From Geodermatophilus sp. YIM 151500 (lineage in GTDB: Bacteria > Actinomycetota > Actinomycetes > Mycobacteriales > Geodermatophilaceae), in contig NZ_JAOVZT010000002.1 in the NCBI RefSeq assembly GCF_025716945.1, positions 110,171 to 174,170 of the forward strand: a stretch of 64,000 nucleotides of DNA. Reading direction: 5' to 3'. This document shows, in pieces, positions 1 to 64,000 of this stretch. Below the pieces are notes generated by a model. It had not been told where the DNA came from, did no database searches, and saw nothing but the letters and a program-made list of their open reading frames with translations. Numbering within the stretch: position 1 is the first letter of the stretch; each line of letters starts with the position of its first letter. Made by a program: the position numbers and the translations under genes.

Positions 1-132
1 GCGGCTCCGTGCGACTCGGGGGACGGCACGTGGTCGCGGTGTCGTGAGGAGTGGGGGCCCGGAGGGTCTCCGCGATCGAGCGACGGAGCGGCTCCGTGCG
101 ACTCGGGGGACGGCACGTGGTCGCGGTGTCGT
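1..132. repeat. Direct repeat pair, 45 bp, 87 bp apart
   Basis: Bases 1-45 and 88-132 are identical, so an 87-bp unit is present in about one and a half copies beyond the 3' end of the carboxylase gene. Each copy begins with an imperfect palindrome built on CGGAGC-G-GCTCCG. The first copy is cut by the window edge, so more units may lie to the left. No gene is supported in 1-148. The 12-mer CGCACGGAGCCG (its reverse complement is in each copy) also occurs twice in the purK tail. Confidence 0.8.
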
Positions 133-148
133 CCGGAGGACGACGATG

Positions 149-1777
<1,629 letters not shown>

Positions 1778-1784
1778 GGGTGCG

Positions 1785-1791
1785 TAGCGTA
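1785..1791. promoter_or_regulatory. Overlapping divergent -10 boxes for accD and birA
   Basis: TAGCGT (1785-1790, plus) ends 6 bp before the birA GTG at 1797, and TACGCT on the minus strand (1791-1786) would start accD mRNA two bases before its GTG at 1777. The two hexamers share five positions, so polymerase cannot use both at once. Both transcripts would be essentially leaderless. Confidence 0.6.
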
Positions 1792-1796
1792 GGGGA

Positions 1797-2639
1797 GTGG
1801 CCGATCCGTCCTCCCCGCAGCGTGCAGACGGCGACCGGCCGCCGCTGGACGCCGCCGCGCTCACCGCGCGGCTGGTGCGCCCGGACGGGCTGTGGCGCGC
1901 GGTCGACGTCGTCGAGCAAGTGGGGTCGACCAACGCCGTCCTGCTGGCCCGGGCCGCCGACGAGGACGCCCCGGAGGGCCTGGTGCTCGTCGCCGAGCAC
2001 CAGCAGGCCGGTCGCGGCCGGCTCGACCGCGCCTGGGTCTCCCCGCCGCGCGCCGGGCTGACGGTGTCGGTGCTGCTGCGGCCCGACGTGCCCGCGGCCC
2101 GCCGCGGCTGGCTGCCGCTGCTGTGCGGGGTGGCGCTGGCCGAGGCGGTGGCCACGGTCGCCGGCGTCCGGACGTCGCTCAAGTGGCCCAACGACCTGCT
2201 CGCGCCCGACGGCGCCAAGCTGGCCGGCATCCTCGCCGAGGCCGCCGGGCCGGCCGTCGTCGTCGGGACCGGGCTCAACGTCTCGACCCGGCCCGAGGAG
2301 CTGCCGGACGGCGGCGCGTCGCTGGCCACGGTGCGCGGCGCGGCGCCGGACCGCGCGGCCGTGCTGGCCGGCTTCCTCGGGGAGCTCGAGCGCCGCTACC
2401 GCGCCTGGACCGCCGGGCTGGGCGACCCGGTGTCGACCGGCCTGGCCCGCGACTACGTGGCCTGGTGCTCGACGGTGGGGCAGCGGGTGGCCGTCACCAT
2501 GCCGGACGGCTCGTTGCTGGAGGGCGTCGCCGAGGCCGTCGACTGGGACGGCCGGCTCGTCGTCCGGACGGACGCCGGCCCGGTGGAGCTGGCCTCCGGC
2601 GACGTGCGACACGTGCGGCCGAGGGCCGCGGAAGGGTGA
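1797..2639 (+). CDS. birA: Biotin--[acetyl-CoA-carboxylase] ligase
   Basis: A 280-residue group I biotin protein ligase without an N-terminal DNA-binding domain. It activates biotin to biotinyl-AMP and attaches it to the lysine of biotin carboxyl carrier domains, here presumably the alpha partner of the neighbouring AccD. Seen: GSTN near residue 44, the biotin/ATP loop [10 protein letters not shown] near 73, the catalytic KWPNDLL near 129, KLAGIL, and GTGLNV in the central domain, then a small C-terminal SH3-like domain. The GTG start follows a -10 box at leaderless distance. Confidence 0.95.
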
Positions 2640-2658
2640 CGACCCGCGGACGGTCGGT

Positions 2659-2664
2659 CATCCT
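2659..2664 (+). promoter_or_regulatory. -10 box (CATCCT), leaderless start
   Basis: CATCCT ends six bases before the GTG at 2671, which would place the transcription start on the start codon. No Shine-Dalgarno sequence is present. Confidence 0.5.
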
Positions 2665-2670
2665 TGGTGC

Positions 2671-3321
2671 GTGCCCTACCCGGACCGGTTGCTGGGGGAC
2701 GACGAGGAGGTCGTCGCCCACCTGCACCCGCACGCCCTGACGCTGTTCTGGCCGCTGGTGCTGTTCCTGCTGCTGGTCGGGGCGGCGTCCTTCGGCGCGG
2801 CGCTGGTGCCGTCGGGCGCGCAGCAGGGGTCCTGGCGGCTGGTCGTCGTGGCGTCGGCGCTGCTCCTGGCGCTGGTGCTCGTCGTCGTCCCGCTGCTGCG
2901 CTGGCGGACGACGCACTACGTGCTCACCACGCACCGGCTGCTGCTGCGGACCGGCGTGCTCGCCCGGCACGGCCGGGACATCGCGCTGTCCCGGATCACC
3001 GAGGTGACCTACCGCCAGACGCTGTGGGACCGCCTCATCCGGTCGGGCACCGTCACCGTCGAGACCCTCGGTGAGCACGCGCCGACCGTGCTCACCTCCG
3101 TGCCCGACAGCGAGGGCGTGCAGACGCTGCTCAACCAGCTCGTCGAGCTCGACGAGCACCGGCGGGCCTACGACACCGCCGGACCCCGGCCCGGTGCGGC
3201 CTGGACGACGGGGTCGGCCGGGTGGGGCGCGTGGGAGGAGCCGGGCACCGGTCCGCTGGGCGGCTGGGGCGCCGGCCACGGGCCGGACGTGCACCGGACC
3301 ACCGGGCCGGTCCGCTACTGA
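2671..3321 (+). CDS. PH-domain membrane protein (bPH2/YdbT-like)
   Basis: A 216-residue protein with two membrane segments (about residues 25-45 and 58-76), followed by a bacterial pleckstrin-homology-like domain: RWRTTHYVLTTHRLLLRTG, then RDIALSRITEVTYRQTLWDR. The C-terminal 50 residues are Gly/Trp/Pro-rich and probably disordered. Function is unknown; bPH2 proteins are commonly linked to membrane stress. By memory it corresponds to Rv3278c, which likewise lies between birA and a GtrA-like gene in M. tuberculosis. It follows birA by 31 bp but appears to have its own leaderless promoter. Confidence 0.85.
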   Translation: MPYPDRLLGDDEEVVAHLHPHALTLFWPLVLFLLLVGAASFGAALVPSGAQQGSWRLVVVASALLLALVLVVVPLLRWRTTHYVLTTHRLLLRTGVLARHGRDIALSRITEVTYRQTLWDRLIRSGTVTVETLGEHAPTVLTSVPDSEGVQTLLNQLVELDEHRRAYDTAGPRPGAAWTTGSAGWGAWEEPGTGPLGGWGAGHGPDVHRTTGPVRY

Positions 3322-3384
3322 CCCGCCGCCGTCCCGGGCGGGACCGTTCCGGCGAGCCTGGCCGGTTCTGTCGGTGGCCCCGCC

Positions 3385-3390
3385 TACCTT
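3385..3390 (+). promoter_or_regulatory. -10 box (TACCTT), leaderless start
   Basis: TACCTT ends seven bases before the sbcD ATG at 3398. The predicted leader is 0-1 nt. It supports the ATG over upstream in-frame codons, which would run into the preceding gene. Confidence 0.55.
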
Positions 3391-3397
3391 CCGCCGC

Positions 3398-4561
3398 ATG
3401 CGGCTGCTGCACACCTCGGACTGGCACATCGGCCGGTCGTTGCACGGCGCCGACCTGCTCGCCGAGCAGGAGGCCGTGCTCAGCGGGCTGGCCGAGGTCG
3501 TCGCCACCGAGGGCGTCGACGCGGTGCTCGTGGCCGGCGACGTCTACGACCGCGCCGTCCCGTCGGCCGACGCCACGGCGGTGCTCGACCGGGTGCTGAC
3601 CCGGCTCCGGGCCGCCGGGGCGCAGGTCGTGCTCACCCCGGGCAACCACGACTCCGCCCGCCGGCTCGGCTTCGCGTCCGGTCTGCTGGCGGCGTCGGGC
3701 GTGCACGTCCGCGCGTCGACCGCCCGCCTCGACGAGCCGGTGCTGCTGACCGACGCGCACGGGGACGTGGCCGTCTACGGCATCCCCTACCTGGAGCCCG
3801 AGGTGGCCCGGCACGAGCTCGGCCCGGGCGGACGGGGGAGCGGCGAGGCGCGCACCCACGAGGCGGTCCTGACCGCCGCGATGGACCGGGTGCGCGCCGA
3901 CCTGTTCCTCCGGCCCGGTGCCCGCTCCGTGGTGCTCGCGCACGCGTTCGTCGGCGGCGGTGTGCCCAGCGACAGCGAGCGCGAGATCTGCGTCGGCGGC
4001 GTCGACCTGGTGCCCGCCGCGGTGTTCGACGGGGTCGACTACGTGGCCCTGGGCCACCTGCACCGCCCGCAGACGCTGGCGCCGCGACTGCGCTACAGCG
4101 GCTCGCCGATGCCCTACTCCTTCGGCGAGGCGGGGCAGGCCAAGCAGGCCTGGCTGGTCGACCTCGATGCCGCGGGTGCCGTGGAGGTCCGCCCGGTGCC
4201 GCTGCCGGTGCCGCGACCGCTGGCCGTGCTCACCGGCACCCTCGCCGAGCTGCTCGACGACCCGCAGCACGCCGCCGTGGAGCACTTCTTCGTCTCCGTC
4301 CGGTTGACCGACGCGGTGCGACCGCCGGATCCGATGCGCCGGCTGCGCACCCGCTTCCGGCACTGCGTGCACCTCGAGTGGGCCGGCGCCGCGCAGCCGG
4401 GAGCCGGGCGCAGCTACCAGGAGCGGCTCCACGGCCGCACCGATCTCGAGGTGGTCGACGAGTTCGTCCGGCACGTGCGCGGCGTCGCGGCCACCGCGGC
4501 CGAGCGGGAGCTGCTCGCCCGGGCGCTGGCCGCCGACGCGCGCGCCGAGGCCGCCCGGTGA
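3398..4561 (+). CDS. sbcD: Exonuclease SbcD (Mre11-like nuclease subunit)
   Basis: A 387-residue calcineurin-like metallophosphoesterase. With SbcC it forms the nuclease that trims DNA hairpins and protein-blocked ends. Metal-binding motifs in order: HTSDWHIG (residue 5), VLVAGDVYDR, LTPGNHDS, VLAHAFV and ALGHLHRPQ, then SGSPMPYSFGE. Length is usual for the family. The TGA overlaps the sbcC start in GTGA, giving translational coupling and supporting complex formation. The ATG was chosen because MRLLHTSDWH is the family start and a -10 box sits at leaderless distance. Confidence 0.96.
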   Translation: MRLLHTSDWHIGRSLHGADLLAEQEAVLSGLAEVVATEGVDAVLVAGDVYDRAVPSADATAVLDRVLTRLRAAGAQVVLTPGNHDSARRLGFASGLLAASGVHVRASTARLDEPVLLTDAHGDVAVYGIPYLEPEVARHELGPGGRGSGEARTHEAVLTAAMDRVRADLFLRPGARSVVLAHAFVGGGVPSDSEREICVGGVDLVPAAVFDGVDYVALGHLHRPQTLAPRLRYSGSPMPYSFGEAGQAKQAWLVDLDAAGAVEVRPVPLPVPRPLAVLTGTLAELLDDPQHAAVEHFFVSVRLTDAVRPPDPMRRLRTRFRHCVHLEWAGAAQPGAGRSYQERLHGRTDLEVVDEFVRHVRGVAATAAERELLARALAADARAEAAR

Positions 4562-7518
4562 GGCTGCACGCGCTGGGCCTGACCGCCTTCGGGCCCTTCG
4601 CCGGCACGCAGTCCGTCGACCTCGACGACGTCGGCCGCGACGGGCTGTTCCTGCTGTGGGGGCCGACCGGCGCGGGCAAGACGACGCTGCTCGACGCCGT
4701 CGTCTTCGCCCTCTACGGCACCGTCCCCGGAGCCCGCGGCGAGGCCAAGCGACTGCGCAGCGACCACGCCGACCCGGACGTGCGCACCGAGGTCACCCTC
4801 GAGCTCACCCTGGCCGGGCAGCGGCTGCGGGTCGCGCGCCGGCCCGAGCAGAACCGGCCGAAGAAGCGCGGCTCCGGGACGACCGTCGAGCAGGCCCGGC
4901 TGCTCGTCCAGCGGGCCGTCGACGGCGGCTGGGAGGCGGTCAGCACCCGCATCGACGAGGGCGCCGAGTACCTGCGCACCCGGCTCGGACTCGACGTCCA
5001 CCAGTTCTGCCAGGTGGTGCTGCTGCCGCAGGGCGACTTCGCCCGGTTCCTGCGGGCCGAACCCGAACACCGTGCCGAGCTGCTGCGCACGCTGTTCGAC
5101 GTCGGCCGCTTCGCCCGGGCCGAGGAGTGGCTGGCCGCCGAGCGCCGGCTCGCCGACGAGGCCGTGCGCGCCGACCGGTTGCGGGTGAGCACCCTGCTGG
5201 CCCGGGTGGCGCAGATCGCCGACGTCGACGTGCCCGAGCACCTGGCGCCCGAGCTGGTCGGCGCCGCTGCCGGCGCCCCGGTCGACGCCTGGGTGTCGGC
5301 CGTGCGCGCCCGGGCGGCCGCCGACCTCGCCGGGGCGTCCGCCGCGTCCACCGGCGCGGCCGCGGAGGCCGCGCGGGCCGACGCGGCGCTCGCGGCCGCG
5401 CGGACGCTGGCCGACCGGCACGCCCGGCGGCGGCGCGCCGAGGCGGAGCGCGCCCGGCTGGTCGCCGCCGAGGCCGGGCTGGAGCCGCTGCGCGCCCGCC
5501 GCGACGCCGGACGGCGGGCGGAAGCGCTGCGCGACGTGCTCGACGCCGACCGCCGCGCGGCGACCGCCGCCGGCGCCGCGGCCGACCAGCTGGGAGCCGC
5601 GTCGGCCGCCTGGGCCGAGGTCGGCGAGGGCCGGGAGGCCGACGAGCTGCTCGCCAGGCAGCTGCGCGACGACGCGGCCGCGGCGCGCGCCCTGCTGCCC
5701 GAGGCCGGCCGCGCCGACGCGCTGCGCCGGTCCGTGGCGGAGCTGACCGCCGACATCGACGCGCTCGGCGCGCGGTGCGCCGAGGGGGCCCGCGCCGCCG
5801 AGGTCTGGCCCGGGCGGCTCACCGCGCAGCAGCAGCGGGTCGACGCGGCCGCGGCGGCCGCGGCCCGCCGTCCCGACCTGGCCGCGGCCGTGGCGGTGGC
5901 GGAGGCCGCGCTGCTCGACGGCCGGCGGGCCGGGTCCACCGCGGCCGCGCTGCGCGACGCCGACTCGGCCGCCGCCGTCGCGCGGGGGGCGTGGCTCGGA
6001 GCCCGCGAACGGCTGGTCGAGCTCCGGGCCCGCCGCCTCGACGGCATGGCCGCCGAGCTGGCCGCCGGGCTGGTCGAGGGAGTCGACTGCCCCGTGTGCG
6101 GGTCGGCCGAGCACCCGCGGCCCGCGGTGCCCACCGGCCCCGCGGTCTCGGCCGACGACGAGGAACGGGCCCGGGCCGACGTCGAGGCCGCCGAGCAGTC
6201 GGCGGCGGCCACCCGGACGGCCGCCGAGGGGACGGCCCGCGAGCTCGCGGCGCTGCGGGCGCGGTCCGGGGGCCGGCCGGTTCCCGAGCTGGCCGCCGAC
6301 GCGGAGGCGGCCCGCGCGGCGCTGGCCGAGGTGTCGGGTCGGGCGGAGGAGCTCGGTGCGGCGCGCGCCCGGCTCGCCGACCTGACCGCGGAGCGCGACC
6401 GGGTGACCGCCCGGCTGTCCGACGACCGCGACCGGCTGACCGCCCGGACCGCCGAGCGTGACGCGCAGCGCGCCGCGCTCGCCGAGCTCACGGCGCGGCT
6501 GGCCGGCGTGGTCGGGGGCGACCGCGACCTCGACAGCCGGGCGCGCCGGCTGACCGCCGCCGCCGAGCGGTGCGAGGCGCTGCTGCAGGCCCGCACCGCC
6601 GAGCTCCGCGCCCGCGCGGAGGCCGAGGTCGCCCGCCGGGCCGCGGAGGAGCGCGCTGCCGGTGCGGGCTTCGCCGGCGCGCCGGACGCGACCGCCGCCC
6701 TGCTCGACCCGGACGACCTGACCGGGCTCGACCGCCGGATCTCCGAGCACGAGCGGGCGCGGGCCGCGGTCGAGGCGGTGCTGGCCGATCCGGAGCTGGC
6801 CGACCTCGACCCCGCGCCCGCGCTGGACGCGCTCGCCGCCCGCTGCGCCGAGCTCACCGCCCGCCGCGAGGATGCGGTGGCCGCCCAGGACCGCGCCCAC
6901 CGCTGCGCCGGTGCCCTCGACCGGCTGGCCGGCGAGGTCGTGGCCGCCGAGGTGGAGCTGCACGAGCGCCGCGCGTGGGCCGACCGGGTCGGCGCGCTCG
7001 CCGACCTGGTCACCGGGCGGGGCGCGAACACCGCGCGGATGCGCCTGCAGTCGTTCGTCCTCGCCGCTCGCCTGGAGCAGGTCGCCGCCGTGGCCAGCCG
7101 CCGCCTGCACGAGATGTCGGGCAGCCGGTACACGTTCCGGCACAGCGATGCGCAGGGCCGGCACGGCGCTCGCGGCGGGCTCGGCCTCGACGTCGTCGAC
7201 GAGTACACCGGCACCGTGCGGCCGACCAAGACGCTGTCGGGGGGCGAGAGCTTCATGGCCTCGCTGGCGCTGGCGCTCGGCCTGGCCGACGTGGTCACCG
7301 CCGAGAGCGGCGGGGTGCAGATGGACACCCTGTTCGTCGACGAGGGCTTCGGCACGCTCGACGCGCAGGCCCTCGACTCGGTGATGGGCGTGCTCGACGA
7401 GCTGCGCCGGGGCGGCCGCACCGTGGGCCTGATCAGCCACCTCGAGGAGCTGCGCACCCGCATCCCGACGCGCCTGGAGGTGCTCGCCGGCCGCAACGGC
7501 TCCCGTCTCGCGATCTGA
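4558..7518 (+). CDS. sbcC: Exonuclease SbcC (Rad50-like SMC ATPase)
   Basis: A 986-residue SMC-family ATPase, partner of SbcD. Walker A is GPTGAGKTTLLD (about residues 35-46), the Q-loop region has LLPQGDFARFL, and the long Ala/Arg/Glu-rich middle is a coiled coil interrupted by a CPVC zinc hook at residues 511-514. The signature LSGGESF is near 890 and Walker B/D-loop FVDEGFGTLD near 926. The GTG start overlaps the sbcD stop. The coiled coil is extremely Ala/Arg-rich, which creates long spurious open frames on the other strand. Confidence 0.96.
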   Translation: MRLHALGLTAFGPFAGTQSVDLDDVGRDGLFLLWGPTGAGKTTLLDAVVFALYGTVPGARGEAKRLRSDHADPDVRTEVTLELTLAGQRLRVARRPEQNRPKKRGSGTTVEQARLLVQRAVDGGWEAVSTRIDEGAEYLRTRLGLDVHQFCQVVLLPQGDFARFLRAEPEHRAELLRTLFDVGRFARAEEWLAAERRLADEAVRADRLRVSTLLARVAQIADVDVPEHLAPELVGAAAGAPVDAWVSAVRARAAADLAGASAASTGAAAEAARADAALAAARTLADRHARRRRAEAERARLVAAEAGLEPLRARRDAGRRAEALRDVLDADRRAATAAGAAADQLGAASAAWAEVGEGREADELLARQLRDDAAAARALLPEAGRADALRRSVAELTADIDALGARCAEGARAAEVWPGRLTAQQQRVDAAAAAAARRPDLAAAVAVAEAALLDGRRAGSTAAALRDADSAAAVARGAWLGARERLVELRARRLDGMAAELAAGLVEGVDCPVCGSAEHPRPAVPTGPAVSADDEERARADVEAAEQSAAATRTAAEGTARELAALRARSGGRPVPELAADAEAARAALAEVSGRAEELGAARARLADLTAERDRVTARLSDDRDRLTARTAERDAQRAALAELTARLAGVVGGDRDLDSRARRLTAAAERCEALLQARTAELRARAEAEVARRAAEERAAGAGFAGAPDATAALLDPDDLTGLDRRISEHERARAAVEAVLADPELADLDPAPALDALAARCAELTARREDAVAAQDRAHRCAGALDRLAGEVVAAEVELHERRAWADRVGALADLVTGRGANTARMRLQSFVLAARLEQVAAVASRRLHEMSGSRYTFRHSDAQGRHGARGGLGLDVVDEYTGTVRPTKTLSGGESFMASLALALGLADVVTAESGGVQMDTLFVDEGFGTLDAQALDSVMGVLDELRRGGRTVGLISHLEELRTRIPTRLEVLAGRNGSRLAI

Positions 7519-7541
7519 GCGCGGGCAGCGGGGCCGCAGAG

Positions 7542-8027
7542 TCAGCCGAGCGGTGCGGCGGCCGGCCGGCCGTCCCCCGCCGGCTGCGCGCGGGCGGGGA
7601 ACACCCACCGGCGGTAGGAGAGGAAGCGGACGACCGTCCCGGCGACGATCGAGCCGACGTTGGCCGCCTGCAGCACCAGGGCGCTCTCCTGCATCAGCAC
7701 GTGCCGGACGAAGCCGATGACGGCCAGCCCCAGCAGCAGCGTCACCCCGTTCACGAGGGCGAAGGTCACGTACTCGCGACCCACGCCCGGCCGTTCCCGG
7801 TGCGAGAACGACCAGTAGCGGTGCCCGAGGTAGGCGGCGGTCATCGACACGAGGGTGGCGACCAGCTTGGCGACGACCGCCTCGACGCCCGCCACGTACA
7901 GCAGCTGGAACAGCCCCACGTCGACGACGAAGGCGGCCGACCCCACGACGCCGAACGCGCCCATCTCGCGCGCCAGCAGCCGGTGGGCCGCCGTCAGCCG
8001 CGAGCGGAATCCTGTGGACGGCGGCAC
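7542..8027 (-). CDS. GtrA-family membrane protein
   Basis: A 161-residue protein with four predicted membrane helices and GtrA-family features (FGVVGSAAFVVDVGLFQLLY near residue 25, KLVATLVSMTAAYLGHRYWSF, and a C-terminal FLSYRRWVFPA). GtrA proteins take part in moving polyprenyl-phosphate-linked sugars across the membrane or in organising arabinogalactan enzymes. It converges on sbcC, 23 bp away. By memory it matches Rv3277, which also sits beside purK. The GTG start lies exactly six bases after a TACAGT box. Confidence 0.88.
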   Translation of the reverse strand: MPPSTGFRSRLTAAHRLLAREMGAFGVVGSAAFVVDVGLFQLLYVAGVEAVVAKLVATLVSMTAAYLGHRYWSFSHRERPGVGREYVTFALVNGVTLLLGLAVIGFVRHVLMQESALVLQAANVGSIVAGTVVRFLSYRRWVFPARAQPAGDGRPAAAPLG

Positions 8028-8033
8028 GGGCCG

Positions 8034-8039
8034 ACTGTA
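8034..8039 (-). promoter_or_regulatory. -10 box (TACAGT) for the GtrA-like gene
   Basis: On the minus strand TACAGT ends six bases before the GTG at 8027, giving a predicted leaderless message. Confidence 0.6.
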
Positions 8040-8100
8040 CGAGCCGCAGCCCCTCCCATGGGCCGTCCGGCTCGGGCGGGTGGGCGAGGACGGCGTTGAC

Positions 8101-8106
8101 TACGCT
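8101..8106 (+). promoter_or_regulatory. -10 box (TACGCT) for purK
   Basis: TACGCT lies nine bases before the purK ATG at 8116, giving a leader of about three bases. TTGAC at 8096-8100 abuts the hexamer and so cannot act as its -35 box. Confidence 0.55.
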
Positions 8107-8115
8107 GCTCCCGCG

Positions 8116-9393
8116 ATGGCCACCACCCTCGACCGGCGCACCGGCCTGCCCGTCGTCGCCATGGTCGGCGGCGGCCAGCTCGCCCGGATGACCCACCAGG
8201 CAGCGATCGCCCTCGGCCTGTCGCTGCGGGTGCTCTCCGCCGGCCCCGACGAGTCCGCCGCGCTCGTCGCCGCCGACGTCCAGCTCGGCGACCACCGCGA
8301 CCTCGACGCGCTCCGCCGCGCCGCGGCGGGCGCCACCGTGCTCACCTTCGACCACGAGCACGTGCCGACCGAGCACCTGCGCGCGCTCGAGGGCGACGGC
8401 CACCGCGTCGCCCCCGGCCCGGCCGCGCTCGTGCACGCCCAGGACAAGCTGGTCCTCCGCCGCGCGCTGCACGAGGCCGGTGAGCCGCAGCCGGCGTGGG
8501 CGGAGGCGACCGCGGTCGCCGACGTCGAGGCCTTCGCGGCCGGCCGCGGCTGGCCGGTGGTGCTGAAGACCCCGCGCGGGGGCTACGACGGCAAGGGCGT
8601 CTTCGTCGTGCACGCCGCCGACGAGGCCGCCGACCTGCTCGCCGCGCACGGCCGGCTGCTGGTCGAGGAGCGGGTGGCGATGGTCCGCGAGCTGGCCGTG
8701 CAGGTGGCCCGCTCGCCGTTCGGGCAGGTCGCGGTCTGGCCGGTCGTCGAGACCGTCCAGCGCGGCGGCGTCTGCCACGAGGTGCTCGCCCCCGCCCCGG
8801 GACTGGACGACGAGCGCGCCTCGGCGGCGCAGCGGCTCGCCGTCCGCCTCGCCGACCGGCTGGGCGTCGTCGGCCTGCTCGCCGTGGAGCTCTTCGAGAC
8901 CGCGGACGGCGTGCTGGTCAACGAGCTGGCCATGCGGCCGCACAACTCCGGCCACTGGACCATGGAGGGCGCCCGCACCGGCCAGTTCGAGCAGCACCTG
9001 CGCGCCGTCCTCGACTACCCGCTGGGGTCGACGGCGATGACCGCGCCGGTCGTGGTCATGGCCAACGTGCTGGGCGGCGCCGCCGCCGCCGCCGACTGGG
9101 CCGGCCCCGGGCTCGACGAGCGGGTGCACCACCTCATGGCGCACTGGCCCGACGTCAAGCTGCACTGGTACGGCAAGGGCCAGCGGCCCGGCCGCAAGCT
9201 CGGCCACGTGACCGCGCTGGGCGACGACCTCGCCGAGGTCCGCGCCCGGGCCGTCGCGGCGGCGCGGTACCTGGCCGACGGCGTCGTCGACCCCGTCTTC
9301 GCGTTCGGGGACGACGCCGTCGGGCATGCGCACGGAGCCGTCGAGCGCGGAGCCAGCGCGTACGCGCACGGAGCCGTCGCGCACGAGCACTGA
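8116..9393 (+). CDS. purK: N5-carboxyaminoimidazole ribonucleotide synthase
   Basis: A 425-residue ATP-grasp enzyme that makes N5-CAIR from AIR, ATP and bicarbonate in purine synthesis. N-terminal [13 protein letters not shown]-grasp [16 protein letters not shown] (about residue 155), and the metal-binding end [23 protein letters not shown] are diagnostic. The ATG at 8116 fits the -10 box; the open frame extends far upstream without homology. The last 25 residues are an unusual AHGAVE-type repeat tail encoded by duplicated DNA, beyond the normal family end. purE follows after 20 bp. Confidence 0.96.
9329..9376. repeat. Duplicated 12-mer in the purK 3' end
   Basis: CGCACGGAGCCG occurs at 9329-9340 and 9365-9376, 36 bp apart, and encodes the AHGAVE-like tail of PurK. 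The same 12-mer in reverse complement occurs in each unit of the repeat at the left window edge, so both may derive from one intergenic repeat family that has entered the coding frame. Confidence 0.6.
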
Positions 9394-9413
9394 CCCGCAG
9401 GGAGGAGCCGCAC

Positions 9414-9926
9414 GTGGAGGAGCCGCAGGACGACCCGGTCGTCGGCATCGTCATGGGCAGCGACTCCGACTGGCCGGTCATGCAGCCGGCCGCCGAGGCG
9501 CTCGAGGAGTTCGACGTCCCCTACGAGGCGCACGTCCTCTCGGCGCACCGGACCCCGCGGCGGATGCTCGACTACGCCGAGGCCGCCGCCGACCGCGGCC
9601 TGAAGGTGATCATCGCCGGTGCCGGGGGAGCGGCCCACCTGCCGGGCATGGTCGCCGCCGCCACGCCGCTGCCGGTGATCGGCGTGCCCCGGCCGCTCGA
9701 CCGGCTCGACGGGCTGGACAGCCTGCTGTCGATCGTGCAGATGCCCGCGGGCGTGCCGGTCGCGACGGTGTCCATCGGCGGCGGCCGCAACGCCGGGCTG
9801 CTCGCCGTCCGCATCCTGGCCGCCGCCGATCCGAAGCTGCGCGAGGCGGTCAGCCGGTTCCAGGCCGATCTGGCCGCGCAGGTCGAGGTCCGCGACGCCC
9901 GCCTGCAGGCGGAGATCGGCGGCTGA
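9414..9926 (+). CDS. purE: N5-carboxyaminoimidazole ribonucleotide mutase
   Basis: A 170-residue PurE class I mutase that converts N5-CAIR to CAIR, the step after PurK. Seen: [13 protein letters not shown] near the N-terminus, [11 protein letters not shown] (catalytic His region), [13 protein letters not shown] and [16 protein letters not shown]. The GTG at 9414 follows a strong AGGGAGGAG (9399-9407), in contrast to the leaderless purK, so it is translated from the purK message. Confidence 0.96.
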
Positions 9927-9941
9927 GCGGCGAGCGAGGGC

Positions 9942-11093
9942 GTGCACTACCTGGTCTCCACGGCGGGTCACCCCAACGTCGGCGACGAGCTGATCGCCCG
10001 GACCTGGCTGCGCGAGCTGCGGCGGCGGGCGCCGGACTCCGACGTCTGGCTCGACTGCCCGTTCCCGTCCGGCGCTCAGGCGCTGCTCGCCGGCGAGCAC
10101 CCGCGGCTGCGCTGCGTCGACACCCTCTGGCGGCTGTGCTGGGAGGCCCCGGGCGGCACGCCGTGGGACACCGCCACGTCCGTCCACGCGGCCCTGGACG
10201 ACGCGGCCCGGGCCCCGCGCTGGGTGCCGGGCCTGCGGTTGTTCGCCCGCGCCGCGACGGTGCACCTGCTCGGCGGCGGCTACGTGCACGACCTCTGGCC
10301 GCGGCACGTCGGCCTGCTCGCCGCCGTGGCGCACGCGGCCGGGCGCGGCGCCGCCACGGCGGTCACCGGACAGGGCTTCGCGCCGATGGCGGCGGCCACC
10401 GCGGGCCTGGTGCAGCGGCTGTGCGCGGGGCTCGACGTGGTCGACGTCCGGGACCGGCCCAGCGCCGCCCTCGTCGGGCGACCGGACGCCTGCAGCGGCG
10501 ACGACCTGTGGCTGGCCGACGTCGCCGCGCTGCTGGACCCGGCCCGGGCCGCCGAGCTGGACGTCGCCGTCTGCGTGCAGGCCGACATGCTCGACGCGGA
10601 CGACGGCGCGCTGACCACCGCGTGCCTGCGCCACCTGGACGCGTGGGCGGCCGACCCCGCCCGCACCGCCGTCGTCGAGGGCATGCCCGGCGACCGGGCG
10701 GTGCACGACCGGCTCGCCGGGCTGCTGCCCGGGCTGCGGCGCGTGCCGTGGACCGACCTGCTCGACCGGGGCGTGCCGGCGGGTCCGCACCAGCGGTGGT
10801 TCAGCACCCGCTTCCACCCGCACCTGGTGGCGGCGGCCGCGGGGGCCCGGGGCGTCGCCGTCCCGGCCCACCCCGGCTACTACGACGTCAAGCACGCCTC
10901 GCTGCTCGCGGCCGGTTCGCCGTGGGCGGTGCGCGGACCGGGGGCGCCGGGCGTGGCCCGGCTCGACGCACCGGCCGACCCGGCCCGCCTCCTCGCCTCC
11001 GGCGAGCGGGTGCTGGCCCGGAAGGGTGAGATCGCCACGGCCCTCTACGGCCCGGTCCGGGAGGTCGCGGACCTATCCTCTACCCGTGGGTAA
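9942..11093 (+). CDS. Polysaccharide pyruvyl transferase family protein
   Basis: A 383-residue protein resembling the CsaB/WcaK family, which adds ketal pyruvate to cell-surface glycans. Supporting features are the N-terminal STAGHPNVGDELIARTWL, a glycine-rich HLLGGGYVHDLW near residue 108, TAVTGQGFAPM, and the C-terminal STRFHPHLVAAAAGARGVAV with the conserved His of the family. The weak GAGGG before the GTG and the 15-bp gap suggest it continues the purKE transcript. Its last eight bases overlap the next gene. The substrate cannot be read from sequence. Confidence 0.75.
   Translation: MHYLVSTAGHPNVGDELIARTWLRELRRRAPDSDVWLDCPFPSGAQALLAGEHPRLRCVDTLWRLCWEAPGGTPWDTATSVHAALDDAARAPRWVPGLRLFARAATVHLLGGGYVHDLWPRHVGLLAAVAHAAGRGAATAVTGQGFAPMAAATAGLVQRLCAGLDVVDVRDRPSAALVGRPDACSGDDLWLADVAALLDPARAAELDVAVCVQADMLDADDGALTTACLRHLDAWAADPARTAVVEGMPGDRAVHDRLAGLLPGLRRVPWTDLLDRGVPAGPHQRWFSTRFHPHLVAAAAGARGVAVPAHPGYYDVKHASLLAAGSPWAVRGPGAPGVARLDAPADPARLLASGERVLARKGEIATALYGPVREVADLSSTRG
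11074..11079 (+). promoter_or_regulatory. -10 box (TATCCT) inside the preceding gene
   Basis: TATCCT ends six bases before the acyl-CoA dehydrogenase GTG at 11086. It lies inside the 3' end of the pyruvyltransferase-like gene, so the dehydrogenase can be transcribed alone as a leaderless message. Confidence 0.6.
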
Positions 11094-12243
11094 CAACGCC
11101 GCCGGGCTGTACGCCCTGACCGAGGAGCACGAGGCGATCCGGGCCGCCGTCCGGGAGATCGCCGAGCGCGAGATCGCCCCCCACGCCGCCGAGGTCGACG
11201 CCGAGTCGCGCTATCCGGTCGAGGCGCAGAAGGCGCTGACCGCCGCCGGCTTCCACGCGACCCACATCCCCGAGGAGTACGGCGGCGAGGGCGCCGACGC
11301 GATCGCCACCTGCATCGTCATCGAGGAGGTCGCCCGGGTCGACGCCAGCGCCTCGCTGATCCCCGCGGTCAACAAGCTCGGCTCGGTGCCGCTGATGCTC
11401 GCCGGCTCCGAGGAGCTCAAGCGGGAGGTGCTCACGCCGGTCGCCGCCGGGGAGGCGATGATCAGCTACGGGCTGTCCGAGCGGGAGGCCGGGTCGGACG
11501 CCGCGAGCATGCGCACCCGCGCCCGGCTCGAGGGCGACACCTGGGTGCTGAACGGCACCAAGGCGTGGATCACCAACGCCGGGGTGTCGCAGTGGTACAC
11601 GGTCATGGCCGTCACCGACCCGGGGCAGGGCGCCAACGGCATCTCCGCGTTCGCCGTGCACCGCGACGACCCGGGCTTCGCCGTCGGGCCCAAGGAACGC
11701 AAGATGGGCATCAAGGGCTCGCCCACCTGCGAGCTGCACCTCACCGACTGCACCATCCCCGCCGACCGGATCGTCGGCGAGCCCGGCACCGGCTTCAAGA
11801 CCGCGCTGCGCACGCTGGACTTCACCCGGCCGACCATCGGCGCCCAGGCGGTGGGCATCGCCCAGGGGGCGCTGGACGCCGCGGTGTCCTACACCAAGGA
11901 CCGCCGGCAGTTCGGTCGCGCGATCGCCGACAACCAGGGCGTGCAGTTCATGCTCGCCGACATGGAGATGCGGATCGAGGCCGCCCGCCACCTGGTCTAC
12001 GTCGCCGCCGCGCGCGGCGAGCAGGGCGGGGCCGACGTCACCCGCATCTCCGCCTCGGCCAAGGCCTTCGCCTCCGACGTGGCCATGCAGGTCACCACCG
12101 ACGCCGTCCAGCTGTTCGGCGGGGCCGGCTACACGCAGGACTTCCCCGTCGAGCGGATGATGCGCGACGCCAAGATCACCCAGATCTACGAGGGCACCAA
12201 CCAGATCCAGCGCGTGGTGATCGCCCGGAGCCTCCTGAAGTAG
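11086..12243 (+). CDS. Acyl-CoA dehydrogenase (FadE25-like)
   Basis: A 385-residue FAD-dependent acyl-CoA dehydrogenase of the short/branched-chain group, introducing the alpha-beta double bond into acyl-CoA. Motifs: YGLSEREAGSDAASM and WVLNGTKAWITNAG in the middle domain, RRQFGRAIADNQGVQF, LFGGAGYTQDFPVERMMRDAKI, and IYEGTNQIQ with Glu369 as the likely catalytic base. Length is typical. By memory the M. tuberculosis counterpart near purE is fadE25. The GTG overlaps the previous stop by eight bases. Confidence 0.94.
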   Translation: MGNNAAGLYALTEEHEAIRAAVREIAEREIAPHAAEVDAESRYPVEAQKALTAAGFHATHIPEEYGGEGADAIATCIVIEEVARVDASASLIPAVNKLGSVPLMLAGSEELKREVLTPVAAGEAMISYGLSEREAGSDAASMRTRARLEGDTWVLNGTKAWITNAGVSQWYTVMAVTDPGQGANGISAFAVHRDDPGFAVGPKERKMGIKGSPTCELHLTDCTIPADRIVGEPGTGFKTALRTLDFTRPTIGAQAVGIAQGALDAAVSYTKDRRQFGRAIADNQGVQFMLADMEMRIEAARHLVYVAAARGEQGGADVTRISASAKAFASDVAMQVTTDAVQLFGGAGYTQDFPVERMMRDAKITQIYEGTNQIQRVVIARSLLK

Positions 12244-12254
12244 GGCGTCGACCG

Positions 12255-13031
12255 TCAGGCCGCGATCGCGGCCGTGCCCAGCTGCGCGAGGACGAGGGCC
12301 GCGACGGCGAACACCAGGTAGGCGAACCAGCGGCGCAGTCGGGCGGTGTCGAGGCGGCTGCCGACCCTTCCGGCGGCCAGCGCGGCGCCGACGGCCGCGA
12401 CGCTGAAGGCGGAGGTGACCGGCACGTCGAGGGTCACCTCGCCGGCGTGCGCGGCGAACCCGGCGGCGGAGTTGAGCGCGATGACGACCAGGGAGGTGCC
12501 GATGGCGGTGGTCATCGGCAGACCCAGCACGATCACCAGCACCGGGATGATCAGGAACCCGCCGCCGACCCCGAGCAGGCCGGTGAGGAACCCGACGGCC
12601 AGCCCGCCCGCCACGGTGCGGGGCGCGCAGCGACGCCAGTCGACCCGGCCGTCCTCGACCGCGCAGGCCGCGCCGGTCGCCGGCTTCTCCCGCAGCATCC
12701 GCACGCCCGCGCCGACCATGAGCCCGGCGAACAGCGCGAGGACCACCTCCCCGGGCAGCAGCCGGTTGACCGCGGCCCCGGCGAAGGCCGTGGCCGCGCC
12801 GGCGGCGCCGAACAGCAGCGCGATCCGCCAGGCGATCCGGCCGGCACGCACCCTCGGCAGCAGCGCGACGACGGCGGTGATCCCGACGACCAGCAGGGAC
12901 GTGGCGACGGCCTGGGACACGTCCTGGTCGGCGGCGTACACCAGCGCGGGGACGGCGAGGACGGACCCGCCGCCGCCGAGCAGGCCGACGAGCGCGCCGA
13001 CGACCAGCCCGGCGGCGACCGCGACGATCAC
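12255..13031 (-). CDS. Sulfite exporter TauE/SafE family protein
   Basis: A 258-residue membrane protein with about eight helices and the two TauE/SafE half-repeats: [19 protein letters not shown] at the N-terminus and [20 protein letters not shown] in the middle. The family exports sulfite, sulfonates or related anions. Its place downstream of a CstB-like persulfide dioxygenase suggests export of the sulfite or thiosulfate that enzyme makes, as in the S. aureus cst locus, which also has a TauE gene. The GTG overlaps the stop of a short open frame upstream. It converges on the acyl-CoA dehydrogenase, 11 bp away. Confidence 0.88.
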
Positions 13032-13136
13032 GACCGCAGCGCCCGCGCGTCGTCGAGGGTGACCGCGCGCCCGCCGGAGGGCCGGTCGGCGTGGATGCGC
13101 ACGAGCCGCTCGGGGATGTCGATCGGGCCGGGCAGG

Positions 13137-14513
13137 TCAGGCCGTGACGGGCGGGGCGTGCAGGCCGGCCGCGGCCGCACCGGTGTCGGGGTCGCCGTAA
13201 CCGCCGTCGACCAGCACCGGGCGGCGTCCGGCGCGGGCGAGCAGCGAGGCGGCGATCGAGGCGCGGTAGCCCGAGCCGCAGTACACCCACACCTCGCCGG
13301 CCGGGATCTCGTCGATGCGGTCGGGCAGCTCGTGGACCGGGATGTGCCGCGAGCCGCGCACCCCGCCGCCGGCGCGCTCGTCGTCGCGGCGCGCGTCGAC
13401 GACGACCAGGTCGCCGTCGGCGGCCATGGCGCGCGCCAGGCCGGCGAAGTCGCTGACCGGGTGGGACGCCAGCGCCCGGCCGACGGCCAGCTCCTCCGGG
13501 CTGCCGACCGCGGCGCCGGCCAGCCGGTCGATGCCGATGCGGACCAGCTCGCGGCGGGCCTCGAGGACCTGCTCGGGCGTCTCGCCGATCAGCGTCAGCG
13601 GCGCGCCCCACGGCACCAGCCAGCCGATGTAGGTGAGGAAGCTGGTGGACAGCTCGAAGTTCAGAGCGCCCGGCAGGTGGCCGGCGGCGAAGGCGGTCCG
13701 CGTGCGCAGGTCGACCACCCACTCCCCGGCCGCCAACCGGTCGGCCAGCTCGGCGGGGCCCACCTCGCGCGGCGGGGACAGGTCCACCGGGGCGGGTCCG
13801 GCAGCGTTCGCCGGCCCCATGCGCGCGTACCAGGCCGGGATCGCGGTGAGCCCGGCGACGAGCTGGTCGACGAAGGTCTGCTCGTCCTGGGTGAGCGCCG
13901 GGTTCACCTCCAGCTGCTCCCCGACGGTGGAGGAGGTGCCGCTGGTCGGCGTGGCCGAGCAGAAGCTGCCGAAGCCGTGGGTGGGGAACACCGGCGTGCC
14001 CGCCGGCAGCTCGTCGGCCAGCCGGCGCACCGAGTGGTACTGGGCGCGGCTGAGCTCGCAGGTGTGCTCGGGGCCCACGAGGTCGGTTCGGCCGGTCGCG
14101 CCGTAGAGCATGGACCCGCCGGTGAACACCGCCCGCACCGCACCGTCGGCGTCGGTCAGCACGTAGCTGACGTGGTGGTGGGTGTGCCCGGGGGTGTGCA
14201 CCACCCGGAACCGCATCGGGCCGGCCTCGAGCACGTCGCCGTCGGCCGCCGGCAGCCGCTCGTAGGCGACCCGGTCACCGGCCGGCACGGCGTAGTCCGC
14301 GCCGGCCCAGTGGGCCAGCTCGAGCCCGCCGGTGACGTAGTCGTTGTGGAGGTGCGTCTCGAGCACCAGCCCGATCCGCACGCCGCGGTCGGCCGCCAGG
14401 TCCACCACCCGGTCGATGTCGCGCTGCGGGTCGATGACGGCGGCCACGCCGTCGGCGGAGACCAGGTAGCTGCGGTCGCCGAGGCCGGCCGTCTCGATGA
14501 CGTCGATCTGCAT
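13137..14513 (-). CDS. cstB: CstB-like persulfide dioxygenase with two rhodanese domains
   Basis: A 458-residue fusion of a metallo-beta-lactamase-fold dioxygenase (about 1-245), an inactive rhodanese domain (about 255-345) and an active rhodanese domain (about 360-455). Metal-site motifs are THLHNDY (His54, His56, Asp58), HTPGHTHHHVSY, GRTDL and FPTHGFGSF. The first rhodanese domain has DLRTRTAFAAGHLPGALN but no active-site cysteine; the second has VYCGSGYR with Cys412. Order and length match staphylococcal CstB, which oxidises low-molecular-weight persulfides to thiosulfate. Neighbours are a TauE exporter and a CstR-like repressor, supporting this reading over a generic hydrolase. Confidence 0.88.
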   Translation of the reverse strand: MQIDVIETAGLGDRSYLVSADGVAAVIDPQRDIDRVVDLAADRGVRIGLVLETHLHNDYVTGGLELAHWAGADYAVPAGDRVAYERLPAADGDVLEAGPMRFRVVHTPGHTHHHVSYVLTDADGAVRAVFTGGSMLYGATGRTDLVGPEHTCELSRAQYHSVRRLADELPAGTPVFPTHGFGSFCSATPTSGTSSTVGEQLEVNPALTQDEQTFVDQLVAGLTAIPAWYARMGPANAAGPAPVDLSPPREVGPAELADRLAAGEWVVDLRTRTAFAAGHLPGALNFELSTSFLTYIGWLVPWGAPLTLIGETPEQVLEARRELVRIGIDRLAGAAVGSPEELAVGRALASHPVSDFAGLARAMAADGDLVVVDARRDDERAGGGVRGSRHIPVHELPDRIDEIPAGEVWVYCGSGYRASIAASLLARAGRRPVLVDGGYGDPDTGAAAAGLHAPPVTA

Positions 14514-14533
14514 GTGGAAGCCTCTCGGTACGG

Positions 14534-14548
14534 TACCGGGTTGGGGTA
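14534..14548. promoter_or_regulatory. Possible second CstR-type half-operator
   Basis: On the minus strand TACCCCAACCCGGTA places TACC and GGTA arms around a C-rich core, 20 bp before the cstB start. It resembles a degenerate version of the perfect palindrome upstream of the repressor gene. Symmetry is limited to the outer arms. Confidence 0.3.
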
Positions 14549-14587
14549 TGGGTGGACGAGCTGGAGGACGGCGCGCCCGGAGGCGGG

Positions 14588-14707
14588 TCAGGGGGAGACG
14601 ACGGACCGGCCGCCGACGACCTCGTCGCGGTCCCGCACGTCGACGATGCGGACGGAGTCGCGGTCGGCCGCGAGCTGGGCCGGGGTCAGCTGGGGCACGG
14701 TGCTCAT
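14588..14707 (-). pseudogene. Truncated rhodanese-domain remnant (39 codons)
   Basis: ATG at 14707 follows a GGGAGA ribosome-binding site and opens 39 codons that read like the N-terminal third of a single-domain rhodanese: LTPAQLAAD, then RIVDVRDRDEVVGG, the usual strand-loop before the active-site loop. A TGA ends the frame before any cysteine loop and nothing further downstream in any minus frame resumes the domain. It lies between cstR and cstB, where cst loci normally carry a complete rhodanese or TusA gene. It is either a decayed gene or a short translated remnant. Confidence 0.55.
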
Positions 14708-14756
14708 GGGGGTCTCCCGGTGGGGACGTGCCGGCGCGGGGGCCGGCGGGCGGGTG

Positions 14757-15032
14757 TCAGGCCAGGGTGAGGAAGAGGCGCTCGAGCTCCCGGAGGTCGA
14801 CGGTGCGGGCCTCGCCGTCCTCGGTGGTCGAGCAGTAGCGCATCCCGGTGGAGATGACCGCGAAGCCGGCCTTGCTCAGCGCCTTCGACGCCGCGGCCAG
14901 CTGGGTGACCACCGCAGAGCAGTCCCGGCCGTCCTCGATCATCTTCACGATGCCGCCGATCTGGCCTTCGATGCGGCGGAGCCTCTTCACGACGTCGGCG
15001 AGCTCACCCGGAGGGATGTCCACGCATCCCAT
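14757..15032 (-). CDS. cstR: CsoR/CstR-family repressor, CstR-like
   Basis: A 91-residue all-helical repressor of the CsoR family: VVKRLRRIEGQIGGIVKMIE, then GRDCSAVVTQ with Cys38 and RYCSTT with Cys67. The Cys spacing of 29 fits CstR and CsoR alike, but the position four before Cys67, a copper-binding His in CsoR, is Gly here. That and GRDC(S)AVVTQ favour a persulfide-sensing CstR over a copper sensor. It probably represses cstB and the TauE gene. ATG 15032 was chosen; an earlier ATG at 15065 overlaps the upstream stop but would put the operator inside the coding sequence. Confidence 0.87.
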   Translation of the reverse strand: MGCVDIPPGELADVVKRLRRIEGQIGGIVKMIEDGRDCSAVVTQLAAASKALSKAGFAVISTGMRYCSTTEDGEARTVDLRELERLFLTLA

Positions 15033-15035
15033 GGT

Positions 15036-15055
15036 GCATACCCCCGGGGGTATGC
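15036..15055. promoter_or_regulatory. CstR/CsoR-type operator, perfect 20-bp palindrome
   Basis: GCATACCCCCGGGGGTATGC is a perfect inverted repeat ending three bases before the repressor ATG. TACCCC/GGGGTA arms are the hallmark of CsoR-family operators. Its position over the start region indicates autoregulation of the cst group. Confidence 0.82.
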
Positions 15056-15061
15056 GCAAGC

Positions 15062-15580
15062 TCATCGTGCGGAGCTCCCCGGCACGGTGCTCCCGGGCGC
15101 CGGGTCGACCGGCCCGAAGGCGACGAGCGGCAGGTCGCCGACGAGCCGGCGACGCTGGTCCTCGGTCCCGCGGTAGCGCCAGCCCACGAGGTGGGTGAGG
15201 ACCCGGTGGACGACGGGGCGGATCAGCCGGTTCCGGCGCTCGTAGCCGGCCAGCAGCTGGATGGCCACGTCCTCGGGGAGCACCCGCACGGTGGGGCGGA
15301 ACCGCCGCCGGCCGACGGCGATCTCGCGGGCGCCGCCGGCCTCGGCGTTGCGCAGCCAGTCGGCCGTGCGGCCGAAGCCGGCCATGACCACGTACTCGCC
15401 GGACGCCGGCAGCCGGCCGACGACCTCCAGCACCGTCCGGTACCGGCGCCCGCTGCGCCGACCGACGTGGGTCAGCACCAGGAACCGCTCGCCGAGCAGC
15501 CACCCGAGGTGTGCGCGGTGCAGCAGCGCGGGTGCCCGGAGCAGGCGGCGCAGCAGTGGCCCGGGCCGGCGCGGGTTCAT
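15062..15580 (-). CDS. Deazaflavin (F420)-dependent nitroreductase family protein
   Basis: A 172-residue split-barrel protein of the Ddn/FDOR-A type: HVGRRSGRRYRTVLEVVG, then YVVMAGFGRTADWLRNAEAGG, the two signatures of this family. Members use reduced F420 to reduce quinones or other acceptors; the substrate is not predictable. The ATG at 15580 gives the usual N-terminus with an amphipathic Arg/Leu-rich helix. Its stop lies seven bases from the cstR operator, so read-through into the cst group is possible. It is divergent from the phosphotransferase-like gene. Confidence 0.85.
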   Translation of the reverse strand: MNPRRPGPLLRRLLRAPALLHRAHLGWLLGERFLVLTHVGRRSGRRYRTVLEVVGRLPASGEYVVMAGFGRTADWLRNAEAGGAREIAVGRRRFRPTVRVLPEDVAIQLLAGYERRNRLIRPVVHRVLTHLVGWRYRGTEDQRRRLVGDLPLVAFGPVDPAPGSTVPGSSAR

Positions 15581-15606
15581 CGGCCCATGGTTCCCGGGCT
15601 CCGGAG

Positions 15607-15612
15607 TAGCGT
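15607..15612 (+). promoter_or_regulatory. -10 box (TAGCGT) for the Rph-like gene
   Basis: TAGCGT would start transcription near 15619, leaving a 32-base leader that includes AGGTGGGA about nine bases before the ATG at 15651. Confidence 0.45.
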
Positions 15613-15650
15613 CCGGCCCGCGCTGCCGGTGCGCAGGTGGGACGGTCACG

Positions 15651-18371
15651 ATGGAGCAGCCACCGCAGTCGGGCCCGCTGGAGCGGCAGCCCGCGGTCGT
15701 CGTCCGGTTGCGGGACCTCGACGCCGGAGCGCTGTCCGTGGCCGGCGGCAAGGCGGCCAACCTCGGCGAGCTGCTCGGCGCCGGCTTCCCGGTTCCGGAC
15801 GGGTTCTGCGTGACCACCTCCGCCTACGGCGAGGTGGCCGCCACGTCCGGCCTCGACGACGTCCTCGGCCGGCTGCGCGACCTCACCGAGGCGGACTCCG
15901 CCGAGGTGGTGGAGCTGGCGGGCCGGGCGCGCGAGTGCATCCTGCGGACCGGGATGCCCGACGGGGTCGCCGACGGCATCACGGCCGCGTACCGCGAGCT
16001 CGGGGAGCCGGCGGTGGCGGTCCGGTCCTCCGCCACGGCCGAGGACCTGCCGTTCGCCAGCTTCGCCGGTCAGCAGGACACCTACCTGAACGTCGTCGGT
16101 GCGGACGCCGTCCTCGACGCCGTGCACCGCTGCTGGGCGTCGCTGTGGACCGACCGGGCGGTGCTCTACCGGGTGCGCAACGGGGTGGAGCACGCCGGGG
16201 CGCGGCTGGCGGTCGTGGTGCAGCGGCTGGTGGACGCCGCGGCGGCCGGCGTCCTGTTCACCGCCAACCCCGTCACCGGACGGCGCGGCGAGGCCGTCAT
16301 CGACGCCAGCCCGGGGCTCGGCGAGGCCGTGGTGAGCGGCGCGGTGAACCCCGACCACCTCGTCGTCGACGCCGCCACGGAGGTGGTGCGGGAACGCCGG
16401 GTGGGGGACAAGCGGCTCCTCGTGCGCCCGCGCGACGGCGGTGGGACCGAGTCCGTCGAGCAGGCACCGTCGGACACCGGCTGCCTGGCCGACGAGCACG
16501 TCCGCGCGCTGGTCCGGCTCGGGGTCCGGTTGGAGGAGCACTTCGGCCGGCCCCAGGACGCCGAGTGGGCGCTCGACCGGGACGGCGTCCTCTGGCTCAC
16601 CCAGGCCCGGCCGATCACCACGCTGTTCCCCGTGCCCGACGGTCGCCCGGCGGGACCGGGGCTGCGCGTGTACTTCTGCATGAGCCTGGCGCAGGGGCTG
16701 ACCCGGCCGATGACCCCGATGGGCCTGGCGGCGTTCCGCGTCCTCGGGTCGTCGGCGGCCCAGCTGTACGGGCACCCACCGGACGACCCGGTCGCCGGCC
16801 CGCCCGTCGTCCACGACGCGGCCGGCCGGCTGTTCTTCGACGTCACGACCATCGTGCGCAGCACGCCCGGGCGGGCGCTCTTCCCCCGCGTGCTCGACGT
16901 CATGGAGGCGCGGTCGGCCGCGGTGCTGCGCGGCCTCTTCGACGACCCGCGGCTGGCGCTGGTGCACCGGTCGTGGCGGCCGTTCGCGCGACGCGTCGCG
17001 GTGGTGGCGGCGCGCTACCGGGTGCCCCTGGTCGTGGCCCAGGCGCTGGTCAGCCCGGCGGCGGCCCACCGGCGGCTCGACCGCATCGTCGCCGGGCTGC
17101 GGCCCGCCGGGACGGGGCCACCGGCCACCGCGGCGCAGCGGTTCGACCGCGTCGTCGAGAACCTCGGCTCCCTGGCCCCGAGGGTGGTGCCGCGCGTGGC
17201 GCCGCCCGTGGCGACCGGGTTCGCGATGCTCTACCTCGCCGGGCGGCTGCTCGGCGCCGACGCGCGGCCGGGCGACCTCGCGACGGTGCTGCGCGGCCTG
17301 CCGCACAACGTCACCACCGAGATGGACCTCCAGCTGTGGGGGCTGGCGACCGCGGTCCGCGCCGACCCCGACGCCGCCGCGACGGTGCAGGGGGCGACGG
17401 CGGCCGAGCTCGCCGACCGGTACCGGGCGGGCACGCTGCCCCCCGTCCTCCGGGACGGGCTGCGCGAGGTGCTCGAGCGCTCCGGGCACCGCGCGGTCGC
17501 GGAGATCGACGTGGGCCTGCCGCGCTGGGCGGAGGACCCGACGCACCTGCTCGGCGTGCTCGCCAACTACCTGCGCCTGGAGGACCCGGACGGCTATCCG
17601 GACGCGGTGTTCGCCCGGGCGGTCGCCCAGGCGGAGGCCAAGGTGTCGGAGCTGACCGGCCGCGCCGCGGCGCGGAGCCGGGTGCGGGGGCGCGCCGTCG
17701 GCTTCGCGCTCGACCGGGCCCGCCGGCTCGCGGGGCTGCGGGAGCTGCCCAAGTACTGCCTCGTGCTCGCCTTCGCCGACGTCCGCGCCCAGCTGCTCGC
17801 GATCGGCGCCGACCTGGCCGCCGCCGGGCTCCTCGACCGGGCCGACGACGTGTTCTTCCTCGACCTCCGCGAGGTGTCGGCCGCGCTGGGCGAGAGCGCG
17901 GCGCCCGGCGCCCGGGACCTGCGCGCGGTGGTGGCGGAGAGGCGGGACGACCACGGCCGCGAGCTGCGCCGCCGGCACGTGCCGCGCGTCCTGCTGAGCG
18001 ACGGCACCGAGCCGGAGGCCGCGATGGCGGCACCGGCCGCGGCCGACGGCGCGCTGGCGGGCACCGCGGCGTCCGCGGGGACCGTGACCGGCCCGGCCCG
18101 CGTCGTGCTCGAGCCCACCGGCGCGCACCTGCTCCCCGGCGACATCCTGGTCGCGCCGTCCACCGACCCCGGGTGGACGCCGCTGTTCCTCACCGCCGGG
18201 GGGCTGGTGATGGAGATGGGCGGCGCCAACTCCCACGGCGCGGTGGTCGCCCGCGAGTACGGCATCCCGGCCGTCGTCGGGGTGGCCGACGCGACCAGCC
18301 GGATCGCACCGGGACAGCGGGTCACCGTCGACGGCACGCACGGCCTGGTGACGCCCGCCGCGACCGGCTGA
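15651..18371 (+). CDS. Rifampin phosphotransferase-like PEP-synthase family enzyme
   Basis: A 906-residue protein with an N-terminal PPDK/PEP-synthase ATP-grasp domain (GGKAANLGELLGAGFPVPDG near residue 33, VRSSATAEDLPFASFAGQQ near 124), a variable middle domain, and a C-terminal phosphohistidine domain (MGGANSHGAVVAREYGIPAV, His862). The SHGAV form and the large middle domain are typical of rifamycin-inactivating phosphotransferases (Rph, about 870 residues) rather than of PEP synthase, which has TCHAAI. Rph phosphorylates rifampin with ATP, giving AMP and Pi. The middle-domain substrate pocket cannot be judged by eye, so another substrate is possible. Confidence 0.8.
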   Translation: MEQPPQSGPLERQPAVVVRLRDLDAGALSVAGGKAANLGELLGAGFPVPDGFCVTTSAYGEVAATSGLDDVLGRLRDLTEADSAEVVELAGRARECILRTGMPDGVADGITAAYRELGEPAVAVRSSATAEDLPFASFAGQQDTYLNVVGADAVLDAVHRCWASLWTDRAVLYRVRNGVEHAGARLAVVVQRLVDAAAAGVLFTANPVTGRRGEAVIDASPGLGEAVVSGAVNPDHLVVDAATEVVRERRVGDKRLLVRPRDGGGTESVEQAPSDTGCLADEHVRALVRLGVRLEEHFGRPQDAEWALDRDGVLWLTQARPITTLFPVPDGRPAGPGLRVYFCMSLAQGLTRPMTPMGLAAFRVLGSSAAQLYGHPPDDPVAGPPVVHDAAGRLFFDVTTIVRSTPGRALFPRVLDVMEARSAAVLRGLFDDPRLALVHRSWRPFARRVAVVAARYRVPLVVAQALVSPAAAHRRLDRIVAGLRPAGTGPPATAAQRFDRVVENLGSLAPRVVPRVAPPVATGFAMLYLAGRLLGADARPGDLATVLRGLPHNVTTEMDLQLWGLATAVRADPDAAATVQGATAAELADRYRAGTLPPVLRDGLREVLERSGHRAVAEIDVGLPRWAEDPTHLLGVLANYLRLEDPDGYPDAVFARAVAQAEAKVSELTGRAAARSRVRGRAVGFALDRARRLAGLRELPKYCLVLAFADVRAQLLAIGADLAAAGLLDRADDVFFLDLREVSAALGESAAPGARDLRAVVAERRDDHGRELRRRHVPRVLLSDGTEPEAAMAAPAAADGALAGTAASAGTVTGPARVVLEPTGAHLLPGDILVAPSTDPGWTPLFLTAGGLVMEMGGANSHGAVVAREYGIPAVVGVADATSRIAPGQRVTVDGTHGLVTPAATG

Positions 18372-18377
18372 CGGCGC

Positions 18378-18403
18378 GGGCCGCCCGGGCCACCCCGCGG
18401 CCC
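18378..18403. terminator. GC hairpin between convergent genes
   Basis: GGGCCGC (18378-18384) pairs with GCGGCCC (18397-18403) across a 12-base loop, seven bases after the Rph-like stop and just before the end of the convergent glycosyltransferase gene. There is no T-tract, which is common at this GC content. Confidence 0.35.
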
Positions 18404-18406
18404 CGC

Positions 18407-19519
18407 TCAGCGCGCCGTGGCGAGCAGCAGCTCCTCGTGGGCGTCGAGCACCGCGGTCATCGAGTAGCGCTCCCGGGCGCGCGCGCGGCCGGCCTCCGGA
18501 TCCGGCCGCCGCGCGGCCAGCTCCCGGAGCCCGGCGGCGATGCCGGCGACGTCGCGCGGGGCGACCACGGTGCCGAAGCCGGTCTCGCGCACCGGCGTCC
18601 GGACGCCGGGCAGGTCGCTGGCCAGCACCGGGACGCCGGCCAGCATCGCCTCCACCTGGACGATGCCGAACGCCTCGAACGCGTTGACCGAGGGCAGCGC
18701 GAACACGTCGACCGAGGCGTACAGGTCGGCGATCCGTTCCTCGTCGAGGAAACCGAGCAGGGTGATCCGCGGGTCGTCGTCGACGGCGCGGCGCACCTGG
18801 TCGACCACGGAGCCGCCGGCCACGTCGGCGAAGTCACCGCCGATCAGCAGCCGGCCGTCGGGGTCGTCCAGCGCGCGGAAGCCCTGCACCAGGTACTGCA
18901 GGCCCTTCTCCTCGACGATCCGGCCGAGGAAGCCGACGTGCAGCCCCGGCCCCTGGCGGAAGCGCGGGGTGCCCGCCGGCCGCTCGCGGCACGGTGGCGG
19001 GATCACCGCCGTGCGCCCGGCCATCGCCGGCCACAGCCGGCTGTGCCGGGCGTAGTCGTCGCTGGACACGACGACCCGCCGCGACCGGCGCAGCGTGAGC
19101 CGGCTGGACAGGTCGACGCCGGCGGTCACGACCCGGTTCACCGCGCCCGGCGGCAGGCTGACGTCGCAGTGGTAGGTGGTGACCAGCGGCGCGGGCGAGC
19201 CGAGGGCGAGCACCCCCGCCTCGGGCATCGGCAGGTGGAGGTTCAGCACCGACGCCGTCGCGGCGGCCGCGCGCACGCGGCCGGGCAGCGCCGGGCTGAG
19301 CACCCCCTTGCCGGCCCGCGCCAGCACGGGCGCCCGGTCCACCTCGACGCCGTTCACCACCTCGCGCTCCGGCAGGTCGCCGTCGTGCCGGCTGGTGACC
19401 ACCCGCACGCGGTGCCCGCGGGCCACCAGCCCCTCGGCGACGTCACGGGCGACGTTGGTCAGCCCGCTGACGTAGGGGGCGTAGTAGTCGAGGGCGATCA
19501 CGAGGTCCAGCCGCTTCAT
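18407..19519 (-). CDS. Glycosyltransferase family 4
   Basis: A 370-residue GT-B glycosyltransferase: N-terminal PYVSGLTNVARDVAEGLVAR, an acceptor half ending near residue 185, then VGFLGRIVEEKGLQYLVQGF and the donor-site motif SVNAFEAFGIVQVEAMLAGV near 275, where the E-x7-E arrangement places it in GT4. It probably adds a sugar to a lipid-linked or exported polysaccharide. The ATG overlaps the stop of the flippase gene in ATGA, so the two are translationally coupled and likely act on the same glycan. Donor and acceptor are unknown. Confidence 0.88.
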   Translation of the reverse strand: MKRLDLVIALDYYAPYVSGLTNVARDVAEGLVARGHRVRVVTSRHDGDLPEREVVNGVEVDRAPVLARAGKGVLSPALPGRVRAAAATASVLNLHLPMPEAGVLALGSPAPLVTTYHCDVSLPPGAVNRVVTAGVDLSSRLTLRRSRRVVVSSDDYARHSRLWPAMAGRTAVIPPPCRERPAGTPRFRQGPGLHVGFLGRIVEEKGLQYLVQGFRALDDPDGRLLIGGDFADVAGGSVVDQVRRAVDDDPRITLLGFLDEERIADLYASVDVFALPSVNAFEAFGIVQVEAMLAGVPVLASDLPGVRTPVRETGFGTVVAPRDVAGIAAGLRELAARRPDPEAGRARARERYSMTAVLDAHEELLLATAR

Positions 19520-20865
19520 CGGGCCCCACCCTGCCCGGCGGTCGCCCCCGTCGTCGGGTGGACGGGCGCCGGCCGGCGGAGCAGCGCGGCGCAGCAGGCG
19601 GCCAGGGCCACCGCCGACCCTGCGGCGAAGGCCAGGGCGGCGCGCAGGACGAGGTCGGGCACGGCGGCGAACACCGCACCGGCCGCCGCCAGCCCGGCGA
19701 CCCACGCCACCGCGCTGGCCCGGTGCCGGGCCGAGGCGACCAGCGCCTGGCTGGCCACCAGCAGCGCCAGGTGCAGCACCGCACCGGCGGCGAGGACGGC
19801 GAAGGCGCTGCCGTCGACGGCGTAGCGCGCCCCGAACAGCAGGCCGGTCAGCGGCGGCCCGGCGACGGCGGCGACGGGCGCCGCGACGACGGCCGCCCCA
19901 GCGGCGCTCCCGGCGAGCCGGACGGTGAACCGTCGCTGCAGCCGCCGGTCGGGGGAGCGGTCGACGTCGGCCAGCGCCGGGAGCAGGGCGCTCTGCAACG
20001 GGACGGCGACGAACAGCGGCAGGCGCACCAGCAGGAAGCTGGCGACGAACGCCGCCGCCCGGGCCTCCTCACCCGGAGCGGCGGCGCTGGTTACGAGCAC
20101 CGGCGCGGCGTTGAGCAGCGCCTGGGCGCAGAGCGCGCCGACCAGCAGGTGCCCGACCGCCCGGACCCGGAGGGCGGGTCCGCCGCCCCGGCCCGCGACG
20201 CCCACCCGCCCCGCGACGCCCACCTGCCCCGCGACGCCGTCCGGGCCCCCCGCCGGCCGGGCCCGGAGCAGGCGGACCTCGCGGACCAGCAGCGGCGCGT
20301 GCGCCAGGCCGACCGCGACGACCAGCGCCCAGGCGAAGTGCCCGGCCGACGGGGCGGTCACGACGACGGCGATCCCGGCGGCGGCGAGCACCCGCAGCGC
20401 GGCGTCCAGCAGCAGCACGCCGCCGTGCCGCCCGGTGCGGCCCCGCCCCAGCAGCAGCCCGCGGAGGACGAACTGCGCGGCCGAGACCACGCAGATCCCG
20501 AGCAGCGCGGCCAGCAGCCCCGGGCGGTGGCCCAACGAGGGGGCCAGCAACGGCCAGCCGGCGAGCACCGCGGCCAGCGTCAGCGCGGTGACCCCCGCGA
20601 CCGCCCTGCCGGTCCCCGGCGGCAGGCCGCCGCCCGGGCCGCGCAGGTGCACCAGGCGGGCGAGCTCGACCTCCACGGGGAAGAAGGCGCCGAAGCCGAC
20701 GACCAGGGTGAGCGACCAGTAGGCGCCGAACCAGGCGTACTCCGCCGACGGCAGGGCGCGGGCGGCCAGCGCGAGGTACGCGTAGACCAGCACCCCCGAT
20801 CCCGCGATGCACACGGCCACCCAGCTCAGCGACGGCAGCAGGCGGCGGTCGCGCGCGGCGCTCAC
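19516..20865 (-). CDS. Wzx/MATE-like polysaccharide flippase
   Basis: A 449-residue membrane protein with 12 or more predicted helices and the layout of lipid-linked oligosaccharide flippases (YAYLALAARALPSAEYAWFG near the N-terminus, RAAAFVASFLLVRLPLFVAV in the middle). A hydrophilic loop near residues 205-225 is a GVAGRV-type repeat encoded by an 18-bp tandem repeat. GTG at 20865 was chosen; another in-frame GTG lies 15 bases upstream. It is coupled to the GT4 gene and divergent from the Emb gene. A second, distant flippase of this type is at 47019-48377. Confidence 0.8.
   Translation of the reverse strand: MSAARDRRLLPSLSWVAVCIAGSGVLVYAYLALAARALPSAEYAWFGAYWSLTLVVGFGAFFPVEVELARLVHLRGPGGGLPPGTGRAVAGVTALTLAAVLAGWPLLAPSLGHRPGLLAALLGICVVSAAQFVLRGLLLGRGRTGRHGGVLLLDAALRVLAAAGIAVVVTAPSAGHFAWALVVAVGLAHAPLLVREVRLLRARPAGGPDGVAGQVGVAGRVGVAGRGGGPALRVRAVGHLLVGALCAQALLNAAPVLVTSAAAPGEEARAAAFVASFLLVRLPLFVAVPLQSALLPALADVDRSPDRRLQRRFTVRLAGSAAGAAVVAAPVAAVAGPPLTGLLFGARYAVDGSAFAVLAAGAVLHLALLVASQALVASARHRASAVAWVAGLAAAGAVFAAVPDLVLRAALAFAAGSAVALAACCAALLRRPAPVHPTTGATAGQGGAR
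20193..20246. repeat. 18-bp tandem repeat inside the flippase gene
   Basis: Three consecutive 18-bp units, the first two differing at one base and the third diverging after ten bases, encode GVAGQV/GVAGRV in a loop of the flippase. The unit length keeps the frame, so copy number can vary without truncation. Confidence 0.7.
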
Positions 20866-21066
20866 CGGCCCGCCCGGCACAGCCGCCGCGCCGCCGTCCC
20901 CGGGCCTGCGGGGAGCGGGAGCCGGGCGAGCACGCCGGAACGGTACCCAGGCGCCGCGGCGCCGCCGCGCTCCGCGCGCCGGACCGCCCGTCGGCCGCGC
21001 CCGGGTGGCCGCGTCGTGTTCACTGGTCGCCGTGCGGCTGCGCAGCCGGGACGGGAAGGGGATCCG

Positions 21067-24000
21067 GTGGACGTCGCCGACCGGCAGCAGGTCGAGCCCG
21101 CCGCCGCCCCGCGCCCCGAGCCGGCGCGCCGGCGGGCCGGCGCGCTGCTCGGGCGGCTCGCCGCCCTGCTGCTCGCCCTGGTGGCGATCGGCTGCGCCGT
21201 CGCGCTGCCGCTGCTGCCCGTCCGGATGAGCCAGCCCACGGTCAGCTGGCCGCAGGAGCCGGGCAGGCCGGAGTCGACGATGCTCCAGCTGACCAACCAG
21301 CGGCCGCTCGCCCTCGACGTCGGCTTCTCCTGCGACGCCGTGCGGGCCGCCGCGACGGACGGCGGTGTCGTGGTGTCCACGCTGGTGCCCGCCCGGCCGG
21401 ACGCCGGCGAGGCGGGGCTGCTGGTGACCGCCGGCGACGGCCGGCTGCGGATCGTCAACCGCGACGAGACGCTGGTCGACCGGGCGGTGCCGGCCGGTGA
21501 CTGCGCCTGGCGCATCCTCGGCGAGCCCGATGCCTTGACCGTGCGGCTCGACGGCCGCGAGGTCGCCGCTACGGCGACCGAGGACGACGTGGCCGGGGGC
21601 CCGACCGTGCTGCCGGACGTCGACGTGCTCGCGACCAGCATCGAGCGGCTGGCCGCCGGCGACGACCTGCGGGTCCGGATCGCGGTCGACAACCAGTTCA
21701 ACACCACCCCGACGCCGCTCAAGTCGGCGCTGGTCGCCGCCGCGCTGGTCGCCGCGGTGGGCTGCCTGCTGCTGCTCCGGCTGGTCGACCGCCGGGCCGG
21801 CCGGACGGCCCCGGCGCCGGACGACGAGCCCCGGCGGCCGCGCGACCCGCCGGCCCTGCTGCTCGACGCGGCCGTGGTCGGCGTCATGCTGCTCTGGCTG
21901 TTCCTCGCCCCGACCTCGGACGACGACGGCTACTACGCCGCGATGGCCCGCAACGCCGCGGCGGAGGGCTTCGTCGGCAACTACTACCAGCTGCTCAACC
22001 AGTCGTTCACCCCCTTCACCTGGTTCTACCGGGTGCTCGGGTGGTGGCAGCAGGTCGGCGACAGCCCGGTCGTGCTGCGCGTGCCCGCGCTGGTCGCGGG
22101 GGTGCTCACCTGGGTGCTGCTGCGGCGCTTCGTCACCCGGCCCGGCGCGCTGCCCGACGGCGTCCTCGCCCGGCGCGGGCGGCGGCTGGCGGCCGTGGTG
22201 CTGCTCGCGGCGACGTTCCTCGCCTGGTGGCTGCCCTACGGCATGGGCATGCGCCCCGAGGCCGTCGTCGGGCTGCTGGCGCTGGCCACCCTCGCCGGCG
22301 TGCTGGCGGGTCTGCGGCGGCGGCGACTGCTCCCCGTGGGGCTGGCGCTGGGCGCCGCCGGTCTGGCCGTGGCCTGCCACCCGACCGGCTTCGTGGCGCT
22401 GGCGCCGCTCGTCGCCGCGCTGCCGCGGCTGGCGGCGCTCGTCGGCCGCGACGAGGGCGGCGGCCGCCGCGGCCGGCTGGGGGCGGCCACCCGGACGGCG
22501 CTGCTGCTGGCCCCGGGCGCCTTCGCCAGCGCCGCCGCCTTCGCCGACGGCTCGCTCAACGACTTCCTCCGCGGCCAGGAGATCTTCCTGTCGGTGCAGG
22601 ACCAGGACGCGTGGTACGACGAGTTCCAGCGGTACGCGTTCCTGCTCAGCCCGATCCCGATGGGCTCCTACGCCCGGCGGACGGCGGTCCTCCTGGGCCT
22701 CGTCGCGCTCGGCTGGTTCCTGCTCGCGGCCGTCGCGGCCCGCGCGCGCCGCGTGGAGCTGCCGCTGCCGCTGCTGCTGACCGGCGCGTCGCTGACCGCC
22801 GCCCTGCTGCTGCTGTGGTTCACCCCGAGCAAGTGGACCCACCACTTCGGTGCGCTGTCCGGGCTGGGGCCGGCCTTCCTCACGCTGTTCCTCGTCTCCG
22901 CGCCGACGCTGGCCCGTCGGCTCGGCGTCGGCCGGGGTGGCGCGACCCCGTTCCTGGTCGTCGGCTCGCTCGTCGTCGCGTTCGCCCTCGCCTTCCACGG
23001 GCCCAACGCCTGGGCGTACTCGTGGCTGCCGGGGGTGACCCGGCCGAACGTGCCGCCGTCCGTGGCGGGGGTCGAGCTGGGCGGCCTGCACGTGTGGGCG
23101 CTGGTCGCGGCCGCGGTCTGGGGCGTCGCCGCGCTGCTGCGACGCCGTCGCGCGTCGGGCGCACCGGCGTGGCCGGTCGCCGTCCCGGTGCTCGTGCTGG
23201 TCTTCCTCGGCTCGTCGCTCACCTGGCTGCTGGCCGGCTTCGGTGCGGCGGCGGCCCGCACGGTCGACGGCTACTCGCCGTGGGCCGACGCGCTGAGCGA
23301 CCCGCTGGCCCGGAACTGCGGCGCGGCGAGCAGCGTGCGCGTGTTCGACGTCTCGGCCGCCCGCCCGCTGCCGACGGCCGGATCGGCAACCGCGCCGGCC
23401 TCGGACGCCTTCGTCCCGGACGGCGGCTGGTGGCCACCCTCCCCGCCGCCCGACGCCGGCGACGGCATCGCCGACCGGGTGTGGGGCAGCCTGGCCGCCC
23501 CCGGGGGGGAGGCACGCACGGGGACGGTGCGGACGCCGTGGTTCGACCTGCCGGCCGTCGACGCGGGCGAGGCGGTCGCCGTCCTGGTCGCGGGACTGCT
23601 CGGCGACGGCAACGAGCTGCGGGTCGAGTACGCCGCGGCCGGCTCCGCGGAGCCCGAGGTGGTGGACACGGAGGAGGTCGACATCGGCGGCGACACGCCG
23701 GCGTGGCGCACCGCGCTGCTCGACGTGGCCGACGCCCGCGACGCCGGCGCCGGCCTGCTGCGGCTGGTCGCCGACGACCGCACCGCCGGCCCCGGCGGCT
23801 GGCTGGCGTTCACCGGGCCGGCGGTGGTCCCGCAGGTCCCGCTCGCCGAGTACCTGCCCGACGAGGCGGTGGTCGCCACCGCGTGGCAGATCGCCTTCCT
23901 GTTCCCCTGCCAGCAGCAGCCGGTCGTCCGGTACGGCATCACCGAGCCGGTGACCCACGGCATCGCCTGGCGCCCCGGGCCGGACGCCGACGGGCTCGCC

Positions 24001-24210
24001 GACAACACCTGGCAGGTCTTCCGCGGCGGGCTGTTCGCCCCCGTGCTGCGGACCGCGGCGACCACCGAGCTGGTCGCGGCGCTGCCTGGCGCGCGGGGCG
24101 CGGGCATCCTGCAGGTCTTCCGCTTCGACCGGCCCTACCCGGTCGCGGCCTACGACGTGACGGTCGACCGGGTGGTGCGGCCGGGGTGGGCGGGTCCACC
24201 CCGCGGGTGA
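21067..24210 (+). CDS. emb: Arabinosyltransferase, EmbA/B/C family (GT53)
   Basis: A 1047-residue GT-C membrane enzyme matching mycobacterial Emb proteins in length and order: a cytosolic N-terminus, one helix, an extracellular domain (about 55-215), a multi-helix core with the catalytic-loop SDDDGYYAAMARN (Asp285-287) and FVGNYYQLLNQSFTPFTWFY, and a C-terminal carbohydrate-binding-like domain. Emb enzymes add arabinofuranose from decaprenyl-phospho-arabinose to galactan or lipomannan. The GTG follows AAGGGG. Only one Emb gene is visible, as in corynebacteria. The next gene makes the donor precursor. Confidence 0.9.
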   Translation: MDVADRQQVEPAAAPRPEPARRRAGALLGRLAALLLALVAIGCAVALPLLPVRMSQPTVSWPQEPGRPESTMLQLTNQRPLALDVGFSCDAVRAAATDGGVVVSTLVPARPDAGEAGLLVTAGDGRLRIVNRDETLVDRAVPAGDCAWRILGEPDALTVRLDGREVAATATEDDVAGGPTVLPDVDVLATSIERLAAGDDLRVRIAVDNQFNTTPTPLKSALVAAALVAAVGCLLLLRLVDRRAGRTAPAPDDEPRRPRDPPALLLDAAVVGVMLLWLFLAPTSDDDGYYAAMARNAAAEGFVGNYYQLLNQSFTPFTWFYRVLGWWQQVGDSPVVLRVPALVAGVLTWVLLRRFVTRPGALPDGVLARRGRRLAAVVLLAATFLAWWLPYGMGMRPEAVVGLLALATLAGVLAGLRRRRLLPVGLALGAAGLAVACHPTGFVALAPLVAALPRLAALVGRDEGGGRRGRLGAATRTALLLAPGAFASAAAFADGSLNDFLRGQEIFLSVQDQDAWYDEFQRYAFLLSPIPMGSYARRTAVLLGLVALGWFLLAAVAARARRVELPLPLLLTGASLTAALLLLWFTPSKWTHHFGALSGLGPAFLTLFLVSAPTLARRLGVGRGGATPFLVVGSLVVAFALAFHGPNAWAYSWLPGVTRPNVPPSVAGVELGGLHVWALVAAAVWGVAALLRRRRASGAPAWPVAVPVLVLVFLGSSLTWLLAGFGAAAARTVDGYSPWADALSDPLARNCGAASSVRVFDVSAARPLPTAGSATAPASDAFVPDGGWWPPSPPPDAGDGIADRVWGSLAAPGGEARTGTVRTPWFDLPAVDAGEAVAVLVAGLLGDGNELRVEYAAAGSAEPEVVDTEEVDIGGDTPAWRTALLDVADARDAGAGLLRLVADDRTAGPGGWLAFTGPAVVPQVPLAEYLPDEAVVATAWQIAFLFPCQQQPVVRYGITEPVTHGIAWRPGPDADGLADNTWQVFRGGLFAPVLRTAATTELVAALPGARGAGILQVFRFDRPYPVAAYDVTVDRVVRPGWAGPPRG

Positions 24211-24395
24211 CCGCTTTCTGGTACGGATGTGCGCGATCGCCCACGGGCGGGCAGGGTGTCCGGGGGCGTCGCGACGGAGCGCGCCCGACGGGGCGGGCGT
24301 CCGGGCCGGTCACCGCACGGACGGCGACCGGCCCGGACGGCGACCGGAACGCATGACGACCGGCACGAGGGCGAGCGGAGAGGGACGGCATCCCC

Positions 24396-25490
24396 ATGCA
24401 GCGGGACGGCGAGACGGGGGTCGGCGAGCGGCGCGCCGCCTTCTCCGGCAACCTCGCGGCCGACCGCCCGCCCGCCCCCGAGGCCCCGGCTCCCGAGGTC
24501 CCGACCGTCGAGGCCTCCGTCGCTCAGGCACCCGCCGCCGGCACCCCGACCGTCGCGGCCCCCGCCGGTGAGGCCCCCGCCCCGGCCGGGGTGCCCGGGG
24601 GCGCCCGGGCCGGCGCCGGGGCGGTCGTGCTGGGCGTGGTGCGCACCATGCGCCCGCGCCAGTGGGTGAAGAACCTGCTCGTCTTCGCCGCGCCGCTCGC
24701 CTCGGGGCGGGTGTTCGAGGGCGAGGTGCTCGGCGCGACCCTCGTCGCGGTCGGGCTGTTCTGCCTGGTCTCCAGCGGCGTGTACCTGGTCAACGACGTC
24801 CGCGACGCGGAGGAGGACCGCCGCCACCCGCGGAAGCGGTTCCGCCCGGTCGCCGCCGGCACCGTGCCGAGCTCGCTGGCGCTCCTCGTCGGCGGGGTGC
24901 TGCTCGCCGGCGCCCTGACCTGCGCGGTGCTGCTCACCCGCCCCCAGCTGGCCGCGGTGCTGGGCACCTACGTCGCCGTCTCGGTCGCCTACTCGTTCTT
25001 CCTCAAGGACCAGCCGGTCATCGACCTGGCCGTGGTGGCGTCCGGGTTCCTGCTGCGCGGCGTGGCCGGCGGCGCCGCCGCCGGCATCGCGCTGTCCCAG
25101 TGGTTCCTGCTGGTCGCGGCCTTCGGCGCGCTGTTCATGGTGGCGGGCAAGCGGTACGCCGAGCTCGTGGCGTTGGGCGACGCGGCGAGCACCCGCCGGT
25201 CGCTGACCGAGTACTCGCCGAGCTACCTGCGCTTCGTCTGGAGCCTGTCGGCGGGCGTCACCTGCACGGCGTACAGCCTGTGGGCCTTCGAGCTGCGCGA
25301 GCTGGACGGCGGCTTCCCGTGGCAGACGATCTCCATCGCGCCGTTCGTGCTGGCCCTGCTCCGGTACGCCGTCGACGTCGACCGGGGCACCGCCGACGCG
25401 CCCGAGGAGATCGTGCTGCGCGACCCGGTGCTGTTGCTCCTCGGCCTGGTCTGGGCCGGGCTGGTCGCCCTGGGCGTCTTCACCGGCTGA
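24396..25490 (+). CDS. ubiA: Decaprenyl-phosphate phosphoribosyltransferase (UbiA family)
   Basis: A 364-residue UbiA-fold prenyltransferase. It transfers phosphoribose from PRPP to decaprenyl phosphate, the first step toward the arabinose donor used by Emb. Seen: RPRQWVKNLLVFAAPL near residue 87, the metal-binding NDVRDAEEDRRHP near 130, and SVAYSFFLKDQPVIDLAVVA; eight or nine membrane helices. An extra N-terminal tail of about 70 residues is Pro/Ala/Glu-rich and not part of the family. The ATG has a GAGAGGGA site 11 bases upstream. It lies 185 bp after the Emb gene on the same strand. Confidence 0.9.
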   Translation: MQRDGETGVGERRAAFSGNLAADRPPAPEAPAPEVPTVEASVAQAPAAGTPTVAAPAGEAPAPAGVPGGARAGAGAVVLGVVRTMRPRQWVKNLLVFAAPLASGRVFEGEVLGATLVAVGLFCLVSSGVYLVNDVRDAEEDRRHPRKRFRPVAAGTVPSSLALLVGGVLLAGALTCAVLLTRPQLAAVLGTYVAVSVAYSFFLKDQPVIDLAVVASGFLLRGVAGGAAAGIALSQWFLLVAAFGALFMVAGKRYAELVALGDAASTRRSLTEYSPSYLRFVWSLSAGVTCTAYSLWAFELRELDGGFPWQTISIAPFVLALLRYAVDVDRGTADAPEEIVLRDPVLLLLGLVWAGLVALGVFTG

Positions 25491-25503
25491 CCGCGGGGGA
25501 CGC

Positions 25504-26325
25504 TCAGCCGAGCAGCTGCGACACCGCCGCGAGCCGGGCGTCGCCCGCCATCCCCGCCAGCCACATCGACCACCCCGGCCGGGCGCGCATGGCCTCGAGG
25601 GCCTGCCGGGCGGCCTCCCGGTCACCCCGCCGCGAGGCGGCCAGCGCCGCGTAGAGGTCGCGCGCGCCCTCGGGCGCGAACAGCGCCAGCACCTCGTAGT
25701 CGCGCTCGTCGTAGGCCCGCTGGAGGTTGCGCAGCAGCCGCAGCTGCGCCACCGGGTCGCCGGAGTCGTCGACCCGCAGGTCGACCCGCACGCCGTCGTC
25801 CTCGTCGGTGGCCGGCGTCCCGCTGACCACGAGCAGCGCGGCCGACTGCCGGCCGCGCAGGTCGCCGCCGGCGTCCTGGCCGGCGGACAGCGCGGACAGC
25901 AGGCGGTCGGCCAGCTCGCCCGGAGCGGCGGTCCACGCCCGCGACATGGCCGGCAGCACGTCGGGCGAGGCGAGCATGTTGCCCTGCACGCTGACGCCCT
26001 CGCCGACCAGGTGCCCGCTCACCGGGAACGAGCCCTGACCGGTGTCGGCGGCGACCTGCCCCGCAGCGTCGAGCACCGCGATCTGCCGGTCGGCGTCCTC
26101 GGCGGCGTGCGCCGCCCGGCGGACGAGGTCGGCCGGGCGGCTGCCCTCGGCCAGGCCGGTCAGCAGGGTGTGGCCCAGGCCCCGGCGGCTGCGGGCCTGC
26201 ACGGCGACGACGCCGACGCCCGGCCGGGCCGTGGGCACCGCCCGCCCGACGGCCAGGATGCAGGAGGACACGGCGATGCCCAGGTCACCCGTGGCCGGGT
26301 CCCGGGCGAGGATGGAGAAGGTCAT
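25504..26325 (-). CDS. DUF1028 family protein (Ntn-hydrolase-like)
   Basis: A 273-residue protein matching DUF1028: N-terminal TFSILARDPATGDLGIAVSS, RAVPTARPGVGVVAVQA, GLGHTLLTGL, TGQGSFPVSGHLVGEGVSVQGNM spread over the first 130 residues, then a helical C-terminal segment. The family has an Ntn-hydrolase fold but no established reaction. It converges on ubiA, 13 bp away. Confidence 0.85.
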   Translation of the reverse strand: MTFSILARDPATGDLGIAVSSCILAVGRAVPTARPGVGVVAVQARSRRGLGHTLLTGLAEGSRPADLVRRAAHAAEDADRQIAVLDAAGQVAADTGQGSFPVSGHLVGEGVSVQGNMLASPDVLPAMSRAWTAAPGELADRLLSALSAGQDAGGDLRGRQSAALLVVSGTPATDEDDGVRVDLRVDDSGDPVAQLRLLRNLQRAYDERDYEVLALFAPEGARDLYAALAASRRGDREAARQALEAMRARPGWSMWLAGMAGDARLAAVSQLLG

Positions 26326-26643
26326 CCGCCGATCGGCCCGCCCATCAGGTGGTCGCCTGGTCCTCGCGTGCGGCCCTCGCGCGGCCGGCCGGGACCCGGG
26401 CGCCGCGGGCCCGCCGCCCGAGCCTAGCCGGGCGAGCCGGGCCGGACGGGGAAGCGCCCCGGGCGGCGCCGGCCCGCTACTGCGGCCCGCCACGGCGGGC
26501 CGGTCCGGGCGGTCGGGGCATGCGGGGCGCTTGTGATCGGTGATACGGGAACGCTCGTCACCTGTTCCGCGGGGCGTTAGCGTGCGACTACTGCACGTAG
26601 GCGGCCGGGCGCTCGTCCGCCACTTCTCGGGGGAGACGACGTC
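26326..26643. other. Divergent intergenic region, 318 bp
   Basis: No gene is supported. It holds a TAGGCT box on the minus strand near 26419-26424 for the DUF1028 gene and TAGCGT at 26578-26583 on the plus strand for the acyltransferase. The latter leaves a leader of about 54 bases ending in GGGGGAGA (26629-26636), seven bases before the GTG at 26644. Confidence 0.5.
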
Positions 26644-27972
26644 GTGACCGCTGCCACCAGGCCGGCCGCCGCCGGGACGCCACCGGTCGCGCGGGGCGAG
26701 ATCCGGTCGCTGACGGGACTGCGCATCGTCGCGGCGATGTGGGTCGTGGTCTTCCACTTCATGTTCACCCCCGGCGACGCCTACTCCGCGGTGTGGGAGC
26801 CCCTGCGGCCGATCGTGCGGACCGGTGCCCTGGGCGTCGACCTCTTCTACGTCCTGAGCGGTTTCGTCATCACCCTCACCTACCTGGAGTCGATGGGACG
26901 CCGGCCGTCCGCGCGCCGCTCGGTCGGCTTCCTGTGGGCGCGGATCTGCCGGGTGTGGCCGGTCTACGCGGTCGTGACGACGCTGTTCGGCGGATGGCTG
27001 CTGTACAAGGCCGCCCGGACGACCGACGGCCGCGTGGCCTACCAGGCCGAGCAGCCGGTCGTCGACGGCTGGCACTGGCTGGAGCAGATGGCCATGGTGC
27101 AGCTGTGGAGCCAGCCGCGCTTCGACGGCTCCTCCTGGGTGGGCGCCGCCTGGTCGATCAGCGCCGAGTGGCTCGCCTACGTCTGCTTCCCGCTCGTCGT
27201 CCTGCTCGTCTGGCGGGTCCGCTCCGCCCCGCCCGCGGTCACCGGGCTCCTGGCCGTGGCGGCCATGGCGCCCTTCGCCTACGTCTGCTTCACCACCGGT
27301 GAGCCCTACTTCCCGTGGAGCTGGGCGATGCGGATCGGTGCCGGCTTCCTGGCCGGCGCGCTCACCTGCCTCGCGGTGCGGCGCATCGCCGTGACCCCGC
27401 GGGTGGAGCGGATCGCGGCGCTGGTCGCCCTGCTGGCCGTCGCGGAGATCCTCGTCGGCCTGTGGTGGGGCGACTGGCGGGGCGAGGGCCACGGCGAGTA
27501 CGGCGGCTTCGTCGTCCTCTTCTTCCCCGTGCTCGTGGGCTCGCTGGCCCTCTCGCGCCGCGGGTTGAGCCGGGTGCTCTCGATCGCTCCGCTGGTGCAC
27601 GGCGGCCGCATCTCCTACAGCCTCTACCTGGTCCACGTCCCGGTGTTCGAGATCTTCTGGTCCTACATGGGGTGGACGCCGGCCCTCGCGCCGGGCAGCG
27701 GGCTGGCGACCATCCTGATCCCGCACGTGCTGCTCCTGACCCTGCTGCTGGCCCACCTGGCGTACCGGTTCGTGGAGGAGCCGGCACGGCTGCTCCTGCG
27801 GAGCCGGGGCCCGGGTCGCTGGGCCCGCGGCGGACGGCGGGTGGCCCCGGCCGCCGGGCGCATCGCCGTCGTCCCGCGGCCGGCCCCCCAGCAGGCGGCG
27901 GTGCAGCCGGCCGCCACCGTGGTGCTGCCGCCCGCGGCGGCCGCGCCGGCCCCCGTCAGGTCGGCGAGCTGA
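26644..27972 (+). CDS. Membrane acyltransferase (OafA/acyltransferase-3 family)
   Basis: A 442-residue multi-helix acyltransferase-3 protein. RSLTGLRIVAAMWVVVFHF (about residues 21-39) carries the family Arg and catalytic His, followed by LGVDLFYVLSGFVITLTY and, later, GRISYSLYLVHVPVFEIFW and a final FVEEPARLLL. Such proteins O-acylate exported sugars. The C-terminal 60 residues are Ala/Pro-rich. The next gene is a secreted SGNH hydrolase, a usual partner that completes or edits O-acetylation. The GTG is supported by a strong GGGGGAGA site. Confidence 0.88.
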   Translation: MTAATRPAAAGTPPVARGEIRSLTGLRIVAAMWVVVFHFMFTPGDAYSAVWEPLRPIVRTGALGVDLFYVLSGFVITLTYLESMGRRPSARRSVGFLWARICRVWPVYAVVTTLFGGWLLYKAARTTDGRVAYQAEQPVVDGWHWLEQMAMVQLWSQPRFDGSSWVGAAWSISAEWLAYVCFPLVVLLVWRVRSAPPAVTGLLAVAAMAPFAYVCFTTGEPYFPWSWAMRIGAGFLAGALTCLAVRRIAVTPRVERIAALVALLAVAEILVGLWWGDWRGEGHGEYGGFVVLFFPVLVGSLALSRRGLSRVLSIAPLVHGGRISYSLYLVHVPVFEIFWSYMGWTPALAPGSGLATILIPHVLLLTLLLAHLAYRFVEEPARLLLRSRGPGRWARGGRRVAPAAGRIAVVPRPAPQQAAVQPAATVVLPPAAAAPAPVRSAS

Positions 27973-28048
27973 GGCCGCTCCCGGCACGCGGAGCCTCCCG
28001 CGCCGGGCGCCCGCCCGGCCCGAACGACCGACCGAGGAGAACCATCCG

Positions 28049-28930
28049 GTGACCCGACCCGGCCCCGCGCGCTCGCGCCTGCCGCGTCCCCTGCTGCCGA
28101 CCTCCCGCCCGCTCGCCGCCCTGGCGCTGCTCGTGCTGGCGCTCCTCGCCTCGGGAACGGCCTGCCGCTCCGGCGCGGAGGACGCCGCGCCGGCTTCCGC
28201 GCCGGTGGCCGGCCGGGCACCGGACGGATCGGCGGCGCCCGCCCCGACCGACGGCGCGACGGCGACCCCGCCGTCCGGTGGGGCGGCGTCGTCCGCTCCG
28301 GGCGGTGCCGGGGGCGATCCCGGCACCGAGGGCGATCCCGGCACCGAGGGCGATGCCGCCTCCGGCAGCGCCGCGGCCGGCCGGACGGTCGGCGGCACGC
28401 GGTTCGCCGTGGTCGGCGACTCGATCTCCGCGGGGCTGCTCCCGCTGGACGGCGCGGACGTGCAGAGCCCGGGGTCCTGGATCCCCGCCGCCGTCGACCA
28501 CGCCGGGCTGACCTTCGTGGGCGGCTGGGCGGTGCCCGGTGCCACGACCGAGCAGATGCGCGCGGGCGCCGGGGCCCTCGACGCCGACGTGCTGGTGGTC
28601 CTGGCCGGGACGAACGACGTCGGTTCGGGCGTGCCGTGGACGACGACCGAGGCCAACCTGCGCGCGGTCGTGGCGACGGCCGGTGTGCCCGACGTGCTGC
28701 TGGCCACCGTTCCGCCGTACGACGCGTTCGCGGGTTCCACGCAGGAGCTGAACGACCGGCTCGAGCAGCTGGCCCGGGCCGAGGGCTGGGCCTTCGTCGA
28801 CCCGTGGGGTGACCTCGGCCAGGACGGGAGCTGGATCCCGGGCACCAGCGACGACGGCGCCCACCCGACCGACGAGGTCGCCGCCCTCGTCGGTGCCCGC
28901 CTCGCCGCCGCGGTCGCCGCCAGCGGCTGA
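28049..28930 (+). CDS. Secreted SGNH/GDSL hydrolase
   Basis: A 293-residue exported esterase-like protein. A basic N-terminus and hydrophobic segment (about 20-38) form a signal; the following GTACRS lacks a Leu/Val at -3, so lipidation is doubtful. A Pro/Ala/Thr-rich linker (about 42-115) contains a GDPGTE repeat. The catalytic domain has VVGDSISAG (nucleophile Ser), AGTNDV and DGAHPT (Asp-x-x-His). It likely acts on ester groups of surface glycans with the upstream acyltransferase. GAGGAG lies 10 bases before the GTG. Confidence 0.87.
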   Translation: MTRPGPARSRLPRPLLPTSRPLAALALLVLALLASGTACRSGAEDAAPASAPVAGRAPDGSAAPAPTDGATATPPSGGAASSAPGGAGGDPGTEGDPGTEGDAASGSAAAGRTVGGTRFAVVGDSISAGLLPLDGADVQSPGSWIPAAVDHAGLTFVGGWAVPGATTEQMRAGAGALDADVLVVLAGTNDVGSGVPWTTTEANLRAVVATAGVPDVLLATVPPYDAFAGSTQELNDRLEQLARAEGWAFVDPWGDLGQDGSWIPGTSDDGAHPTDEVAALVGARLAAAVAASG

Positions 28931-28950
28931 GCCCCGGCTGCCGGCTCGCC

Positions 28951-28956
28951 TAGGCT
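28951..28956 (+). promoter_or_regulatory. -10 box (TAGGCT) for the DUF6541 gene
   Basis: TAGGCT predicts a start near 28963 and a leader of about 45-60 bases, depending on which GTG begins the downstream gene. Confidence 0.4.
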
Positions 28957-29006
28957 GGTGCCTCGCGCCCCGCCTGCCCGGCGGACGTCCCGACAGACCT
29001 CGAACG

Positions 29007-31094
29007 GTGGCTCCTCCCGACGTGCTCCTGACCCTCACCGCCGCGGTGCTGCTCCTGTTCGTGCCGGGCTCGCTCGTCGGAATCGCCGTCGGTCTGCGGG
29101 GCTGGGTGGCCGCGGCGGCCGCGCCGCTGCTGACCTGCGCCGCCGTGCTGGTCGCCATCGTCGTGACGGGCCTGCTGGGCGTCCGGTGGTCACCGGTGGC
29201 CCTCGCGGCGGTGACGGTGGTGCTGGCGGTCGCCGCTCGGGCGCTGGCGCACCGGGCCACCGTGCGCCGGGCCCCGGCGGGCCGGACGGACGGCCGGCGC
29301 GGGAGGCATTCCCCGGCGGCCGGAGCCCCCGACGCCCGAGTCCAGCGCGCCGGGGCCCCCGACGCCCGAGTCCAGCGCGCCGGGGCCCCCGATGCCGAGG
29401 ACGCCCGGACGGCGCACACGTGGTCGCTGCTCGCGGTGCTGGGCACCCTGACCGGCGCGGTCGTCGGCTTCCTCACGATCGTCGGCGGCACCGACGGGCT
29501 CGCCGCGCCCAACCAGGGCTTCGACGCCCTCTTCCACGTCAACATGGTGGAGACGATCACCCGCTCCGGCGAGGCCGGTCCGGGCGTGGCGAGCGCCATC
29601 AACGGCTACGCCGAGGGCGTCTCGGTGTACCCGGACGCCTTCCACGCGCTCGCGTCGCTCGTCGCGCAGATCGGCGCCGGCACGCTGCCCGCCATCAACG
29701 GGCTGATGGCCTGCCTCCCGCTCGTCGGCGGGGTCGGCCTGGTGGCGCTGCTGCGTTCGCTCGGCCTGGTGCGGGAGGCCGCGGTCGCGCCGGTCGTCCT
29801 GGCCGCCACCTCCGGCTATCCGGTCGACCTGGTCTGGCGCGGGCCGATCTGGGTCTTCGTCTTCGGCATCACCCTGGTGCCGGCGTTCCTGGTGCTCCTG
29901 CGGTGGAGCCTGGGGGAGCGGACGCCTGCGGCCGTCGCCGTCGTGGGCCTGGCTGCCGCCGGGCTGGCGCTGGTGCACCCGAGCGCGGCGCTGGCGGCGG
30001 GCGTCTTCGCCGCCTGCCTGGTGCTGCCCCGGTGGCTGCCGGACCGCCGGCGGGTCCGCCTCGATCTCGCGGTGCTGGCGCCGGCCGCCGTGCTGGCCGG
30101 CCTGCTGGCGCTCCCGCTCATCGGGAAGGCCGTGCTCGCCGCGGAGGGCGGCACGGTCGTCGACTGGCCGGTGGCCCAGTCGGTGGGCGAGGCCGTCGGC
30201 GAGCTCCTGCTCTACAACTACGAGAACGAGTACCCGCAGACCTGGCTGGCCGTGCCGGCGCTGGCCGGGCTGGTGCTGGGCTGGCGGCAGGCCGCGCTGC
30301 GCTGGTGGTATACGGCCACCGGGATCTTCTTCGTCCTCTGCGTGCTCGCGGCGGCGTTCGACGGGCCGCTGGTGCAGGCGCTGACCGCCCCGTGGTGGAA
30401 CGACCGGTACCGCTTCGAGGGCCTGGTGTTCCTCGGTCTGGCGGTTTCCGCCGCCGTGGGGCTGGTCGCCGCGGGACGGGGCATCGGGGGGCTGCTCCGC
30501 GCCGGCGTCGACCGGTGGGACGGGCGCGCCGGCCGCCCGGAGGCCTTCCGCGTGGTCGGGACGGTGCTCGCCGTCGTCGTGCTCGGCGTGCTCAGCGGCG
30601 GGTACTACGTCGAGGAGAACCGCGAGCAGCTGGCCACCGCCTACGGACCCGACGTCGGCGGCTCGGTCGGCCCCGCCGACCGGCGCGCCTTCGAGGAGCT
30701 CGCCGAGCTGGCCGGCGACGGCCCGGTGCTCAACGACCCCAACGACGGCTCGGCCTGGATGTGGGCGCTGGCCGGCGTCCGCCCCGTCTTCGGCCAGGCG
30801 CTGACCTTCCCGGTCAAGCCGCCGCTCCCGGAGGAGCGCCAGCTGCTCGTCGACGAGCTGAACTGCCTGGACTCCGACGAGGACGTGCGCCGGGCGATCG
30901 AGGAGCTCGGCGTCCGGTACGTGTACCAGTCGAACGCCACGATCATCGCCGGGCCGACGCCCAGCGTGGGCTTCCGCGACCTCGACGGGGTCGACTCCCT
31001 GCGGCCGGTGTTCGAGTACCGGGGCGCCGCGATCTACGAGATCGACCCGGTGCCGCTGCAGGAGCGACCCGACCCGGTGTGCCGGGTCGGCTGA
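29007..31094 (+). CDS. DUF6541-type polytopic membrane protein, probable glycosyltransferase relative
   Basis: A 695-residue protein (690 if the GTG at 29022 is used; GGTGG at 29006-29010 could serve that start). About 12 membrane helices resemble GT-C layouts: QGFDALFHVNMVETI and SVYPDAFHALASLVAQIG in the first large loop, LVHPSAALAAGVF, then LYNYENEYPQTW and APWWNDRYRFEG. The C-terminal 170 residues form a soluble domain with DPNDGSAWMWALAGV. I associate these features with DUF6541, of unknown function. A cytosolic loop holds a 10-residue repeat (AGAPDARVQR) encoded by 30-bp DNA units. It ends nine bases from the convergent TIGR03089 gene. Confidence 0.7.
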   Translation: MAPPDVLLTLTAAVLLLFVPGSLVGIAVGLRGWVAAAAAPLLTCAAVLVAIVVTGLLGVRWSPVALAAVTVVLAVAARALAHRATVRRAPAGRTDGRRGRHSPAAGAPDARVQRAGAPDARVQRAGAPDAEDARTAHTWSLLAVLGTLTGAVVGFLTIVGGTDGLAAPNQGFDALFHVNMVETITRSGEAGPGVASAINGYAEGVSVYPDAFHALASLVAQIGAGTLPAINGLMACLPLVGGVGLVALLRSLGLVREAAVAPVVLAATSGYPVDLVWRGPIWVFVFGITLVPAFLVLLRWSLGERTPAAVAVVGLAAAGLALVHPSAALAAGVFAACLVLPRWLPDRRRVRLDLAVLAPAAVLAGLLALPLIGKAVLAAEGGTVVDWPVAQSVGEAVGELLLYNYENEYPQTWLAVPALAGLVLGWRQAALRWWYTATGIFFVLCVLAAAFDGPLVQALTAPWWNDRYRFEGLVFLGLAVSAAVGLVAAGRGIGGLLRAGVDRWDGRAGRPEAFRVVGTVLAVVVLGVLSGGYYVEENREQLATAYGPDVGGSVGPADRRAFEELAELAGDGPVLNDPNDGSAWMWALAGVRPVFGQALTFPVKPPLPEERQLLVDELNCLDSDEDVRRAIEELGVRYVYQSNATIIAGPTPSVGFRDLDGVDSLRPVFEYRGAAIYEIDPVPLQERPDPVCRVG
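29321..29395. repeat. 30-bp tandem repeat inside the DUF6541 gene
   Basis: Two and a half units of 30 bp (29321-29350, 29351-29380, partial 29381-29395) with one base difference between the full copies. They encode AGAPDARVQR repeated in a loop between helices. The unit is a multiple of three, so changes keep the frame. Confidence 0.8.
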
Positions 31095-31103
31095 ACCCGG
31101 TCG

Positions 31104-31916
31104 TCAGCCGGACCGGCCCAGCTCCCGGACGCCGTCCAGCCGGGTGCCGAACGTGGCGGTGACCCGCTCCTCGGCGGCGCGCCCCGCCAGCCTGGCCGGG
31201 TCGGCGGAGCGGCACAGCACCAGCGAGGCGCCGGCCGACAGCGGCGCCAGCAGCCAGGCGACCGGACCCGCCTCGGCGGCGACCCGCTCGTCGACGAGCA
31301 CCCGGTCGCCGGCGGCCAGGCCGAGGCGGCCCGCCAGCTCCGCGGCGGCCTCGGCCAGACCGCCGAGGGTGAGCTCGAGCCCGCCCAGGACGAGCCCCGG
31401 CGCCTCCGGGTCCGGCGGCTGCCACGGCACGAACACGTCGCCGTGCCCGCGGACCTCGAGGGCGAAGTCGCGCGCCGGGCCCGCGTAGCCGGTCATGCCG
31501 AGCCCGAGGGGGTGCAACGACAGGCCGAGCAGCGCGTCGGGTTCCCCCTCCTCCTCCAGGGGCGCCAGCCGGTCCTGCGACGCCAGCACGACGTCGACGC
31601 CGACCAGGCCGCCGTCGTCCTCGGTCGCCGTGTCGACCACGGTGGCCCCGCAGCTCCACACCGCCAGGTACACCGCCGCGGTCTGCCAGTGCACCGGCAG
31701 CGCGAGTGCCACGGTGCTGCCACCCGTCACGTCGAACTCGTCCTGCAGCAGGTTGGCGGTCTTGGCGACCCAGTTGCCCAGCGTGGTGGTGGAGAGCTCG
31801 ACCCGCTCGCCGGACGCGTCGTCGTACTGGGTGATCAGCGGGCCGGCCGGGTCGGCGCGCAGCCGCGCGGCGAGGAGGTCGGAGGCGGTGCGTCGCGGTC
31901 GGGACACGCCGACCAT
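31104..31916 (-). CDS. TIGR03089 family protein (AMP-binding-like)
   Basis: A 270-residue protein matching the actinobacterial TIGR03089 family, which looks like a shortened acyl-CoA synthetase N-terminal domain: GPLITQYDDASGERVELS, TLGNWVAKTANLLQDE, ALALPVHWQTAAVYLAVWS and a C-terminal AGASLVLCRS. It lacks a complete adenylate-forming domain, so catalysis is unproven. By memory Rv3268 is the M. tuberculosis member, near rmlD and wbbL1. The ATG at 31916 sits six bases after ACATGT, a weak -10 match. Confidence 0.8.
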   Translation of the reverse strand: MVGVSRPRRTASDLLAARLRADPAGPLITQYDDASGERVELSTTTLGNWVAKTANLLQDEFDVTGGSTVALALPVHWQTAAVYLAVWSCGATVVDTATEDDGGLVGVDVVLASQDRLAPLEEEGEPDALLGLSLHPLGLGMTGYAGPARDFALEVRGHGDVFVPWQPPDPEAPGLVLGGLELTLGGLAEAAAELAGRLGLAAGDRVLVDERVAAEAGPVAWLLAPLSAGASLVLCRSADPARLAGRAAEERVTATFGTRLDGVRELGRSG

Positions 31917-32058
31917 TCACGCACATGTGATTCACCACGTGCCGCGGGCGGACCGAAACGGCTCGGATGGTGCATGCTCTCCTGCGCGGACGACGCCCGC
32001 CGGATTCCGGACCGGACGGGGTGCGGAACTAGTCCGGGGGGATTCTTGTGACGCGTGT

Positions 32059-32075
32059 GGTCACGGAGCGGTCAC
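32059..32075 (+). promoter_or_regulatory. GGTCAC direct repeat upstream of the amidase gene
   Basis: GGTCAC occurs at 32059-32064 and 32070-32075, one helical turn apart (11 bp). The whole 266-bp gap from 31917 holds no supported gene. Direct repeats of GTCAC-like hexamers resemble sites reported for the response regulator MtrA, which controls wall hydrolases in actinobacteria; the match is by memory. Confidence 0.3.
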
Positions 32076-32182
32076 CGATGCCGTGTCGCGATCAGAAGCG
32101 GACGGTCAACAGCCGAATACTCCGAGTGGTACGAGCCTGGCCTCCGCGGGACCGGGCATGTCGTCCGACCGGAGGAATCTTC

Positions 32183-34159
32183 GTGCGCCGCACTGCCGGG
32201 GGCTTGCTGGCCTTCCTCGTCATGACCGGGGTCGTCCTGGCCCTGCCCGTGTCCGCCGCCCCGTCGGCCGACGCCGAGCCGGTGGCCCCGTCGATCGACG
32301 AGGTGAGCCTGGGTTCGGTCGAGCAGCCCGAGGCCGAGGCGGTGGTCACCGAGGACGGCACGGTCGTCGACGCTGGGCCGGACGCGGGGGTCGCGCCCGA
32401 CTCGTCGGTCCCGCCACCGTCGACCGCCGCGCCGGCGGGGGACGGCGACGTGGCGAGCTCGGGGGACGAGGTGGCCGGCGTGCCCGCGCTGACCGTCTCC
32501 CGGCCGGACACCGCCCGCTTCTCGACCGTCGGCGTGACCTGGGCGCGGGACGAGGGCGTCACCGGCGTGACCGTCCAGCTGCGCACGAAGGACGCCCGCG
32601 GCACCTGGAGCCGGTGGACCGAGCTCGAGGCCGACGACGTCGAGATCGAGGGAGCGCCCGCGGCCGCCCCCGACGTGCGCGGCGGAACGGCCCCGTACTG
32701 GACCGACGAGGCCTACGGCGTCGAGGTCATCGTCCAGGCGGCCGACGGCTCCACCCCCCGCGACGTGCAGGTGCAGCTCATCGACCCGGGCACGAGCGAG
32801 GCCGACGCGATGCCCGGCGCCCCGTCGATCACCGACCAGGCCCACGCGGCCGACGCGCTGCCGGCCATCTACTCGCGCGCCCAGTGGGGCGCCGACGAGA
32901 GCCTCATGGGCTGGGACCACGAGTACGCGCCCAAGCTGCTGGCGGCCACGGTGCACCACACCGCCGACAGCAACAGCTACTCGTCGGACGACGTCCCGCG
33001 GATCATGCGTTCGATCTACGCCTACCACGCGGTCAGCCGCGGCTGGGGCGACATCGGCTACCACGTGATCGTCGACAAGTTCGGCCGCGCCTGGGAGGGC
33101 CGGTCGGGCGGGCTGGCCAGCACGGTGATCGGCGCCCACGCGGGCGGTTTCAACACCGGCACGTTCGGCATCTCGATGCTCGGCAACTACGACGTCGCCC
33201 AGCCGCCGCGCTCGATGATCGAGACGGTCGGGTCGGTCGTCGCGTGGAAGCTCGCGCTGCACGGGGTCGACCCGCGCGGGAAGGTGTCGCTGACTTCCAA
33301 GGGCGGCGGTACGTCGCGCTACCCGGCCGGCGAGTCGGTGACCCTCCCGACGATCTTCGGTCACCGCGACGTCGGGGCCACCGCCTGCCCGGGCCGCTAC
33401 GGCTACGGGCAGATGGGTGAGATCCGCAACCTCGCGGCTGCGCGGGCGAGCGCCTTCGCCGCCCTGATCCAGCCGCCGTCGACGATGATGCGCAACAGCC
33501 CGGGCACCGGCGCCGCCGAGTGGGAGACCAGGCGGGGCGACCGGGGCGACCAGCCCGTGGCCTGCGACTGGGACGGCACCGGCAACCAGACGGTGGGGAT
33601 CTTCCGCGCCGGCCGCTGGTTCTTGTTCGACTCGAACTCCTCCACCGCCGGGCCGAGCGCGCAGTTCGGCTTCGGCGACCCGGGTGACACGCCGATCTGC
33701 GGCGACTGGGACGGCGACGGCCGGGAGACCGTAGGCATCTGGCGCGGCGGCTGGTTCTACCTGAAGAACAGCAACACCGGCGGGGTCGCCGACGGGGCGT
33801 TCCCCTACGGCAACCGCGATGCCCAGCCGGTCGTCGGCGACTGGAACGGGGACGGCTTCGACACCGTGGCCGTGTACCAGAACGGCGCCTTCCACTGGGC
33901 CGACAGCAACCTGCAGGCGCTGGCCGTGGGTGCCTTCGGCTTCGGCGACCGCGGGGACCGCGTCGTGGTCGGCGACTGGACCGGGTCGGGCCGCGACTCC
34001 ATGGGGGTCTGGCGGCGCGGCACGTTCTTCCTGAGCACCTCGCTGGGGCGTCCCCGCGCCGACCAGGCACTGGTCTACGGCGACGCCACCGACCGGCCGA
34101 TCGTGGCCGACTGGGACGGCAACGGCACGACGACGCTCGGCGTGACCCGTGGGTACTGA
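32183..34159 (+). CDS. Secreted N-acetylmuramoyl-L-alanine amidase with C-terminal repeat array
   Basis: A 658-residue exported protein. The signal peptide spans about 1-30 (hydrophobic LLAFLVMTGVVLALPVSAA). After an acidic linker comes a PGRP/amidase-2 domain with zinc ligands His258 or His259 (VHHTADS), His394 and Cys402 (GHRDVGATACPG), cutting the lactyl-peptide bond of peptidoglycan. Residues about 445-658 are five repeats of roughly 45 residues with GDWDGDG-type loops. The GTG at 32183 follows GGAGGA by six bases. Its last 11 bases overlap the next gene, which ends in the same repeat, so the pair is probably co-expressed. Confidence 0.92.
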   Translation: MRRTAGGLLAFLVMTGVVLALPVSAAPSADAEPVAPSIDEVSLGSVEQPEAEAVVTEDGTVVDAGPDAGVAPDSSVPPPSTAAPAGDGDVASSGDEVAGVPALTVSRPDTARFSTVGVTWARDEGVTGVTVQLRTKDARGTWSRWTELEADDVEIEGAPAAAPDVRGGTAPYWTDEAYGVEVIVQAADGSTPRDVQVQLIDPGTSEADAMPGAPSITDQAHAADALPAIYSRAQWGADESLMGWDHEYAPKLLAATVHHTADSNSYSSDDVPRIMRSIYAYHAVSRGWGDIGYHVIVDKFGRAWEGRSGGLASTVIGAHAGGFNTGTFGISMLGNYDVAQPPRSMIETVGSVVAWKLALHGVDPRGKVSLTSKGGGTSRYPAGESVTLPTIFGHRDVGATACPGRYGYGQMGEIRNLAAARASAFAALIQPPSTMMRNSPGTGAAEWETRRGDRGDQPVACDWDGTGNQTVGIFRAGRWFLFDSNSSTAGPSAQFGFGDPGDTPICGDWDGDGRETVGIWRGGWFYLKNSNTGGVADGAFPYGNRDAQPVVGDWNGDGFDTVAVYQNGAFHWADSNLQALAVGAFGFGDRGDRVVVGDWTGSGRDSMGVWRRGTFFLSTSLGRPRADQALVYGDATDRPIVADWDGNGTTTLGVTRGY

Positions 34160-36083
34160 GGCGGTGCGCCGCCGGGCCCACCGCCGCGCCAGCCGCTGGG
34201 GAACCGGGGTGCTCGCCGGGGCGCTGCTCGGGGCGGCCACCCTGGTCACCGCCCCGGCGGCCTCGGCCGCGGTCACCGGCGACGTCGTCTTCGCCGGGCA
34301 CGGGTGGGGGCACGGCCGGGGGCTCGGCCAGTGGGGCGCCTACGGCTACGCGGTGAACCACGGCTGGGACTACCGGCGGATCCTGTCCCACTACTACGGC
34401 GGGACCAACCAGTCCTCGGAGCCCAACGCGCCCCTCACCGTGCACCTGACCGGCCGGGACGGCCAGGACCTCCACGTCACCTCGGCGCGCGACTTCACGG
34501 TCGGCGGCGTGGTGGTCACCGGCGGGTCCGCGGCGCGGGTGCAGGCCCAGGCCGACGGCTCCTTCGTGCTCTCCACCAGCTACGGCTGCGCCTCACCGAC
34601 GGTCTGGACGACGCGGATCCCCAGCTCCCAGGTCGTCCCCTCGGTGCGCGAGGGCGCGGGCCTCGACGCGATGCTCAGCCTCTGCGAGCCCACCGGTACG
34701 ACCCAGTACCGCGGGGATCTGTCGGTGGTCTGGTCCGGCGGCACGCAGCGCACCGTGAACACCGTCCTCATGGAGGAGTACCTGCGCGGTGTCGTGCCTC
34801 GCGAGTCGGTGCCCAGCTGGGGCGACGCCGGCGGCGGCAAGGGCCTGGAGGCGCTCAAGGCGCAGGCCGTGGCGGCCCGCTCCTACGCGTGGGCGGAGCG
34901 CCGGACGACGTACGCCCGGACCTGCGACACCACGGCCTGCCAGGTCTACCGCGGCGCGGGCGTGAACATGAAGTCGACCGAGGACCGGCGCACCGACGCC
35001 GCCGTCGCGGCGACGGCGGGGGTGGTCCTGCGCTCGGGCGGCGGCGCGATCGTGCGCACCGAGTTCAGCGCGTCGACCGGCGGCTGGACCGCGGGCGGGA
35101 CGTTCCCGCCGGTGCCCGACGAGGGTGACACCGCCTCGCCGCACCACGACTGGATCCTGCCGGTGGCGGCGCACACCATCGCCGACGCCTTCGGCGTCGG
35201 CGCCCTCAACGAGATCACGGTCACCGGGCGCAACGGGCTGGGCGCCGACGGCGGCCGGGTCACCGAGGTGCGGATCGCCGGCACGGCGAAGAGCGTGACC
35301 GTCACCGGCGCCCAGGTCCGCTCGAAGCTCGGCCTGAAGTCCGACTGGTTCAGCGTGGCGGTCTCCGCCACGGCCCCGCCACCGCCCCCGCCGCCGGTGC
35401 AGCCGGTGGTGTACCTGGCGTCCGGCAACGCCCCCGGCGCCACGGCGCAGGCGGTGCCGTTCGGGCAGACCGGCGACGTCCCGCTGCTCTGCGACTGGGA
35501 CGGTGACGGCGACGACACGCTCGGCGTCTTCCGCGGCGGCGTCTTCCACGTGACCAACGCGGCCGGCTCCGGCCGGGCCGAGGCGTCCTTCGGCTACGGC
35601 TCGCCGGGCGACCAGCCGGTCTGCGGTGACTGGGACGGCAACGGCACCGAGACGGTCGGCGTGTACCGGTCGGGCATGGTGCACCTGCGCAACAGCAACA
35701 CGCCCGGCCGGGCCGACGGCTCGTTCTGGTTCGGCGACCGCGGCGACGTGCTCGTGGCGGGCAACTGGGACGGCGACCCGTTCGACACCGTGGGCGTGTG
35801 GCGGCGGGGCGTCTTCCACCTGACCAACAGCAACCTGCGCCCGGTCGCCGACGCCGTCGTCCCCTACGGCGCGCCCGACGACCTGCCGGTGACCGGTGAC
35901 TGGGACGGCAACGGCAGCGACACGGTCGCCGTGTACCGGGGGGACCGGTTCTTCGTCCGCAACAGCAACACGATCGGTCCGGCCGACGCCGTCGTCCCGT
36001 TCGGGGCGCCGGGTGACCGGCCGCTGCGCGGCCGTCCGGCGGCCACGGGGCCGGACGTGATGGGGGTCTCCCGGGCCTACTGA
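34149..36083 (+). CDS. Secreted SpoIID/LytB-domain protein with C-terminal repeat array
   Basis: A 644-residue exported protein (or 639 from a GTG at 34164). Signal about 15-40 ending ASAA. FAGHGWGHGRGLGQWGAYGY and VNTVLMEEYLRGVVPRESVPSW mark the SpoIID/LytB domain, followed by KAQAVAARSYAWA and the STGG signature in EFSASTGGWT. SpoIID is a lytic transglycosylase for denuded glycan, made by amidases such as the one encoded upstream. A proline linker at about 413-422 leads to five 45-residue DWDGDG repeats. The start overlaps the previous gene by 11 bases, with no clear ribosome-binding site, suggesting coupled translation. Confidence 0.9.
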   Translation: MGTEAVRRRAHRRASRWGTGVLAGALLGAATLVTAPAASAAVTGDVVFAGHGWGHGRGLGQWGAYGYAVNHGWDYRRILSHYYGGTNQSSEPNAPLTVHLTGRDGQDLHVTSARDFTVGGVVVTGGSAARVQAQADGSFVLSTSYGCASPTVWTTRIPSSQVVPSVREGAGLDAMLSLCEPTGTTQYRGDLSVVWSGGTQRTVNTVLMEEYLRGVVPRESVPSWGDAGGGKGLEALKAQAVAARSYAWAERRTTYARTCDTTACQVYRGAGVNMKSTEDRRTDAAVAATAGVVLRSGGGAIVRTEFSASTGGWTAGGTFPPVPDEGDTASPHHDWILPVAAHTIADAFGVGALNEITVTGRNGLGADGGRVTEVRIAGTAKSVTVTGAQVRSKLGLKSDWFSVAVSATAPPPPPPPVQPVVYLASGNAPGATAQAVPFGQTGDVPLLCDWDGDGDDTLGVFRGGVFHVTNAAGSGRAEASFGYGSPGDQPVCGDWDGNGTETVGVYRSGMVHLRNSNTPGRADGSFWFGDRGDVLVAGNWDGDPFDTVGVWRRGVFHLTNSNLRPVADAVVPYGAPDDLPVTGDWDGNGSDTVAVYRGDRFFVRNSNTIGPADAVVPFGAPGDRPLRGRPAATGPDVMGVSRAY

Positions 36084-36095
36084 GGTTCCAGCGCA

Positions 36096-36138
36096 GCGGG
36101 GGGCGGGGGCGACCGATGAGGTCGCCGCCGCCCCCCGC
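36096..36138. terminator. Long GC hairpin after the SpoIID gene
   Basis: A 19-bp stem with one mismatch (36096-36114 with 36120-36138) closes on GATGA, 13 bases after the SpoIID stop. It would end the amidase-SpoIID transcript ahead of the wzm promoter. Confidence 0.7.
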
Positions 36139-36167
36139 GGTTGTCCGGGGTGGCGACCACCGGCGGG

Positions 36168-36173
36168 TACCGT
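36168..36173 (+). promoter_or_regulatory. -10 box (TACCGT) for wzm-wzt-glfT1
   Basis: TACCGT ends eight bases before the wzm GTG at 36182, giving a two-base leader for the three-gene operon. Confidence 0.6.
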
Positions 36174-36181
36174 TCCGTCAC

Positions 36182-37021
36182 GTGTCCATGGCTCCACCAC
36201 GCCCCGACTCCCGCTCGTGGTCGCGCACCTTCGACGACCTCGGCGGGGGATGGCGGCAGCGCCAGCTGTGGGGCCACCTCGGCTGGCAGGACATCAAGCA
36301 GCGCTACCGGCGCTCGGTGCTCGGTCCGATCTGGATCACGATCAGCATGGCGGTCACCGCCGTGGCGCTGGGCATCCTCTACGCCGGTCTGTTCGGCGTC
36401 GACCTGGCGGTGATGCTGCCGCACGTGCTGGTCGGCTTCATCGTCTGGGGCTTCATCAGCGGGGCGATCCTCGAGGGCGCCGACGTCTTCATCGCCAACG
36501 AGGGACTGATCAAGCACCTGCCGTCACCGCTGAGCGTGCACGTCTACCGGCTGGTCTGGCGGCAGACGCTGCTCTTCGCGCACAACATGATCGTCTACGT
36601 GGTCATGCTGCTGGTGTTCCCGCAGGACCTGGACGCGACGCTGCTGCTCGTGCTGCCGGCGTTCCTGCTGCTGATGCTCAACGGCGCGTGGGTCGCCCTC
36701 CTCGCCGGCGTGATCACCACCCGCTTCCGCGACCTGGTGCCGATCACCCAGAGCATCGTGCAGCTGATGTTCTTCCTGACGCCGATCGTGTGGATCTACG
36801 AGGACCTGCTCAACAGCCCCAACGCGGCGATCGCCGAGCGGGCGCGGCTGGCCGAGTTCAACCCGTTCCTGCACTTCGTCGAGTTCATCCGCCGCCCGCT
36901 GCTCGGCCAGGAGCAGGAGCTGCGCCACTGGATCGTCGTCCTCGCCATCACCGTCGTCGGCTGGGCGCTCACCATGGTCGTCGTCCGCCGCTACCGGTCC
37001 CGCGTCTCGTATTGGGTGTGA
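36182..37021 (+). CDS. wzm: ABC-2 polysaccharide exporter permease (Wzm-like)
   Basis: A 279-residue membrane subunit with six helices: WQDIKQRYRRSVLGPIWITI at the N-terminus is the typical amphipathic entry of O-antigen/galactan exporters, and FFLTPIVWIYEDL the conserved later segment. With the next gene it would export lipid-linked galactan across the membrane; by memory Rv3783 and Rv3781 are the M. tuberculosis pair flanking glfT1. The stop overlaps the wzt GTG. GTG 36182 was chosen for the -10 distance. Confidence 0.92.
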   Translation: MSMAPPRPDSRSWSRTFDDLGGGWRQRQLWGHLGWQDIKQRYRRSVLGPIWITISMAVTAVALGILYAGLFGVDLAVMLPHVLVGFIVWGFISGAILEGADVFIANEGLIKHLPSPLSVHVYRLVWRQTLLFAHNMIVYVVMLLVFPQDLDATLLLVLPAFLLLMLNGAWVALLAGVITTRFRDLVPITQSIVQLMFFLTPIVWIYEDLLNSPNAAIAERARLAEFNPFLHFVEFIRRPLLGQEQELRHWIVVLAITVVGWALTMVVVRRYRSRVSYWV

Positions 37022-37782
37022 CCGTGTCCCTCGCTCCCCGATCGATCGGCATCACCACCAAGGACGCCTGCGTCGACTTCCCGATCTTCGACGCGAAGAG
37101 CCGTTCCCTGAAGAAGACCGTCATGGGCCTGGTGGGCGGCAACATCTCCAGCACGAGCAAGGTCCCGATCATCGAGGCCCTGCGCGACGTCACGCTCACC
37201 CTGGAGCACGGCGCCCGGGTGGCCCTGGTCGGCCACAACGGCGCCGGCAAGACGACCCTGCTGCGGCTGCTCGCGGGCATCTACGAGCCGACCCGGGGCC
37301 ACGCGGAGATCCGCGGCCGGGTGGCGCCGATCTTCGACCTGGGCGTCGGCATGGACCCGGAGATCAGCGGGCTGGAGAACATCATGATCCGGGGCCTGTT
37401 CCTCGGCATGACCCGCAAGCAGATGGAGGACCGCGTCGACGACATCGCCGAGTTCACCGAGCTCGGCGACTTCCTCCGCATGCCGCTGCGCACGTACTCC
37501 ACCGGCATGCGGGTGCGGCTGGCCCTCGGCGTGGTCACCAGCATCGACCCGGAGATCCTGCTGCTCGACGAGGGCATCGGCGCGGTCGACGCGGCCTTCC
37601 TCGAGAAGTCCAAGCAGCGGCTGGCCGACCTGGTCGAGCGGTCGGGCCTGCTGGTGTTCGCCTCGCACTCCGACGAGTTCCTGCGCGAGCTGTGCGACAC
37701 GGCGATCTGGATGGAGCACGGGCAGGTGAAGCAGACCGGCGACCTGGAGGAGGTCCTGCGGGCCTACAAGGGCCACCCGTGA
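37018..37782 (+). CDS. wzt: ABC polysaccharide exporter ATPase (Wzt-like)
   Basis: A 254-residue ATP-binding subunit: Walker A GHNGAGKTTLL near residue 83, PIFDLGVGMDPEISGLENI (Q-loop region typical of Wzt), signature YSTGMRVRLALG, Walker B ILLLDEGIGAVD and H-loop FASHSDEF. It lacks the C-terminal glycan-binding domain of long Wzt proteins, so chain length is not sensed that way. The GTG overlaps the wzm stop (GTGA), and its stop overlaps the glfT1 start the same way. A second GTG lies six bases downstream. Confidence 0.93.
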   Translation: MTVSLAPRSIGITTKDACVDFPIFDAKSRSLKKTVMGLVGGNISSTSKVPIIEALRDVTLTLEHGARVALVGHNGAGKTTLLRLLAGIYEPTRGHAEIRGRVAPIFDLGVGMDPEISGLENIMIRGLFLGMTRKQMEDRVDDIAEFTELGDFLRMPLRTYSTGMRVRLALGVVTSIDPEILLLDEGIGAVDAAFLEKSKQRLADLVERSGLLVFASHSDEFLRELCDTAIWMEHGQVKQTGDLEEVLRAYKGHP

Positions 37783-38690
37783 CGCCACCCGTGACGCCGT
37801 CGGACACCGAGCGGGTCGTCGCCGTCGTCGTCACGCGGCACCGGCGCGAGCTGCTGGCGCAGAGCCTGGCCGCGGTCGCCGCGCAGACCCGTCCCGTCGA
37901 CGCCGTCGTGGTGGTCGACAACGGCCCGGACCAGTCGGCCGAGGACGTCGTGCGCGCCAGCGGCCTGCCGGCGACCTACCTGCCCAGCGCGCGCAACCTG
38001 GGCGGCGCGGGCGGCTTCGCCCTCGGCATGCTGACCGCCCTGGCGCAGGGCGCCGACTGGGTGTGGTGCGCCGACGACGACGGGCGCCCCGGCGGCGACG
38101 ACGTCCTGGCCACCCTGCTGGACTGCGCGCGGCGGCACGGCCTCTCCGAGGTCTCGCCGCTGGTCACCGACATGGCCGATCCGGAGCGGCTGGCCTTCCC
38201 GCTCCGCCGCGGGCTGCGCTGGCGGCGCCGCCGGGACGACTTCGCCGGGCTGGACCTGCTGCCGCGCTACGCCTCGCTGTTCAACGGCGCGCTGTTCTCC
38301 GCGACGGCGCTCGACGCCGTCGGCGTGCCGGACCTGCGGCTGTTCTTCCGCGGCGACGAGACCGAGATCCACCGCCGGCTGGTGCGCTCGGGGCTGCCGT
38401 TCGGCACCTGCCCGGCCGCGACCTACCTGCACCCGGAGGGGACGACGGAGTTCGAGCCGATCCTCGGCGGGCGGCTGTCGGCCCAGTACCCGGGCAACGA
38501 CGTCAAGCGGTACTTCACCTACCGCAACCGGGGCTACCTGTTGGCCCAGCCCGGCATGCGCTGGCTGCGGCCGCTGGAGACCGTCCGCTTCGGCTGGTTC
38601 TTCCTCGTCTCCCGGCGCGACCCGGGCGGCCTGCGGGAGTGGTTGCGGCTCACCCGGGCCGGACGGCGGGAGCGCTTCGGCCGCCCCTGA
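37779..38690 (+). CDS. glfT1: Galactofuranosyltransferase GlfT1-like (GT2)
   Basis: A 303-residue GT-A enzyme, almost the same length as M. tuberculosis GlfT1 (Rv3782, about 304). It would add the first galactofuranoses to the rhamnosyl linker lipid. Seen: VVTRHRRELLAQSL, VDNGPDQS, NLGGAGGFALGM, the metal-binding CADDDGRP near residue 98 and RGDETEIHRRL near 193. Full translational overlap with wzt (GTGA) ties initiation of galactan to its export. Gene set wzm, wzt, glfT1 matches the mycobacterial cluster, in changed order. Confidence 0.88.
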   Translation: MTPPVTPSDTERVVAVVVTRHRRELLAQSLAAVAAQTRPVDAVVVVDNGPDQSAEDVVRASGLPATYLPSARNLGGAGGFALGMLTALAQGADWVWCADDDGRPGGDDVLATLLDCARRHGLSEVSPLVTDMADPERLAFPLRRGLRWRRRRDDFAGLDLLPRYASLFNGALFSATALDAVGVPDLRLFFRGDETEIHRRLVRSGLPFGTCPAATYLHPEGTTEFEPILGGRLSAQYPGNDVKRYFTYRNRGYLLAQPGMRWLRPLETVRFGWFFLVSRRDPGGLREWLRLTRAGRRERFGRP

Positions 38691-38762
38691 CCGGGTCGCG
38701 CCCCCCTCCGTGGCGGGTGGTCACTCGTCTTCACCGCGTCCCCGGCGCCGTTCTCACGCCGT

Positions 38763-38828
38763 CGTCCTCACCCCGTGGTGCCCGACCTCACCCTGCAGCG
38801 CGAGGTCGGGCACCACAGGGTGAGGACG
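38763..38828. terminator. Very long bidirectional hairpin between glfT1 and glfT2
   Basis: Arms 38763-38773 with 38818-38828 and 38775-38789 with 38802-38816 pair perfectly, broken only by one A/C mismatch (38774/38817), with a 12-base loop: a 27-position stem. It lies between convergent genes and could terminate both transcripts. It is longer than needed for termination. Confidence 0.75.
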
Positions 38829-38891
38829 GCGGTGAGGTGCTCGTCAGGGCGGCGGGTGCGGCGACGGCGCTGAGGCCGGGCCGGCGCCGGG

Positions 38892-40859
38892 TCAGCGCCC
38901 GGCGGTGCCGCCGTCCGCGGTGAAGGCCTTCTCCCAGCTCTCCGGCGCGGTGAGGTCGTGCATGTGCGACCGGTACTGCTCCTTGAGCCTGGGGAACTCG
39001 CGGAACAGCTGGGCGTGCACCCGCAGCGAGTGCCGCAGCATCCGCCAGAAGGTGTCCGGCTCGCGGCGGCGGAAGGTGACCCCGCGGCCGTCGGGCAGAC
39101 CCACCGTGGCGCTGTCCAGGCGGGAGAGCAGGAACCACTGGGCGTCCTGCGAGCTGATGTTCATCTGCGGGCGCTCGGCGGCCTCGGGCTTGGGCCTGCG
39201 CAGGTTGTGCACCAGCGCGGCGCCCAGCGTCCGGCCGATGGTGAGCGGCGTCGTCGGCGGCTTCATGAACCGCTCGGCCTTGATCGCCCCCATCGACGGC
39301 AGCGGCAGGTCGGAGGAGGAGTCGACCACCTGGCCGTCGGGGTAGTCGCCCTGGTGCTCGAGCGCGGTCGGCAGCGCCGTCGGTAGCAGGGGGAACAGCC
39401 GGTCGGGCCCGGCGAGGAAGTCGTCGTAGGCCCGCTGGTGCAGCGCCGCGGTGGCGTACTGCAGCATGATCAGCCGCTTGAGGTCGAACTTGAAGGTGTC
39501 GAGCAGCAGCCGGCCGCCGCGCTTGTGCGGCGTGTGCAGCGCCGCGGCCACCAGCCGGTTGCGGGTGTGGAAGTACGCCTGCCAGCCGGCCGTGTCGTCC
39601 TTGTCGCTCCAGGAGAGGTGCCACACCGCGACGCCCGGCAGGGTCGCCGTCGGGAAGCCGTGCTCCCCGGCGCGCAGGCCGTACTCGGCGTCGTCCCACT
39701 TGATGAACAGCGGCAGCGCCAGGCCGAGCTGCTCGACGGCGGCCCGCGGCACCAGGCACATCCACCAGCCGGTGTAGTCGACGTCGATCCGGCGGTGCAG
39801 GTCGGGCGACTTGCGCAGGCTCTTCTTCGCGAAGTCGTGGGCGTACTCGGTGTTCGGCGCGGTCCGCCAGAAGAACTTGTCGCGGGCCACGACCTCGCCC
39901 ATGGTGTGCAGCACGGAGCGGTCCTGCAGGATCAGCATCTGGCCGCCGACCAGCATCGGCCGCTTGGCGAAGCGGGCGAAGGCGAAGGCCCGGGCGATGC
40001 TGTCGGGCTCGAGCTGGACGTCGTCGTCGAGCAGGATGTGGTGCGTCGCGTCGGTCGAGCGCAGCATCTCGTACATCGTGCGGGAGAAGCCGCCGCTGCC
40101 GCCGAGGTTCGGCTGCTCGACCAGCAGCAGCCGCTCGCCGAGCTCCTTCTCGACGTCGGGGAAGCCGCCGTCGTCGCGCACCTTCTTGCTGCCCTGGTCG
40201 GCGACGATGACCCGGTCGATCTGGTCGAGGACGACGGGGTCGCCGGCCAGCGCGCCGAGCGCGGCGACGCAGTCGGTCGGGCGGTTGAAGGTGCAGATGC
40301 CGATCGACAGGCGGGCGTCCTCGGCGGGGGCCTGCGGGGCCGACCAGTGGGCCCGGTGCATGGTCAGCGCGCCGTCGTCGGCGGTGAGGTCGAACCAGTA
40401 CCAGCCGCCGTCCTCGAACGGGGTGAGGTCGAGCTCGAACTCCAGCGTCCGCCGGTCGCCGTCCGTGGTGGCGCCGGTGACGTGGATGACGCTGCCGTCG
40501 GCCTTGGACCGGTAGATGTCGACCCGGCCGGGCCCGGAGACCTCCAGCCCCAGCACGACGTTCCGCAGCACCGTCCAGCGCCGCCAGTAGCTGGCCGGGA
40601 AGGCGTTGAAGTAGGTGGCGAACGACGCCTCGTTGCCCGGCGCGACGACCGCCTCGCCGCGCGTGGGCGACTTGACCCGCGCCGCCCGGGCCTCGTCGAC
40701 GTAGAGCGAGCGCACCTTCAGCGGGTCGCCGGGGCGGGGCATGATCACCCGCTGCAGCAGGGTGATCGCCTTGCCGGAGGCGAGGTCGGCGGCGGAGGGC
40801 TCGCTGACCCGCTCCGGCGACACGCTCGACGGGGCCGCGGTGGTGGGGGTGGTGGTCAT
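38892..40859 (-). CDS. glfT2: Galactofuranosyltransferase GlfT2-like, galactan polymerase
   Basis: A 655-residue GT2 enzyme; M. tuberculosis GlfT2 (Rv3808c) is about 637. It polymerises alternating beta-1,5/1,6 galactofuranose from UDP-Galf. N-terminal beta-rich domain to about 185, then GICTFNRPTDCVAAL, the metal-binding LDDDVQ near 275, WDDAEYGLR near 388 (catalytic-base motif), VAVWHLSWSD with the conserved His, and a helical C-terminal region. Glf, which supplies UDP-Galf, lies 51 bp upstream on the same strand. Confidence 0.93.
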   Translation of the reverse strand: MTTTPTTAAPSSVSPERVSEPSAADLASGKAITLLQRVIMPRPGDPLKVRSLYVDEARAARVKSPTRGEAVVAPGNEASFATYFNAFPASYWRRWTVLRNVVLGLEVSGPGRVDIYRSKADGSVIHVTGATTDGDRRTLEFELDLTPFEDGGWYWFDLTADDGALTMHRAHWSAPQAPAEDARLSIGICTFNRPTDCVAALGALAGDPVVLDQIDRVIVADQGSKKVRDDGGFPDVEKELGERLLLVEQPNLGGSGGFSRTMYEMLRSTDATHHILLDDDVQLEPDSIARAFAFARFAKRPMLVGGQMLILQDRSVLHTMGEVVARDKFFWRTAPNTEYAHDFAKKSLRKSPDLHRRIDVDYTGWWMCLVPRAAVEQLGLALPLFIKWDDAEYGLRAGEHGFPTATLPGVAVWHLSWSDKDDTAGWQAYFHTRNRLVAAALHTPHKRGGRLLLDTFKFDLKRLIMLQYATAALHQRAYDDFLAGPDRLFPLLPTALPTALEHQGDYPDGQVVDSSSDLPLPSMGAIKAERFMKPPTTPLTIGRTLGAALVHNLRRPKPEAAERPQMNISSQDAQWFLLSRLDSATVGLPDGRGVTFRRREPDTFWRMLRHSLRVHAQLFREFPRLKEQYRSHMHDLTAPESWEKAFTADGGTAGR

Positions 40860-40910
40860 CGGAGCGGGGTCCTCAGCTTCAGTCGTCGAGAGCGTCGGTC
40901 GTCGAGAGGG

Positions 40911-42182
<1,272 letters not shown>

Positions 42183-42214
42183 TCACGGGCGCCCGACCAC
42201 GGCGTCCGCGGTGC

Positions 42215-42226
42215 CCGACACGCCGG
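42215..42226 (-). promoter_or_regulatory. CCGGCGTGTCGG motif, copy 1
   Basis: On the minus strand this reads CCGGCGTGTCGG, a near-palindrome CCGRC-GT-GTCGG. It lies in the divergent gap 42099-42373 between glf and the wbbL-like gene, which otherwise contains only two -10 boxes. Related copies occur at 44732 and 48470, also ahead of envelope genes. Confidence 0.35.
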
Positions 42227-42361
42227 GACGGCGGTGCGTGACCGGTTGGTCGCGCTCGGCGTGTCGCGCCCGGTTCTCCGGCTGGTCGGCGCACCGGTCG
42301 CGCGCGTGCCCGCGGGGTTCCGCGCGGTGGAGCGGCGTCCGGGCGGGGAGTGCGCGGCTCG

Positions 42362-42367
42362 TAGGGT
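42362..42367 (+). promoter_or_regulatory. -10 box (TAGGGT) for wbbL-manC
   Basis: TAGGGT ends six bases before the GTG at 42374, placing the transcript start on the start codon. Confidence 0.6.
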
Positions 42368-42373
42368 GCCGCT

Positions 42374-43384
42374 GTGACCGACCGTCCTGGCGTCGCACCC
42401 CTGCGGGTGGTGGCGGTGACGTACTCGCCCGGCGAGGCCCTCGAGGGTTTCGTCGACTCGCTGGCCGCGGCCACCAGCCTCCCGGTCGAGGTGGTGCTGG
42501 CCGACAACGGCTCCACCGACGGGGTGCCGGAGAAAGTGGCGGCGCGGCACGAGCACGTCCGGCTGCTGCCGACCGGCGGCAACATCGGCTACGGGGCGGC
42601 GGTCAACGCCGGGCTGAGCGGGCGGAGCTCCGGCTGGGCGCTGGTGGCCAATCCCGACGTCCGGTTCGAGCCGGGGTCGGTCGACGAGCTGCTGGCCGTG
42701 GCGCGGCGGTGGCCGCGCGCGGCCACCGTGGGGCCGGCGATCCGGACGCCGGACGACGAGCTGTACCCGTCGGCGCGCGACCTGCCGCGGCTGTCGACCG
42801 GCGTGGGGCACGCGGTGTTCGGCTGGGTGTGGCCGGCGAACCCGTGGACGGCGCGGTACCGCCGGGAGCGGGAGGCGCCGCGGGAGCGGACGGCGGGCTG
42901 GCTGTCGGGCTCGTGCTTCCTGGTCGACCTGGAGGCGTTCTGGTCGGTCGGCGGGTTCGACCCGGGCTACTTCATGTACTTCGAGGACGTCGACCTCGCC
43001 GAGCGGCTGGGCCGGCGCGGGTACCTGCACGTGTACGCGCCGTCGGCGGTCGTCGTGCACGAGGGCGGGCACGCCACCCGGCGGGAGCCGCACCGGATGG
43101 CGCGGGTGCACCACACCAGCGCGCTGCGGTACATGGCGGCCCGCCACCCGGGGCGGCGGAACGCGCCGCTGCGCGCGGCGCTGCGGGCGGGGCTGGGCGC
43201 GCGGATGCTGCTCTCCTACGTGAGCGGGCGGGTCGCGGCCGGGGCACCGTTCCAGCGGGGGGCCGGTGAGCTGCAGCGCGGCGCCGCGCGCCCGGACCGG
43301 GCGCGGTCGTCGGCGACGGCGTCGGCGCCGTCGGCGTCGCGGGCCGCGTCCTCGGCGGGGGAGCGGTCGTGCGGCACGCGGTGA
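42374..43384 (+). CDS. wbbL: Rhamnosyltransferase-like GT2 (WbbL-like)
   Basis: A 336-residue GT-A glycosyltransferase resembling WbbL1 (Rv3265c), which adds rhamnose to GlcNAc-PP-decaprenol to form the arabinogalactan linker. Seen: VAVTYSPGEALEGFVDSL, LADNGSTDGV, GGNIGYGAAVNAGL, WALVANPDVRFEPG and FMYFEDVDLAERL. The last 50 residues are a low-complexity Ala/Ser/Arg tail that overlaps manC by 16 bases. Adjacency to manC matches Rv3265c-Rv3264c, which supports the assignment; an acceptor other than GlcNAc-PP-lipid is not excluded. Confidence 0.82.
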   Translation: MTDRPGVAPLRVVAVTYSPGEALEGFVDSLAAATSLPVEVVLADNGSTDGVPEKVAARHEHVRLLPTGGNIGYGAAVNAGLSGRSSGWALVANPDVRFEPGSVDELLAVARRWPRAATVGPAIRTPDDELYPSARDLPRLSTGVGHAVFGWVWPANPWTARYRREREAPRERTAGWLSGSCFLVDLEAFWSVGGFDPGYFMYFEDVDLAERLGRRGYLHVYAPSAVVVHEGGHATRREPHRMARVHHTSALRYMAARHPGRRNAPLRAALRAGLGARMLLSYVSGRVAAGAPFQRGAGELQRGAARPDRARSSATASAPSASRAASSAGERSCGTR

Positions 43385-44481
43385 TCATGGCCGGCGGGTC
43401 GGGCACCCGGTTGTGGCCGCTGTCGCGGGCGGCGCGGCCCAAGCAGCTGCTCGACGTGGTGGCCGAACCGGACGGCGGGGCGCACAGCCTGCTGGCCGAG
43501 GCGTTCACCCGGCTGGAGGCCGTGGTGCCGGCCGAGCGGATCTGGGTGTGCACCGCTGCGCGCTACGCCGACCAGGTGCGCGCGGCGCTGCCGGCCCTGC
43601 GGTCCGACCGGCTGGTGCTGGAGCCGGTGCCGCGTGACACCGCCAACGCGGTCGGGCTGGCGGCGGCGCTGGTGGCCGACGCCGACCCGGACGCCGAGTT
43701 GGCCGTGGTGAGCGCGGACCACGTGATCCGGCCGGTGGAGCGGTTCGCCGCGGCGCTCGACACCGCCTACGGGGCGCTGGCCGCCCGGCCCGACGCGCTG
43801 GTCACGCTCGGCATCGTGCCGACGGCGCCGGCGACCGGCTTCGGGTACGTGCAGCGCGGCGCGCCGCTGGAGGCCGGCGCGGGCGGCGTGGGCGTGGCGG
43901 AGGTGGCGTCGTTCCGGGAGAAGCCCGACCGTGCGACGGCGGAGGGCTACCTGGCCGCGGGCGGCTACCTGTGGAACTCGGGCATGTTCGTCTGGCGGGC
44001 GGCCACGGTGCTCGACGCGCTGGCCGAGCACCTGCCCGAGTCGGCCGCCGGGCTGCGCCGGGTGACCGACGCGCCCGCCGGGGCGGAGCGCGACCGGGTG
44101 CTCGCCGAGGTGTTCCCGACGCTGCCGAGGATCAGCGTCGACTACGCCGTGCTGGAGCCGGCGTCCGCGGACCCGGGGCGGGTGCTGGTGGTCGACCTGG
44201 ACGTCGACTGGCTGGACGTCGGTTCGTGGCCGGCGCTGGCCGGCACGCTGCCCGCCGACGAGGCGGGCAACGCGGTGCGCGGCGCCGTGGTGCTGGTCGA
44301 CAGCGCGGGCAACGTGGTCGTCAGTGACGAGGCCGACCACCTGGTCGCGCTCGTCGGGGTGCGCGACAGCGTGGTGGTGCACACGGCCGACGTGACGATG
44401 GTCTGCCCGATCGGCGACGCCGAGCGGGTCAAGGAGCTGTTGGCCGAGGTCGAGCGCCGGCACGGCACGACGTACAGCTGA
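43369..44481 (+). CDS. manC: Mannose-1-phosphate guanylyltransferase
   Basis: A 370-residue nucleotidyltransferase making GDP-mannose. AVIMAGGSGTRLWPLSRAARPKQLLDV near the N-terminus is the activating-loop signature; EPVPRDTANAVGLAA, SADHVI, GIVPTAPATGFGYVQ, FREKPDRATAEGYL and YLWNSGMFVWRA follow. There is no fused isomerase domain. GDP-mannose feeds phosphatidylinositol mannosides and mannans. The GTG overlaps the wbbL tail, with GGGGGAG about seven bases upstream. Confidence 0.94.
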   Translation: MRHAVIMAGGSGTRLWPLSRAARPKQLLDVVAEPDGGAHSLLAEAFTRLEAVVPAERIWVCTAARYADQVRAALPALRSDRLVLEPVPRDTANAVGLAAALVADADPDAELAVVSADHVIRPVERFAAALDTAYGALAARPDALVTLGIVPTAPATGFGYVQRGAPLEAGAGGVGVAEVASFREKPDRATAEGYLAAGGYLWNSGMFVWRAATVLDALAEHLPESAAGLRRVTDAPAGAERDRVLAEVFPTLPRISVDYAVLEPASADPGRVLVVDLDVDWLDVGSWPALAGTLPADEAGNAVRGAVVLVDSAGNVVVSDEADHLVALVGVRDSVVVHTADVTMVCPIGDAERVKELLAEVERRHGTTYS

Positions 44482-44731
44482 GGGCACGACGCGCGTGAGC
44501 TGCTGAGTCACATTCCCGGCGTCGGCCTCCGTTCAGCGGGAGGGTGGCGGGAGCAGCGGTCACCGTCACCCCGAACCCGCTTCCGAGCACGTGTCCGGAG
44601 CGACGGGCAGGTCGACATTTCGGCGCGTCGACCGGCGGGTCGGACCGGCGTCCGCACCGACCGCGGCCAGGCTGGTGCTGCGGGGCCTCGTGTGGCGGAC
44701 GTGGCCGGTGCGCTCCCACGCCGGGCGACGT

Positions 44732-44743
44732 CCGGCGTGTCGG
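44732..44743 (+). promoter_or_regulatory. CCGGCGTGTCGG motif, copy 2
   Basis: CCGGCGTGTCGG, flanked by GACGT on the left and CAGGA on the right. The flanks also resemble those of the copy at 48470, so the conserved stretch is about 22 bp with three differences. Confidence 0.35.
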
Positions 44744-44906
44744 CAGGACCGGCGCGCATGCTGGGCGGGATGCCCCTGGCGCGGGCCGCCGCGGGGCGGC
44801 TGCGGACGAGGAGCGGACGACGAAGGCGACCCCGGAGCGAGGTGTCCGATGCAGGTGACGGCGAGCCGACCCGCCCCGGTGGCGCTCGAGGCCATCCCGG
44901 CCGATC

Positions 44907-44912
44907 TAGCAT
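44907..44912 (+). promoter_or_regulatory. -10 box (TAGCAT) for the GT2-DUF2304 pair
   Basis: TAGCAT ends eight bases before the ATG at 44921, giving a two-base leader. Confidence 0.55.
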
Positions 44913-44920
44913 CGGACGGC

Positions 44921-45670
44921 ATGGACGGCGAGCGGGAGCCCGACCGCGCCGGCGAGCTCAACCCGCCCGCGGGCGCCTGGGACGACACGGTCGTCATCGT
45001 CCGGGTCTACAACGAGGCGCCGGTCGTCGGCGGGGTCATCAGCGAGCTGGTGGCCGCCGGCCTGTCGGTCATCGCCGTCGACGACGCCAGCACCGACGCC
45101 TCCGCCACCGAGATCGACAAGGCCGGAGCCTTCCGGGTCAGCCATCCGATCAACCTCGGCGCCGGCGGCGCGCTGCAGACCGGCTTCGAGGCCGCGCTGC
45201 TGCTCACCGACGCCCAGTACATCGCCTGCTTCGACGCCGACGGCCAGCACCAGGTCGACGACCTGCTCGGCATGATCCGGAAGATCCGCGAGGGTTACGA
45301 CGTCGTCATGGGCTCGCGGTTCCTCGAGTCCGCCGGCGCCACGCAGATGAGCTGGCTGCGGCGGGTCATCCTGCGCACCGCCGCGAAGCTGCTCAACCGC
45401 GGCGGTGGCACGCGGCTGACCGACGCGCACAACGGGCTGCGGGTCGTCGCGCGGCACGTGGCCGCCGACGTCCGGCTCTCCTACGCCGGCATGGCCTACG
45501 CCTCGGAGCTGGAGCGCTACCTGACCCGGCCCGAGTACAAGATCATCGAACATCCGGTGCACATCCTGTACACGGAGTACTCGAAGGCCAAGGGCCAGCC
45601 GCTGCTGAACAGCATCAACATCCTCGCCGAGGTGGCCGCGCACCGGGTCACCCACTGGAGCCGCTCGTGA
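44921..45670 (+). CDS. GT2 glycosyltransferase, polyprenyl-phosphate sugar transferase type
   Basis: A 249-residue GT-A enzyme of the dolichol-phosphate mannose synthase/undecaprenyl-phosphate transferase group: VYNEAPVVGGVISELVAAG, AVDDASTDAS, NLGAGGALQTGFEAAL, FDADGQHQVDDL, MGSRFLESAGAT and LTDAHNGLRVV. It likely loads a sugar onto polyprenyl phosphate. No C-terminal membrane anchor is present; the next gene supplies a small membrane protein. The stop overlaps that gene in GTGA, so the two act together. Confidence 0.88.
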   Translation: MDGEREPDRAGELNPPAGAWDDTVVIVRVYNEAPVVGGVISELVAAGLSVIAVDDASTDASATEIDKAGAFRVSHPINLGAGGALQTGFEAALLLTDAQYIACFDADGQHQVDDLLGMIRKIREGYDVVMGSRFLESAGATQMSWLRRVILRTAAKLLNRGGGTRLTDAHNGLRVVARHVAADVRLSYAGMAYASELERYLTRPEYKIIEHPVHILYTEYSKAKGQPLLNSINILAEVAAHRVTHWSRS

Positions 45671-46089
45671 TCATCCAGCTCCTGCTGGTGCCGGCCCTCG
45701 CGCTGGCCGTCGTCCTGTCGCTGCGCTCGCGCGTGTCGCTGCGCGGGCAGGCCCGGCGCAAGATCCTCGCCGCGGTGACCGTCGTGGCCGGCGTCCTGGC
45801 GGTGCTGTTCCCCGACACCCTGCAGGCGCTGGCCGACCTGACCGGCGTCACCCGCGGCACCGACCTGCTGCTCTACGTGCTCGCGCTGGTGATCATCTAC
45901 CTGGTGGGCAGCACGAGCGCCCGCTTCCGCGAGCAGGAGGCGCGGCTGGTGCTGCTGGCCCGCCAGGTGGCCCTCTCCGAGGCGGCGCTGCGCCACGTCG
46001 AGGCGGTGCAGGCGCGGTCAGAGAAGGCGGCGGACGCCGCTCCAGTAGCCGCTCATCGCGCCGTTCAGCAGGCCGCCGCCGACCGGTAG
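45667..46089 (+). CDS. DUF2304 small membrane protein
   Basis: A 140-residue protein with three hydrophobic segments (about 2-18, 33-52, 64-80), then a charged coiled-coil helix (FREQEARLVLLARQVALSEA). This is the DUF2304 pattern, typically encoded directly after a GT2 of the preceding kind and thought to anchor it. The start overlaps the GT2 stop. The last 72 bases run antisense to the end of the convergent GT2 gene, encoding an Ala-rich tail past the normal family length. Confidence 0.82.
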   Translation: MIIQLLLVPALALAVVLSLRSRVSLRGQARRKILAAVTVVAGVLAVLFPDTLQALADLTGVTRGTDLLLYVLALVIIYLVGSTSARFREQEARLVLLARQVALSEAALRHVEAVQARSEKAADAAPVAAHRAVQQAAADR

Positions 46090-47022
46090 GGGCAGCACGG
46101 TCTGGTCGAAGCGCGCCGTGAGCAGGTGCGCGATCTCCCGGTCGCGGCGGCGCCGGGCCCGCTGGACGGCGCGCCGGTGCCCGGCCAGCCAGCGGCGGTT
46201 GGCCACGAGCCACCGGTAGCCGCGCAGCTTGGCCGGCAGCCACCCGCCGGCCGCCGCCACCACCAGCATCGCCAGCTCGAAGGCCAGCAGCGTCGGCGCG
46301 AGCAGCAGCAGCGTGCGCCGCTCGTAGAGGCTCAGCACCATGGCCAGCCGGTTGCGCTCGAGCAGGTAGAACTTCGCGGGGTTCCGGCCGAACTCGTAGT
46401 GGTGCAGGACGACGGCGTCCGGCACGTAGACGACGTCCCAGCCCTGCTGCCAGCAGCGCATCGACAGGTCGGCGTCCTCGGCGTAGGCGAAGAACGGCTC
46501 GGTGAAGCCGCCCAGGGCGTCCCAGACCTCGCGGCGGACGACGAACGCCGCGCCGGTGGCGCTGGCGATCGGGCCCGGCGTGGCGTGCGCGCTCGCCGGC
46601 TCGCCGAGGTTGCCCGCCCACGACAGGCCGAGCACGTGCACCGGGTTGCCGGAGGTGTTGAGCAGGTCGGGGGTGTCGGCCAGGCGCAGGCTGGCCGAGG
46701 CCAGCCCCACCTCGGGGCGGGCGGCCGTGGCCACCAGCGCGGCGAGCGCGCCGGGCTCGACGAGCGCGTCGGAGTTGACGAAGGCCAGGTACTCGGTGGT
46801 CGCGGCTGCGGCGCCGAGGTTGCAGCCGCCGGTGAAGCCGGTGTTGGTACCGGGCTCGAGCAAGGAGACGCCGGGGCGGTCGCGCAGCGGGCCGAGGTCG
46901 GGGGAGGTGCAGCCGTTGTCGACGACGACGACCCGCGCGTCGACGCCGGTCGAGGCGAGCACCCGGTCGACGACCTCGTGGAGGTAGGGCTGCTCGCCGT
47001 AGGCCAGCACCACGGCGGTCAC
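46018..47022 (-). CDS. GT2 glycosyltransferase, rhamnosyltransferase-like
   Basis: A 334-residue GT-A enzyme with VVLAYGEQPYLHEVVDRVL, VDNGCTSPD, NTGFTGGCNLGAAAA, AFVNSDALVEPGAL, GAAFVVRREVWDALGG and FFAYAEDADLSMRC, then a C-terminal region with one or two membrane-associated segments. It resembles rhamnosyl/galactosyl transferases of surface glycan clusters; the donor is unknown. The GTG overlaps the flippase stop (GTGA), indicating a coupled flippase-transferase pair like that at 18.4-20.9 kb. Confidence 0.87.
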   Translation of the reverse strand: MTAVVLAYGEQPYLHEVVDRVLASTGVDARVVVVDNGCTSPDLGPLRDRPGVSLLEPGTNTGFTGGCNLGAAAATTEYLAFVNSDALVEPGALAALVATAARPEVGLASASLRLADTPDLLNTSGNPVHVLGLSWAGNLGEPASAHATPGPIASATGAAFVVRREVWDALGGFTEPFFAYAEDADLSMRCWQQGWDVVYVPDAVVLHHYEFGRNPAKFYLLERNRLAMVLSLYERRTLLLLAPTLLAFELAMLVVAAAGGWLPAKLRGYRWLVANRRWLAGHRRAVQRARRRRDREIAHLLTARFDQTVLPLPVGGGLLNGAMSGYWSGVRRLL

Positions 47023-48377
47023 GTCCACGGGCTCTGCCTCCTGGTGGGGGTCTCGCCGGGCAGCGCGGTGAGCTCGGTGGAGCCCGGGGCGGTGGGGACC
47101 GGCGGGGTGGCGACGTCGGCCGGCGTCAGCGGGTGCCGCAGGCGGGCGCGCATGAGCAGCAGCAGCAGGGCGGTGGCGACGGCGCTGGCGGCCAGGAACG
47201 CGTAGCCGACGCGCAGCTCCAGCCGCAGCGGCGCGAGCAGCACGACCAGGAAAGTGAGCGCGCCGGCGGTCCAGCCGACGACCGAGGCGCGGTAGCCGCG
47301 CACGGAGATGAGCGCCTGGCCGACGGCGGAGGCGACCATGAACAGCCCGCTGGCGGCGGCGAGGGGCCACAGGTCGGCGCGGGTGGTGTCGAACTCACCG
47401 CCGTAGACGAGCCGGACGAGCGGCGGGCCGACGGCGACGATGACCAGGAGCCCGGCGGTGCCGAGGCCGGCGACTCCGAGTGTGACGATATTCAGCCGGT
47501 GCCGGAAGCCGGCCGTGTCACCGGCGGCGGCGAGGGCGGCCATGCCGGGCAGGAACGAGGCCTGGATCGCGGCGAAGAGGAACAGCGGCACGCGGGCGAG
47601 CACCAGGACGCTGATGAAGATGCCGGCCCGGGCCTGCTCGGAGGCGTCGGCGAGCACGTTGACCGCGACCGGCGCGGCGTTGACGACGAACTGGCCGGCG
47701 AGCGCGCCGACGGTGAGCCAGCCGACGGCGCCGCCGAGGTCGGCCCAGGTGGCGTGCGGGCCGGGCCTGACGGCCGGCCCGAGGCGGGCGGCGGTGACGG
47801 CGACGGCGAGCACCGGCGCGAGGCCGAGGAAGAGGCCGTAGGGGCCGGCGGTGGCGACGCCGATCGCGGCGAGGACGGCGGCGCTGCCGATGCGCAGCAC
47901 GCCGTCGACGGCCAGCTGGGCGCCGTAGCGAGGGAACGCGCCGCTGCCGGCGAAGGCACCGCGGCTCAGGTGCTCGGCGCACAGGCCCGCGAGCCCGACG
48001 AACAGGGCGAGGACGAGGACGTCCTGACCGGCGAAGACGCTGGTGGCGAGCGGCTCGCGGACGACGAGCAGGACCAGCCCGGTGACCAGGACGGCGGCCA
48101 CAGCGAGTCCGGTCGCACGGAGGAAGACCGGGCGGGCGCCCTGCCCGGAGGCGGCGCGGTGGGCGACCGAGCGGCCGACCTCCTGCTCCAGCGGCTGGAA
48201 GAGGGCCGGACCGAGCGCGTTGATCAGCACCCACAGCGTGCCCAGCGGGGCGAGCTCGGCGGGGCCGAGGGCGCGCCCGCAGACGGAGAGGAAGGCGAAG
48301 GAGGCCAGGCCCAGCACGCCGAGCCCCGCGGCGACCGGGCCGATGTGCCGGATCGCGGCGGGTAGTGCCCTGGCCAA
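47019..48377 (-). CDS. Wzx/MATE-like polysaccharide flippase
   Basis: A 452-residue membrane protein with 12 or more helices, similar in layout to the one at 19.5 kb (RAGIFISVLVLARVPLFLFA parallels the equivalent segment there). It would flip a lipid-linked oligosaccharide. It starts with TTG at 48377, supported by GAGGGGG about six bases upstream, and a TAGGCT box 24 bases before. The C-terminal 35 residues are a Pro/Thr-rich cytosolic tail. Confidence 0.82.
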   Translation of the reverse strand: MARALPAAIRHIGPVAAGLGVLGLASFAFLSVCGRALGPAELAPLGTLWVLINALGPALFQPLEQEVGRSVAHRAASGQGARPVFLRATGLAVAAVLVTGLVLLVVREPLATSVFAGQDVLVLALFVGLAGLCAEHLSRGAFAGSGAFPRYGAQLAVDGVLRIGSAAVLAAIGVATAGPYGLFLGLAPVLAVAVTAARLGPAVRPGPHATWADLGGAVGWLTVGALAGQFVVNAAPVAVNVLADASEQARAGIFISVLVLARVPLFLFAAIQASFLPGMAALAAAGDTAGFRHRLNIVTLGVAGLGTAGLLVIVAVGPPLVRLVYGGEFDTTRADLWPLAAASGLFMVASAVGQALISVRGYRASVVGWTAGALTFLVVLLAPLRLELRVGYAFLAASAVATALLLLLMRARLRHPLTPADVATPPVPTAPGSTELTALPGETPTRRQSPWT

Positions 48378-48469
48378 CCGGTTCCCCCTCCCGTGCGCCT
48401 CGCCGCCAGCCTATGGCGCGCTCGCCGGGCGTCTCGGCGCGGTCCGGGGACGCCGCAAGCGGGGGACGC

Positions 48470-48481
48470 CCGACGTGTCGG
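48470..48481 (+). promoter_or_regulatory. CCGACGTGTCGG motif, copy 3
   Basis: CCGAC-GT-GTCGG, a perfect inverted repeat around a two-base centre, 57 bp upstream of the predicted flippase -10 box. It is the most symmetrical of the three copies. Confidence 0.35.
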
Positions 48482-48800
48482 CAGCACCGGTAGGGGCGCC
48501 GAGTCGTGCTGCGGAGGGCGGCCAGAGGGCCCTGCTGGGCCGCCCGACACGCGACGCGGGATGCGGATGTGACGAGCGATGCCGGATGGTGCGCCGGCCG
48601 AAAAAGATGCCGTCGCTGGCTCGATGAGCCGCGTCGGGCTCGAAATCCGGGGTTCTGTCACTCCGTATATCAACGTTGCCCATGGAGTCGACCGCACTTT
48701 GGTGAGGAGTCCTAGCGCGGCGTGTTTCGACGCACGGCTTGTCGACATGTTGCGCCGGAGATGCGGGTCGACACGCACCATTTCCGCCGAGGCGACGTGC

Positions 48801-48828
48801 TTGCCCGGCGATCCGCCGCTGCTAACTT
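48801..48828 (+). promoter_or_regulatory. Sigma-70-like promoter for the 668-aa protein
   Basis: TTGCCC (48801-48806) and TAACTT (48823-48828) are separated by 16 bp, the clearest two-box promoter in the window. The leader of about 36 bases contains GGAGGAT (48862-48868) just before the ATG. This suggests strong expression of the gene. Confidence 0.6.
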
Positions 48829-48870
48829 TCTGCACGTCGCCCATCACGGGGCGCGACTGATGGAGGATTC

Positions 48871-50877
48871 ATGAGCAAGCGAGCACTTACGGTCGGCGTG
48901 CTGACCGCGGGGCTGTCGGCCGGCCTGGTCGCTGGCGCCATCTCCCCGGCCGCTGCCCAGGGCAACCCGGTGGGTGGCCAGGGCAACGTCTACTACCTGA
49001 GCGGTGCCGGCAGCGCCGGCGGCGTGGCGCAGAAGGTCATGGCCTTCGGCAACCCCGGCGACGAGGTCTACTTCGGCGACTGGGACGGCGACGGCGTCGA
49101 CACGCCGATGGTCAACCGCAACGCGGTGTTCTTCGTTGCCGACCAGGACGGCAAGACCACCGACGTCTTCGCCTACGGCAACCCGGGCGACCCGGTGCTG
49201 ATCGGTGACTGGAACGGTGACGGCGTCGACAGCATCGCTGTCCGTCGCGACAACCTCTTCCTGGTCAAGAACGACAACAAGAAGAGCGGCACGGCCGACA
49301 GCCAGTTCTACTTCGGCGACCCGGGCGACAGGGTTCTGGTCGGCGACTGGGACGGCAAGGGTGGCGACACCCTGATGGTGTACCGCGCCGACACCTCGTT
49401 CCACGTCGCGAACGACAACACGTCCGGCAAGACCGACTACACGTTCTTCTACGGCAACCCGGGCGACACCGTCCTCGCCGGCGACTGGGCCAACCCGGAG
49501 ACGGGCGAGAGCGGCAACGGCGCCGACCAGATCGCGGTCCGCCGCGACGGGAACCACTACTTCCTGTCCAAGGAGCTCGGCAAGGACGTCGACCTCAGCA
49601 AGGCGATGCGTGACCTCCGCTACGGCGAGGCCACCGACACCGTCTTCGCCACCTCGCTCCCGACCGAGGTTCTGGACGAGAACGGCAAGGCGTACCCGAA
49701 CAACCAGCGCCCGCAAACCTACGCCGCCGACGTCCCGGCCGTTCACAAGGCCGGCGACCCGATCCTGGTGTGGGACGCCGACGCCACTGACGGCTTCGCG
49801 CAGGCCAAGGACAGCATCACGCAGGCCGTGCTGACCTACAAGGGTGGCGAGCCCGTCACCCAGATGCCCGGTACCAAGCAGGTCTACCGCGGTGGTGAGG
49901 GCGTCGTGACGGCCGACGGCAAGGCCGTCAAGTACGTCGCCGTGGGTGGCACGACTGGTGACAACGCCGTGGACCTTTCCACCGCTGAGGGCTGGGCTGC
50001 CGACGGTGCAAGCACGACCAGCGGCACCATCGCGAAGTACAAGGCGGGGGAGCCGGTCCTCAACGCGGACGGCACTTTCGTCTGGGTGAAGGTCGGTGCT
50101 GACGGCGGCGGTGCGGGCGAACCGGTCGTGGGCAACTGGGCCATCCAGGTCTGGACCGCCAGCGCCACGCCGACGTCGTGGGAGAAGACCCTGCCCGCCG
50201 GTGACGCCAACAAGGTCGCCGTCAAGGCCGGTGACCAGGTGGTTCGTCGCGCTGGTGAGCAGGCTGTCCTGGTGAAGGGCTCCCCTGCTGTCTACGGTAC
50301 TGCGGTCCTGGCCGGCACGAACGGCCAGAAGGCCGGCGACGCGGTCGTCACCCACGGTATGGGCGACGTCATGTTCAACCCCGATGGCACCGTTGCCCGC
50401 AACGCCGACGGCACCGTCCGTACGCACGCCGTCGCGGTGACCAGCACGACCGAGACGTACAAGGCCGGCGCCCCGATCCTCCACCGCAAGGGCGAGATCA
50501 AGACCGGTTACCTGTACGACGCCGACGGGGCTGACGACGCTCCCGGTGGCGGCGACGACCACACCTGGACGCCGACTTCGATCACCAACGACGAACTGGC
50601 CAACCTGTACCAGACCCGTCCCGCCACGGACGTGGCGCGGACGACCGAGAAGCTTGTCTCGGAGCTCGACGCGGACGCCGACATCGAGCCGGTGTGGTAC
50701 GACGGCACCGAGCAGTACGTCACCACGGCCCAGTCGCCTCTGTCGAACTTCGCCGGTGGCGAGACGGCAGCGGGCAACAAGAAGGGTGACGTCGTCTTCG
50801 ACAAGGACGGCAAGCCCGTGATGATCAACACCGTCATCAAGGGTGACGGCCTGGGTGTCCGCCGCAACTTCGGCTGA
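48871..50877 (+). CDS. Large secreted repeat protein with two repeat types
   Basis: A 668-residue exported protein with no recognised catalytic domain. Signal peptide about 1-30 (LTVGVLTAGLSAGLVAGAIS, then AAAQ). Residues about 55-270 hold four or more 45-residue repeats (YGNPGDPVLIGDWNGDGVDS type) with Asp-rich loops. Residues about 290-650 hold a different, irregular repeat with a [YV]KAG[ED]P[VI] core in about eight copies (YKAGEPVLNADG, YKAGAPILHRKG). It ends without membrane anchor or LPXTG. Codon use has many more T-ending codons than neighbours. Strong promoter, near-perfect ribosome site and terminator suggest an abundant surface or matrix protein. Confidence 0.8.
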   Translation: MSKRALTVGVLTAGLSAGLVAGAISPAAAQGNPVGGQGNVYYLSGAGSAGGVAQKVMAFGNPGDEVYFGDWDGDGVDTPMVNRNAVFFVADQDGKTTDVFAYGNPGDPVLIGDWNGDGVDSIAVRRDNLFLVKNDNKKSGTADSQFYFGDPGDRVLVGDWDGKGGDTLMVYRADTSFHVANDNTSGKTDYTFFYGNPGDTVLAGDWANPETGESGNGADQIAVRRDGNHYFLSKELGKDVDLSKAMRDLRYGEATDTVFATSLPTEVLDENGKAYPNNQRPQTYAADVPAVHKAGDPILVWDADATDGFAQAKDSITQAVLTYKGGEPVTQMPGTKQVYRGGEGVVTADGKAVKYVAVGGTTGDNAVDLSTAEGWAADGASTTSGTIAKYKAGEPVLNADGTFVWVKVGADGGGAGEPVVGNWAIQVWTASATPTSWEKTLPAGDANKVAVKAGDQVVRRAGEQAVLVKGSPAVYGTAVLAGTNGQKAGDAVVTHGMGDVMFNPDGTVARNADGTVRTHAVAVTSTTETYKAGAPILHRKGEIKTGYLYDADGADDAPGGGDDHTWTPTSITNDELANLYQTRPATDVARTTEKLVSELDADADIEPVWYDGTEQYVTTAQSPLSNFAGGETAAGNKKGDVVFDKDGKPVMINTVIKGDGLGVRRNFG

Positions 50878-50928
50878 CCCCAGGTGATCGGGCAGGTTCT
50901 CCGGAGCTGACCCTGACACCGCCCCACA

Positions 50929-50976
50929 CGGCGGAACCCCCGTCCGGACCGAGAGGTCCGGGCGGGGGTTCCGCCG
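50929..50976 (+). terminator. Strong intrinsic terminator
   Basis: A 22-bp stem with a single G-T wobble (50929-50950 with 50955-50976), GAGA loop, followed by TTCT. It lies 51 bases after the stop of the 668-aa protein gene. Confidence 0.9.
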
Positions 50977-51047
50977 TTCTAGCTGCTGTCACGCGGAGCG
51001 CCGCGCCGAGGGGTCGGCGGGTCCCCGCCTTCCATCACCCGGCCACC

Positions 51048-51053
51048 TAAGGT
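51048..51053 (+). promoter_or_regulatory. -10 box (TAAGGT) for the SGNH-repeat gene
   Basis: TAAGGT predicts a start near 51060. The resulting leader is about 115 bases to the GTG at 51176, or 80 to a GTG at 51140. Confidence 0.4.
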
Positions 51054-51175
51054 CACCCCTCGGCCGGGCGGCAGCCGTCCCCGAAACCAGACAGAAGCAC
51101 CATGCGCCCGTCGGAGGAGCGGCCAGCGCCGGCTGCTCGGTGACATCGGCGGCCAGGCCCGCGGGGGACAGATCA

Positions 51176-52609
51176 GTGATAGTCGGCGTCAAGACCATTG
51201 CGGCCTTCTTCGCCCTCGTCGTGCTGGCCGGCGGACAGATGCGGGCCGACACCTTTCCCGACGCCCGCGGGCTCTCGGTCGCCATCATCGGCGACTCCTA
51301 CACATCAGCCGGCTGGGGCACGACCACCGGTCGCTCCTGGCAGCACTACACCGCACTGGAGCTCGGCTGGTCGCTGGACGTCGTCCGGGCGCATCCCGGG
51401 GGTGGCTACGTGAACTCCGGTGGAGGTGGCCCGTACGAGGCGGCCCTCGCTGCGAACCCGTTGCCGGCCACAGTTCAGCAGGTGATCGTGCAGGGCGGGT
51501 TCAACGACCTCGCCTCCGAGCCGGCGCAGGTCGGTGCGGCCGTCAGCCGCACCCTAGCTCTCATCCACGCTCAGGCCCCCGGCGCGACGGTCACGGTCGT
51601 CGGCACCTTCGATCCCGGCCCGGGCAACTTCAGCGACCGCTATCCGGGCATGCGAGCGCTCGGACCGGCCGTCCAGCAGGCCGTCGAGGCGGCCGGCGAC
51701 CGGTACGTCGACGGCTTTGCGGTCCGCTTCGAGGTGGGACCCGACCGGGTGCACCCGACGCCGGCTGGGCACGCGCAGATCGGCCTCGCTGTCGCCCACG
51801 CCATCCGGCGCGCCGCTCCGCACACGGTCGGCCTGCGGGCCGGAGCGCTGAACTCCCGCCGGGCCGCCGTCATCGGCGTCTCGCGGGTCGGGGCCTTCGG
51901 CGTCCGGTGGTTCTACTTCGCCAGCACCGAGGGCGGGCGGATCGGACCGGTCACCCGGGTCGCCTTCGGTGATGCAGGCGACGTCCCGACACTGCTGCCG
52001 AACGCGGCGGGCGAGTGCATGCCCGCCGTCTACCGGCCCTCTGCAGGCACCGCGTACATCGCCTCGCAGCCGATCGACGGCGGCGGCCACGTCGAGGCCA
52101 TCCCGTTCGGCGAACCTGGTGACAGGCTCGTGCAGAACGCGCCGCACGCCGGCCCGGGCGGCCGCTCGCTCTTCCTTCACCGACCCTCGTGGGGCATGTT
52201 CTTCGAGCGCGTTCCGGGCCCCGGCGGGCCGGACGTCGGCGCCCTGGCGTTCGGCGATCCCGGCGACCGCGGCGTCGTCTACTCGGTCGCCGGCGCGGGC
52301 AGCACGCTCGGCGTCCACCGGCCGGGCAACTCCACGTTCTACTTCGCCAACCCGAGCAGCGTCTCGGCTGCTCCCGCGACGTGGCTGTCGTTCGGGAACC
52401 CAGGCGACCAGGGTCTCGTCGGCGCCTGGGGCTGGTCGAACGTCGACGGCTCCGACAAGGTCGGCGTCTTCCGCTCCCGCGAGGCCCGCTGGTTCCTCGC
52501 CGACACGCCAACGCGCCTCACAGGTGGTCCAGCTGCGCCGATCACGTCGGTGACGTCCTTCCACTTCGGCGACCCCGGCGACACCGCGCTGGCTTGCGAC
52601 CCCGAGTAG
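51176..52609 (+). CDS. Secreted SGNH hydrolase with degenerate repeat array
   Basis: A 477-residue exported protein. Signal about 1-22 (GVKTIAAFFALVVLAGGQ). SGNH domain: AIIGDSYTSAG with the nucleophile Ser, GGFNDLASEP, and DRVHPTPAGH with the Asp-His pair; it probably removes ester groups from envelope glycans. Residues about 240-477 keep five FG[DEN]PGD repeat starts at about 48-residue spacing, but the DWDGDG loop of the related arrays is lost in most. GTG 51176 was chosen for GGGGGA seven bases upstream; GTG 51140 is the alternative. Confidence 0.84.
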   Translation: MIVGVKTIAAFFALVVLAGGQMRADTFPDARGLSVAIIGDSYTSAGWGTTTGRSWQHYTALELGWSLDVVRAHPGGGYVNSGGGGPYEAALAANPLPATVQQVIVQGGFNDLASEPAQVGAAVSRTLALIHAQAPGATVTVVGTFDPGPGNFSDRYPGMRALGPAVQQAVEAAGDRYVDGFAVRFEVGPDRVHPTPAGHAQIGLAVAHAIRRAAPHTVGLRAGALNSRRAAVIGVSRVGAFGVRWFYFASTEGGRIGPVTRVAFGDAGDVPTLLPNAAGECMPAVYRPSAGTAYIASQPIDGGGHVEAIPFGEPGDRLVQNAPHAGPGGRSLFLHRPSWGMFFERVPGPGGPDVGALAFGDPGDRGVVYSVAGAGSTLGVHRPGNSTFYFANPSSVSAAPATWLSFGNPGDQGLVGAWGWSNVDGSDKVGVFRSREARWFLADTPTRLTGGPAAPITSVTSFHFGDPGDTALACDPE

Positions 52610-52664
52610 TCGCACTCGCTCTCCCGCCGTGATGCCGCCGCAGGGCGGCCGGTGCGCTCGGGGT

Positions 52665-53078
52665 TTACTCCGCCGAAGTCCAGTTCCCGTTCTCCCGCGG
52701 ACGCATCATCGGGGCGTCGTCCGAGATGCTGAACGTGCCCTTGCCCTGCAACTGCGTGAAGGTGCCGTCCGCTTCCAGTCGGCGGCCGTTGAGAACGGTG
52801 CCGACGGCCACCAGTACGTCGGCGCCCTCCTTCACGCCGAGCCGGCCGTTCACGACCCCCCGGAGCCGCAATATGCCTCCGCGGGCGTGGACATCCCCGT
52901 TCACAATTGCGTTCACGTCGGCCTGCCCGTCGAGACGGACTTCCAGCGGGCCCTGGCAGGTGCCGCGCAGTTCGAGCCGCCCGGTCACCACGGCGCCGCC
53001 ATGGATGGTGCCCTCGACCGACAGGGCGCCGCGCACATCGAGCGGTCCCTGCACGTCACCGGTCAACTTCTGCAGCAT
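52665..53078 (-). CDS. Bactofilin-like beta-helix protein
   Basis: A 137-residue protein made mostly of short hydrophobic beta-helix turns: VEGTIHGGAVVTGRLELRG, then GPLEVRLDGQADVNAIVNGD and LRGVVNGRLGVKEGADVLV. This is the pattern of bactofilin/polymer-forming cytoskeletal domains, though length and flanks leave room for another beta-solenoid family. A polar C-terminus ends in NGNWTSAE. The ATG has GGGAGGT at seven bases. It converges on the SGNH-repeat gene. Confidence 0.55.
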   Translation of the reverse strand: MLQKLTGDVQGPLDVRGALSVEGTIHGGAVVTGRLELRGTCQGPLEVRLDGQADVNAIVNGDVHARGGILRLRGVVNGRLGVKEGADVLVAVGTVLNGRRLEADGTFTQLQGKGTFSISDDAPMMRPRENGNWTSAE

Positions 53079-53229
53079 GTCCCGACCTCCCTTGTCCTGG
53101 CGGCTGAGGCTACGGCGGGTGAATCCGCGACCGGCGACCGCCTTCGTTGTGCCCGTCCGCCACGTCGTAGGCGCCAGGCGCAGTGGCATGAACGGGGCAG
53201 CTGCGCCCACACGCATGTCTCACCGGTGA

Positions 53230-53235
53230 TACCAT
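53230..53235 (+). promoter_or_regulatory. -10 box (TACCAT) for the toxin-antitoxin pair
   Basis: TACCAT ends eight bases before the antitoxin ATG at 53244, giving a two-base leader. Confidence 0.5.
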
Positions 53236-53243
53236 GCTCGTCC

Positions 53244-53480
53244 ATGGGTGAGGCGACGGTGCGGGACCTGCGCAACCACGGCGGTCGGGTGCTCGACCGT
53301 GTCGCGGCCGGGGAGAGGGTGACGATCACGCGCGATGGCACACCGGTGGCGCGCCTGGAGCCGGTCGCGCGGGGCAGGCTGCGGGCGAGCGTCCTCGTCG
53401 AGCGCTTTCGCAACCTGCCGGCGCTCGACCCGCAGCACCTGCGGGCCGACATCGACGCAGTCGTGGACCAGGAGTTGTGA
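53244..53480 (+). CDS. Phd/YefM-family antitoxin
   Basis: A 78-residue protein: VRDLRNHGGRVLDRVAAGERVTITRDGTPVARLEP is spread over residues 6-41 and is the typical DNA-binding N-terminal half of Phd/YefM antitoxins; the C-terminal half (RFRNLPALDPQHLRADIDAV) would wrap the toxin. It neutralises the PIN toxin and normally autoregulates the pair. The stop overlaps the toxin GTG. Confidence 0.9.
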   Translation: MGEATVRDLRNHGGRVLDRVAAGERVTITRDGTPVARLEPVARGRLRASVLVERFRNLPALDPQHLRADIDAVVDQEL

Positions 53481-53893
53481 ACACACATCCGGTCGGCGTT
53501 CTCGACACCAACGCGGTAGTTCTCCTGGGACAGTTGGATCCCTTGCTCCTACCCGACGAACCGGTCATCACGTCAGTGACGCTCGCGGAGTTGTCCGTGG
53601 GACCACTGGTGACGGACGATCCCGACGAGCGTGCGGCGCGGCAGGCGCGACTGCAGGAGGCCGAGGCAGCCTTCGATCCGCTGCCCTTCGACGCCGCGTC
53701 CGCACGGAGCTTCGGGCGCGTCGCGGCGGCGCTGCGACGGGCCGGTCGGCAGGTGCGACCTCGTGCGTTCGATGCACTCATCGCCGCGACGGCGGTGGCC
53801 CACGACCTGCCGGTGTACACCTGCAACCCGCGGGACTTCGAGGGCATCGACGCGCTGACCGTCGTCGCCGTCCCGCACCCCGACTCCGGCTGA
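53477..53893 (+). CDS. vapC: PIN-domain ribonuclease toxin (VapC family)
   Basis: A 138-residue PIN nuclease. Acidic active-site residues are visible in [10 protein letters not shown] (Asp10), [10 protein letters not shown] (Glu), [20 protein letters not shown] (Asp) and NPRDFEGI (Asp). VapC toxins cleave tRNA or rRNA when released. The GTG overlaps the antitoxin stop (GTGA). A Phd-type antitoxin with a VapC toxin is a common mixed arrangement. Confidence 0.92.
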
Positions 53894-53935
53894 CGCGCGC
53901 CGGCGGCAGTCGCCGGTGTGGTGCGCGGTGCTGGC

Positions 53936-53941
53936 TAACCT
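53936..53941 (+). promoter_or_regulatory. -10 box (TAACCT) for the SDR gene
   Basis: TAACCT ends seven bases before the GTG at 53949, giving an essentially leaderless transcript that starts after the toxin gene. Confidence 0.55.
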
Positions 53942-53948
53942 GCTCGGC

Positions 53949-54719
53949 GTGAAGAACCTCGACGTCGCCGCCGTCGTCTCGGGCGGGGCCTCCGGGCTCG
54001 GAGCCGCCACGACCCGCGCGCTCGCGGAGGCCGGCGCGGCGGTGACCATCCTCGACCTGCAGGAGGACCGCGGCGCGGAGCTGGCCGCCGACCTCGGCGG
54101 GCACACCACGTTCGTCCGCACCGATGTCACCGACGAGGCCTCGGTCGCCGCGGCGATCGAGGAGGCCACCGGCAAGGACCGCCCGCTGCGCATCGCGGTC
54201 AACTGCGCCGGCATCGGCTGGGCCGAGCGCACCGTCAACCGCGACGGCTCGCCGCACGGCCTCGAGCCGTTCACCCGCACCGTCATGGTCAACCTCGTCG
54301 GCACCTTCAACGTCCTCCGCCTGGCCGCCGCCGCCATGGCCCGCACCGAGCCGGAGGAGGACGGCGAGCGCGGCGTCGTCGTCAACACCGCCTCCATCGC
54401 GGCCTACGACGGGCAGATCGGGCAGATCGCGTACTCGGCGTCCAAGGGCGGCATCGTCGGACTCACGCTGCCCGCCGCCCGCGACCTCTCCGGCGTCGGC
54501 ATCCGCGTCTGCACCATCGCTCCCGGCCTGGTCGACACGCCGCTGCTCGCCGGCCTCCCCGAGGAGGCCCGCAGCAGCCTGGCCGCCGGCATCCCGTTCC
54601 CGCGCCGCCTCGGCCGCCCGGAGGACTTCGCCGAGCTGGCGCTCGACATCGTCCGCCACGGCTACCTCAACGGCGAGGTCATCCGCATGGACGGCGCACT
54701 CCGCATGGCGCCGCGCTGA
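53949..54719 (+). CDS. Short-chain dehydrogenase/reductase, HSD10-like
   Basis: A 256-residue classical [24 protein letters not shown] (cofactor glycine motif), [33 protein letters not shown] with Ser, Tyr and Lys of the active site (Y-SAS-K), then [14 protein letters not shown]. The [11 protein letters not shown] stretch is typical of 3-hydroxyacyl-CoA dehydrogenase type 2 (HSD17B10-like), so NAD-dependent 3-hydroxyacyl-CoA oxidation is likely. Start GTG 53949 follows the -10 box. Confidence 0.88.
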
Positions 54720-54763
54720 CCCGCCCCGCACCACCCCGTCCGCTCTCTTCCCCGGAGCGTCCC

Positions 54764-55795
54764 GTGAGCACCACCCCGCTGACCCGGGCCGCCGTCCCCC
54801 GGACCGCGCCCCGCCGGCCGCCACCTTCTCGCCCCTCCGTCTCCCGCGCTCGCGCCGCGGCCGGCCCCGTCCGCCCGGTCGACGCCTGCCCGCCCGACCA
54901 CGTCTCGCTGGTGCGCCCGGACTGGCCGCTCGACCTGCGCCGCGCCCTGTCGCCGTGGTCGCGCGGCACCGGCGACCCGACGCTGTGCGAGGCGCCCGAC
55001 GGCATCTGGCGCACGACGACGACCCCGGACGGTTCGGCGACCGTCCGGCTGCGGCCGGTCGCCGGCGAGGTGCACGTCGCCGCCTGGGGGCCGGGCGCCG
55101 GCTGGGCGGGAGGGGCCGTGCCCGGGTGGCTCGGCGTCCACGACCGGTCCGACGGCTTCCGGCCGGAGCACCACCCGCTGGTCGCCCGACTGCACCGCGC
55201 GGCGCCGTGGTTGCGGCTGGGCCGCTGCGGCCGCACCTGGGACGTGCTCGTCGCCGCCGTCCTGGAGCAGAAGGTGACCACGATCGAGGCGCACCGGGTC
55301 TGGCGGGCGCTGCTCCGGCTCGCCGGGGAGCCGCCCCCCGGGCCGGCTCCCGAGGGCATGCGCGTCGTCCCCTCGCCGCAGGCGGTGCTGGCGGTCACCG
55401 ACTGGCAGTGGCACCGCTGCGGCCTGGACGGCGCCCGCCGCCGCGCGCTGCGCGCGGTGGCGTCCGTGGCCTCCCGGCTGGAGCCGGGCGACTGCGACTC
55501 GCCGGCGCTGCAGCGGAAGCTGCGCACCGTGCCCGGTATCGGGGTCTGGACGGCGGCCGAGGTCGTGCAGCGCACGCACGGCTGCCCCGACACCGTCAGC
55601 GTCGGCGACTACCACCTCAAGAACCTGGTCGGCTGGTCGCTGGCCGGCCGGAAGACCGACGACGACGGCATGCTCGAGCTGCTCGAACCCTGGCGCGGCC
55701 ACCGGCAGCGGGTGGTGCGGCTGCTCATGTTCGGCGGGTCGATGCCGCCGCGGCGCGGCCCCCGCATGGCGCCGACCGACTACCGCTCCTTCTGA
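54764..55795 (+). CDS. DNA-3-methyladenine glycosylase (HhH-GPD family)
   Basis: A 343-residue base-excision enzyme of the AlkA-related group. The HhH motif TVPGIGVWTAAEV near residue 263 and the catalytic Asp in VGDYHLKNLVGW near 285 are clear, with LEQKVTTIEAHRVWRALL as the preceding helix. The N-terminal 45 residues are Pro/Arg/Ala-rich and probably disordered. It removes alkylated purines. It lies 44 bp after the SDR gene; GGAG lies 6 bases before the GTG. Confidence 0.88.
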   Translation: MSTTPLTRAAVPRTAPRRPPPSRPSVSRARAAAGPVRPVDACPPDHVSLVRPDWPLDLRRALSPWSRGTGDPTLCEAPDGIWRTTTTPDGSATVRLRPVAGEVHVAAWGPGAGWAGGAVPGWLGVHDRSDGFRPEHHPLVARLHRAAPWLRLGRCGRTWDVLVAAVLEQKVTTIEAHRVWRALLRLAGEPPPGPAPEGMRVVPSPQAVLAVTDWQWHRCGLDGARRRALRAVASVASRLEPGDCDSPALQRKLRTVPGIGVWTAAEVVQRTHGCPDTVSVGDYHLKNLVGWSLAGRKTDDDGMLELLEPWRGHRQRVVRLLMFGGSMPPRRGPRMAPTDYRSF

Positions 55796-55886
55796 ACCGA
55801 GCCGTGCCCGAACCCCTGGCGGCACCTCCGCGACCGAGCCAGGCTGTCGTGGGCCGCAACGGCGCGGCCGGAATCGGGGGAGCGCA

Positions 55887-56867
55887 GTGCGCACGGGGTG
55901 GAAGGCGGCCGTCTGCGCCGTCGCGATCGGTTCTGCGGTGGCTTCGACCGCGCCGGTGGGCGCGCACGGCCCGACCATCGGCGGCCACGGCAACCACTAC
56001 TACTTGAACGACAAGTTCGGCGGCCGGGCGAACATGGAGCTGGTCTACGGCGATCCTCGCGACGTGGTGTACGTCGGCGACTGGGACGACAACGGCACCG
56101 ACACCCTCATGGTCCGCCGTGGCAACACCTTCTACGCCCGCAACAGCCTGACGACGGGCAACGCGGAGGTCGTCTTCTCGTACGGCGACCCGCCCGACAC
56201 CGTGCTCGTCGGTGACTGGGACGGCGACGGCAGGGACACGCTGACCGTCCGCCGCGGCAACCGCTACTTCGTGAAGAACAGCGTGACCTCGGGCGTCGCC
56301 GACGCGGAGTTCACGTACGGCAACCCGGACGACGAGGTGCTGGTCGGTGACTGGGACGGCGACGGCAGGGACACGCTGACCGTCCGTCGCGGCAGCACCT
56401 ACTACGTCAAGAACAGCGTGACCACCGGCGTCGCCGACACGACGCTCGTCTACGGCAACCCCGGCGACATCGTGCTCACCGGCCGCTGGTCGAACACCCA
56501 GCCCGGTGACACCCTCGCCGTGCGCCGCGGCAACACCTACTACCTGCGCTACACGCTCACGCCCGGGGTCGCCGACGTCGTCGTCCCGTTCGGGGAGCCC
56601 ACCGACACCGCCTTCTCCGGCGACTGGGGCGGTGACGGCCAGGACACCCTCGGCGTCCGGCGGCACGTCGGCGCCCCGCCGCCTCCCGCGCAACCCCTAC
56701 CGCCGTCCGCCCCACCGGGTCCCGCCCCGAGTGCCGACGTCAACTGCGACGACTTCGCCACGCAGGCCGCGGCGCAGGCGTGGTTCGACTACTGGTTCCC
56801 GGCGATGGGCGACGTCGCCGGGCTCGACGGCGACGACGACGGGAAGGCCTGCGAGAGGCTGCCCTGA
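55887..56867 (+). CDS. Secreted 45-residue-repeat protein with C-terminal Excalibur domain
   Basis: A 326-residue exported protein. Signal about 1-26 (AAVCAVAIGSAVASTAPVGA). Five repeats of about 45 residues follow (YGDPPDTVLVGDWDGDGRDT type); the fourth lacks the Asp loop (TGRWSNTQPGDT). A proline linker leads to an Excalibur calcium-binding domain: NCDDFATQAAAQAWFDYW and LDGDDDGKACERLP. No enzyme domain. GGGGGAG precedes the GTG. Two repeats share 44 identical bases. The next gene is a paralogue with the same architecture. Confidence 0.88.
   Translation: MRTGWKAAVCAVAIGSAVASTAPVGAHGPTIGGHGNHYYLNDKFGGRANMELVYGDPRDVVYVGDWDDNGTDTLMVRRGNTFYARNSLTTGNAEVVFSYGDPPDTVLVGDWDGDGRDTLTVRRGNRYFVKNSVTSGVADAEFTYGNPDDEVLVGDWDGDGRDTLTVRRGSTYYVKNSVTTGVADTTLVYGNPGDIVLTGRWSNTQPGDTLAVRRGNTYYLRYTLTPGVADVVVPFGEPTDTAFSGDWGGDGQDTLGVRRHVGAPPPPAQPLPPSAPPGPAPSADVNCDDFATQAAAQAWFDYWFPAMGDVAGLDGDDDGKACERLP
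56208..56386. repeat. 44-bp identical direct repeat, 135 bp apart
   Basis: 56208-56251 and 56343-56386 are identical and are 135 bp (45 codons) apart, covering the GDWDGDGRDTLTVR segment of successive protein repeats. Identity including third positions implies recent duplication or conversion. Confidence 0.85.
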
Positions 56868-56940
56868 CGCGTGGTGCTGCTGGTGTGACACGTCGGACCC
56901 TGGGTGGGTCCGTGACCGGACGGCGCCGTTTCGCGGTGCT

Positions 56941-56970
56941 TGGGTGCCCTGGGGCGACGCCGGGCGCCCA
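56941..56970 (+). other. Leader hairpin before the second Excalibur protein
   Basis: TGGGTGCCC and GGGCGCCCA (one G-T wobble) enclose a 12-base loop, 15 bases before the ATG. A smaller hairpin, GGACCC-TGGGT-GGGTCC, lies at 56895-56911. They may terminate the upstream transcript partly or shape translation. Confidence 0.4.
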
Positions 56971-56985
56971 GGACGGAGTGTCGTC

Positions 56986-57936
56986 ATGCGCACGCGCGTA
57001 CGGGCCGCCACGACTGCCGCAGTCGTCGTCGGGCTCGCCCTCACAGGGGCCGGCTCGGCCCAGGCCCAGGGCACCACGGTCGGCGGCTCCGGGGCCGAGT
57101 ACTACCTGAACGACACCTTCACCGGCCGGGCCAACATCGAGCTGACCTACGGCGAACCGTCGGACCAGGTGTACGTCGGTGACTGGGACGGCAACGGCAC
57201 CGACACCCTCATGGTCCGCCGGGACAACACCTTCTACGCGCGCAACAGCGCCACTCCCGGTGCGGCCGACGTGACCTTCGCCTACGGCGATCCCGGTGAC
57301 ACCGTCCTGGTCGGCGACTGGGACGGCAACGGCTCCGACACCCTGGCCGTGCGCCGCGGCAGCACCTACCACGTCAAGAACACCGTCAGCACGGGCAGGG
57401 CCGACACGGTCTTCGTGTACGGCGACCCGGGCGACACCGTCCTGGTCGGGGACTGGGACGGGCGTGGCGGCGACACGCTCGTCGTCCGTCGCGGCTCCAC
57501 GTACTTCGTGAAGAACGACCTGCTGACCGGCGTCGCGAGCAATGTCTTCGTCTACGGCGACCCCGGTGACACCGTGCTCGCCGGCCGCTGGACCACCAAC
57601 CAGGCGGGCGACACCCTGGGCGTCCGCCGCGGGAACACCTACTTCCTGCGCAACTCGCTCACGCCGGGCGTCGCCGACACGACCTTCGCCTACGGCGAGC
57701 CGACCGACACCGCCTTCACGGGCGACTGGAACGGGGACGGCAAGGACACCCTCGGCGTTCGCCGAGGCCGGTCGGGCCCGACGCCGCCGCCCAACCCGGG
57801 TGACGACGTCGACTGCTCCGACTTCGTCACGCAGGCGCAGGCCCAGGCGTGGTTCATGCTCTATTACCCCTACTACGGCGACGTCGCCCGCCTGGACGCC
57901 AACGGCGACGGCCAGGCCTGCGAAGCGCTGCCCTGA
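56986..57936 (+). CDS. Secreted 45-residue-repeat protein with Excalibur domain, paralogue
   Basis: A 316-residue exported paralogue of the preceding protein: signal about 1-28 (AATTAAVVVGLALTGAGSAQ), then GSGAEYYLNDTFTGRANIEL parallel to the neighbour, five repeats (YGDPGDTVLVGDWDGNGSDT type) and an Excalibur domain (DCSDFVTQAQAQAWFMLYY, LDANGDGQACEALP). The fourth repeat again replaces the Asp loop with a GRW segment, showing that the duplication copied a complete ordered array. Role unknown; calcium-dependent wall association is plausible. Confidence 0.88.
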   Translation: MRTRVRAATTAAVVVGLALTGAGSAQAQGTTVGGSGAEYYLNDTFTGRANIELTYGEPSDQVYVGDWDGNGTDTLMVRRDNTFYARNSATPGAADVTFAYGDPGDTVLVGDWDGNGSDTLAVRRGSTYHVKNTVSTGRADTVFVYGDPGDTVLVGDWDGRGGDTLVVRRGSTYFVKNDLLTGVASNVFVYGDPGDTVLAGRWTTNQAGDTLGVRRGNTYFLRNSLTPGVADTTFAYGEPTDTAFTGDWNGDGKDTLGVRRGRSGPTPPPNPGDDVDCSDFVTQAQAQAWFMLYYPYYGDVARLDANGDGQACEALP

Positions 57937-57954
57937 TCGCAGCACATCTCGTCC

Positions 57955-57991
57955 CGTTCGCCGGGTCGGCTGTCGGCCGACCCGGCGAACG
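57955..57991 (+). terminator. Perfect 16-bp hairpin terminator
   Basis: 57955-57970 pairs with 57976-57991 without mismatch around TGTCG, 18 bases after the Excalibur gene stop. The rest of the gap to 58208 contains TAACGT (58128-58133), a probable -10 box for the next gene, and no gene. Confidence 0.85.
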
Positions 57992-58208
57992 CGTTCCTGG
58001 GGTCGGTCGGGTGACGACCAGCCTCGTGGACGGCGGGCGGACGACGTCAGGGCGCCCCACTTGTCACAGCCGTCCCGGATCGACGGTGATCGTCCGTGTC
58101 CTGACCGTGGGTGATGCCTCGGCTTCGTAACGTTCCGGCATCGATGGCCGCAGCGGCCGCTCGGGACCGTCCGGTGTCGAGCGGGTGCGCTCGATACCGG
58201 GAGTTCTC

Positions 58209-59921
58209 TTGTCACGCGCCAGGATCCGCACCGCCGTCTCGCTCGCCGGGACGGCGGGTCTGCTCGCCACCGGCCTGCTGAACGCCGCGGTCGCCGGAGC
58301 CACCGAGCCCTGCCCCGCGCCGACCACCGGGGTCACCGTCGCCTGCGTGCACGCCGGCACCGGGCAGCAGCACTCCTTCCTGGTGCCGGACGGCGTGACC
58401 AGCGTCGACGTCGCCGTCCTCGGCGGCGCACAGGGCGCGGAGACCGCGGAGCTCGGCCGCACCACCCTGTCGGTCGCAACCGGCGGGAGCGTGCTCGTCG
58501 ACATCGGCGCCGCTGCGGACCTCGGCGCGGTCGCGCCGTCCACCGATCGAGTCGCCGCCGCCGACCCGGCGGTGCCGGGCGCGCCTGAGGAGGCGCAGCG
58601 GAGCACCCAGGCCGACGCCCCCGCGGCCGACGCCGCAGCCGGCGACCCCGCTGGGGAGATCCCGGCCGCCGGGCCGGACGGTGAGCCGGCCGTAAGCGGG
58701 GACACCTCTGCCGGTGCGGGGGCCGAGCCCGTGGAGCCGTGGCTGTTCCTCGCCCCTGGGGACGACACGGCGGCCCTTGTCCGGGTCGTCGAGCCGGCCC
58801 CCGCAGCGGACGTCACCGCCACTGACGCCACTGACGAGGGTGCCGCCGGTGAGTCCGCCGATCAGTCCCCCGTGGGCGCGGCGTCGGTGACCGACGTGCC
58901 CGCGGGAACGTCGACGGGCGACGACTCCGCGACCGGTGCCGAGACTGCGCCTGCCGACACCTCGGTCGTCGTTGCTGACCAGGCGGTCCCCGTCGACGTC
59001 GTGGAAGACGGGACCGCGCCGCCGGCCGCGGACGCACCGCCGGCCGGCCCCGCGCCGGCGGTCGAGGACGATGTCGAGCTGGTGTCGGTCGTGCTGACCT
59101 GGACGGTCCCGGCAGCCACCGACCCGGGGGCGCCTGCCGAGGGCGAGGCCCCCGCCCCAGCCGACGAGGAGGCACCGGCCGGCTCCGCGCCCGCCGAGCA
59201 GCCGGCGCCCGTCGAGGAGCCGGCGCCCGCCGAGGACGAGGCGTCGCCCGACGAGCTCCCCGTCGAGGAGACGCCCGTCGAGGAGGGCCCGTCCCACGAG
59301 GTCCCGGTCGAGGAGGTCCCCGCCGAGGAGATCGCGGCACTCGAGCAGGCCCTGGCCGAGTCGGTGCCGGTCGAGGAGTCCGTGCCGCTGGAGGAGATGC
59401 CGCCGCTCGACCTGGCGATCCCGGCGGCCGAGCCGATCGCGGTGCAGGTTCCGGCGAGCCAGGCGCTGGCGGGTGTCTTCGCGTCCGCCGGCCTGACCTC
59501 GGCGGACCTCGCGTCCGTCGACGTCGGCTCCGCGGGCCTCGCCGCTGTCGGATCGCAGCAGGTCGCCATCGTCGCGTCGGCCGGGGACCGTCCGGCGGTC
59601 GTCGGCACCGGCTTCGAGCCGGGGGAGTCCGTCGTCGTCACCCTGGATTCGACCGGCTCCGAGGTCGACGAGGTGACCGCCGACTCGACCGGCGGCGTGG
59701 AGGTGCCCGTCGCTTTCGCGGCGGAGGACGACGACAGCGTCGTCCTGCGGGGCCTGAGCAGCGGGCGCCTGGTGACCGTCGGCCTGGGCGCGGAGCTGAC
59801 GGCGGCGGAGCAGCCGACCGGCCTGCTCTCCGGCCTCGGCGCCATCGCCCTGCCGCTGACCGGCACGGTCGTGCTCGCCGGCGGCGTCATCGTCACCGTG
59901 GTGGCCCGGCGCCGGAGCTGA
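58209..59921 (+). CDS. LPXTG-anchored surface protein with acidic Pro/Ala-rich stalk
   Basis: A 570-residue wall-anchored protein. Signal peptide about 1-32. A small domain (VTVACVHAGTGQQHSFLVPD, then GVTSVDVAVLGGAQG) resembles actinobacterial surface modules. Residues about 110-400 are a very acidic Ala/Pro/Glu stalk, with PVEE repeats at 330-395. An Ig-like domain follows (VGTGFEPGESVVVTLDSTGS). The C-terminus is LPLTG, a hydrophobic helix and RRRS: a complete sortase signal. TTG 58209 was chosen for GGGAG seven bases upstream; GTG 58185 is the alternative. No sortase gene is in the window. Confidence 0.85.
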   Translation: MSRARIRTAVSLAGTAGLLATGLLNAAVAGATEPCPAPTTGVTVACVHAGTGQQHSFLVPDGVTSVDVAVLGGAQGAETAELGRTTLSVATGGSVLVDIGAAADLGAVAPSTDRVAAADPAVPGAPEEAQRSTQADAPAADAAAGDPAGEIPAAGPDGEPAVSGDTSAGAGAEPVEPWLFLAPGDDTAALVRVVEPAPAADVTATDATDEGAAGESADQSPVGAASVTDVPAGTSTGDDSATGAETAPADTSVVVADQAVPVDVVEDGTAPPAADAPPAGPAPAVEDDVELVSVVLTWTVPAATDPGAPAEGEAPAPADEEAPAGSAPAEQPAPVEEPAPAEDEASPDELPVEETPVEEGPSHEVPVEEVPAEEIAALEQALAESVPVEESVPLEEMPPLDLAIPAAEPIAVQVPASQALAGVFASAGLTSADLASVDVGSAGLAAVGSQQVAIVASAGDRPAVVGTGFEPGESVVVTLDSTGSEVDEVTADSTGGVEVPVAFAAEDDDSVVLRGLSSGRLVTVGLGAELTAAEQPTGLLSGLGAIALPLTGTVVLAGGVIVTVVARRRS

Positions 59922-59927
59922 CCCGGG

Positions 59928-60809
59928 TCAGCGCGGGGAGCGCTCCCGCTCGTCGATCAGGCCGAGCAGGTAGTCGCCGTAACCGCTCTTGCCCAGCGGC
60001 TCGGCGGCGGCGCGCAATCCGTCGTCGTCCAGCCAGCCGTTGCGCCAGGCGACCTCCTCGATGCAGCCGATCTTGAGCCCCTGCCGCTCCTCGACCACCG
60101 ACACGAACTCGGTCGCCTGCCGCAGCGAGGCGAACGTTCCGGTGTCAAGCCAGGCGGTGCCGCGGTCGAGCGCGGTGACCGTCAGCCGCCCCTGATGCAG
60201 GTAGTGCTCGTTGACCGCGGTGATCTCCAGCTCGCCGCGCGCGCTGGGCCGGATCCCCCGGGCGACGTCGACCACCTCGGCGTCGTAGAAGTACAGCCCC
60301 GGCACCGCGTAGGAGCTCTTCGGCTTGACCGGCTTCTCCTCGATCGACAGCACCCGGCCCTCGGCGTCGAACTCCACGACGCCGTAGTCCTCCGGGTTGG
60401 CCACGTGGTAGGCGAACACGTGCCCGCCGTCGGGCTCGGGCAGCCGCGCCAGGGCGGTGCCCAGCCCGGCGCCGTAGAAGATGTTGTCGCCCAGGATCAG
60501 CGCCGCCGCCGAGCCGTCGAGGAACTCCGCCCCGATGAGGAAGGCCTGCGCCAGGCCCTCCGGGTGCGGCTGCACCGCGTACTCCAGCCGCATGCCCAGC
60601 CGGCTGCCGTCACCGAGCAGCGAGCGGAAGGCCATCGAGTCGCCGGGCGTCGTGATCACCAGCACCTCGCGGACGCCGGCCATCATCAGCGTCGACAGCG
60701 GGTAGTAGACCATCGGCTTGTCGTAGACCGGCATGAGCTGCTTGCTCACGGCCTGCGTGATGGGGAACAACCGGCTCCCGGTGCCGCCGGCCAGGATGAT
60801 GCCTCGCAC
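59928..60809 (-). CDS. rmlA: Glucose-1-phosphate thymidylyltransferase
   Basis: A 293-residue nucleotidyltransferase, first enzyme of dTDP-L-rhamnose synthesis. [20 protein letters not shown] at the N-terminus, [61 protein letters not shown], and [10 protein letters not shown] are diagnostic. GTG 60809 coincides with the predicted transcript start. It is divergent from rmlB across 97 bp and converges on the LPXTG gene, six bases away. Confidence 0.97.
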
Positions 60810-60815
60810 CGCGTC

Positions 60816-60821
60816 ACCGTA
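60816..60821 (-). promoter_or_regulatory. -10 box (TACGGT) for rmlA
   Basis: On the minus strand TACGGT ends six bases before the rmlA GTG at 60809: leaderless. Confidence 0.6.
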
Positions 60822-60892
60822 CGTGTGGGGCGCGTGCGACCAGGAGTCCGGCATCACCCCGGCGGGTGCGTCGGACGGTCCCGGCGCTCGGC

Positions 60893-60898
60893 TACCGT
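60893..60898 (+). promoter_or_regulatory. -10 box (TACCGT) for rmlB-rmlD
   Basis: TACCGT ends eight bases before the rmlB ATG at 60907, giving a two-base leader. Confidence 0.6.
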
Positions 60899-60906
60899 CG
60901 TCGTCC

Positions 60907-61914
60907 ATGCGCGTCTTGGTGACCGGCGGGGCCGGCTTCATCGGCTCCCACTACGTCCGGACGATGCTCTCCGGCGGTTACCCCGGCTACGAGGACGCCG
61001 AGGTCACGGTCTTCGACAAACTGACCTACGCCGGCAACCCGGCCAACCTCTTCCCGGTCGCGAGCAACCCGCGCTACTCCTTCGTGCGCGGCGACATCTG
61101 CGACCCGACCGAGCTCGACGCCGTCCTGCCCGGCCACGACGCGGTCGTCAACTTCGCCGCCGAGACGCACGTCGACCGCTCCATCACCGGCGCCTCCGAC
61201 TTCGTGCTCACCAACGTGCTCGGCGCCCAGCAGGTCTTCGCCGCGGCGCTGCGCGCGGAGATCCCGCGGGTCGTGCACGTCTCCACCGACGAGGTCTACG
61301 GCTCCATCGACGAGGGCTCGTGGACCGAGGACGAGCCGCTGCTGCCCAACTCCCCGTACTCGGCGGCCAAGGCCGGCGGCGACCTGCTCGCCCGCGCCTA
61401 CGCCAAAACCTACGGGCTGAACCTCTCGGTCACCCGCTGCAGCAACAACTACGGGCCTTACCACTTCCCCGAGAAGGTCATCCCGCTCTTCGTCACCAAC
61501 CTGCTCGACGGCTTGCCCGTGCCCCTCTACGGCGAGGGCGCCAACGTGCGCGACTGGCTGTTCGTCGACGACCACTGCCGCGGCATCCAGCTGGTGCTCG
61601 AGAAGGGCGGCGCCGGCGAGATCTACAACATCGGCGGCGGCACCGAGCTGTCCAACCGCGAGCTCACCGAGCGGCTGCTCGCCGCCACCGGCCGCGACTG
61701 GAGCCTGGTCGACCACATCGTCGACCCGCGCGGCGGCGGCCACGACTTCCGCTACTCCGTCGACTTCTCCAAGATCGCCGGGCTCGGCTACGAACCACGG
61801 ACGTCGTTCGACGAGGGCCTGGCGCTGACCGTGCAGTGGTACCGCGACAACCGCGCCTGGTGGGAGCCGCTCAAGGCCGCGGTCGCGCGGGGAACGGCCG
61901 CGGTCGCGCGGTGA
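60907..61914 (+). CDS. rmlB: dTDP-glucose 4,6-dehydratase
   Basis: A 335-residue extended SDR, second step of dTDP-rhamnose synthesis. [13 protein letters not shown] binds [44 protein letters not shown] (Tyr and Lys), [19 protein letters not shown] and [13 protein letters not shown] follow. The C-terminal [12 protein letters not shown] is encoded by a 21-bp tandem repeat and the stop codon lies inside that repeat. Confidence 0.97.
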
Positions 61915-61958
61915 ACGGCCGCGGTCGCGCGGTGAACGGCCGCGGTCGCGCGGTGCGG
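61875..61958. repeat. 21-bp tandem repeat across the rmlB stop codon
   Basis: Four consecutive 21-bp units (61875, 61896, 61917, 61938; the last diverges at its end). Unit 1 has GGGGAAC where units 2 and 3 have GGTGAAC; that change creates the TGA that ends rmlB in unit 2. The array fills most of the gap to rmlD. Confidence 0.9.
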
Positions 61959-61981
61959 GGTGCGCGCGTGCGGGGGTCGCG

Positions 61982-62875
61982 GTGAGCACCGCCTGGCTGG
62001 TCACCGGCGCCGGCGGGCAGCTCGGCGGCGACCTGCTGGCCGCCCTGGCCGGGCGGCCGGACGACGCCGTCACCGGGGTCACCCGGGCCGAGCTCGACCT
62101 CACCGACGAGGCGGCGGTCCGGACGGCGGTGCGCGACTGGCTGGCCGCCGCCCGCCGGTCCGGGCACGACCCGGTGCTGGTCAACGCCGCCGCCTACACC
62201 GCCGTCGACGCCGCCGAGACCGACGAGGACACGGCCGCGCTGGTCAACGGCGCGGCCCCGGGCTGGCTGGCCGAGGAGCTGGCCGGGCGCGGCCGCCTGG
62301 TGCACGTCTCGACCGACTACGTCTTCGACGGGACGGCGTCCCGCCCGTACGGCGTCGACGACGAGCCCGCCCCCCGCACCGCCTACGGGCGCACCAAGCT
62401 GGCGGGGGAGCGGGCGGTCGCCGCGGCCGGCGGGGACGCGGTCGTCGTCCGGACGGCGTGGGTGTACGCCACGCACGGCAGCAACTTCGTGCGCACGATG
62501 CTGCGGCTGGCCGCCGAGGGCCCGCCCGAGGTGCGCGTGGTCGACGACCAGACCGGCTCGCCCACGTGGTCGCGCGACCTCGCGCACGGTCTCGTCCGGG
62601 CCGCGCTCGCGCCGGCCCGCGGCCTGCTGCACGCCACCGGCACCGGGACGACGACCTGGTTCGGGCTCGCCCGGCTGGTGTTCGAGCTGGCCGGCGCCGA
62701 CCCGCAGCGGGTCGTGCCGACGACCACCGCCGACTTCCCGCGCCCCGCGCCGCGCCCGGCCTGGTCGGTGCTCGACCCGGCGAGCTGGCTCGCCGCCGGC
62801 CTCGACCCGCTCCCCCCGTGGCCGGACTCCCTGCGCGCCTGCACCGCCGAGCTGCTGGCCCGGGCGCCGCGCTGA
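61982..62875 (+). CDS. rmlD: dTDP-4-dehydrorhamnose reductase
   Basis: A 297-residue SDR catalysing the last step of dTDP-L-rhamnose synthesis. WLVTGAGGQLGGDLLAAL, NAAAYTAVDAAETDED, HVSTDYVFDG, AYGRTKLAGE (Tyr-x3-Lys) and DDQTGSPTWSRDLA are family motifs. The 67-bp gap to rmlB is mostly the 21-bp repeat. The GTG has only a GGGGG tract nearby. The gene end is duplicated downstream as a 28-bp repeat. Confidence 0.95.
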   Translation: MSTAWLVTGAGGQLGGDLLAALAGRPDDAVTGVTRAELDLTDEAAVRTAVRDWLAAARRSGHDPVLVNAAAYTAVDAAETDEDTAALVNGAAPGWLAEELAGRGRLVHVSTDYVFDGTASRPYGVDDEPAPRTAYGRTKLAGERAVAAAGGDAVVVRTAWVYATHGSNFVRTMLRLAAEGPPEVRVVDDQTGSPTWSRDLAHGLVRAALAPARGLLHATGTGTTTWFGLARLVFELAGADPQRVVPTTTADFPRPAPRPAWSVLDPASWLAAGLDPLPPWPDSLRACTAELLARAPR

Positions 62876-62931
62876 CCCACCGGGGCGCCCCGCCGGTCGC
62901 GGTCGGGCGCCGCGCTGACCCACCGGGGCGC
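62861..62931. repeat. 28-bp direct repeat copying the rmlD 3' end
   Basis: 62861-62888, which includes the last codons and TGA of rmlD, is repeated exactly at 62904-62931, 43 bp on. The duplicate lies in the gap between the convergent rmlD and rmlC genes and has no coding role. Confidence 0.88.
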
Positions 62932-62940
62932 GCCGTCCGG

Positions 62941-63549
62941 TCAGACGCCGGTCTCCCGGCGCTGCGCGTAGCGGGCGGCGCACGTGACCATCGTCGGCAG
63001 CAGTCCGCGCTCCCGGGCCTCGCCCAGCGTCGGCGCGGCGGCGTCCTTGGCCGACAGCGTGATCTCGACGTCCCCGGGCCAGGGCAGCTCCAGCTCCGCG
63101 TCCAGCGGGTGCACGCCGAACTCCCGGCCCGGGTCGTAGCCGCTCGACACCAGGTACGTCACCGACGACCCGTCGGCCAGCGACAGGAAGGCGTGCCCGA
63201 GCCCCTCGGCGAGGTAGACGGCCTTCGGGTGCTCGCTGTCGAGCAGCGCGGCGTCGGAGACGCCGAACGTCGGCGAGCCGTCGCGCAGGTCGACGACGAC
63301 GTCGAGCACCTTCCCGGCCGGGCAGTAGACGTACTTGGCCTGACCCGGCGGCACGAGCGCGAAGTGGACGCCGCGGAGCACGCCGCGCGCCGACACGCTG
63401 TGGTTGGCCTGCACCAGCGGCAGCGCCGAGCCGGTCGCCTCCGCCAGCACGTCGGCCCGGTACCACTCGGTGAACCGGCCGCGGTCGTCGCCGTGCGCGA
63501 CCAGGTCGAGCACGTAGCTGTCGGGCACGGCGAGCTGGCGGATGTCCAT
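62941..63549 (-). CDS. rmlC: dTDP-4-dehydrorhamnose 3,5-epimerase
   Basis: A 202-residue cupin epimerase, third step of dTDP-rhamnose synthesis. DDRGRFTEWYRADVLAEATG, QANHSVSARGVLRGVHFAL (catalytic His region), AKYVYCPAGKVLDVVVDLR, AVYLAEGLGHAFLSLADGS and the C-terminal PWPGDVEITLSAKDAAAP are typical. It completes the four-gene rml set. The ATG is two bases from the predicted transcript start. Confidence 0.96.
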   Translation of the reverse strand: MDIRQLAVPDSYVLDLVAHGDDRGRFTEWYRADVLAEATGSALPLVQANHSVSARGVLRGVHFALVPPGQAKYVYCPAGKVLDVVVDLRDGSPTFGVSDAALLDSEHPKAVYLAEGLGHAFLSLADGSSVTYLVSSGYDPGREFGVHPLDAELELPWPGDVEITLSAKDAAAPTLGEARERGLLPTMVTCAARYAQRRETGV

Positions 63550-63557
63550 CGGCGGCC

Positions 63558-63563
63558 ACGCTA
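63558..63563 (-). promoter_or_regulatory. -10 box (TAGCGT) for rmlC
   Basis: On the minus strand TAGCGT ends eight bases before the rmlC ATG at 63549. Confidence 0.55.
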
Positions 63564-63589
63564 GCGAACGCCGCCGGCGCCGGCCGGGG

Positions 63590-64000
63590 TCAGTCCGCGG
63601 CGGTGCCGAGCCGCAGCCGGCCCACCAGCGACGAGCCGCCCGGCGTGGCGACCGGCTCCCAGCAGGTGCTCCAGCCGTCGGCGTGCAGCTGCACGATGGC
63701 CGCCCCGAGCAGCGCGCCGAGGTTGAGCGCGGTCGTGGTGGTCACCGCATCGGTGAGGTGCACGTCGACGGCGCCGTCGCCCTCGCCGCCGTACCGCAGC
63801 ACCACGGGGAACTCCGGCAGGGCGGCGCTGGCCACCCGGAAGGCGGCGGCGACCGCCTCGAGCTCGCCGGGGCGGGGCACCAGGTCGGCGGTCGCCCGCC
63901 GCGCGCCCACCAGGTCGCGGGCGCCGTAGGGGAACAGGTCGCCGGCCGGGTCGCGCACCAGCGGGCGGGTGCCGGCGCCGTCGTCCCGCCGGCTCCGGGC
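63590..64000 (-). CDS. Unrecognised protein, 3' part, runs off the window
   Basis: The last 136 codons of a minus-strand gene; the frame is open to the window edge. I do not recognise the family. Visible features: an alpha/beta-looking segment with RDLVGARRATADLVPRPGEL and ALNLGALLGAAIVQLHADGW, Ala/Val-rich helices, no membrane segment. It lies upstream of rmlC on the same strand, 40 bp away, and rmlC has its own -10 box in that gap. A GTG at 63958 could be an internal start, but the frame upstream is equally codon-like. Confidence 0.6.
   Translation of the reverse strand, partial: ARSRRDDGAGTRPLVRDPAGDLFPYGARDLVGARRATADLVPRPGELEAVAAAFRVASAALPEFPVVLRYGGEGDGAVDVHLTDAVTTTTALNLGALLGAAIVQLHADGWSTCWEPVATPGGSSLVGRLRLGTAAD

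What the first reader, a model, noticed from the sequence alone, without database searches (positions are those of the whole stretch)
48378..50976. High-expression, lower-GC island for the 668-residue protein
The gene has the only clear two-box promoter in the window, a near-consensus ribosome site, a 22-bp terminator and many T-ending codons, and its upstream gap is the lowest-GC stretch here. Together this suggests either a very abundant surface or matrix protein or an acquired gene.
Basis: partly seen in the sequence, partly recalled or inferred. Interest (0 to 1): 0.5.

Follow-up and report, generated by a model that had tools for sequence, protein, structure and literature searches.

The report
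Abundant surface lectin in exchangeable cassette
The gene looks built for very high output and encodes a secreted five-bladed propeller, probably a sugar-binding protein that coats the cell of a soil actinobacterium; it lies in a cassette that comes and goes among relatives, and this propeller stands in for an unrelated wall-anchoring repeat (LGFP) on the same enzyme.

Summary
In detail: one two-box promoter, a good ribosome site, a 23-pair terminator and the window's lowest-GC 300 bp upstream. The T-ending codons are not AT drift: they fill four-fold boxes (57/396) but not two-fold boxes (1/174), the largest contrast of 141 genes, recurring in 4 of 5 orthologues. This marks translational selection, so 'very abundant protein' is favoured.

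The 668-aa protein is a signal peptide plus a five-bladed beta-propeller whose closing loop carries a ~390-residue variable insert. A paralogue's propeller folds at pLDDT 95.8; the top VIA-align matches are UmbA4 bound to a Streptomyces wall glycopolymer (Z 13.2) and tachylectin-2 (Z 12.0). The same propeller sits on an amidase, a SpoIID protein and an SGNH hydrolase. In four relatives the amidase orthologue lacks it (three read: LGFP arrays instead), and the gene, its membrane-protein neighbour and a glycosyltransferase are missing from the locus. Carriers are scattered over an rpoC tree.

Best reading: an abundant self-coating lectin on a propeller anchor that replaces LGFP. Sugar binding, abundance and the matrix role are inferred.

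The parts
48801..48828 (+). promoter: -35 TTGCCC, 16-nt spacer, -10 TAACTT
   Evidence: TTG and TAACTTT invariant in 6 of 6 aligned loci, spacing 16-17
48836..48857 (+). conserved leader element (imperfect inverted repeat GTCGCCC..GGGGCGCGAC) just after the expected transcription start
   Evidence: 19-mer core identical but for one base in 6 of 6 aligned loci; match without mismatch once in each of 7 of 112 family genomes, always just before the orthologue. RNA fold is not better than shuffles (z -0.78)
48862..48866 (+). ribosome-binding site GGAGG
48871..50877 (+). 668-aa secreted propeller protein
48871..48960 (+). signal peptide, residues 1-30 (by eye: ..SPAAAQ)
   Evidence: sequence; conserved in A1
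48961..49686 (+). five-bladed beta-propeller, residues 31-272
   Evidence: 10-residue mean pLDDT 77-92 over residues 41-230, 61-79 over 231-280 (whole model 54.7); paralogue model pLDDT 95.8
49687..50835 (+). ~380-390-residue insert in the strand-1/strand-2 loop of the closing blade; hypervariable, no known family
   Evidence: loop 21-476 residues in nine aligned proteins, 394 here; pLDDT mostly under 50
50836..50874 (+). closing strand, GDGLGVRRNFG
   Evidence: GDG-GVRR invariant in 9 of 9 rows; pLDDT 70-82
50928..50977 (+). strong hairpin terminator, 23 pairs
32048..34159 (+). PGRP-type amidase with the same propeller at its C-terminus
   Evidence: Amidase_2 4e-15; repeats
34149..36083 (+). 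SpoIID-domain protein with the same propeller
   Evidence: SpoIID 1e-21; repeats
38892..40859 (-). GlfT2-type galactofuranosyltransferase
   Evidence: PF19320 7e-71, PF17994 7e-53
40911..42098 (-). Glf-like UDP-galactopyranose mutase (name recalled)
   Evidence: 86-94% identical in 12 of 12 relatives whose locus was fetched, next to a glfT in 11 (not G345)
46018..47043 (-). family 2 glycosyltransferase of the cassette core
   Evidence: PF13641 2e-20; in 8 of 8 carriers, absent from 4 of 4 LGFP loci
47019..48377 (-). membrane protein of the cassette core, divergent from the 668-aa gene; about ten hydrophobic segments, flippase-like by eye only
   Evidence: no flippase match in Pfam or PDB sequences (segments); >=49% identical copy in 16 of 112 genomes, 15 of them propeller-positive
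51140..52609 (+). SGNH/GDSL hydrolase with a diverged propeller
   Evidence: PF13472 3e-16; found at the locus in 4 of 8 carriers
52665..53216 (-). bactofilin-like protein
   Evidence: PF04519 0.0026, below cut-off; found at the locus in 6 of 8 carriers
55887..56867 (+). stand-alone propeller plus Excalibur-like tail
56986..57936 (+). second stand-alone propeller, tandem paralogue

Best explanation
The gene encodes a very abundant secreted protein built on a five-bladed lectin-like beta-propeller. The propeller holds the protein on the cell's own surface glycopolymer, and the ~390-residue insert in its closing loop faces outward as a variable coat. The same propeller anchors wall enzymes of the locus (amidase, SpoIID, SGNH hydrolase) and does the job that LGFP repeats do in sister genomes. 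The 668-aa gene travels with a glycosyltransferase and a polytopic membrane protein, often also a bactofilin and an SGNH hydrolase; I take these to make or export the glycan that the propeller recognises. Shown here: architecture, high-confidence predicted fold, propeller/LGFP exchange on one orthologous enzyme, co-occurrence and scattering of the cassette, codon selection, conserved control elements. Inferred: glycan binding, self-binding, protein abundance, coat or matrix role, the work of the membrane protein, the identity of the glycan.
For: Codons: T in 57/396 four-fold vs 1/174 two-fold, Fisher 6e-9; background 3.2% in both; ribosomal/EF set 3.6% vs 0.9%; rank 1 of 141; p <= 0.001 in 4 of 5 orthologues and 0 of 3 paralogues from relatives. 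Fold: paralogue propeller pLDDT 95.8, pTM 0.90, 20 strands; VIA-align best UmbA4 with wall glycopolymer Z 13.2, then tachylectin-2 Z 12.0, with GlcNAc-binding PAL/PVL 10.3-10.6; same top hit from the 668-aa model, Z 13.7. Literature: UmbA4 propeller binds teichuronic acid on wall teichoic acid, and the glycan bridges propellers into filaments (PMC13274773, section 12 read). Swap: amidase orthologues match through the propeller in 7 of 7 other carriers and only up to residue 466-475 in 4 of 4 LGFP loci; 3 of 3 of these that I translated end in LGFP arrays. Anticorrelation: median LGFP matches 3 in 17 propeller genomes vs 25 in 95 others, p 6e-5; within genus g5 p 0.001. Cassette: membrane protein with propeller 15 both, 1 membrane protein only, 2 propeller only, 94 neither, Fisher 1.4e-15 (49% threshold set after seeing the list). 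Control region and terminator conserved.
Against: No binding or expression data. CAI to ribosomal genes is ordinary (29th percentile); orthologue L021 lacks the codon contrast. Plain Foldseek ranks eukaryotic propellers (KICSTOR, BBSome) above the lectins and does not show UmbA4 in its first 50; the third VIA-align row is an RHS-type insect-toxin component (Z 10.7) and olfactomedins reach 10, so a propeller fold alone does not prove sugar binding. A profile of the propeller finds no solved relative by sequence (best E 0.46). 10 of 17 propeller genomes keep 3 or more LGFP matches, G356 (25) and G365 (15) many; 16 of 95 propeller-negative genomes have no LGFP either; in genus g11 the trend is reversed. 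Relatedness is not corrected for. The neighbour is flippase-like by eye only. The insert has no confident fold.
Confidence: 0.58

Rival explanations
1. Propeller is a Ca-binding protein-protein scaffold (FG-GAP/integrin-like), not a lectin: the protein self-assembles into a layer or binds another surface protein, and the enzymes dock to it.
For: DxDxDG-like loops in most blades (consensus); 4 of 58 relatives match FG-GAP_3 at E <= 0.001; an RHS-type toxin component, olfactomedin and KICSTOR propellers are among the structural matches.
Against: The two best VIA-align matches are lectins; a glycosyltransferase travels with the gene; LGFP, its stand-in, is itself proposed to anchor to the cell wall (PMC3314691 passages).
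Confidence: 0.2
2. Lower GC and T-ending codons mark a gene taken from a lower-GC donor, with no special expression.
For: Low GC; patchy presence; neighbour's tree conflicts with rpoC.
Against: Two-fold boxes are 173/174 C-ending while four-fold boxes are 14% T; drift from a lower-GC donor should raise both. The same contrast recurs in 4 of 5 orthologues, and the membrane-protein gene beside it is not unusual (9/354 vs 1/63).
Confidence: 0.06
3. Secreted antagonist or umbrella-like targeting protein: the propeller binds other bacteria and the polymorphic insert is the active part.
For: Best structural match is an umbrella-toxin lectin; insert is hypervariable between orthologues.
Against: No known family in the insert; no trypsin-like domain; loop only 38 residues in orthologue L023; the same propeller sits on the cell's own wall hydrolases.
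Confidence: 0.08
4. Cassette and propeller are merely inherited with one allele of the envelope locus and have no functional relation; the LGFP anticorrelation is ancestry.
For: LGFP counts are confounded by relatedness; 16 of 95 propeller-negative genomes have no LGFP, and 10 of 17 propeller genomes keep some.
Against: Carriers are scattered (8 changes for 8 carriers), e.g. sister pairs G345 (carrier)/G346 and G408 (carrier)/G400, the partners having 42 and 41 LGFP matches; the exchange is within one orthologous amidase.
Confidence: 0.14

Closest known systems
UmbA4 C-terminal beta-propeller lectin of Streptomyces umbrella toxin (PDB 9oee; PMC13274773)
   Same: Best VIA-align match (Z 13.2, 209 residues, 3.6 A); actinobacterial secreted propeller; Ca-type loops conserved across blades (paper, and here); reported ligand is an actinobacterial wall glycopolymer.
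   Different: 20% identity; at least six blades (the paper places a site between blades 5 and 6) vs five here; no trypsin-like or bulb-lectin domain found here; UmbA4 targets other species, ours is inferred to bind self.
Tachylectin-2 (PDB 1tl2)
   Same: Second match (Z 12.0, 196 of 235 residues, 3.2 A); five blades of about 47 residues (recalled).
   Different: 12% identity; horseshoe-crab lectin.
LGFP repeat proteins (PF08310), e.g. corynebacterial PS1
   Same: Tandem C-terminal module on wall amidases and secreted proteins; proposed cell-wall anchoring (PMC3314691, passages); same locus and same amidase orthologue here.
   Different: Unrelated sequence; no PF08310 match in the window proteins scanned.
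Five-bladed propeller of phage phi11 receptor-binding protein (PMC4901313, abstract and start of introduction seen)
   Same: Five-bladed propeller with a cavity that could hold GlcNAc; the phage needs GlcNAc on wall teichoic acid.
   Different: Phage tail protein; homology not tested.
FG-GAP/VCBS-type repeats (PF13517)
   Same: Propeller repeats with DxDxDG-like loops (recalled); match at E <= 0.001 in 4 of 58 relatives.
   Different: No match listed for the window proteins.

Membership tests
beta-propeller fold, five-bladed | five four-stranded blades closed into a ring | tested here: met
   20 strands, pLDDT 95.8, pTM 0.90 for the paralogue; the 668-aa model agrees over its propeller
propeller lectin | binds sugar between or on blades | not testable with these tools
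   only fold similarity to UmbA4 and tachylectin-2
UmbA (umbrella toxin lectin subunit) | N-terminal trypsin-like domain before the lectin | tested here: not met
   hmmscan of the 668-aa protein gives no such domain; the propeller follows the signal peptide directly
LGFP repeat (PF08310) | Pfam LGFP profile match | tested here: not met
   none in the 668-aa protein and 4 others nor in the amidase and SpoIID proteins; 3 LGFP matches in the whole genome
FG-GAP/VCBS repeat | Pfam match above cut-off | tested here: not met
   none for window proteins; E <= 0.001 in 4 of 58 relatives
tachylectin-2 | five blades of about 47 residues (recalled) | tested here: met
   five blades of about 45 residues
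tachylectin-2 | sequence homology | tested here: inconclusive
   12% identity; no PDB sequence match by profile
S-layer protein | forms a crystalline surface array | not testable with these tools
   no imaging
highly expressed gene | codon usage under translational selection | tested here: met
   four-fold/two-fold contrast; but CAI ordinary
MOP-type flippase (for the neighbour 47019-48377) | Pfam or PDB sequence match to a flippase family | tested here: not met
   no such match; about ten hydrophobic segments

The most novel reading that the evidence does not exclude
Members of this family exchange whole surface types by recombination: a mobile cassette (glycosyltransferase, membrane exporter, abundant propeller coat protein, often bactofilin and esterase) together with propeller-tailed wall enzymes replaces the LGFP-based surface, like a capsule serotype switch that also rewrites the anchoring code of the cell's own wall enzymes. 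The abundant 668-aa protein cross-links the new glycan into a matrix, and its insert is diversified by outside pressure such as phage.
Probability: 0.28. Interest if true: 0.75.

Novelty: new variant of a known kind. Interest (0 to 1): 0.58.

Why it matters
It suggests that a propeller, unnamed in Pfam and NCBIfam as far as my scans go, is a general surface-retention module: 99 frames with it in the loci that I collected include amidases, proteases, phosphatases and others. It also gives a natural experiment: close relatives whose orthologous amidase carries either LGFP or the propeller. That makes it testable what each module binds and why actinobacteria exchange them. And it shows that in a 70-75% GC genome the contrast between four-fold and two-fold boxes can separate high expression from foreign origin.

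Tried and rejected
Foreign-donor reading of the low GC: rejected by the codon-box contrast. RNA hairpin in the leader: the sequence is conserved but the fold is not better than shuffles, so I make no structural claim. Regulon idea for the 19-mer: matches without mismatch occur once in each of 7 of 112 genomes, only before this gene; four one-mismatch matches in four other genomes were not followed. Insert as a known domain: nothing usable in Pfam, NCBIfam, PADLOC or PHROGs for the 668-aa protein; Pfam also empty for four orthologues, PHROGs gave one weak hit (phrog_3248, E 0.008) in L020; no match in phage records. The part from residue 241 on has no match in 295 other genomes drawn from the class, but the family search finds related inserts in G380, G387 and G408. 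AlphaFold leaves it mostly under pLDDT 50, so its fold is open. 'Flippase' for the neighbour: I wrote this first by eye; Pfam (E up to 1) and a PDB profile search give no flippase match, so I now call it a membrane protein and lowered three figures a little (best explanation 0.60 to 0.58, novel case 0.30 to 0.28, cassette makes the glycan 0.45 to 0.40) and raised two rivals by 0.01-0.02. UmbA4 is absent from the first 50 Foldseek rows and appears only in the VIA-align second look. Viral structure library: no match at E <= 0.001. Literature: no paper holds the string GDWDGDG or both LGFP and Geodermatophil-; one off-topic paper for propeller/cell wall anchor/Actinobacteria/secreted; some searches gave the papers cited or listings not used. 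Most subscription papers are not searched. Pfam partner counts are lower bounds, as 25 families are shown per call. In one search, 12 of 153 called genes were dropped for too few codons; one row (Exc2) used wrong coordinates and is ignored. The rpoC tree used 25 of 28 genomes searched (G393 had no match, G411 and G017 only fragments); the 17 non-carriers were my choice, and G356 and G367, which have a more distant copy of the membrane protein, were counted as non-carriers.
Full report
WHAT IS THERE. The gene is an open frame of 668 codons at 48871-50877. Its -35 (TTGCCC, 48801) and -10 (TAACTT, 48823) boxes, 16 nt apart, are the only match to a loose actinobacterial two-box pattern on either strand of the 64 kb (pattern written after seeing the site). 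An E. coli-type consensus scan does not list it. A GGAGG lies 4 nt before the ATG. The terminator has 23 pairs (-56.8 kcal/mol, z -8.3) but no T-run. The upstream gap is the lowest-GC 300 bp of the window (62.0%).

THE CODON ARGUMENT. I asked whether the T-ending codons are drift or selection. Drift raises T in two-fold and four-fold boxes alike; translational selection does not (general knowledge). In 141 genes of this genome with enough codons (eight 20-kb stretches plus the window, called by my own script), pooled T usage is 3.2% in both classes. In 17 ribosomal and elongation-factor frames, named by eye around the L2 gene, it is 3.6% and 0.9%. In the 668-aa gene it is 57/396 (14.4%) and 1/174 (0.6%), Fisher 6e-9, a difference of 0.138; the next gene has 0.055. 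Orthologues L009, L020, L022 and L023 show it (p <= 0.001), L021 does not (p 0.4), and 0 of 3 short paralogues do. Against: CAI with the same reference set is only at the 29th percentile, because ribosomal genes here use few T codons; a log-odds score is at the 88th.

CONSERVED CONTROL REGION. In 6 of 6 aligned loci the -35 TTG, the -10 TAACTTT and a 19-nt leader element (one variable base) are conserved. The 19-mer occurs without mismatch once in each of 7 of 112 family genomes, always just upstream of the orthologue. A like terminator hairpin stands in all six, with changes on both sides of the stem (by eye; no pair count was run). The leader's RNA fold is not significant.

ARCHITECTURE. No Pfam, NCBIfam or PDB sequence match passes threshold for the 668-aa protein. 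It has a signal peptide, five repeats of about 45 residues and a tail ending GDGLGVRRNFG. In nine aligned proteins the loop before the closing strand measures 21-22 residues in three short paralogues, 38 and 139 in two orthologues and 394-476 in four long ones, the window's being 394. AlphaFold gives a confident propeller and closing strand and a mostly unreliable insert (mean pLDDT 54.7, pTM 0.46). The propeller of the paralogue at 55887, with 51 rows, gives pLDDT 95.8, pTM 0.90 and 20 strands, i.e. five closed blades. VIA-align ranks UmbA4 bound to teichuronic acid first (Z 13.2), tachylectin-2 second (Z 12.0), an RHS-type insect-toxin component third (10.7), then PAL/PVL lectins and olfactomedins near 10; the 668-aa model itself gives UmbA4 Z 13.7. 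Plain Foldseek orders other propellers first. In the UmbA4 paper the propeller recognises a wall glycopolymer and the glycan bridges propellers into filaments (PMC13274773; section 12 read, other passages).

THE MODULE ELSEWHERE. The own genome has 13 matching stretches: in the window an amidase, a SpoIID protein, an SGNH hydrolase and two stand-alone propellers; just left of the window a protein with a metalloprotease-like zinc motif (by eye); on another contig a PKD-like protein (by eye). From 82 loci (78 plus 4 viral) I took 99 frames with three or more repeats; among them are Amidase_2 (10), S8 protease (8), CAP (8), metallophosphatase (8), SpoIID (3) and many other domains. A profile finds the module at E <= 1e-10 in 20 of 396 genomes drawn from the phylum, own included.

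MODULE REPLACEMENT. In the family, 17 of 112 genomes match the protein. I compared the locus in eight carriers (G000, G008, G345, G380, G381, G382, G387, G408) and four LGFP genomes (G346, G370, G384, G407); a fifth, G400, was too short to tell. In the seven other carriers the amidase orthologue matches to its propeller end (in G008 from residue 135 on). In 4 of 4 LGFP loci it matches only up to residue 466-475, before the propeller, and the three that I translated (G370, G384, G407) end in LGFP arrays with a second LGFP protein beside them; carriers have the propeller-tailed SpoIID gene there. The glycosyltransferase 46018 and its membrane-protein neighbour are present in 8 of 8 carriers, the 668-aa orthologue next to them in 7 (G382's contig ends there), bactofilin in 6 and the SGNH gene in 4; none of the five is found in the four LGFP loci (tblastn E 1e-10). 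In G346 and G370 the GT (44591) and SDR (53916) genes that flank the cassette here lie about 0.5 kb apart; in G384 and G407 the manC-like gene is followed directly by SDR. LGFP matches per genome: median 3 in 17 propeller genomes, 25 in 95 others (p 6e-5; relatedness not corrected); within genus g5 0, 0, 0, 5 against 7-53 (p 0.001). Exceptions: 10 of 17 propeller genomes keep 3 or more, G356 (25) and G365 (15) many; 16 propeller-negative genomes have none; genus g11 runs the other way.

MOBILITY. Copies of the membrane protein of at least 49% identity occur in 16 genomes, 15 of them propeller-positive (Fisher 1.4e-15; threshold set after seeing the list, 34 of 112 have any match). On an rpoC tree of 25 genomes the eight carriers need eight changes (shuffles 7.0) and one clade is rejected (p-AU 4e-47; quick tree, non-carriers chosen by me). 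Membrane-protein and rpoC trees of the eight reject each other (p-AU 1e-27 and 4e-4). Multiple losses with recombination remain possible.

WHERE. The family is inferred to be Geodermatophilaceae: G408 contig C2 (572,160 bp) fits JHVP01000002.1, Geodermatophilaceae bacterium URHA0031, and G008 contig C17 (52,333 bp) fits NZ_JAAGWK010000003.1, Goekera deserti.

MECHANISM AND CONFIDENCE. Secreted, propeller-based and under strong codon selection: about 0.9. Abundant at the surface: about 0.75. Propeller is a lectin for the cell's own wall glycan: about 0.6. The cassette makes or exports that glycan: about 0.4 (lowered, because the neighbour is flippase-like by eye only). Matrix cross-linking as in UmbA4 filaments: about 0.35. 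LGFP anchoring is itself a proposal in two of the papers I saw (PMC3314691 and PMC6116114, passages); PMC12113857 (passages) states a wall interaction for Corynebacterium. I recall, without a call, that M. tuberculosis has an LGFP amidase gene beside glf and glfT2, which would make this an old functional slot.

Noticed in passing
window 53244-53893: Likely VapBC-type toxin-antitoxin pair (PIN domain at 53477-53893, PF01850 1e-9; antitoxin-like frame just before it, by eye) beside the cassette; little room for it in G380, where the bactofilin and SDR matches are about 64 bp apart.
   Followed up: partly
window 38892-40859 and relatives: GlfT2 has two allele classes among relatives (about 80% and about 60% identical) that do not follow the propeller/LGFP type, as if the locus recombines internally; carrier G345 lacks it at this place.
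   Followed up: no
L020, L021, L022 inserts: Three orthologue inserts carry a segment like TVTSATANFVAGDVGRTI that reminds me of phage tail-fibre modules (recalled); absent from the window's insert; no informative PHROGs hit for L020 or L022 (L021 not scanned there).
   Followed up: partly
L027, L029, L013: Related propellers on a sulfatase-like protein, a polysaccharide deacetylase-like protein and a phosphodiester glycosidase-like protein (names by eye).
   Followed up: no
L148-L151: Four IMG/VR viral contigs encode relatives of the propeller (29-39% identity).
   Followed up: no
L009 and L023, blade 3: Two orthologues (G008 = Goekera, G381) have a second large insert in the same kind of loop but in blade 3, so these loops look like insertion hot spots.
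   Followed up: no
window 55887-57936: Tandem pair of stand-alone propellers, the first with an Excalibur-like tail (E 0.0011, below cut-off).
   Followed up: no
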